DNA from: a virus
Length of the DNA: 26,336 nt
Strand: one strand, 5' to 3'
IMG/VR virus record: IMGVR_UViG_3300025137_007009
Location: 1 to 26,336 of that record
The notes beneath the pieces are model-generated. The model was not told the DNA's origin, made no database searches, and saw only the letters and a list, made by a program, of their open reading frames with translations. The first letter of the stretch is position 1. The number at the start of each line of letters is the position of its first letter. The translations under genes and the position numbers were made by a program. Positions 1 through 26,336 of this stretch are shown one piece after another.

Positions 1-744
1 ATTCTGGAAGCACTACCAACAGCAACAGAAGATGAGTTGCTAGAACTGGTAGACATTGAGAAAGCTGTTGCTAGTTTTAGTGACGGACAAGTATCAATCG
101 TAAATGGTAAGGTGATGTTTGAGGGTGAAGAGGTTCACGGAAGCATCAGTAAGAGAATTATAGAATTTATGAGCAAAGGTTTGCCTTTCCAGCCTCTTGT
201 AAAGTTCTTAGAAAATCTTATGGAGAATCCAAGTATGCAGAGTCAGCAAGAACTGTATGATTTCTTGGAGCATGAGAATCTTCCTATTACTGAAGACGGA
301 TGTTTTCTTGCTTATAAGGCAGTCAGCAAAGACTTTAAAGATAAGTGGAGAGGAACATTCGACAACAGTGTTGGTCAAGTCTGCGAAATGCGTCGAGCAA
401 AAGTAGATGACAACAGAAGCCAAGGATGTTCTGCTGGACTTCATGCTGGGGCATTAAACTATGTTGCAAATTATGGCAGCGTGGATGCTGGTGATAACAT
501 CGTGATTGTTAAAATCAATCCTGAAGATGTTGTCAGCGTTCCTAGTGATTGCAACTGTGAAAAACTTCGCACTTGCAAATATGAAGTAGTCGGTCTTTAT
601 CAGGGAGAATTGCCAAAGCCTCTTTATAAGGCTGAGTTTGAGGCAGACTCTTATGTTGATGAAGATGAGTACTCAACAGTTTATGACGAATATGATGAAG
701 ACTACTGGGATCAGTTTGAAGACGAAGACGATGAAGAATTTTAA
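1..744 (+). CDS. rIIB-like protein, 5' truncated by window edge
   Basis: The frame is open from the first base to the TAA at 742-744 (247 residues visible), so the true start lies upstream. The first usable start, TTG at 37, is probably internal. The core reads like phage T4 rIIB: a helical segment (FLENLMENPS), the stretch LPITEDGCFLAYKAV, then DNSVG, VDDNRSQGCSAGLH and VIVKINPEDVVSVP, ending near YEVVG. In T4, rIIB works with rIIA in membrane-linked exclusion and lysis-timing phenotypes, and its biochemical role is unsettled. The C-terminal 40 residues are very acidic (DEDEY, DEYDEDYW, EDEDDEEF), a tail I do not recognise from T4. An rIIA gene could lie upstream, outside the window. Family assignment is confident; function here is not. 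Confidence 0.85.
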   Translation: MLEALPTATEDELLELVDIEKAVASFSDGQVSIVNGKVMFEGEEVHGSISKRIIEFMSKGLPFQPLVKFLENLMENPSMQSQQELYDFLEHENLPITEDGCFLAYKAVSKDFKDKWRGTFDNSVGQVCEMRRAKVDDNRSQGCSAGLHAGALNYVANYGSVDAGDNIVIVKINPEDVVSVPSDCNCEKLRTCKYEVVGLYQGELPKPLYKAEFEADSYVDEDEYSTVYDEYDEDYWDQFEDEDDEEF

Positions 745-767
745 TAGTCTGTGATTTCCTGTGATAG

Positions 768-813
768 TAGGTGAGCAATTAGGGCTAAGGTGGTTCGATC
801 CCACCACACCTCT
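768..813 (+). ncRNA. degenerate tRNA-like 3' end (T-arm plus acceptor strand)
   Basis: Bases 789-805 form a perfect 5-bp T stem (GGTGG/CCACC) closing a 7-base loop TTCGATC, the canonical T-loop shape. The next seven bases, ACACCTC, look like a 3' acceptor strand, followed by T813. AGGTG at 769-773 can pair with CACCT at 807-811, and AGC/GCT (774-776, 784-786) can form a tiny arm. No anticodon arm is present between them, and no GAGGTGT-like 5' acceptor occurs about 70 bases upstream. It is therefore a truncated or miniature tRNA-like element, not a functional tRNA. It could be a decayed phage tRNA or an old integration scar, or it could be chance. Confidence 0.3.
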
Positions 814-823
814 TTAAGTAAGG

Positions 824-851
824 TTGATTATATGTTTTTACGGGGTATTAT
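824..851 (+). promoter_or_regulatory. candidate sigma70-like promoter
   Basis: TTGATT (824-829) and TATTAT (846-851) are separated by 16 bases, upstream of the ATG at 894. Both hexamers differ from consensus and the region is AT-rich, so this is a moderate candidate. Confidence 0.4.
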
Positions 852-893
852 AAGATAGTCAGATTCGTTTCTATACAGTATGAGGCATGTGTT

Positions 894-1310
894 ATGTATG
901 ATCCAGACCCAGAACATTATGAATATGACGATGATGACTTTCAAAATTATCCTCATGAGTATAATGAGTATGGTTATCCTAAAAATTTTAAATTTGACTG
1001 GAATGCTTGGGAATCTTGGTTAATGGACGCTATAAAAGATATTCAAGAACATAACAATACTTGGTATCTTGGAAACCACAAAGCAGAAGAAGGAAAACCT
1101 AGTGATAAAAAACCATCTGATGGCAAGCCTTTAAGTGATAAATATTTTATATATTTAGGAAGTAATAACTTTAAAGAACCAATATGGAAAACCAAGTATT
1201 TTGTTGTTGATAAAATACAACAAGAATATAATGCTCATATATCAGCCCACGCAAAACACTTTTTATTACAACCACAATATTATAAATCAATGTTCGATAT
1301 ACTGAACTAG
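894..1310 (+). CDS. hypothetical acidic/aromatic protein
   Basis: This 138-residue protein is not recognised. The ATG at 894 follows GAGG (882-885) at a good distance, which supports this start. The first 35 residues are unusually rich in Asp, Glu and Tyr (DPDPEHYEYDDDDF and YPHEYNEYGYP). A middle segment repeats a short motif (KPSDKKPSDGKPLSDK), suggesting a flexible linker near residues 65-80. The C-terminal half has mixed helical character and no signal peptide or membrane segment. It ends nine bases before the next start, so the two genes are probably co-transcribed. Its acidic surface resembles that of the preceding protein's tail, but I cannot assign a role. Confidence 0.7.
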   Translation: MYDPDPEHYEYDDDDFQNYPHEYNEYGYPKNFKFDWNAWESWLMDAIKDIQEHNNTWYLGNHKAEEGKPSDKKPSDGKPLSDKYFIYLGSNNFKEPIWKTKYFVVDKIQQEYNAHISAHAKHFLLQPQYYKSMFDILN

Positions 1311-1318
1311 GAAAAAAA

Positions 1319-1720
1319 ATGCAAGACGAATGGCTAGACATAGTTAACTTAGATAAGTTGGTTAACTTTAGTAGAAAAGTAGTATATGCCAACTTGGGAG
1401 AAGAATACTCAGATACTTCTGACGCAAACTTCTTAAAACTAGTAGAGAATATGCCAAAAGATCAAATGTCAGAGTTGGACAATCTTTTGTCTATGCCAGA
1501 AGCAAAAGCTATATTCAAACCATTCGTTAAACGTAAAAGAAATAAAACAACATTGACTGTTAAGGTAATTATGTTAGAATCAGACTACGACAATGTTTTA
1601 AGACAGCTGGGCGAAAGAATGATATCTAATATCGTCAGAAACTTAGTCAAGAAAGGATTGGTTGAGTCCGCATTTGATGAAGATAAGAATGATTTTGTTT
1701 TTTGGATTAAAAAAGATTAA
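1319..1720 (+). CDS. hypothetical protein
   Basis: This 133-residue protein is not recognised. AGGA at 1309-1312, overlapping the stop codon of the upstream gene, is spaced six bases from the ATG and supports the start. The sequence is soluble and mostly helical. A basic patch (FVKRKRNK, near residues 80-87) is followed by a strand-like TTLTVKVIML and a helix-rich C-terminal part ending in DFVFWIKKD. It sits directly ahead of a RuvB-type ATPase with about 20 bases between them, so it probably shares that transcript. A nucleic-acid role would fit the basic patch, but nothing conserved proves it. Confidence 0.7.
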   Translation: MQDEWLDIVNLDKLVNFSRKVVYANLGEEYSDTSDANFLKLVENMPKDQMSELDNLLSMPEAKAIFKPFVKRKRNKTTLTVKVIMLESDYDNVLRQLGERMISNIVRNLVKKGLVESAFDEDKNDFVFWIKKD

Positions 1721-1739
1721 TAGAGAAATTGGAGCAAAA

Positions 1740-2639
1740 ATGTCTAATTGTGTTCGTCCGTCAACATTCGACGGCATTGTGGGTCAGCAGGACGTTGTTC
1801 AACGCTTGAGGATCATCGTAGCTGGCTGTAAAAAAACTAGACAAGCTATGTGTCATACTTTAATAGATGGGCCTCCCGGCCTTGGTAAGACTACTATAGC
1901 TAGTGCCATAGCTAAAGAGATGGATGTAAATTTATATACTGTGAATGCAGCAAACATCAGAAGCATAAAAAATATTATTCCATACTTGATGGGTCTTGAA
2001 GGTCGATGCGTGTTGTTTATTGATGAAATTCATAGACTTCCTAAAATAGTAGAAGAATTTCTATATCCTGTAATGGAAGATTATCGTATGGATATTCTTA
2101 CTGATGGACAACCTGAAACTATTGATCTTCCTGTGTTTACATTGGTAGGTGCTACAACAAGCGGTGGTAGTTTAAGTCAGCCGTTCTATGATAGGTTTGT
2201 TATTAAAGAACATCTTAAATTTTACTCTGCTGAAGAGTTAGCTAAACTAGCAGGATCGAATGCTGATAAGATTGGAGTTGATGTGTCTCCAGAACAGATG
2301 ATTCAAATAGCAAGAAGAAGCAAGGGTACTCCTAGAATTTTAAATGCAAGACTACAATGGTATAGAAACTATACTTCTTTTTATGAAGATAAAGAATATA
2401 CTATGGACGATGTGTTTAATAGTCAGGGCATAGACGAAAACGGGTTTGATTGCAATGACAATGCGTATTTAGAAGTTTTGAAAAACAACATAGGTAATCC
2501 TTTGGGTATAAAAAGCATATCTTCAATGACAGGTATTGCTATGGAAACTATTGAAAATAATATAGAGCCTTATATGGTCAGGATGGGATATGTTGTTAGA
2601 ACTCAAAAAGGTAGAGTAGCAGGGAAGGGTTGTCCATGA
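1740..2639 (+). CDS. ruvB: RuvB-like Holliday junction branch-migration ATPase
   Basis: This 299-residue AAA+ protein is slightly shorter than the usual ~335. I chose the ATG at 1740 because GGAGC lies just upstream; a longer frame from 1662 would overlap the previous gene. In order: the N-terminal RuvB motif (FDGIVGQQDVVQRL), Walker A GPPGLGKTT (residues 44-52), Walker B LFIDEIHRL (92-100), sensor 1 VGATTSGG (136-143), the arginine-finger region YDRF (150-153), and a C-terminal winged helix ending in EPYMVRMGYVVRTQKGRVA, very close to bacterial RuvB. In cells RuvB is a hexameric motor loaded by RuvA. Neither RuvA nor RuvC is in the window, so it may use host RuvA or another viral partner. 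Its TGA overlaps the next ATG (ATGA). Confidence 0.93.
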   Translation: MSNCVRPSTFDGIVGQQDVVQRLRIIVAGCKKTRQAMCHTLIDGPPGLGKTTIASAIAKEMDVNLYTVNAANIRSIKNIIPYLMGLEGRCVLFIDEIHRLPKIVEEFLYPVMEDYRMDILTDGQPETIDLPVFTLVGATTSGGSLSQPFYDRFVIKEHLKFYSAEELAKLAGSNADKIGVDVSPEQMIQIARRSKGTPRILNARLQWYRNYTSFYEDKEYTMDDVFNSQGIDENGFDCNDNAYLEVLKNNIGNPLGIKSISSMTGIAMETIENNIEPYMVRMGYVVRTQKGRVAGKGCP

Positions 2640-3259
2640 AAAAAACTGTAGTTATAACTGGTTGTGGAGGTAGATTAGGTCAACAATTTATAAGTTGTTA
2701 TCAGAATACTTATAATATATATGGCATATCTACTAAAGATAAGAGAAATAATTTGCAGTACAACCATATTGAAAAAGGTCTTACTGTGTACAATGAAATT
2801 ATTGATAGCATTCCAGATATAGACTGTTGGATTAATAATGCATATTCATATAATATGATAGATCCTAAAAATTACGATCATGGTTTTTTACAAGAAATCC
2901 AGATAGGATTAGTAGTTCCTTACGAATCATCTTGCTATCTATATAAAACGTGGCAAAATAAAAACAACTGGTCTGCCAATAAAAGTATATTAAATATTTC
3001 TAGTATAGCAGGTATTAATTTTTATGATATTAGTCAGACGACTTACGGGGCTTGTAAGTCTGGAATGAACAGGATGACTATAGACCTAGCTAAATCTTTT
3101 GCTGGAAAAATAAGAGTTAATGCTATCTGTCCTAATAGTTTTCCTTATTATGTTACTTATGAAACCCTCTTGACTAGTATGCAAAACTTCATAGAAGGTA
3201 AAGAAACAGCAGTTTTACACATCTTAGACAAGGATAGTAGCCATAAAATACACGGCTAG
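2636..3259 (+). CDS. short-chain dehydrogenase/reductase (SDR)
   Basis: This 207-residue Rossmann-fold oxidoreductase starts at ATG 2636, inside the ruvB stop (ATGA). The cofactor loop TGCGGRLGQ (residues 8-16), the INNA motif (66-69), the catalytic Ser in NISSIAG (120-126), and Y137-GAC-K141 form the classical SDR active site. VNAICPN (161-167) follows the usual pattern after the catalytic helix. Classical SDRs are about 250 residues, and the C-terminal substrate-binding part is short here. The substrate is unknown. Given the glycan genes elsewhere it could act on a sugar or sugar nucleotide, but this neighbourhood (ruvB, actin-like ATPase) gives no support for that. Its stop lies within a small GGCTA/TAGCC hairpin. 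Confidence 0.85.
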   Translation: MKKTVVITGCGGRLGQQFISCYQNTYNIYGISTKDKRNNLQYNHIEKGLTVYNEIIDSIPDIDCWINNAYSYNMIDPKNYDHGFLQEIQIGLVVPYESSCYLYKTWQNKNNWSANKSILNISSIAGINFYDISQTTYGACKSGMNRMTIDLAKSFAGKIRVNAICPNSFPYYVTYETLLTSMQNFIEGKETAVLHILDKDSSHKIHG

Positions 3260-3291
3260 ATTAGCCATAATCCATAACTTGGTTGATACAT

Positions 3292-3320
3292 AAATGCACC
3301 ATTTCGGTGTATTTTTTTTT
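3292..3320 (+). terminator. rho-independent terminator
   Basis: AAATGCACC (3292-3300) pairs with GGTGTATTT (3306-3314), with one G-T pair, across the loop ATTTC. A run of nine T (3312-3320) follows. It sits after the SDR gene. A separate perfect 5-bp hairpin (GGCTA 3254-3258, TAGCC 3262-3266) covers the SDR stop codon. The T tract runs directly into the GGAGA ribosome-binding site of the next gene, so read-through or a promoter overlapping the hairpin must supply downstream expression. Confidence 0.75.
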
Positions 3321-3331
3321 GGAGATATATA

Positions 3332-3637
3332 ATGTCAAATACTTTAGAAATATTACTAATCATAACTTTAGCCATATTAATTTTTAGTGCTGGTCTATAT
3401 ATTGGTAGATTTATGAATCATAGTCACGAAGAAAACAAGCCCTCTAGCTTTTTAAAAAGCCAAGGTAGAAAAGATAATGGTCAAAATAGTAATATAGAAA
3501 TTGATGACACAAAAGTGGTTTTAAAAGTGGATACCACGGGCATGGAGAAAAAATTTGACAAAATAACAGAATCTAAAAGTGTAAAAAATGACATTTCTAG
3601 TTCTGTAAACAAACTTAAAAGCATGAAAGGTAAATAA
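3332..3637 (+). CDS. small single-pass membrane protein
   Basis: This 101-residue protein has GGAGA (3321-3325) well placed before the ATG. Residues 6-25 form one hydrophobic helix (LLIITLAILIFSAGLYI), followed by GRFMNHSHEEN and a charged, Ser/Lys-rich tail. The predicted topology is an N-terminal anchor with a long cytoplasmic tail. The tail contains a predicted strand (TKVVLKVDTTG) and a helix near the end. It lies one base upstream of an actin-like ATPase, so it could be a membrane anchor or adaptor for that filament protein. This is inference from context; no known partner family is recognised. Confidence 0.7.
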   Translation: MSNTLEILLIITLAILIFSAGLYIGRFMNHSHEENKPSSFLKSQGRKDNGQNSNIEIDDTKVVLKVDTTGMEKKFDKITESKSVKNDISSSVNKLKSMKGK

Positions 3638-3638
3638 T

Positions 3639-4640
3639 ATGATAGGTCTTGATGTCGGTACAAGTTTTATTGTTGCTTCTTCTTACAATGGGGATAAAAT
3701 TGAGTTTAATGACTTTAGAGATGCCTTTTATGTAATTAAGCCAACCACTCCTATTGCTACCAAAATGGTGGAAAAAGGATTGAAAGGAAAAATATTTATC
3801 AAGGATACTGATGGGTCTTTTATCATATTAGGTAAGGATGCTATAGAGAAGGCAGTAGAACGAAACGAAACTGCTCGTCGTCCTATGTATAGAGGAGTAG
3901 TCTCTGTAAAAGAAAAATCAGCAAAAAGAATATTAGCTTACATACTCAAAGAAGTTGTGGGTCAGGCAAGCGAACCCGACGAGAAGCTCGTTTTCTGTGT
4001 ACCCGCACAGCCAGTAGATCAAGATGGTGATGATTTTGATGTAGGCTATCATGAAGATGTAGTAAAAACTATCTTATCAGAAGTTGGATATGATGCCAGA
4101 TCAGTAAACGAAGCTGAAGCATTATGTTATTCTGAATTAGAAGATAGTGACTATACTGGTATTGGTATTAGTTGTGGAGCAGGTATGACCAATGTTTGTG
4201 TTATGCTTAACGGAGAACCAACTGTAGTCTTTAGTACAACAAAGTCGGGTGATTGGGTAGACCGTATGAGTGCGGTAGCTACTGGAGAACCAGATAGTGT
4301 TGTTCAGGTTGAGAAAGAGGGCGGCGGTTTTAAAGTGGGTGAACCAAATGATAGTCCTGTATTAAGTGCAGTAGCATCTTATTACGACAGACTAGTAGAG
4401 TATACAGCTAAACAATTATCTTCTGCTTTAGCTGGACACAAATCTTTGCCTAAATTTAAAGACTCTATAAAAGTTGTAGTTGCTGGTGGCACATCACAAG
4501 CAGATGGCTATATAGAGAAATTACATGAGAAATTATTGGCATCAGATTTCCCTTTAGAGATAGAAGTAGTCAAGCACGCTGCCGATCCACTACATTCAGT
4601 ATCAAAAGGATGTTTGATTGCTGCTAGTATATTAGATTAG
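3639..4640 (+). CDS. actin-like ATPase (ParM/MreB/Hsp70 superfamily)
   Basis: This 333-residue protein has the actin-ATPase layout: phosphate-1 loop GLDVGTS (residues 3-9), connect-1 VNEAEAL (156-162), phosphate-2-like GISCGAGMTNVCV (176-188), and adenosine motif VVVAGGTSQADG (279-290). The acidic residue usual at the start of phosphate 2 (as in D-x-G-G-G-T) is Ser178 here, so nucleotide hydrolysis may differ. Related proteins polymerise to segregate plasmids (ParM), shape cells (MreB) or position phage DNA, and others are Hsp70-like chaperones. The short gene upstream encodes a membrane-anchored protein one base away, which suggests a membrane-linked filament. No ParR-like DNA-binding partner is obvious next to it. 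Superfamily is secure; filament versus chaperone is undecided. Confidence 0.82.
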   Translation: MIGLDVGTSFIVASSYNGDKIEFNDFRDAFYVIKPTTPIATKMVEKGLKGKIFIKDTDGSFIILGKDAIEKAVERNETARRPMYRGVVSVKEKSAKRILAYILKEVVGQASEPDEKLVFCVPAQPVDQDGDDFDVGYHEDVVKTILSEVGYDARSVNEAEALCYSELEDSDYTGIGISCGAGMTNVCVMLNGEPTVVFSTTKSGDWVDRMSAVATGEPDSVVQVEKEGGGFKVGEPNDSPVLSAVASYYDRLVEYTAKQLSSALAGHKSLPKFKDSIKVVVAGGTSQADGYIEKLHEKLLASDFPLEIEVVKHAADPLHSVSKGCLIAASILD

Positions 4641-4646
4641 AATAAA

Positions 4647-4970
4647 ATGATTAATATATTATCTATATTTAGAAAAGAATTAAGATATGCCGTCAGGTCA
4701 CCGGGATGGTCTAGTTTGAGAAAAAAGCATATTGAAAAACAGCCTTGTTGCCAAGCGTGTGGATCGTGTAAAAGACCGGAAGTTCATCATATAGTACCTG
4801 TTCATTTAGATCCCTCTAAAGAGTTAGACCCAGACAATCTTATAACTTTATGCGATAAATACTGTCATTTTCTTTTCGGACATTTAATGAATTATAAAAG
4901 CTGGAATACTAATGTCATAGAGGATTCTAAGGTGTATTATAATAAGGTTAAAAATAAACCCTTTAAATAA
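4647..4970 (+). CDS. HNH endonuclease
   Basis: This 107-residue HNH nuclease carries the zinc pair C35-QA-C38, the HNH core VHHIVPVHLDPS (residues 46-57), DPDNLITLC (61-69) with the central Asn64, and C73-H74 with final His79. Such small nucleases cleave double-stranded DNA. In phages they appear as homing enzymes or as terminase-associated packaging nucleases. The start six bases after the actin-like gene and the absence of an interrupted host gene argue against an intron-borne element, though a free-standing homing endonuclease remains possible. Confidence 0.88.
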   Translation: MINILSIFRKELRYAVRSPGWSSLRKKHIEKQPCCQACGSCKRPEVHHIVPVHLDPSKELDPDNLITLCDKYCHFLFGHLMNYKSWNTNVIEDSKVYYNKVKNKPFK

Positions 4971-4986
4971 TGAAAGGGGTATTGAG

Positions 4987-5769
4987 ATGAAATACCTTAT
5001 TCTTGCAATATTATTGCTTTTGCCTGTTCAGGCTTATTGTGGAACTATTGATCCTACTGTTTCTGACGCTAAATATCTTGAATATGGAGTAAAATACGAG
5101 TGTGTTTTGCCTATATTAGGAGTCATGAATAATGATTTAAATTCGCATTTTAGAGGTTCCTGCGTAGTCATAGACGAGTATCATATACTAACCGCTGCTC
5201 ATGTTGTACACGATTCTATAACTCAACATGTAGTTTATAAAAATGAAGCATATCCTTGCTCAATCGTAGCTATTCACGGAGATTATAAGTCCGGTGTTAT
5301 GGGCAAAAACGATATCGCTATAGCTAGATTGCAGAGACCAATAAAATTAGACTTTTATCCTGAATTATATAAAGATAAAGACGAAGTTAATAAAGTCTGT
5401 GGTCTGTCAGGATTCGGCCATCATGGGGATTTTAATAGTGGTTGGATTATGGGAACTTTTGATAATCAAAGAAGAGCAGGATCAAATATTATTGATGGAA
5501 TAAGCAGGAATGTATTACAGTATTCTGTACACTCAGGAAATAAAACAGAGTTAGAATTTTTAATATGTCCGGGAGATAGCGGAGGTGGATTATTTATAGA
5601 CAAAAAATTAGCAGGTATTCATTCTTACGTGTCTGCTACAGACGGCAAAAGTGATTCTGATTATGGAGATATTGGTTGTAGCACAAGAGTCAGCGATTAT
5701 GTAGAGTGGATAGAAAAAGTTAAAGAAGTACTTAGTGAGGCTATAGACAAAGCGAAAAATAATAAATGA
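4987..5769 (+). CDS. secreted trypsin-like serine protease
   Basis: This 260-residue chymotrypsin-fold protease has an N-terminal signal peptide (MKYLILAILLLLPVQAYCG), so it is predicted to be exported to the periplasm or outside the cell. The catalytic triad is visible: His72 in LTAAHVVHD, Asp109 in KNDIAIARL, Ser198 in CPGDSGGG. Cys60 and the later cysteines could form disulfides, consistent with export. The S1 pocket region following Ser198 (LAGIHSYVS) cannot be read for specificity. The last codon overlaps the start of the next gene by ATGA. A viral exported protease could process host surface proteins or virion components, or act in competition or lysis; this is inference. Confidence 0.9.
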   Translation: MKYLILAILLLLPVQAYCGTIDPTVSDAKYLEYGVKYECVLPILGVMNNDLNSHFRGSCVVIDEYHILTAAHVVHDSITQHVVYKNEAYPCSIVAIHGDYKSGVMGKNDIAIARLQRPIKLDFYPELYKDKDEVNKVCGLSGFGHHGDFNSGWIMGTFDNQRRAGSNIIDGISRNVLQYSVHSGNKTELEFLICPGDSGGGLFIDKKLAGIHSYVSATDGKSDSDYGDIGCSTRVSDYVEWIEKVKEVLSEAIDKAKNNK

Positions 5770-6317
5770 AGACAACAGAAGAAATTAGTGGTTGGTTTAA
5801 TTATCCAAACGCATATAAATTTTTAATAGATTCTGTACCCGATGGTGGTATATTTGTAGAATGCGGATCATGGCTTGGAAAAAGTTCTTCATTTTTGTGT
5901 GACCACGCTAAAGACAGGATAAAAATATTTATAGTTGATACATGGACGGGTTCTGAGAGTGAACTTAAAACAACGCATGAACTAGCATTGAAAAAAAATA
6001 TATATGAAATTTTTTTACACAATATGGGGAACAGGAAATTTACTGCGATAAAAAAAGATTCTATAGATGCATCTAGAGATTTTGAAGACGAAGAATGCGA
6101 TGTTGTATACATTGATATGGAACATACATACGAAGCAGTTAAAAAAGATATAGAGTACTGGCTACCAAAAGTAAAACCCAATGGGATTATCGCAGGACAT
6201 GATTATTGTGACGGTTTTCCTGGAGTCGTTAGAGCAGTAGATGAAAAATTTCATAAATCTATAGTATCTATTATGGACGATATAACTTGGGTAGTACATA
6301 AAAAAGATATAGTCTAA
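5766..6317 (+). CDS. class I SAM-dependent methyltransferase
   Basis: This 183-residue Rossmann methyltransferase is coupled to the protease gene by ATGA. Motif I is FVECGSWLGKSSS (residues 30-42), the acidic end of strand 2 is IVDTW (56-60), DVVYIDMEHTYEA marks strand 4, and GIIAGHDYCDGF is the post-strand-5 segment. This arrangement is typical of the Methyltransf_24 / glycan-associated class found in polysaccharide clusters. Such enzymes often methylate sugars, but the acceptor cannot be read from sequence. It ends the left plus-strand block and faces the minus-strand glycan operon across 21 bases. Confidence 0.85.
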   Translation: MKTTEEISGWFNYPNAYKFLIDSVPDGGIFVECGSWLGKSSSFLCDHAKDRIKIFIVDTWTGSESELKTTHELALKKNIYEIFLHNMGNRKFTAIKKDSIDASRDFEDEECDVVYIDMEHTYEAVKKDIEYWLPKVKPNGIIAGHDYCDGFPGVVRAVDEKFHKSIVSIMDDITWVVHKKDIV

Positions 6318-6338
6318 TAATTTCTTAGTTCTTTTATT

Positions 6339-6533
6339 TTAATCTTCTACAGGTTCCTTATCTTGACCTTCCTGATTATTCGGTGGGTATATATCCACAC
6401 CCAAAGCAGATAAAGTTTTAGATATTAGATAATCAACCTTGTCTGACTCTTCTTTATCGTATTTTAATTCCTGTGTATTAGAGTAACAGCATAATGCGTT
6501 ATAAATTGTGTTTAATTCTTTTTTATCAAACAT
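6339..6533 (-). CDS. small hypothetical protein
   Basis: This 64-residue soluble protein is the last gene of the minus-strand operon. Its ATG overlaps the stop of the upstream glycosyltransferase (ATGTTTGA), which supports its being real. It is predicted to be helical for residues 4-45, with an acidic, Pro-rich tail (PPNNQEGQDKEPVED) and two adjacent cysteines (CC, 15-16). I do not recognise the family. Confidence 0.6.
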   Translation of the reverse strand: MFDKKELNTIYNALCCYSNTQELKYDKEESDKVDYLISKTLSALGVDIYPPNNQEGQDKEPVED

Positions 6534-7353
6534 TTTCTTTTCCTCTTGTGGATTTTCTTAATGTTTTTATTTTTTTATGAAATGTAAGTAATTGATTTTT
6601 TTGATAGCCATTGCAGTCCTGTACTGTTGTTAACCAAGTCTGTTTAATCTGTTCATCTGTCTTATCTTTTATGATATTAAATACTTTTTTCCAGTGGGTG
6701 CCTCCTATTTGTTTCGTGCTTTTAGCGTAAGTGTCTTGCCATCTAAAGTGTTTTCTTTTAAAATGATCAAATCCCCTATGATGAAAGTGAAGTAATCCCA
6801 TATTAGTTTTATGGTATTCGTATTCAGGAAAACCATGATTGCCTTGATCTGTTGCCATGAAAAAAATTGTTTTATAAAAAGATTTCCATCTATTAAATTC
6901 ATTTTTATTTTCGTATTGATAACTATCACAATTAACGAGTAAATCACTATGTTTTGTTGCATTAATAGTTAAAGACTTAAATTTAAAAGCATCTAATTCA
7001 TTTATGTTCGCATACTTCGTTAATTCTTGTATAACTTTTTTATTGTCGCATATAATTTGATCTTTTTCTATGCAAATAATGAACTCATCAATATCTATTG
7101 GTATTACCAGTTTAGATTTGCCTTTGTATCTATGAATAGTCTTAGTTAGTATCTTGGCTTTTCCATAATTTTCAAATGGGCCGTCATACGTTATAAGATT
7201 CACACCATATTTTTTAATAGTATTTCTACTTTTCTTAGACTTATGATCTATTACATAAATATTTTCTTTTCCAAAAAGATATATATGATATCTTAGCCAG
7301 TCTTCAAGTATGTCATCTTCATCTCTTTGTATCGTAAATACTTTTATACTCAT
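6526..7353 (-). CDS. GT-A-like glycosyltransferase (Glyco_tranf_2_4/GT92-like)
   Basis: This 275-residue protein starts at the ATG at 7353, which overlaps the upstream gene's TGA (ATGA); a longer frame to 7380 is less likely. The opening TIQRDEDDILEDWLRYH is the signature of the Glyco_tranf_2_4/GT92-like group. IPIDIDEFI (near residue 85) supplies the DxD metal site. A histidine-rich stretch LLHFHHRGFDHFKRKHF follows, as is usual near the acceptor side in this group. No signal peptide or membrane segment is present, so it is probably cytoplasmic. Donor and acceptor sugars are unknown. It belongs to the ADP-heptose operon. Confidence 0.75.
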   Translation of the reverse strand: MSIKVFTIQRDEDDILEDWLRYHIYLFGKENIYVIDHKSKKSRNTIKKYGVNLITYDGPFENYGKAKILTKTIHRYKGKSKLVIPIDIDEFIICIEKDQIICDNKKVIQELTKYANINELDAFKFKSLTINATKHSDLLVNCDSYQYENKNEFNRWKSFYKTIFFMATDQGNHGFPEYEYHKTNMGLLHFHHRGFDHFKRKHFRWQDTYAKSTKQIGGTHWKKVFNIIKDKTDEQIKQTWLTTVQDCNGYQKNQLLTFHKKIKTLRKSTRGKENV

Positions 7354-7979
7354 AAGATTCTTTCCATCAACCCATAACACTGTATAAATTTACATCTATT
7401 CATATTGATTTGACGAAGCATGTAAAGTTTTTCCCATTGAGGGTTGTGAAATTTCTTGGCAACTTTAGAATTAAAACCAACCAATATTATATCGTCATGA
7501 GTTCTCTTAGTGCTTATAAAATATTCATAAGCTATTATACCAGTACTTATGTTTTTATTCATAGGATATCCTATTCTGTTACGAACATTAGCTAGCTCTT
7601 TATCTAATGCTCCTAACCTATCTGTATCGAAATCATAAGAGTCTATTACTTTTTGGTAGCTTCTACTTGCCACACTTGACATATGTGATGGGTGTGAATG
7701 AAAATATATTTTTTTAAATAATTCTTGATCTGTATGTATCTGTTTAATATTAGCATAGCCGCGATGAAAACCCACTTGCCGCCCATCTTTGTCTAACTTC
7801 TGATAGCCGGGTGCAAAGTTACGTGATATGCAAATCTTATTCTCATAGTCAAGTACTTCTTGGAACCTCAAGGGCCACAAGTAATTAAACAGCACAAGTA
7901 GGTTTTTGCCATTTAATTCTAGTTTATCTATAGATTCTTGTGTCAGTTCTTTGTTGTTTGCTATTATATAGTATTTCAT
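7350..7979 (-). CDS. sialyltransferase-motif (GT29/GT42-like) putative glycosyltransferase
   Basis: This 209-residue protein is coupled by ATGA at both ends. The N-terminal half reads like a nucleotide-sugar transferase of the GT29/GT42-like group: LLVLFNYLWPLRF, then CISRNFAPG. The best signature is NISTGIIAYEYFI followed by DDIILVGFN (roughly residues 143-170), resembling the sialylmotif 'ST-G-hydrophobic ... h-x-G-F' pattern. KIYFHSHPSHMSS carries several His residues that could serve catalysis. Similar proteins sit in bacterial polysaccharide clusters. No CMP-sialic-acid synthesis gene is in the window, so a different donor is likely. Family call is moderate. Confidence 0.5.
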   Translation of the reverse strand: MKYYIIANNKELTQESIDKLELNGKNLLVLFNYLWPLRFQEVLDYENKICISRNFAPGYQKLDKDGRQVGFHRGYANIKQIHTDQELFKKIYFHSHPSHMSSVASRSYQKVIDSYDFDTDRLGALDKELANVRNRIGYPMNKNISTGIIAYEYFISTKRTHDDIILVGFNSKVAKKFHNPQWEKLYMLRQINMNRCKFIQCYGLMERIL

Positions 7980-8377
7980 GATAGTCTGTTTCTATTCATT
8001 ATATCTGTCGTGGAATATCCGGTAATTTTAGGAAATAATATAACATTTTTTACACATTCTGATCCTATAATTTGCTTATCCTTGTAGTCATCTCCAACTA
8101 CTATGGTCTCTACATCTAAAGACTTTATAAGTATTGTTAGTTCTAAGTCGGAGTCAAAAATAAAAACGTCATCTATTTCGGGTATGTCTAAAAGTTTTTC
8201 ATGTCTGCATATCTGGTTATTAATAGGGCGATCAGCACCTTTTCTTTCTTTTGTTCTTCTGTCTGTGTCTATACCTACTATGAGTTTATCTCCTAATGAT
8301 TTAGCGTACCTAAATAATTCTATATGTCCTTTGTGAATAATATCAAAACAGCCATTAGTCCATATCGTTTTTTTCAT
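7976..8377 (-). CDS. hldE2: HldE nucleotidyltransferase domain as a separate protein (ADP-heptose synthase)
   Basis: This 133-residue cytidylyltransferase-fold protein corresponds to domain II of HldE/RfaE, which makes ADP-D-glycero-beta-D-manno-heptose from heptose 1-phosphate and ATP. The motif TNGCFDIIHKGHIELF (residues 7-22) contains the H15-KG-H18 signature. GADRPINNQ and IVVGDDYKDKQIIG match the domain's later conserved loops, and TGYSTTDIMNR closes it as in HldE. I chose the ATG at 8377 because AAGGA lies ten bases upstream; a GTG at 8383 is possible. In most Gram-negatives the kinase and nucleotidyltransferase domains are fused. Here the kinase is the overlapping upstream gene. The order and 23-base overlap imply coupled expression. 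Confidence 0.88.
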   Translation of the reverse strand: MKKTIWTNGCFDIIHKGHIELFRYAKSLGDKLIVGIDTDRRTKERKGADRPINNQICRHEKLLDIPEIDDVFIFDSDLELTILIKSLDVETIVVGDDYKDKQIIGSECVKNVILFPKITGYSTTDIMNRNRLS

Positions 8378-9107
8378 AAACACAAGTTCCTTTTTTCCTG
8401 ATTACTTGATTACAGCATTTTTGTGCATATTCTATCGCTTTTGTAGTAGTATCACCAGAATCAATAGCATAAGTAAAAGCAGCCGTGAAAACATCTCCTG
8501 CGCCAGAAACGTCGAAAGTCTGCAATACCTCAGGAGGAAAAAATTCTTGTTCATTATACAAAACGCCTTTACTTCCCCTTGTTATAATAATTTTACTTAT
8601 AGTTTCTCTATCTACTATATGTGAATTATTGGCAAATTCTTGTTCATTCAGTTTAATAAAGTTATAGCCTTCAATCATTTTTTTAGTTAGTTTGCGTTTA
8701 GTATCTAGAATAGTTAGAGGCGCTGCTCCTCCCAACTTCTCTATGTCTATATCCCAAAGAAAGCCTTTGCAATAATCAGAAACTATGATACAAGAAAAGT
8801 CTAATCCAATTTCTGTATTAACTCTAGTCACAGAGTCATTGATATCACAACGCAATAGTAGTTGATTTGTTTTACTATCTACATATCTAATTTTTTTAAT
8901 TGTATCAGGATTATTAGAGATAAAATCTATCTGATTTTCCCAAAATACTTTAGCGTTTGCATGAGTGTTACCAGCCATTCCTAAACACTCTTTAAAACTT
9001 TCTACTTTTATTATTGGTACCGGGCCTTCTGGACAAATTCTTTCACAAACACCATAAATATATTTATCAATACAAGAGTCTCCTATGACGGCATATCTTT
9101 TATTCAT
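8355..9107 (-). CDS. hldE1: HldE kinase domain as a separate protein (D-beta-heptose 7-phosphate kinase)
   Basis: This 250-residue PfkB/ribokinase-fold protein corresponds to domain I of HldE. The start is the ATG at 9107 with GAGGAG just upstream. GDSCIDKYIYG (residues 9-19), ERICPEGPVPIIKV (22-35) and GMAGNTHAN (43-51) follow HldE closely. RYVDSKTNQLLLRCD (74-88) is the sugar-binding strand pair, IKLNEQEF (151-158) is the N-x-x-E motif, and DVSGAGDVF (199-207) holds the catalytic Asp205. Product: heptose 1,7-bisphosphate. It lacks the nucleotidyltransferase half, which is the next gene. HldE domain I is usually about 310 residues, so this is a compact version. The HAD phosphatase gene just upstream overlaps it by eight bases. 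Confidence 0.9.
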   Translation of the reverse strand: MNKRYAVIGDSCIDKYIYGVCERICPEGPVPIIKVESFKECLGMAGNTHANAKVFWENQIDFISNNPDTIKKIRYVDSKTNQLLLRCDINDSVTRVNTEIGLDFSCIIVSDYCKGFLWDIDIEKLGGAAPLTILDTKRKLTKKMIEGYNFIKLNEQEFANNSHIVDRETISKIIITRGSKGVLYNEQEFFPPEVLQTFDVSGAGDVFTAAFTYAIDSGDTTTKAIEYAQKCCNQVIRKKGTCVYEKNDMD

Positions 9108-9396
9108 CAAAAAACTCCTCAGGATGTATAGTTTTATCATCTATAAAAATATCATAAGAAGGTTTTCCGAATACAATCTTGTGTCTTTTGCATCCCCATT
9201 TATTCAGTTGTTGGGTGGTGAGAGCTTCGTAGTTTTTACCAGAAGCAGAACCTCTAGCAGTCCAATATGTTATTGTATTTCCGGCTTCAAAAAGATTATT
9301 TATATGTTGTATTCTTGTCTTAATGGGCTTACTGTTTATATAATCTCCATTAAGGGTAATACAAATAGTGTTATCTATATCTATGTAGTAATTCAT
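9100..9396 (-). CDS. HAD phosphatase, EcbF/BcbF capsule-biosynthesis type
   Basis: This 98-residue HAD protein begins with DIDNTIC (D6 nucleophile, D8 acid/base). Thr46 in YWTARG is motif II, Lys78 in FGKPS is motif III and D86-D87 in FIDDKT is motif IV. The run NGDYINSKPI and the end HPEEF match the EcbF/BcbF family, small phosphatases in capsule loci. There is no cap domain, suggesting a large or flexible substrate. It lies between a cupin gene (ATGA overlap) and the heptose kinase gene, so it is the natural candidate for removing the 7-phosphate from heptose 1,7-bisphosphate, the GmhB step. That assignment is inference from context. Confidence 0.8.
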   Translation of the reverse strand: MNYYIDIDNTICITLNGDYINSKPIKTRIQHINNLFEAGNTITYWTARGSASGKNYEALTTQQLNKWGCKRHKIVFGKPSYDIFIDDKTIHPEEFFDE

Positions 9397-9755
9397 TTGC
9401 TGTTTATAATCCTATATGAGTCGTCATCGTCATGGTGAGTAGAAATTTCTATAAAGTCACATGGATAATCTAGATTACTACTAAATCTATGAGCCACTCC
9501 AGCCTCTATGGTAAAAGACTGACCTTTCTTTAATATAATAGTATCAAAAAGTTCTGATTGCCAAAATTCTAATTCTAAGTTTTTAGAATGTTGCAGTAAA
9601 AGCTCTCCTTCGATAACATAAAATGTTTCTTTCTTATTTTTGTGATAATGAACAGAACACCACTTATCACTTAAAACATGCAAATGTTTTCCGCAATATC
9701 GATTATTATTCTCTATCCACAATTCGTAACCCCATTTTTTTAAAATTGTAATCAT
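9393..9755 (-). CDS. ManC/WbuC-like cupin sugar-binding protein
   Basis: This 120-residue double-stranded beta-helix protein resembles the C-terminal cupin of mannose-6-phosphate isomerase type II. KKWGYELW (residues 6-13) is the K-P-W-G-x-x-like opening. H36-Y-H38, E43 and H89 form the cupin metal set, and IEISTHHDDDDSYRI resembles the conserved ending of ManC (E-x-Q-x-G-x-x-x-E-D-D-I-x-R). With the pyrophosphorylase half absent, it may isomerise or epimerise a sugar phosphate or nucleotide sugar. It is coupled by ATGA to the HAD phosphatase, placing it inside the heptose operon. Exact substrate unknown. Confidence 0.75.
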   Translation of the reverse strand: MITILKKWGYELWIENNNRYCGKHLHVLSDKWCSVHYHKNKKETFYVIEGELLLQHSKNLELEFWQSELFDTIILKKGQSFTIEAGVAHRFSSNLDYPCDFIEISTHHDDDDSYRIINSK

Positions 9756-9761
9756 AATGCT

Positions 9762-11339
9762 TTATTCACTTGTTATATAAGATACAATATTTTTGCTATC
9801 TTTATTCAATCCCCAATAATCAAAACTATGCTTAAAACCATGAGGATTATTACATTTTATCTGTAATGTATGTTTATTTTTTAGGTAAACTAAAGCACCA
9901 ATAGTAGATAGCCAAGAATCTATACCTAGATACCCCAAAGAACTATTACATATTTCTAAGGATTCTACAACAGAGGTTTTATTTATTAAATTAAGTAGCA
10001 GTGGATGTTTAGGAACATTTCCGTAATGAGAGCCTAATACAACACCATTTAGCATTGTGCTCTCTAAAATACTAATAGTATTTCTCCAATCTATTTGTGT
10101 AAAATTTCTTTGATTTCTATCATCATAAGAATATGGACATATCGAAATATAGTTTTTTAAAACTCCAGTATTAATATTATAAGGATACTTAAATTGTTCT
10201 TTTTCTTTAAACAAGAAAGTGTCCGTATTATATGTTTTTTTTATAAATAGTTTCTTTATTGAGCAATCTATAGCTGGCTTAATGCTCTTTCTTGTTATTC
10301 TAGTAAAATGTTCTAATGAATAATATGCTTTAGAAGAAAATCTAGGGTCGCTATAGTCTTCTAATTCATTCCACAGTATTTTAATGTCATGAAATATATA
10401 ATCTTTGCTATAACGAATTAAGTCAGTAATTTCTTTGTGCCTACTACACGCTAAGTATATTGTATCTAAATTGTTTTTAATAGAAATATCTAAAGAACAA
10501 TCAACTATTCTTAAAAAATCTCCTATACCCCCGGTTATGAAAATATTATATTTTTTTTGTGTAGAAATTTTTGTTGATCGAACTATAATCTCAGGCTTAC
10601 TAATGTCTATAAAATCTTGATCGTCGTAAACATGGCTAGTATATTCCCCGCAAATTTTATTAGGCGTTATTGTTTTTAAGAAAGGATTAGCCGTCTGCCA
10701 TTTTTTAGGAAATATAGCTATGTTGTTTTTATGTAGAAGTTCACACAGAGGTACGGTATAACCAACTTGTGCAATTACTAAATTAGAAATAAAAACTAAA
10801 TCAAATAAGTCTGAGACAGAAGTCTGTCCCATTAAATCTATGTCACATCTTATATTGTGACAATTACTTGTTCCAATGCCTACAAAATAATATTCTTTTT
10901 TAAATTCAGATATAAATTTGTTAATTATAGTTGGATCGCAATCAAGATTATCTATTCCCTTTCTATTATGTCTAGGCTCTATATATCTAATAAGACATAT
11001 TTTTTTATTATTCTTCTTATGTTTCAGTATCTTTTTAACAAGATTATGATTTTTTATACTATGATCTTTATTAAAATTAATGTCATAAGCACAAGATGAG
11101 GTTATATCTTCTATGATTGTAGTTTCTGAGTTAGTCTTATGAGGTAAATAACTAAATATTTGTGTCTCATCATCTCTTTTTTTTGAGAAAGGCAGCACCA
11201 CGCATTTTAAATCTTCAAAAACTTTTGGATAATTACTGTAAACCGCTATAGGTTCTGTAACATTATCTAAATAGGATTTTACAATTGGATATAAATATAT
11301 AGAATCTCCTAATCCGCTTTCTCCTCTTATGTATAACAT
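9762..11339 (-). CDS. tandem GT9-like (heptosyltransferase) protein
   Basis: This 525-residue protein appears to be two GT-B, GT9-like units in one chain. Unit 1 (about residues 1-250) starts with YIRGESGLGDSIYLYP, the GT9 G-x-G-D loop at 9-12, and has VGIGTSN and DLMGQTSVSDLFDLV before a QVGYTVPLCELL segment. Unit 2 (about 262-525) repeats this with ITGGIGDFLRIVD (268-280), ISICPYS and NKTSVVESLEICNSSLGYLGIDSW. GT9 enzymes transfer ADP-heptose to lipopolysaccharide core, which fits the HldE and phosphatase genes just downstream. The second unit lacks some donor-side residues I would expect and could be degenerate. Acceptor unknown; no membrane segment. Confidence 0.72.
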   Translation of the reverse strand: MLYIRGESGLGDSIYLYPIVKSYLDNVTEPIAVYSNYPKVFEDLKCVVLPFSKKRDDETQIFSYLPHKTNSETTIIEDITSSCAYDINFNKDHSIKNHNLVKKILKHKKNNKKICLIRYIEPRHNRKGIDNLDCDPTIINKFISEFKKEYYFVGIGTSNCHNIRCDIDLMGQTSVSDLFDLVFISNLVIAQVGYTVPLCELLHKNNIAIFPKKWQTANPFLKTITPNKICGEYTSHVYDDQDFIDISKPEIIVRSTKISTQKKYNIFITGGIGDFLRIVDCSLDISIKNNLDTIYLACSRHKEITDLIRYSKDYIFHDIKILWNELEDYSDPRFSSKAYYSLEHFTRITRKSIKPAIDCSIKKLFIKKTYNTDTFLFKEKEQFKYPYNINTGVLKNYISICPYSYDDRNQRNFTQIDWRNTISILESTMLNGVVLGSHYGNVPKHPLLLNLINKTSVVESLEICNSSLGYLGIDSWLSTIGALVYLKNKHTLQIKCNNPHGFKHSFDYWGLNKDSKNIVSYITSE

Positions 11340-11348
11340 ACAGATATA

Positions 11349-12002
11349 TTAATCTCCATCTTTACGAAAAACAAAAGATGTGATACTTTCTCTCCCACAC
11401 ACAGATTCTTGATCAGACACTTCTATAATCGTATACTTCATTTGATCAAAAAACTTAATTAAACCATTAATAGTATAATAGTAATAATGTTCGTTCGGCC
11501 TATAATGCTTGCTTTGTTTAACTTCAAGTATATTATCAAATATAGGAATAGATACTATTACAATTTTAGTTTTAGGTATTTTATTGAGCAGTATGTCTGG
11601 ATTCTTAATATGTTCTAGAACATCCCACATAGTAAAACCATCAATACCATCCAAGTTATCTAGATAAGGATCAACATATATATCTTTTTGTTTTAATGTT
11701 TTAACGGCATATGGATTTATATCATAACCAAAGGCTTTGTTTTTATATTTTTTAATAAATTCACCAGAACCTATTCCTATATCTAGTACTGAATTACAAT
11801 ATTTACTAGTTATGGATGTTCTAAAATCATTTAACTTTTTTGATATCTCAGTGTCTTCGTAGTTAATATATTTATTAAAGTAATCTTGATCATAATGAAC
11901 AGATACAGACATATCTCTTTGATAAGCTATAGTAAGATCATTAAGTATATTTAAAGATCCAAATTCAAAGCTTGGTTTTATTAAAATAATAGAATCACTC
12001 AT
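11349..12002 (-). CDS. SAM-dependent methyltransferase (Methyltransf_23-like)
   Basis: This 217-residue protein starts at the ATG at 12002, preceded by GAGG at eight bases; a longer frame to 12035 would lie inside the upstream gene. Motif I is VLDIGIGSGEF (residues 72-82), AFGYDINPYAV (90-100) is motif II, and MWDVLEHIKNPD (125-136) is the motif IV/post region usual for sugar and O-antigen methyltransferases. An N-terminal extension of about 65 residues includes VHYDQDYFNKYI, a segment often seen in glycan-linked methyltransferases. It overlaps the cupin gene upstream and sits nine bases from the tandem GT9 gene, indicating co-transcription. Confidence 0.85.
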   Translation of the reverse strand: MSDSIILIKPSFEFGSLNILNDLTIAYQRDMSVSVHYDQDYFNKYINYEDTEISKKLNDFRTSITSKYCNSVLDIGIGSGEFIKKYKNKAFGYDINPYAVKTLKQKDIYVDPYLDNLDGIDGFTMWDVLEHIKNPDILLNKIPKTKIVIVSIPIFDNILEVKQSKHYRPNEHYYYYTINGLIKFFDQMKYTIIEVSDQESVCGRESITSFVFRKDGD

Positions 12003-12342
12003 ATTGTTTACCTCTATCAATTCTAATAATGTCATTATTGTCTAACTCTACAAAATATATTTCAAAAGCTATAGTATCCTCCAACGCAGAAAATCTGTGT
12101 TGTAGTCCGGGAGGTACTGAAGTGCTTTGTCTGTCTGAGATAATAGTCGTATCCACTAAGTCGTAATCCTTTTGCCAAACTTCTATTTTAAGCTTTCCTT
12201 TTTCTACATAAAACATATTGTATTTATGTAAATGATAGTGTCTAGAACACATATATCCCTTTTTGGCTTCTATGCGATGTATAGAAACATTATTTTTATC
12301 AAAGATAGATTCTGTATTTCCCCAAATTTTTCCATGTATCAT
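11995..12342 (-). CDS. ManC-like cupin, first gene of the minus operon
   Basis: This 115-residue cupin is related to the mannose-6-phosphate isomerase type II domain. H35-Y-H37 and H82 are present, but the Glu usually found five residues after the second His is Asn42, so metal binding may differ from its paralogue at 9393-9755. KIWGNTESIF (5-14) is the opening motif; STSVPPGLQHRF (73-84) is the strand with the final His. AAAGG lies eight bases before the ATG (on the minus strand), a good ribosome-binding site. It leads the ten-gene operon and faces the subtilase across 61 bases. Confidence 0.75.
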   Translation of the reverse strand: MIHGKIWGNTESIFDKNNVSIHRIEAKKGYMCSRHYHLHKYNMFYVEKGKLKIEVWQKDYDLVDTTIISDRQSTSVPPGLQHRFSALEDTIAFEIYFVELDNNDIIRIDRGKQYE

Positions 12343-12366
12343 ATTATCGACCTTTAGTGTATACTA

Positions 12367-12385
12367 ATTATAACTGCATTATAAT
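12367..12385. promoter_or_regulatory. possible divergent -10 elements
   Basis: ATTATAAT (12378-12385) is a perfect palindrome that gives TATAAT on both strands, and a second minus-strand TATAAT lies at 12367-12372, between the divergent cupin and subtilase genes. No clear -35 was found for either direction. Plus-strand initiation here would leave a leader of only about 12 bases. Confidence 0.28.
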
Positions 12386-12403
12386 AAACAAAGGAGATTA
12401 CTG

Positions 12404-13327
12404 ATGTTTTTCAGCCGCAAAGATTCGTTTCTTTTTCCATATGTAAAAGAAGACATATATTCAAATTTCTCAGATCGTCAGCAGATCCCTTGGTCAATAT
12501 CACAATATAATATACCCCGTTTATGGGGTAAATATACTGGTCAAAATGTAGTAGTTGCCGTTATTGATAGCGGATGTGAACTAAATCATCCTGATTTAAG
12601 AGGCAACTATATAGAAGGATACAATACTATAGACAAAAATAAAGACCCACTTGACGAGAATGGCCACGGCACTCATGTAGCTGGTACAATAGCTGCTGTT
12701 AATAATAGTCAGGGAGTTGTGGGGGTAGCACCTGATGCAAAGATCATGCCTATTAAAGTGTTTGATAAAAGCGGGGCAGGATCAACAGCTAATGTAGCTA
12801 GTGCTGTAGAATGGGCCGGTAAAAATGGCGCAGATATTATCTGTATGTCTTTAGGTTCTAAGCATGGTAGTAGACATTTAGAGAAAGCAATTATGGGAGC
12901 CTTAAATAGAGGTGCTGTATGTTTTTGTGCAGCGGGGAACTCTGGTGAAAAAACAGACATCCTCTATCCTGCTAAGTTTGAGTTAACGGTTAGTACAGGC
13001 GCCATAGATATAAATCAAAATAGAACACTATTTAGTTGTAGTGGAGAAGAGTTAGACTTTCTAGCACCCGGAGCAGATATATTAAGTACTATGATGAATG
13101 GTCGTTACGCTGTTATGAGTGGTACTAGCATGGCAAACCCATATGTTGTTGGATGTGCGGCATTACTTTGTGAGTGGGCTAAGAAACACAGAATTAAATT
13201 AAATACAGCTGATGATTATATCAAGCACTTAAAGAAATACACTACATCTTTAAAGAATATAAAATACAAAAACAACAAATCATATGAAGGTCATGGTATT
13301 TTAGATCCAAGAAAATTTAATTTTTAG
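12404..13327 (+). CDS. subtilisin-family (S8) protease, intracellular type
   Basis: This 307-residue protease has the complete S8 active site: Asp55 (AVIDSG), His88 (NGHGTHVAGT), oxyanion Asn179 (AAGNSG) and Ser242 (GTSMANP). There is no signal peptide and no long I9 propeptide. Only about 26 residues precede the mature-like QQIPW. Residues 9-14 (FLFPYV) closely resemble the LIPY motif in the short inhibitory N-terminal extension of Bacillus-type intracellular subtilisins, suggesting latency until trimmed. AAGGAG (12391-12396) supports the start. Roles could include virion maturation or processing of host proteins. It is a lone plus-strand gene between two minus-strand blocks and overlaps the next gene's 3' end by 11 bases. 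Confidence 0.93.
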   Translation: MFFSRKDSFLFPYVKEDIYSNFSDRQQIPWSISQYNIPRLWGKYTGQNVVVAVIDSGCELNHPDLRGNYIEGYNTIDKNKDPLDENGHGTHVAGTIAAVNNSQGVVGVAPDAKIMPIKVFDKSGAGSTANVASAVEWAGKNGADIICMSLGSKHGSRHLEKAIMGALNRGAVCFCAAGNSGEKTDILYPAKFELTVSTGAIDINQNRTLFSCSGEELDFLAPGADILSTMMNGRYAVMSGTSMANPYVVGCAALLCEWAKKHRIKLNTADDYIKHLKKYTTSLKNIKYKNNKSYEGHGILDPRKFNF

Positions 13328-13631
13328 TTTTCTCTTGATTTTTATAGTAAGAAAAATATGGTGTTTGTTGAGGATCTACACCTAACCACTGCAATACCAT
13401 AACGGCTGTTCGTCGTTCTTTCTGTATTTCTCGATACTCAGATCTATCAGCATCATAAACGCTATTGTATATTGTCTGATGCTGATATTGTATTTGATTA
13501 TGAGTAGTCAAGCGACCTCCGTTGTTAGCGAAGTTCATGAATCTACCCATACTATCACCAACCATCTGCTGACCAAAACAATTAGAACAAGAACTAAGGA
13601 CAAGTAATATAATTAAAGTTTTCTGAAACAT
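13317..13631 (-). CDS. small exported protein with signal peptide
   Basis: This 104-residue protein begins MFQKTLIILLVLSSCSNCFGQQ, a signal peptide; LSSC could serve as a weak lipobox, otherwise cleavage near CFG is possible. The start is ATG 13631; a TTG six bases earlier is an alternative. The mature part is Gln/Asn/Tyr-rich (QIQYQHQTIYNS) and has a helical basic stretch (REIQKERRTAVMVLQWLG). It shows no enzyme motif. Convergent with the subtilase, with an 11-base 3' overlap. Its 5' end overlaps the methyltransferase gene upstream in the same operon. Function unknown; a periplasmic or surface-anchored accessory protein is possible. Confidence 0.65.
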   Translation of the reverse strand: MFQKTLIILLVLSSCSNCFGQQMVGDSMGRFMNFANNGGRLTTHNQIQYQHQTIYNSVYDADRSEYREIQKERRTAVMVLQWLGVDPQQTPYFSYYKNQEKTKN

Positions 13632-14302
13632 CCCCAAGCCGCCTTTTCTGTATTAAAGTTTTCTACTTTTTCAAGGTTATTTGTCTTACAACTATCTATA
13701 ATAGCATCATCTTGTACTTCAAGCCAGTTCCAATATTTATTTTTTATATGCTTATTAAATATGTCTACATCCTTTGCATAGTCGTGCAGCATAATATAGT
13801 CTCCTTGTTTTATAATGCTAGAAAGCATTTTAAATTCGCAAGGCTTGCAGCCGCCATCACATAAAACACAACTAGTGCCATTTTTATTTATTATATCCAC
13901 TAGAATTTGTCTACTATACTCATCTGCAAAGTCAGAATAATCTCCGTTGAATATGTTTTGATGATATACTGTGATGTTCAACAAACTGTCTTGTTGTAAT
14001 AAATACTCAGCTTTCCTTACGTCGAAAGTATGCACACGAAAATCATGACTATATTGCAGCATTATATCTCTTACTGCTTTAGTACAAGCTCCTTGATAGG
14101 TTCCTATCTCTATAATGTTAGAAGGTTTTATCTCTTTAAATAACTCATCAAAACAAAAGATAAAATTAGGATTTTGTTCTATAGCAATACGATCATAACT
14201 ACAATGAGATATCTGTGATTCTGATAATTTTTTATTAAAGTAATCATTATCAAAACAATCTTGACCATCGCACCTAACTCTATCTCTTATGGTCTGATTC
14301 AT
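13613..14302 (-). CDS. class I methyltransferase, CmcI/cephalosporin-hydroxylase-like
   Basis: This 229-residue protein starts at ATG 14302, which overlaps the upstream TGA (ATGA), so a longer frame to 14335 was rejected. Motif I is IIEIGTYQGACT (residues 63-74), and VHTFDVRKAEYL follows as strand 2. SCVLCDGGCKPCEF and GDYIMLHDYAKDVD correspond to strands 4-5 of the CmcI-like group. Such proteins occur in polysaccharide and natural-product clusters as methyltransferases of unknown acceptor. An unusual number of cysteines (CDGGCKPC) lies near the active site. Part of the second minus-strand glycan block. Confidence 0.75.
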   Translation of the reverse strand: MNQTIRDRVRCDGQDCFDNDYFNKKLSESQISHCSYDRIAIEQNPNFIFCFDELFKEIKPSNIIEIGTYQGACTKAVRDIMLQYSHDFRVHTFDVRKAEYLLQQDSLLNITVYHQNIFNGDYSDFADEYSRQILVDIINKNGTSCVLCDGGCKPCEFKMLSSIIKQGDYIMLHDYAKDVDIFNKHIKNKYWNWLEVQDDAIIDSCKTNNLEKVENFNTEKAAWGCFRKL

Positions 14303-15306
14303 TTTAGTAGTTCTAAATTGGTCAAGTTTATACATCTTGATATATTGTTATTCATGCCTGAATTTCTTTCGTACCATGCTCTAGCATTTTTTGTTATAAA
14401 AGATAAATATTCATGATTGTTCTTAACTCTGTCCCATATGTAGATAGTATTTTCTTGCATGTCTTTTGAATTTAAGTATTTAGGATTACCATTATCCATA
14501 TAGTCACAATTGTGATAACAGCTGATATAATGATAATTAGGAATAAGTGGATCTGGATAGTTCGTTACAATGATTGGACGAATAACAGGAACACCTAAAG
14601 CAAAGCATTCTATATCTCTATTGCATATTTCAGTACCTCCGGGTAAACTCAATGCGCACTTATATGTTGATACCTCTTTTAAGTATTCTTGATATTCTAT
14701 ATTTTGATTCTCTTGATTTTTATCTAGAATAATAATGTCTCTACATCTTTGGTCAAATTGAGTAGTCATCTCTTTTCTGAAATCCCACATATATCCTCGA
14801 AAGAATAATTTTGGTATTGTTTTATTTATATCTCTATTTTTATATAATATATCAATCATTTCAGTACAACAATCATAATAACTACTATATGGTAATCCTT
14901 GGTATACAGCATCCATATCTATAGGAAATTTAGTATCGCTATTGTTTTGATTTTGTCTTTTAAAATGATAATAATCTAAAAAATTAAAACCCCCGGCATA
15001 AAAAAATTGCGTCATTTTCTGAGGTTCCCAACCCATATGCGTCATGAAATGATATTTCCAATTATCAAAAAAAGAGAAAACGGCATATTTCCCATTGTCT
15101 GGGTTCATTAAAGACATACTCATACAGCTATATACTCCCCCATAGCCATGTTTTTCGTATTCTGGATAGTTTTTATTGATAAATTTTATATCAGAGTATT
15201 CTTGACCAAACGCAGACATTAAATTGTTAAAAAAACTTGTTACATAAAAATTCTTTCCAGAGTGTATTATATTCCTAGAAAGATGACGAAAATATAATCT
15301 TTGCAT
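14299..15306 (-). CDS. exostosin/GT90-like glycosyltransferase
   Basis: This 335-residue protein has a GT-B C-terminal signature: KLFFRGYMWDFRKEM, then YLKEVSTYKCALSLPGGTEICNRDIECFALGVPVIRP, close to the donor-site pattern of exostosin-type and GT90 enzymes (h-x-L-x-x-x-G-x-x-x-x-R-D-h-E-x-h-x-x-G-x-x-P). The N-terminal half is less conserved, with several Tyr/Phe-rich stretches. No signal peptide or membrane helix. Its ATG is nine bases from the ATG of the divergent plus-strand gene and lacks an obvious Shine-Dalgarno site. It is coupled downstream to the CmcI-like methyltransferase by ATGA. Confidence 0.68.
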   Translation of the reverse strand: MQRLYFRHLSRNIIHSGKNFYVTSFFNNLMSAFGQEYSDIKFINKNYPEYEKHGYGGVYSCMSMSLMNPDNGKYAVFSFFDNWKYHFMTHMGWEPQKMTQFFYAGGFNFLDYYHFKRQNQNNSDTKFPIDMDAVYQGLPYSSYYDCCTEMIDILYKNRDINKTIPKLFFRGYMWDFRKEMTTQFDQRCRDIIILDKNQENQNIEYQEYLKEVSTYKCALSLPGGTEICNRDIECFALGVPVIRPIIVTNYPDPLIPNYHYISCYHNCDYMDNGNPKYLNSKDMQENTIYIWDRVKNNHEYLSFITKNARAWYERNSGMNNNISRCINLTNLELLK

Positions 15307-15315
15307 TAAAATACC

Positions 15316-15951
15316 ATGATATCTATTGTTACAACTTGTTTGGACTATTCTGATTTTTTAGCCGAGACATATAAATATAATGTTTCAGAACTAAAAAAAT
15401 ATAACTATTGGATAGTAACAGAAAAAGAGGATAAGGCAACCAATGAATTTTGCAAAAAACATGACATAAATGTTTACCACACTGATCAATTTAGGGCTGG
15501 GGGTTGTGCTTTTAATAAATCGAGAGCTCTTAATTCTTTCTTTTGTGACAATAAAAATAATTTATTTACAAATGATTGGATATTATTATGCGATGCAGAT
15601 GTTGTTATAGCCCCTACTATTAAGTTTTTTGCAGAAAAAGCGGATAAGGATAAAAGGTGTTTATATAGCACAGGACGATATATCTGCTATAATAAAAATC
15701 AGTTTAAAAAAGAAACAACTGAATATGAAAGCTGTAAGCATCTTGGGTTTTTTCAAATGTTCCATAAAGACCATATTACAGATAGACTGAATAAACATAA
15801 ATGGTTTTTACATAGTTACTATAATGCTTCTACTTATGATATGGAATTTGCCAAAGAATTTAATTGCAAAATAGATCTACAAGGCTTTGATGTGCTACAC
15901 TTGGGTCCAGCTTATACAAATTGGGACGGCAGAAGATCTGATACATGGTAA
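15316..15951 (+). CDS. GT-A-fold glycosyltransferase
   Basis: This 211-residue protein has a GT-A opening ISIVTTCLDYSDFL, and ILLCDADVVIAP carries the D-x-D metal site near residue 95. AGGCAFNKSRALN resembles the pattern around the nucleotide-binding site in GT2/GT-A enzymes, and GFDVLHLGP is a late His-containing motif. It is about 60 residues shorter than a typical GT2 domain. It is the only plus-strand gene within the 13-19 kb minus-strand block, with no visible ribosome-binding site. Inverted placement suggests independent acquisition or rearrangement. Confidence 0.75.
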   Translation: MISIVTTCLDYSDFLAETYKYNVSELKKYNYWIVTEKEDKATNEFCKKHDINVYHTDQFRAGGCAFNKSRALNSFFCDNKNNLFTNDWILLCDADVVIAPTIKFFAEKADKDKRCLYSTGRYICYNKNQFKKETTEYESCKHLGFFQMFHKDHITDRLNKHKWFLHSYYNASTYDMEFAKEFNCKIDLQGFDVLHLGPAYTNWDGRRSDTW

Positions 15952-15957
15952 ATTAAA

Positions 15958-17226
15958 TTAGAGTAATCCTGTTATTGGAGGCGACCATCCTTGAGATTCG
16001 CTATGAGGCCAAACGATCCAGCTGTTTGGTTTAATCTCTGTTTGAAATTCCCTCCATACTTTACAATAGCCATCAGGATCAGTCTTCATTCTATCTATTT
16101 CTTCCTTGTTAGCATCCTGTCTATGTATGTCGTTACCTTCTTTGTCTTTGAAAGCTACGCACCAAAAGTCATAATCAGATAAAGGCACTTGTTCAAAAGA
16201 AATATCAATACAGTGTCTAAAAATACTTAAAAGACATCCATAAAATTCTTCGTCTGATACTTGATTATTTACATTAGGAGATACTTTATCTTTAGTCTGA
16301 GGAGAGATAGCTCTCTTCTTAAAACATAGACCTGCATATTTTTCATATTCTAGAAGAGTCCTTTCCTTACCAAATCCGTACTCTCCCAAATCTTCATATT
16401 CTTGACCGTCCATTTGGAATAATTTTCGATTTCTTAAGTGAGAGCTATTATTAGTGATATGCCAATCTTTATGGTCATCCCAATGTTTTGTTCTACCTTT
16501 TCTAGTGTATTCATGCCAACATATTACTTCGTTTGGATGGAATAAATCATAACCATAAGTGAAGGCTCTAGCAGCAATACTGATTTCTTCTCCATGAAAA
16601 TACATTTGAGGATCGTGTCTAACTTCTGTAGCGAAAGAACCTAGTGAAAAAGCGAAGTGAGCACTATAAAATCTAGAAGGCAAAGGTTTACTGATGTCGT
16701 CATATGAATCAAAGGCAGCAGGTAAGAAAAACACAGCTCCTTCTGGAATATATCTATCAAAATTCATTTTCCACGGAACATTTACTCTAGCTGCTGGGTC
16801 ATTATCTGGGTCGAAACTAGGGATATAAGCGGTTATTAAAGGTTTTTTATGGCCATCTTTTTGCAAAATTTGAATCATATCTTTAAGCTTTGTATCCCAT
16901 CCTTGAGCGAACCTATGATGACTGTCAAGCTGTAAAGTGTAATCTTCTTGATCGTATAAGGATTGAACTGCATGTCTGGCCCAACATACCCCTTTTGCTT
17001 CTCTATAATCAATATCTATAATCTTAACTCTGTCATCATTTTTATATTCATTTAGATTATCCCATTCATCCTCTGATTTATGTTGCCAAGCTATGCCAAC
17101 CCGTATATTCTCAGGATTGTCAGCATTAAAAAACATATCTTTTAATGTCGGTAATAATTGAGGATCCCTATAAGCGGCTATTTGCACAAATATAGTTTTA
17201 ATTTTCCCGTCTTTCTTCCTTGTCAT
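15958..17226 (-). CDS. GlcNAc-transferase-like protein (GT60, Skp1 Gnt1 family)
   Basis: This 422-residue protein matches the GlcNAc (GT60) family known from Skp1 hydroxyproline GlcNAc-transferase and bacterial relatives. IFVQIAAYRDPQLLPTL (residues 12-28) opens the domain and GVCWARHAVQSLY (79-91) follows. LQLDSHHRFAQGWD (98-111) holds the D-x-H-type metal site, and FHGEEISIAARAFTYGYDLF is the C-terminal signature. The last ~120 residues (from about 300) form an extra domain of unknown role. AGGA nine bases before the ATG supports the start. It overlaps the end of the 542-residue transferase gene by 29 bases. Acceptor may be protein or glycan; not readable. Confidence 0.85.
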   Translation of the reverse strand: MTRKKDGKIKTIFVQIAAYRDPQLLPTLKDMFFNADNPENIRVGIAWQHKSEDEWDNLNEYKNDDRVKIIDIDYREAKGVCWARHAVQSLYDQEDYTLQLDSHHRFAQGWDTKLKDMIQILQKDGHKKPLITAYIPSFDPDNDPAARVNVPWKMNFDRYIPEGAVFFLPAAFDSYDDISKPLPSRFYSAHFAFSLGSFATEVRHDPQMYFHGEEISIAARAFTYGYDLFHPNEVICWHEYTRKGRTKHWDDHKDWHITNNSSHLRNRKLFQMDGQEYEDLGEYGFGKERTLLEYEKYAGLCFKKRAISPQTKDKVSPNVNNQVSDEEFYGCLLSIFRHCIDISFEQVPLSDYDFWCVAFKDKEGNDIHRQDANKEEIDRMKTDPDGYCKVWREFQTEIKPNSWIVWPHSESQGWSPPITGLL

Positions 17227-18826
17227 AATGTTCTGTCCTATTATGGGTTATGGGGCTAGCTAATAATAAAGCCGAATTGATTACCTTCTCTTTAGTCAGA
17301 GTATATATATGACTCATCCATGTCTGCTCATATGGATGCGCCCATTTTGTATCCAAAAACATTTTTTGATTACCTTGTCTGCTTATTATATGAGGCCAGT
17401 TACAATAGTAAATTTCTCCTTCAGCATAAGGTATTTTATTTATTCTCTTGATGCATTTAAATTCTGTGGTAGGTCTTGATTTTATGTCTCCAAAGTACAA
17501 TTGTCTTTTGTCTTCAGGCACATTGTGCCAGCTCCACTGTTCAGAATTATCTCCGTAGAATTCACTGAAACTCATCTTAAGAAAATCATAATTTTCTTTA
17601 TCCATGATTTTAACAATAGTTTTAAGCAAATTTTTAACTTCTTTTCTAAAGCCAAAACCGCAATAGCCAGTGAAGTCTAATAACATATCATCTTCAAAAA
17701 ACATCATATATTTATCGTCAGAATCTCCAAAGTGTTCAGCTGCGAACTGTCTGCCTCCGCAGATTCCCAAATTGCCTTGCTTTATCTGCTCAAAACCATA
17801 AGTGTTGCATATCTCATTGTACTCGCTATCGTATTCAGACTTAGTACTATTATTGATCAATACTTTATTGGTTTTATTTAGAAAATCTAAATCTTTTTCT
17901 TCAAAAGAGTTTATGACTGACTTTAATTGCTTAGGAGAATTATATGTGTTTATATATAGTTTGACAGTACTTGGTACATTACTATTGATTATGACAGGTT
18001 TTTTATAGTTCTTAATGTCCTCAAAAAACTTAAAAACTAAACCATCTCCATTTATATCGAATAGTTGAACGTCTTTATTTAAATTAGCTATAAGAGAAAA
18101 AATACTTTCCTCTGTTCCCATGTATCCATTATTGAGGGTGTCATTCAGTAAATGGTAGTACTGTCCATTCATTTTTGATATAGATTCTTTATGCCCTCCA
18201 AAGAAACCTCCTCTGCAAACATGATCAACTTCTTTTCCGCATATTCTATTCATTTCTTTAATATCAAATCCATGAATTTCTGTATCCGTTTTATATGGAT
18301 ATCTTATAAACATAAATGAATCGATAATTGTTTCTAATTTATCAATTACATTATCGTGGCTGAAATATCCAGGATGAACAGTATTGTTAATACCAGCATC
18401 TATCCAGTAGAAGAAATCTGAATCAAAAACATTCATTATACTTGCATTATGCAGAAAGAACATCTTACTCATCACCACAGGATTGTACATTTGCAGCATA
18501 GCCTGCGTACTGCCAGATAACCACCCCACTTGATTAAGCCAGCCCTCATTATTTCTTATCTTTTCTACTTGCTCACAAAAAGGAAAAAAATCTGAACAAA
18601 AGTCTTCTTCTTCATGTTTTATCCAATATATCCTGGTATCTCTTTTACTCAGTATATGATCCTTTATGGATTCAGATGAGAACACTATTATATTAGTGTC
18701 TTTTGTAGAGTCTAATAATTTAGATAAATTGTCTAGATATGTAGAAAAGTTCCTAGACCAATCTTTATCTAGATTAGATCTACCCAGATCCCATAGTCCA
18801 GTAACTAGGGTTGTGTTAGATGACAT
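17198..18826 (-). CDS. two-domain glycosyltransferase: HtrL/YibB-like plus GT-A
   Basis: This 542-residue protein has an N-terminal half (about 1-285) that resembles HtrL/YibB (LVTGLWDLGR start, IIVFSS, FYWIDAGI, and HVCRGGFFGG). A second domain (from about residue 295) is a separate GT-A-like fold: VKLYINTYNSPKQL, GNLGICGGRQFAAEH, and MMFFEDDMLLDF with its acidic metal site. Each half could transfer one sugar, as in bifunctional polymerising enzymes. No Shine-Dalgarno site is visible before the ATG at 18826. A promoter candidate lies about 40 bases upstream. First gene of its operon. Confidence 0.7.
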   Translation of the reverse strand: MSSNTTLVTGLWDLGRSNLDKDWSRNFSTYLDNLSKLLDSTKDTNIIVFSSESIKDHILSKRDTRIYWIKHEEEDFCSDFFPFCEQVEKIRNNEGWLNQVGWLSGSTQAMLQMYNPVVMSKMFFLHNASIMNVFDSDFFYWIDAGINNTVHPGYFSHDNVIDKLETIIDSFMFIRYPYKTDTEIHGFDIKEMNRICGKEVDHVCRGGFFGGHKESISKMNGQYYHLLNDTLNNGYMGTEESIFSLIANLNKDVQLFDINGDGLVFKFFEDIKNYKKPVIINSNVPSTVKLYINTYNSPKQLKSVINSFEEKDLDFLNKTNKVLINNSTKSEYDSEYNEICNTYGFEQIKQGNLGICGGRQFAAEHFGDSDDKYMMFFEDDMLLDFTGYCGFGFRKEVKNLLKTIVKIMDKENYDFLKMSFSEFYGDNSEQWSWHNVPEDKRQLYFGDIKSRPTTEFKCIKRINKIPYAEGEIYYCNWPHIISRQGNQKMFLDTKWAHPYEQTWMSHIYTLTKEKVINSALLLASPITHNRTEHYDKEERREN

Positions 18827-18873
18827 GTAATTACGTACTTAGTAAAAGGTATTAATGCTCCGGCTCTGCATAA

Positions 18874-18901
18874 ATATTAATATAAAATCACAGGCAGTCA
18901 A
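18874..18901 (-). promoter_or_regulatory. minus-strand sigma70-like promoter for the glycosyltransferase operon
   Basis: On the minus strand, TTGACT (18901-18896) is followed after 16 bases by TAATAT (18879-18874). Initiation near 18867 would give a leader of about 40 bases before ATG 18826. Confidence 0.5.
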
Positions 18902-18935
18902 GTATAAAAATTATCATACGTTTTTTTTATTCATC

Positions 18936-18963
18936 TTGACTTTGTGTTTTTCATAAATACTAT
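18936..18963 (+). promoter_or_regulatory. sigma70-like promoter for the prepilin gene
   Basis: TTGACT (18936-18941) and TACTAT (18958-18963) are 16 bases apart. The ten bases TCTTGACTTT (18934-18943) recur exactly at 25534-25543. Initiation near 18970 would give a leader of about 100 bases with an AT-rich inverted repeat (18973-18982 with 18997-19005, one bulge). Confidence 0.55.
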
Positions 18964-19067
18964 AAAAATAGTTATTTTCTTTTTACTGAAACACTTAAAG
19001 AAATATAAAAACGGACAAAGAAAACAATATTTTAAACTTATTTACCCGATAAGGTGGAGGAATTCTT

Positions 19068-19955
19068 ATGAAAAATACGCCACGTAGAGGTTTTACCCTA
19101 ATCGAACTACTTGTTGTCATTGCAATTATAGGTGTTCTTGTAGGACTTTTGCTTCCGGCCGTTCAGCAGGCACGAGAAGCAGCTCGTCGTAGTTCATGTG
19201 GAAATAAGCTGAAACAACAAGGTTTAGCTGCTCACAACTATGCTGACAAGAATGCAAGTCGTGGGGACAACTTATTACCCAGTGCGTTCGGAGTTAATAG
19301 TACCGGAGCGGCCGTTAGTACCAACCCAATTACGGCTGTCAGCGATGCCACAGCTGGTGCAAATACAGGCTGGAGTCATATCGTAAAAATTCTTCCATTT
19401 GGTGAAGAAAATAATCTCTATAATGCTATTGATGGAGCTGGTAATTATGTCGTTCCAACAGCAGCTAGTGCAACTGTTGAAGTTGATTGGCTGATCTGTC
19501 CATCATTCATTGGTACAACAGCTGGACAAAGTGTTTACAAAGCAAATGTTGGAACCAGCGATGAAACTGGTGCCAGCGCTACCGCAACTGGAGCTATCAC
19601 TGGAAAGACTCTTGATGATAATGGAGGTCTTGGTCTTTTCCAAGACAAGGGCTTTGCATCGTATCGTGATGGTACAAGTAACACTCTTATGATTGTGGAA
19701 GAAAACTTCAATGAAAACTACTGGGAAGGTCATACGAATGTATCAACCTTTGGCCTTGCAACTGGAGCATCCGTCTCACCAATTCCAGGAACTGTTTCGC
19801 AAGGCTTCCCAAGTTCTCCACACGCTGGTGGTGTAAATGGTTATGCTTCTGCTGATGGTTCAACTGGGTTTCTGTCTAACGCTATTAGTCCAGCAACGTT
19901 ACGAGCCTTGTCAACAGCTAATGCTGGGGATACGATAGGTGATGATCGCCCTTAA
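19068..19955 (+). CDS. DUF1559 type IV-like prepilin (planctomycete family)
   Basis: This 295-residue prepilin has N-terminal basic residues, then the cleavage site G8|F9-TLIE with Glu13 at +5, and a hydrophobic helix ([16 protein letters not shown]) running into [15 protein letters not shown], the exact hallmark of DUF1559. The C-terminal motif is usually H-x9-D-G; here it is [15 protein letters not shown], one residue longer (H-x10-D-G). Expected to be processed by a prepilin peptidase and placed in the inner membrane or outside. AAGGTGGAGGA gives a strong ribosome-binding site. Base composition differs: I count 31 of 60 G+C at 19261-19320 against 12 of 60 at 25021-25080. The family is abundant in Planctomycetota, so capture from a host is the likely origin. 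Confidence 0.95.
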
Positions 19956-20009
19956 AGAGTTAATGATGATTATAAAAAAAACGTAAAGTCTAATAAAGAA
20001 ACAGAAAAA

Positions 20010-20192
20010 ATGGAAAAAGAAGACAAGAAAAGCATGAGGAAAGCGAAGATAGACAAAAAAAGGAAGGATAAATATCCAACCTCAGACGGCATGGACCATA
20101 AGGCAAAAGTGCAAAGTAGAAGAGACAGGCAAGTAGAAGAAGATGAATGGGAAGAATGGGAAGATTGGAACAGGTTTTATAATCACAAATGA
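20010..20192 (+). CDS. small highly charged protein
   Basis: This 60-residue protein is dominated by Lys, Arg, Asp and Glu: a basic first half (KKSMRKAKIDKKRKDK) and an acidic, Trp-rich end (EEDEWEEWEDWNRFY). It has no known domain. A ribosome-binding site is weak. Its stop overlaps the following ATG (ATGA), which is the main reason to accept it as real. It could bind nucleic acid or act as an adaptor; this is not established. Confidence 0.55.
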   Translation: MEKEDKKSMRKAKIDKKRKDKYPTSDGMDHKAKVQSRRDRQVEEDEWEEWEDWNRFYNHK

Positions 20193-20431
20193 AATATATA
20201 GAAGAAATAGAACCGGGGCAATCATTTTTTTATCAAGATAACTATTTCTTAATGACTGCAGATTTTAAAAAAAACGGAGATAGACTTTCAATAAGCCTTG
20301 CAAATGGAACCAGTAGATGGATGGGTGCTTCTGAGACAGTAGATTTGGTAGTCTTATATACAATAGACGAAGATAGTAATTTCAAACATATTAGAGAAGA
20401 AGATTCTAATGATACTAATAAGAATATCTAA
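20189..20431 (+). CDS. small hypothetical beta-rich protein
   Basis: This 80-residue protein is coupled by ATGA to the upstream charged protein and overlaps the next gene by 23 bases. Its pattern of alternating hydrophobic residues (SFFYQDNYFLMTADF, RLSISLANGTSRWM, DLVVLYTI) suggests a compact beta-barrel or sheet, ending in an acidic tail. No enzyme motif is visible and I do not recognise the family. Confidence 0.6.
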   Translation: MKYIEEIEPGQSFFYQDNYFLMTADFKKNGDRLSISLANGTSRWMGASETVDLVVLYTIDEDSNFKHIREEDSNDTNKNI

Positions 20432-20660
20432 TTTTATTAAATCTCTGTCTTTTCATATTTGGGCAGGATTTCCTAAATGCAATCAAAAACAAATTTCGAA
20501 CAGACTTAATATATGCCTAAGTTGTGAACACTTTAGTAAAGAATATTCTATGTGTAATATTTGTGGATGTAATATTACAGATAAGAAAGAATTTTTTAAT
20601 AAATTAGCATGGGCTGATCAAGAATGTCCTGTAGGAAAATGGAAAAAAGAACTAAAATGA
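20409..20660 (+). CDS. small cysteine-rich zinc-ribbon-like protein
   Basis: This 83-residue protein has cysteines at 24, 36, 39, 49, 52, 54 and 73, arranged as C36-LS-C39, C49-NI-C52-G-C54 and a final C73-P-V-G-K-W. This is characteristic of a family of small phage and bacterial zinc-binding proteins (DUF6171-like). One or two zinc sites are likely. Start ATG 20409 lies inside the previous gene, and the stop overlaps the next ATG by ATGA, a fully coupled string. Function unknown; such proteins often accompany nucleotide or nucleic-acid genes and occur in sugar-gene strings too. Confidence 0.7.
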   Translation: MILIRISNFIKSLSFHIWAGFPKCNQKQISNRLNICLSCEHFSKEYSMCNICGCNITDKKEFFNKLAWADQECPVGKWKKELK

Positions 20661-21196
20661 AAACAAAACAGCAAACTAATAGAAGAAAAAATTATATATA
20701 TAATAGTAAACATAATCTATTTAGCAGTGCTCGCCAGCAAATAGAATGTGACTCTAAAGGATGTCATGCTATTATAATTAATATATGTAATTCTCAGCAT
20801 ATTCATGTCAACGCTTTTAATAAAAAAATATATAATAATTACCCGCTAGTACTTGCTAATAGGGAAGCTGCAGGAAGAATAAGCTTAGGTAAATGTCAAA
20901 CTATATTGGTTGACAAAAACAAAGAATACGGACACAAGCTTTACGTTACGAATCTATATGCTTGTGCTGGTAAGAAGACTTCTAATAATAGAACAATTAA
21001 CTACTATGCTTTAGCTCTCAGCTTACATCACCTAGCTAATTTTATAAGATCTGAAATACACAATTCTGAGAATAGTGAGTTTAGAGTATTTATAGATAAG
21101 AAATCTCTGGCTTTTACCGGTTGTAATTGGTCGTTTGTTGATGATTTACTAGACGACATCATGCCAGATATAGAGGTAGAAGTATATGATCAATAA
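20657..21196 (+). CDS. possible macro-domain protein
   Basis: This 179-residue protein starts at ATG 20657 (ATGA overlap); an earlier in-frame ATG at 20624 lies deeper in the upstream gene and is less likely. After a basic leader (MKTKQQTNRRKNY), the segments HAIIINICNSQHIHVNAF, LGKCQTILVDKN, KLYVTNLYAC, INYYALALSLHHLANF and FTGCNWSFVDDLLDD follow the order of strands and helices in Poa1p-like macro domains, which bind or hydrolyse ADP-ribose derivatives. The usual glycine-rich ligand loop is replaced by FTGCNW, so activity is uncertain. It overlaps the oxygenase gene by 11 bases. Confidence 0.5.
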   Translation: MKTKQQTNRRKNYIYNSKHNLFSSARQQIECDSKGCHAIIINICNSQHIHVNAFNKKIYNNYPLVLANREAAGRISLGKCQTILVDKNKEYGHKLYVTNLYACAGKKTSNNRTINYYALALSLHHLANFIRSEIHNSENSEFRVFIDKKSLAFTGCNWSFVDDLLDDIMPDIEVEVYDQ

Positions 21197-22076
21197 CAAT
21201 ATCGAATATCTTAAACAACACCCATATGTTAGTGAAAACGTAAAGATCACTATAAGCGATAATCCATTTCCTCATATTATTATAAATAATCTTTTCAAAG
21301 ATGATATATACGAAATGGTATCCAGTAACTTCATGGATATGATAGGAAGAACAAAGCCCTATAAAGATCTTCCAGGAGCAGTACATGATTATGCTGCATA
21401 TATATATGGATTAAAAAAAGAAGATTGTAAATATGGTTATGATTTTTTTGTTAATGATATTTGGAAAAATTTCAATATGTTAACATTCGGATTATTATTA
21501 AATAAATATATCGCTATGAGTGCTCACTGGCATGAAGCTCCATCGAAACCCGGTTTTGTACACAATGACTACAATATTTGTTCGGTTCTTGACGAAGGAG
21601 CAACGGATTATGCTTTAACTGGTAATTGCTACTATTCTGATGATACTGCTGCCAGAAATCCTCATGCTCAGAAAATATCCAGAAGCATAGCCGTTCTGTA
21701 TTATCTAAACAACCAACCTACAACTCCAAATGATGGAGGAACAAGCATATACGGTAATTATAAATTTTATAGTAAAATTAAAGACATCCCAGCAGATAGT
21801 AATTCCGTGTTTGTTTTTGCTGTACAGCCTAATTCTTATCATGGGTTTACTGGTGCTAATTTTAATAGATCTGCTATGGTGCAATGGTTTCACTCAAGCC
21901 CTGCTTATATGGTACATAAATATAAAGATTTAATGAAGGAAAGACAAGCTCAATATGGTTGCGGTTTTGAGCGTTGGCAGCCTAATGAGATGATGTGGGA
22001 TATTAGAAATGATCCAGAATATAAAAAATATTTCGGAAATACACAATCAACTCTAGAGGAACTAATTGACTCATGA
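21186..22076 (+). CDS. 2-oxoglutarate/Fe(II)-dependent oxygenase
   Basis: This 296-residue oxygenase has the double-stranded beta-helix iron site: His126 and Asp128 (FVHNDYN), His219 (NSYHGFTG) and the 2OG-binding Arg228 (NRSAMVQWF). RSIAVLYYLNN and GGTSIYG are the usual strand segments between them, as in prolyl-4-hydroxylase and glycan-cluster relatives. Substrate could be a peptide, sugar or lipid. It is embedded in a glycosyltransferase operon, with ATGA to the next gene, which suggests a modification linked to glycosylation. No signal peptide. Confidence 0.85.
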   Translation: MINNNIEYLKQHPYVSENVKITISDNPFPHIIINNLFKDDIYEMVSSNFMDMIGRTKPYKDLPGAVHDYAAYIYGLKKEDCKYGYDFFVNDIWKNFNMLTFGLLLNKYIAMSAHWHEAPSKPGFVHNDYNICSVLDEGATDYALTGNCYYSDDTAARNPHAQKISRSIAVLYYLNNQPTTPNDGGTSIYGNYKFYSKIKDIPADSNSVFVFAVQPNSYHGFTGANFNRSAMVQWFHSSPAYMVHKYKDLMKERQAQYGCGFERWQPNEMMWDIRNDPEYKKYFGNTQSTLEELIDS

Positions 22077-22828
22077 GCAAGTCGATAATTTGCACAACTT
22101 ATTTTTCTCAAAAAATACATCCTAACGACCCTAATGATCAATGCGTTGCTGGCAGAGCCTCAGATGGAAGAGTTTTACAAAACGATATAAAATATATTGC
22201 TCCTTGGTATGATTCTGTCGATAAATTAAAACTGAATGGCATTATTTTCTATGACAATTTGAATTCTGAATTTATAGAAAAATATGAGACAGAACTAATT
22301 AAATTTGTTAAAATAGAGACATCTGATTATTCAAATAACGACTGGAGATTTTTTGTATACAGAGATTATTTTATAAATACAAAAGAAAATTATAAAAGCG
22401 TTTTCTTAACTGATGGGTCCGACGTAACCGTTGTCAAGGATCCTGCTGATATTATTGACGAATATCAAAATACAGATTTTTTCGTATGCAAAGATTCTTT
22501 AATGCTAGCTCAATTCCCTTACTTAAACATACATCAGCAAGCTAAATGGGAAAACATCCACTGGTTTGCCAAAAACCAAACTAATTTACCTCTAATTAAT
22601 ATGGGTGTTATAGGAGCAACATTTGACAATATCATGTATTTCTTAGATCAGTTTTGTCAGACTAGGATCAAGCTGTCGAACACTGATTTTAATGCAGATA
22701 TGTGGGTTGGTCAATATGTATTTAGGAATAACCTATCTCACAAGAATCTACTTATTGGAGAGCCTTTTACAAGTATATTCAAGGGATACGAGACACATCG
22801 ATCAGACGTATATTTTATTCACAAATAA
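22073..22828 (+). CDS. GT-A-like glycosyltransferase family protein
   Basis: This 251-residue protein has features of a nucleotide-sugar transferase: SKSIICTTYFSQK opening, FLTDGSDVTVVKDP (near residue 118) with an acidic pair, and LPLINMGVIGATFDNIMYF, similar to the 'N-x-G-h-x-G' donor segment of GT-A enzymes such as GT8. Bacterial glycan clusters often carry such proteins. It is coupled to the oxygenase gene by ATGA. No membrane segments. Donor and acceptor unknown. Confidence 0.65.
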   Translation: MSKSIICTTYFSQKIHPNDPNDQCVAGRASDGRVLQNDIKYIAPWYDSVDKLKLNGIIFYDNLNSEFIEKYETELIKFVKIETSDYSNNDWRFFVYRDYFINTKENYKSVFLTDGSDVTVVKDPADIIDEYQNTDFFVCKDSLMLAQFPYLNIHQQAKWENIHWFAKNQTNLPLINMGVIGATFDNIMYFLDQFCQTRIKLSNTDFNADMWVGQYVFRNNLSHKNLLIGEPFTSIFKGYETHRSDVYFIHK

Positions 22829-22853
22829 TCAAAAAAACAAAAGAGTATCAATC

Positions 22854-23777
22854 ATGAAAACAATCTGCTTTGTTTCTGCAGGAGACATTCCCGTACCGCC
22901 TCCGGGCTGGGGAGCTTTAGAAACAGTAGTCTGGGAACAAGCCAAGGCTTTAGAAAGACTAGGGCATAATGTTCATATAGTAAACAATCCAAACACCCAA
23001 GAAGTTTTTAACGAAATAGAAAATACTGATCCTGATATAGTACATTTGCATTACGGAAAGCACTATCAAATATTACCATATATACATAGAAAGAAAATAA
23101 TAACAAATCATAATGGAAACTTTGTTAAAGATCTAAAGTTCCATGAAGAAATTATTAGAGAATTTATGTATGATTGTGAATTCTTTAACCTCACTACTTG
23201 GGAAGTTCAGTTGTTAAAAAGAATAGGTTTCCCGGACAACAAAATTAAAATTATACCAAACGGAGTTAATACCGAACTATTCAATGTCAAAGACCAGTCA
23301 GAGAATAACAAAAGCATATGTCTTGGAAAAATAGATTCCAGAAAACGACAAGCAGAATTACAAAAATTAAAAATTAAAATAGATTTTGTTGGAGCAAATA
23401 ATGATCCAAACTTTGACCCTATGCAAGATAATTTCATTGGTGTTTGGACTAGAACAGATGTTTATCAGAACTTAACAAATTATTTAAATCTGGTACTCCT
23501 ATCACAAGCAGAACTACAACCCCTTGTATGCTTAGAGGGATTATCTGCTGGACTTGGCTTGGTTATATCAGAAGCGTCTGCCCAAAATTTAGATACTTCT
23601 TTAGATTTTATTTCCGTGATACCTCAAAGTAAACTAGAAGATAATGAATATATTAAACAGACTATATTGGCAAATAAAGAAATCTGCAAAAATACACCAA
23701 GGTCTACTATAACTGAATATGCTAAATCTTTTGACTGGAACAATATTGCTAAATTGTACCAGAACAATATACTATGA
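22854..23777 (+). CDS. GT4-like (GT-B) glycosyltransferase
   Basis: This 307-residue protein starts at ATG 22854; a longer frame from 22692 overlaps the previous gene and lacks GT4 features. The N-terminal loop DIPVPPPGWGALETVVWEQA, AKALERLGHNVHIV and DIVHLHYG are typical of GT4. IIPNGVNTELF (near residue 140) is the usual hinge. LSQAELQPLVCLEGLSAGLGLVISE contains the E-x7-E-like donor-phosphate motif (E-x-x-P-x-x-x-x-E). Length is compact against the usual ~370. Coupled by ATGA to the following transferase. Confidence 0.87.
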   Translation: MKTICFVSAGDIPVPPPGWGALETVVWEQAKALERLGHNVHIVNNPNTQEVFNEIENTDPDIVHLHYGKHYQILPYIHRKKIITNHNGNFVKDLKFHEEIIREFMYDCEFFNLTTWEVQLLKRIGFPDNKIKIIPNGVNTELFNVKDQSENNKSICLGKIDSRKRQAELQKLKIKIDFVGANNDPNFDPMQDNFIGVWTRTDVYQNLTNYLNLVLLSQAELQPLVCLEGLSAGLGLVISEASAQNLDTSLDFISVIPQSKLEDNEYIKQTILANKEICKNTPRSTITEYAKSFDWNNIAKLYQNNIL

Positions 23778-24445
23778 AAATACAAACAATTTTATTTATG
23801 TGTAACGATTTTGCGAGAGCAAAATTTACGTTAGAAAATTTCAATAAATGGAATCCAGAATCGCCAATACTTGTAGTTAATTCGGGGGGAGAATCTCCGG
23901 AACGTCATTTAAAACACATACCAAATACAAGCTTTATTGATGCTCCTAACTTATGGCATAAGAAAACGTCTTGTGGCCAAGGTTCGTTTGGTCCGCTATT
24001 TGCAGATTATCTTTTTGATTATGGTTTAAATTCTGAGTATGACTATACGTTATTACTAGAAACCGACGTTTTAACTAATAGAAAAATATCTACAGAACCA
24101 CGTTATGATATATCTGGACCTACTAATTTTTGTGGAGAAACAGAATTACCACTATACGAGCACCTTTCTTTGGAGCCGGATGTTCACACAGGATGTGGCG
24201 CAACTATGTTCACCCATAATTATTTTAAACATATCAAAGATAATAACTACATTTTTTTTAAGAACCTATTTGAAAGTCATAGTAAACATTATTTTATGGA
24301 TTTAGTACTTACTTTAGCGGCTAGGGTGTGCGATCTTAGCTATGGATACTGGGAAGAAACAGCAAACGTTCCTATTCATCAATGGCAAGGAAAGATTTGC
24401 CCTGCTGATTACAACAAAACATTAATTCACAACTACAAAATATAA
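23774..24445 (+). CDS. GT-A-like glycosyltransferase
   Basis: This 223-residue protein begins IQTILFMCNDFARAKFTLENF, and YTLLLETDVLTNR (near residue 95) carries an acidic E-x-D metal-site motif. DVHTGCGATMFTHNYF and the His/Trp cluster IHQWQGK toward the end resemble acceptor-side features of bacterial GT-A families. I cannot place it in a named GT family. ATGA overlap with the GT4 gene upstream; UDP-galactopyranose mutase follows after 12 bases. Confidence 0.65.
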   Translation: MKIQTILFMCNDFARAKFTLENFNKWNPESPILVVNSGGESPERHLKHIPNTSFIDAPNLWHKKTSCGQGSFGPLFADYLFDYGLNSEYDYTLLLETDVLTNRKISTEPRYDISGPTNFCGETELPLYEHLSLEPDVHTGCGATMFTHNYFKHIKDNNYIFFKNLFESHSKHYFMDLVLTLAARVCDLSYGYWEETANVPIHQWQGKICPADYNKTLIHNYKI

Positions 24446-24457
24446 AATTCATACAGA

Positions 24458-25471
24458 ATGAAAAAAGCAAAAATTATAGGCTGCGGACTATCTGGTATAA
24501 CATCGGCAATAATCTTAAAAGAACAAGGTTATGACGTAGAAATTTTTGATAGCAGAAATCATATAGGAGGTAATTGCTATGACGAAAAAATAAACGACAT
24601 TACCGTTCATAAATATGGAGCCCATATATTTCATACTAGTGATATACAAGTATGGAATTTTGTTAATAGGTATTCTTCTTTTAATGAATATAAACATAAA
24701 GTTAGAGCAAATACTAAGCTAGGATTAATATCTATTCCTTATAATCTATTTACAGAAAATCAGCTTGGGAGAGAATTAACAGATATAGAAATTACAGACT
24801 TAATTTTTAAGGATTATTCAGAAAGACATTGGGGTATTCCTTGGAGCGAGTTACCAAAATCAATATCTGCAAGAGTGCCAACTCGCAGAAATAATTATGA
24901 TGATAGATATTTCACAGACACTTATCAGGGAATACCGTCGTATGGCTATACTTATATGATGAATAATATGCTGTCTGGAATTAAGGTTAATATTGGAGTT
25001 GATAAGCAATATTATAAAAAAATTATTGATGATAATAGATATGATTTAATGATATACACAGGCCAAATTGATAAATATTTTGATCAACACTATGGGACAT
25101 TAGAATACCGATCTCTAGTATTCAAACACGAAAAAAGAATAAAAGATAATAACTTTTCATGGAATACCGGAGCAGTTATAAATGAATGTAATACAAAAAA
25201 GTTTAATAGAACTGTTGACAATAGTATTTTCTTGAACGAACAAAAAGATTATTCTATATATACAGAAGATTATCCTGAAGACTATAATGGTACCAACATT
25301 CCTATATACCCTAAGAACTTTGCCAATAATACTTCTATATACAGCAAATACAACAATCTTGCTAAGAAGCAAAAAAAAATAATGTTTTTTGGACGACTTG
25401 CGACATATAAATATCTAGATATGTGGATGGCCATAAAACAAGTGATGAGAGGATTAAATTTTAATGACTAA
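24458..25471 (+). CDS. glf: UDP-galactopyranose mutase
   Basis: This 337-residue flavoenzyme converts UDP-galactopyranose to UDP-galactofuranose, using reduced FAD. The dinucleotide-binding motif is IIGCGLSG (residues 6-13) with GGNC following; HKYGAHIFHT (51-60) is the family's strict signature. GRLATYKYLDMWMAI (312-326) closes the FAD site with Arg313 and Asp321. Usual length is 365-390, so the middle is slightly compacted. It is the last gene of a glycosyltransferase string, which therefore probably includes a galactofuranosyltransferase among the three preceding transferases. No UDP-glucose 4-epimerase is in the window; the host would supply UDP-galactose. Confidence 0.95.
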   Translation: MKKAKIIGCGLSGITSAIILKEQGYDVEIFDSRNHIGGNCYDEKINDITVHKYGAHIFHTSDIQVWNFVNRYSSFNEYKHKVRANTKLGLISIPYNLFTENQLGRELTDIEITDLIFKDYSERHWGIPWSELPKSISARVPTRRNNYDDRYFTDTYQGIPSYGYTYMMNNMLSGIKVNIGVDKQYYKKIIDDNRYDLMIYTGQIDKYFDQHYGTLEYRSLVFKHEKRIKDNNFSWNTGAVINECNTKKFNRTVDNSIFLNEQKDYSIYTEDYPEDYNGTNIPIYPKNFANNTSIYSKYNNLAKKQKKIMFFGRLATYKYLDMWMAIKQVMRGLNFND

Positions 25472-25481
25472 TTAGAAAATA

Positions 25482-25524
25482 ATATTGTCAAGACTTACTT
25501 AACATCTAGTCGATAAAACAATAT
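25482..25524. repeat. inverted repeat upstream of the right-end promoter
   Basis: ATATTGT (25482-25488) and ACAATAT (25518-25524) are perfect inverted copies; GACT (25492-25495) and AGTC (25508-25511) pair inside. There is no T tract, so it is not a standard terminator. It may be an operator or an mRNA 3' stem. Confidence 0.4.
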
Positions 25525-25535
25525 AGAAACTTCTC

Positions 25536-25564
25536 TTGACTTTACAGCGTCCTCGCTGTATAAT
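25536..25564 (+). promoter_or_regulatory. near-consensus sigma70 promoter with a dyad in the spacer
   Basis: TTGACT (25536-25541) and TATAAT (25559-25564) are 17 bases apart, the optimal spacing, with a perfect -10. The spacer holds the perfect palindrome ACAGCG-TCCT-CGCTGT (25544-25559), a candidate operator overlapping the first base of the -10. Confidence 0.75.
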
Positions 25565-25582
25565 ATCTTATAAAGGTTTTAT

Positions 25583-25708
25583 ATGTTAGAAATTTGTATT
25601 ATTATCGCTATGTTCGCCGGGGTTCTTGACGGCATCAAGAAATTGAAATCTACGCCAAAGATCAAGTCTTCCAATAACCTTATAGAGTATTTATTTATAG
25701 ACTACTAA
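25583..25708 (+). CDS. 41-residue hydrophobic-start small protein
   Basis: ATG 25583 follows AAAGG (25572-25576) and lies downstream of a strong promoter. The product starts with a hydrophobic stretch (MLEICIIIAMFAGVL), then a basic segment DGIKKLKSTPKIKSS and ends NLIEYLFIDY. Its TAA overlaps the next ATG (TAATG), coupling the two. It could be a short membrane-associated peptide or a leader that controls translation of the downstream gene. I do not recognise it. Confidence 0.6.
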   Translation: MLEICIIIAMFAGVLDGIKKLKSTPKIKSSNNLIEYLFIDY

Positions 25709-26238
25709 TGAACAGATTAAAAAATCAAAGAGTTTATTTAGCTGGAGCAATAGATCGTGTCTACGATAAAGGCAGAGGTTGGAGGGAAGAGATATCTCCA
25801 TTCTTAGAGTCTCTCGGAGTTGTAGTATTTAACCCTATTACAAAACCAACAGAAATAGGATTGGAAGATAATGATACTCATTTAGTAAAATCTAAACTAA
25901 AAAAGAATAAGAGATATGACGAACTAAGTTCTATGATGAAGATCATCAGATCAGTAGATCTGAGATTGGTAGACATAAGTGATTTTTTGATTGTAAACCT
26001 AGATTTAGATATTCATCCTTGTGGTACTTATGAAGAAATTTTTTGGGCAAATAGACAGAAGAAACCTATTATCATACATATGGTACAGGGAAAAGAACAT
26101 GCTCCTGATTGGTTGTTTGGTACAGTACCTCACCAAATGATATATTCTGACTGGAATGACATATATGGCTATCTAGAACACATAAATTCTTCAGAGAATA
26201 TCAATACCTACAATAGATGGTACTTTTTTAATATTTAA
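25708..26238 (+). CDS. nucleoside 2-deoxyribosyltransferase-like protein
   Basis: This 176-residue protein has the NDT fold signatures: VYLAGAIDR (residues 9-17) with GRGWREE following, IRSVDLRLVDISDFLIVNLD (the substrate-pocket strand with Asp residues), and HPCGTYEEIFWANRQKKPIIIH, which holds the likely catalytic Glu. NDTs exchange bases between deoxynucleosides; relatives cleave nucleotides, as in MilB. Phage members are thought to serve nucleotide salvage or unusual-base metabolism. The start overlaps the preceding small ORF stop (TAATG) and no separate ribosome-binding site is seen, so translation is probably coupled. Confidence 0.82.
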   Translation: MNRLKNQRVYLAGAIDRVYDKGRGWREEISPFLESLGVVVFNPITKPTEIGLEDNDTHLVKSKLKKNKRYDELSSMMKIIRSVDLRLVDISDFLIVNLDLDIHPCGTYEEIFWANRQKKPIIIHMVQGKEHAPDWLFGTVPHQMIYSDWNDIYGYLEHINSSENINTYNRWYFFNI

Positions 26239-26240
26239 TT

Positions 26241-26336
26241 ATGATAACTCTTCAACAAGTATATGACTATCTCTACTTATATCCATCAGACAAATTAAGT
26301 CTAGAGATATTTGAAGATATAGATAAAACTAATTTT
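26241..26336 (+). CDS. hypothetical protein, 3' truncated by window edge
   Basis: ATG 26241 opens a frame without a stop to the window end (32 residues: ITLQQVYDYLYLYPS start, acidic end). It is two bases after the upstream TAA, in the same operon. No Shine-Dalgarno site is visible. Too little is present to assign. Confidence 0.5.
   Translation, partial: MITLQQVYDYLYLYPSDKLSLEIFEDIDKTNF

Follow-up and report, generated by a model that had tools for sequence, protein, structure and literature searches.

The window, a stretch of 26,336 bases of viral DNA, is a fragment of the IMG/VR virus record IMGVR_UViG_3300025137_007009. Between positions 3,332 and 4,640 it carries two adjoining ORFs, both starting with ATG. 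ORF inspection showed that the first ends with a TAA at 3635-3637 and that, after a gap of a single base, the ATG of the second follows. A first-pass annotation of this DNA, made from its letters alone, had described a single-pass membrane protein followed after one base by an actin-superfamily ATPase, and this is the layout that the ORFs show. The features of the pair are:

3292..3314, plus strand: intrinsic-terminator-like hairpin and T run, 17 bases 5' of the ATG of the membrane-protein gene
3332..3637, plus strand: single-pass membrane protein of 101 aa, putative adaptor or anchor partner of the actin (ORF, ATG start)
3338..3406, plus strand: transmembrane helix, approximately residues 3-25 (homologue alignment; in homologue L081 the helix spans residues 2-31 at a pLDDT of ∼90)
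3410..3493, plus strand: variable linker, approximately residues 27-54, predicted to be disordered, with a short P-x-S-F motif (alignment and model)
3494..3634, plus strand: conserved tail, residues 55-101, predicted strand and helix for docking on the actin (alignment and model)
3639..4640, plus strand: volactin-family actin-like ATPase of 333 aa (ORF, ATG start; Pfam match)
4164..4193, plus strand: phosphate-2 loop GISCGAGMTN, residues 176-185, with Ser178 replacing the usual Asp (alignment)

The position of the terminator-like hairpin, just 5' of the membrane-protein gene, suggests that in this phage the pair may be the first on a transcript of its own. A scan of 4 kb on both strands gave six terminator-like sites against 1.2 expected. 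Hairpins of a similar kind precede the membrane-protein gene in two relatives (L003 and L006) and none was found in four others (L017, L031, L048 and L074); in several relatives the gene instead closely follows or overlaps another gene.

The ATPase is an actin of the volactin family

The ATPase matched the Pfam family Volactin (PF25216) with an E value of 2.1e-65 and 221.8 bits, against a curated cut-off of 35, and the match covers profile positions 3-321 of 321. Its match to the MreB family of Pfam was far weaker (3.6e-4, under the cut-off of that family), and in NCBIfam the matches, to BeeR, salactin and MamK, were all weak. When solved structures were searched, the plain sequence gave no match and a profile reached MamK at 4e-9. 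The window ATPase also contains motifs of the actin superfamily, namely a first phosphate loop with Asp5, Gly7 and Thr8, Glu158, and Gly-Gly-Thr at 283-285.

We made a fold model for the homologue L081, whose actin is 77% identical to that of the window, and its fold is that of actin. The nearest folds had Z values of 25.6-27.3, the top values belonging to filament structures (MamK filament, Z 27.3 over 294 residues with an rmsd of 3.0; BeeR filament, Z 27.2), and MreB followed at Z 25.9, with a sequence identity of ∼16-19% in the fold alignments. PilM and EutJ were also among the folds retrieved by Foldseek. The first-pass annotation had placed the ATPase in the actin superfamily, and both the family match and the fold of L081 agree with this. 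It had also named a closest similarity to Hsp70-type chaperones as an outcome that would speak against its reading; instead, the filament proteins MreB, MamK and BeeR come out ahead in both profile and fold searches, the first Hsp70-type chain appears at rank 46 in Foldseek, and no Hsp70 family is among the Pfam matches of the ATPase at E values up to 1.

Where MamK has an Asp in the phosphate-2 loop (VDIGAGTTD in the profile alignment), the window ATPase has Ser178, encoded by AGT at 4170-4172. All 221 distinct relatives that we aligned, phage and cellular (56 of clade A, 66 of clade B and 23 of clade C, as defined below, and 76 cellular), carry Ser at this position. A signature S-x-G-x-G-[ML]-x-N, derived in this analysis and not by the authors of the Volactin family, holds family-wide, with Ser, both Gly and Asn invariant in 221/221 and the variable position occupied by Met in 216 and Leu in 5. 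The replacement of the acidic residue singled out by the first-pass annotation is thus present, but since the volactin family shares it throughout, it is no sign of a novel type of ATPase. The available part of the report on Haloferax volactin (PMC10869688) makes no mention of the phosphate-2 Ser as a family trait. In that work, Haloferax volactin forms dynamic filaments in cells, which bridge the cytoplasm and contact the membrane by their tips only (PMC10869688). Replacement of Asp by Ser might slow hydrolysis or change it; given these dynamic filaments, it is no evidence against polymerisation. The invariant Ser makes the volactin family a natural test of an actin that works without the usual Asp.

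Phage volactins fall into three clades

Relatives were collected by three routes: a scan of viral contigs with the window ATPase (best 80 of 306 kept), searches started from two huge-phage records (485 and 595 kb; best 80 of 108 kept, plus 30 more relatives) and a scan of cellular genomes (best 80 of 277 kept). The tree resolved three phage clades, A (containing the window), B and C, each with a support of 1.0; their longest contigs measure 244 kb (A), 595 kb (B) and 529 kb (C). The best 80 cellular relatives are mostly haloarchaeal, with others from Acidobacteria, Omnitrophota, a Desulfobacterales bacterium and further groups; to haloarchaeal volactins the window ATPase is ∼34-39% identical. 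Three of these 80 (L195-L197) are clade-A phage contigs placed in cellular bins, and the labels of the bins disagree (Flavobacteriales, Chitinophagia and Alphaproteobacteria).

Terminase (PF03237) was matched in 13 of the 16 largest clade-A contigs chosen, indicating that these are tailed phages. No match to tubulin (PF00091) was obtained in the 16 largest clade-A contigs, with a model that may miss a diverged PhuZ, and a search with PF07068 (T4 Gp23) gave no match, its controls being equally silent. The phage collection contained no near DNA relative. No cultured phage with the actin gene was found, the matches being two uncultured records.

The membrane protein and the actin are an obligate pair in clade A

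A tail-bearing membrane ORF lies directly upstream of the actin, at a gap of 1-90 bases, in 84/84 clade-A loci (the window, 80 viral loci and 3 in cellular bins). We also searched in reverse with an alignment of the membrane protein and kept the best 80 of 133 relatives, some on contigs shared with the actin search. Among these 80 loci the actin follows directly downstream in 73 and after ∼600 bases in 6 (L320, L321, L342, L343, L347 and L351), and in the remaining one the contig ends; in two tested of the six, the insert is of the GIY-YIG/NUMOD3 homing-endonuclease type. This pairing is far beyond chance. The first-pass annotation had asked for conservation of the pair in relatives and had named homologues consistently found alone as evidence against it; the pair is kept in 84/84 loci from the actin side and in 79/80 from the membrane side, and no clade-A homologue stands by itself. 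A search of 11 large contigs of clades B or C, whose actins are equally volactins, gave no match to the membrane protein, whereas all three clade-A contigs searched alongside matched. Anchoring to the membrane is therefore not a feature of phage volactins in general.

The wider surroundings are conserved in clade A as well. Upstream of the pair we found a RuvB-like ATPase in at least 73/84 loci and RIIB in at least 49/84, and on the 3' side a trypsin-like protease in at least 59/84 and HNH in at least 49/84, these counts being lower bounds as flank lengths differ. In the window, an RIIB lysis-inhibitor-type protein (phrog_609, 6e-67) is encoded at 37-744, an HNH gene at 4647-4970, 3' of the actin, and a trypsin-type protease (PF00089, 3e-18) at 4987-5769. 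ORFs that look like GIY-YIG by eye lie 5' of several of the clade-B actins. Homing nucleases seem to cluster near the actin genes of phages. A long stretch of the window (6339-18826 and 20409-25471) carries genes for sugar and cell-surface functions. Among them are PfkB and cytidylyltransferase-like genes, which by eye resemble HldE, as well as methyltransferases, UDP-galactopyranose mutase and a number of ORFs that look glycosyltransferase-like by eye. A subtilase (PF00082, 1.5e-55) is found at 12404-13327. At 19068-19955 lies a pseudopilin-like DUF1559 gene (PF07596, 1.8e-27), whose product has a methylation motif at its N terminus. This gene may hint at the host; genes of the DUF1559 type are abundant in Planctomycetes.

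A conserved tail is predicted to dock on the actin

Comparison of 50 distinct homologues of the membrane protein showed a single strong hydrophobic segment in 48, which agrees with the single-pass membrane protein of the first-pass annotation. Within the membrane helix, Gly21 is present in 50/50 and Gly25 in 40/50. In 46/50, Lys and Arg are more numerous C-terminal to the helix than N-terminal to it; the positive-inside rule then makes a cytoplasmic tail probable, on the same side as the actin. While the linker varies, the tail is conserved: it carries the motifs IxIDDTKVVxxxxT and EKK[FY]D, followed in most homologues by [VI]NKLKxM[KR] near the C terminus, where Lys94 and Leu95 are invariant in all 50. 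No credible DNA-binding-domain family was matched by the membrane protein in Pfam, PHROGs or NCBIfam, the best weak matches having E values of at least 0.019.

In 29 clade-A loci the membrane-protein gene and the actin gene share a reading frame. For one of them, L081, we read the pair through its single stop and obtained an artificial one-chain model with an 18-residue linker, from one AlphaFold2 run on an alignment of 39 rows (13 paired). The model had a mean pLDDT of 88 and a pTM of 0.81, with the actin above 90 in nearly all blocks and the linkers below 60. The tail was predicted with a strand at 81-88 and a helix at 90-104, and its blocks 71-80, 81-90 and 91-100 reached pLDDT values of 91, 94 and 92. 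For the L081 membrane protein alone, a control with another alignment (24 rows versus 39 for the read-through), the same blocks had 59, 58 and 78, the strand was missing and the pTM was 0.31. A lone strand needs a partner sheet, so that in the L081 model the tail most likely rests on the actin; the tail is thus predicted to dock directly on it. The first-pass annotation had suggested that the pair forms a membrane-anchored filament for positioning viral DNA or particles. That the membrane protein is dedicated to the actin-type ATPase is well supported, by the pairing in 84/84 loci and by a tail that is ordered only with the actin in the models; the positioning of viral DNA or particles would be a candidate use of such a filament.

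Partners of other volactins

Neighbours of the actin were also compared outside clade A. Of 77 cellular loci (from the best 80 of 277 relatives and including ∼15 bacterial ones), 55 have a gene for a DUF7139 membrane protein immediately 5' of the volactin, within 300 bases, and 58 contain the family. The DUF7139 gene upstream of haloarchaeal volactins (L205-L274) is a candidate membrane partner of the archaeal protein. Many of the haloarchaeal DUF7139 partners end in a basic amphipathic C terminus, and a tail motif occurs in 38/55 partners versus 3/1066 other ORFs, the pattern having been written after the tails were seen. An HMM of the clade-A tail, run over 41,288 ORF segments, had its best match outside clade A in L198 (E value 0.016, at 6020-6559), in the C terminus of the gene just 3' of the Desulfobacterales volactin; genes in the same kind of position in L200, L199 and L202 were far from significance (E values 7, 41 and 130). 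The L198 partner appeared GvpO-like by eye, an assignment that was rejected as it had no Pfam support.

In clade C (L082 and L165-L194), a protein of ∼200 residues is encoded upstream of the volactin in 29/31 loci, in some with an intervening gene, and its tail is short and rich in Leu and Lys/Arg (for example, DALSALKALRK). On a looser position matrix, clade-C partners had a median rank 4% below the top, 16/29 lying within 5%, figures that lean because the clade-C seeds were partly picked by their tails. The haloarchaeal DUF7139 tails had no match to the phage profile and ranked just at 19% on the same matrix, so that sequence kinship of haloarchaeal and phage tails is not supported. A placement of clade C in a virion gene cluster was considered and dropped, because none of its neighbours had a structural match in the family searches. 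In clade B (L083 and L085-L164; records to 595 kb), the volactin follows a soluble protein of 70-80 aa with the pattern ..LDLNINLN..WAIPDF..FGKK, which has a different C terminus, is unrelated to the clade-A partner and matched no family in family searches.

These neighbours allow a broader but doubtful reading, which we hold to be possible rather than probable: the volactins of phages, bacteria and archaea might share a portable C-terminal docking tail on the product of a neighbouring gene, with anchors having been exchanged and the actin taken up by phages more than once. The remainder of the tail-bearing protein would then decide what the filament holds, the anchor being a membrane helix in clade A, DUF7139 in haloarchaea, and other proteins in clade C and some bacteria.

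A model of a membrane-tethered phage filament and its alternatives

Our favoured model, which we consider fairly probable, is that the pair constitutes a phage-encoded, membrane-tethered volactin filament with a dedicated adaptor, serving the spatial organisation of the infected cell. The volactin-family actin encoded by the second gene would bind ATP and most likely polymerise. Its adaptor would sit with the N-terminal helix in the inner membrane and reach through a flexible linker to the conserved cytoplasmic tail, which is predicted to bind the actin directly via a short strand and an amphipathic helix. By analogy with the tails of arcadin-2 and of ParR, which uses its C terminus for binding ParM, the tail helix most likely lies in the groove between subdomains IA and IIA. 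Both ParR and arcadin-2 bind their actins in a hydrophobic groove, which in crenactin is located between IA and IIA (PMC5173319). During infection the membrane protein would hold filaments at the membrane, probably by one end; we infer an end-on tether because the filaments of Haloferax volactin touch the membrane by their tips only. The service of such filaments may be cell shape, or placement of the genome or of particles.

The chief rival to a tether is a membrane-bound depolymeriser, in which the membrane protein is a regulator instead of an anchor and its tail caps, sequesters or dismantles actin at the membrane through the groove used for filament contacts. Arcadin-2, which has the same layout of a non-conserved linker and a conserved C-terminal helix, does depolymerise crenactin (PMC5173319), and the prediction for L081 places the tail on one lone actin subunit. 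However, ParR is an adaptor although it uses the same groove of ParM, and arcadin-2 is not described as a membrane protein in the available part of that paper (PMC5173319). A membrane-bound sequesterer would moreover need a high copy number, and membrane contact by filament tips in Haloferax fits anchoring (PMC10869688). A regulator is, on this evidence, unlikely, if still the most serious of the alternatives.

The target could also be the host, with the membrane-bound phage actin co-assembling with, or blocking, MreB-like filaments so that the cell is remodelled or arrested. A fold nearest to MreB, MamK and BeeR would suit this, as would the effect of volactin on Haloferax cell shape (PMC10869688), but the low identity to MreB in the fold alignments (just ∼16-19%) does not. 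As a cognate phage partner is present in every one of the 84 clade-A loci, the system appears self-contained, and we regard interference with host filaments as improbable. Less probable still is that the ATPase is a non-polymerising switch with an actin fold, recruiting something to the membrane. PilM and EutJ, two of the proteins with a similar fold, act outside long filaments, and Ser replaces the phosphate-2 Asp in every family member aligned. Yet this same Ser is found in 76/76 cellular relatives aligned, Haloferax volactin forms dynamic filaments (PMC10869688), and the top Z values belong to filament structures.

Comparison with known systems

The phage ATPase belongs to the same family as volactin (VolA, HVO_2015, of Haloferax volcanii; PF25216) and has the same phosphate-2 Ser, a comparison made through cellular relatives, as the H. 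volcanii sequence itself is not among the loci compared. Haloarchaeal volactin genes likewise follow a gene for a membrane protein, there DUF7139. In contrast to the archaeal system, the actin described here is encoded by phages, its partner is a single-pass protein of 101 aa without a DUF7139 match, and the phage form is known from genes alone. In the open-access literature, the scope of our search as opposed to unpublished or subscription work, we found no report of a phage volactin or of a DUF7139/volactin pair. Volactin itself is already known; what is new here is a phage branch of the family with a membrane adaptor of its own.

An adaptor gene adjoining a phage actin-like gene has a precedent in AlpC and AlpA of prophage CGP3 of Corynebacterium glutamicum, where a DNA-binding adaptor links phage DNA to the actin filaments (PMC4446434). 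AlpA binds DNA, at an upstream promoter site (PMC4446434), whereas the partner in the window is a membrane protein. In layout, the pair also resembles ParM/ParR and crenactin/arcadin-2, as each partner has a conserved C-terminal tail that binds, or in our case is predicted to bind, the actin (PMC5173319). The window pair adds a membrane helix, and in its predicted tail a strand precedes the helix; neither ParR nor arcadin-2 is described as membrane-bound in the available part of that source (PMC5173319).

The PhuZ spindle of nucleus-forming jumbo phages likewise represents a cytoskeletal protein on a large phage (PMC7162821, PMC7950403), but PhuZ is a tubulin and the window ATPase an actin; the word actin is absent from the main text, as available, of the huge-phage paper (PMC7162821). 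The view of the first-pass annotation that the pair differs from known PhuZ and ParM/ParR systems therefore holds: here an actin takes the place of the tubulin, and a membrane-bound partner that of the DNA-binding one. If our model is correct, large aquatic phages of a widespread group make an actin cytoskeleton of their own that is tethered to the membrane, in contrast to the familiar jumbo-phage cytoskeleton of PhuZ tubulin.
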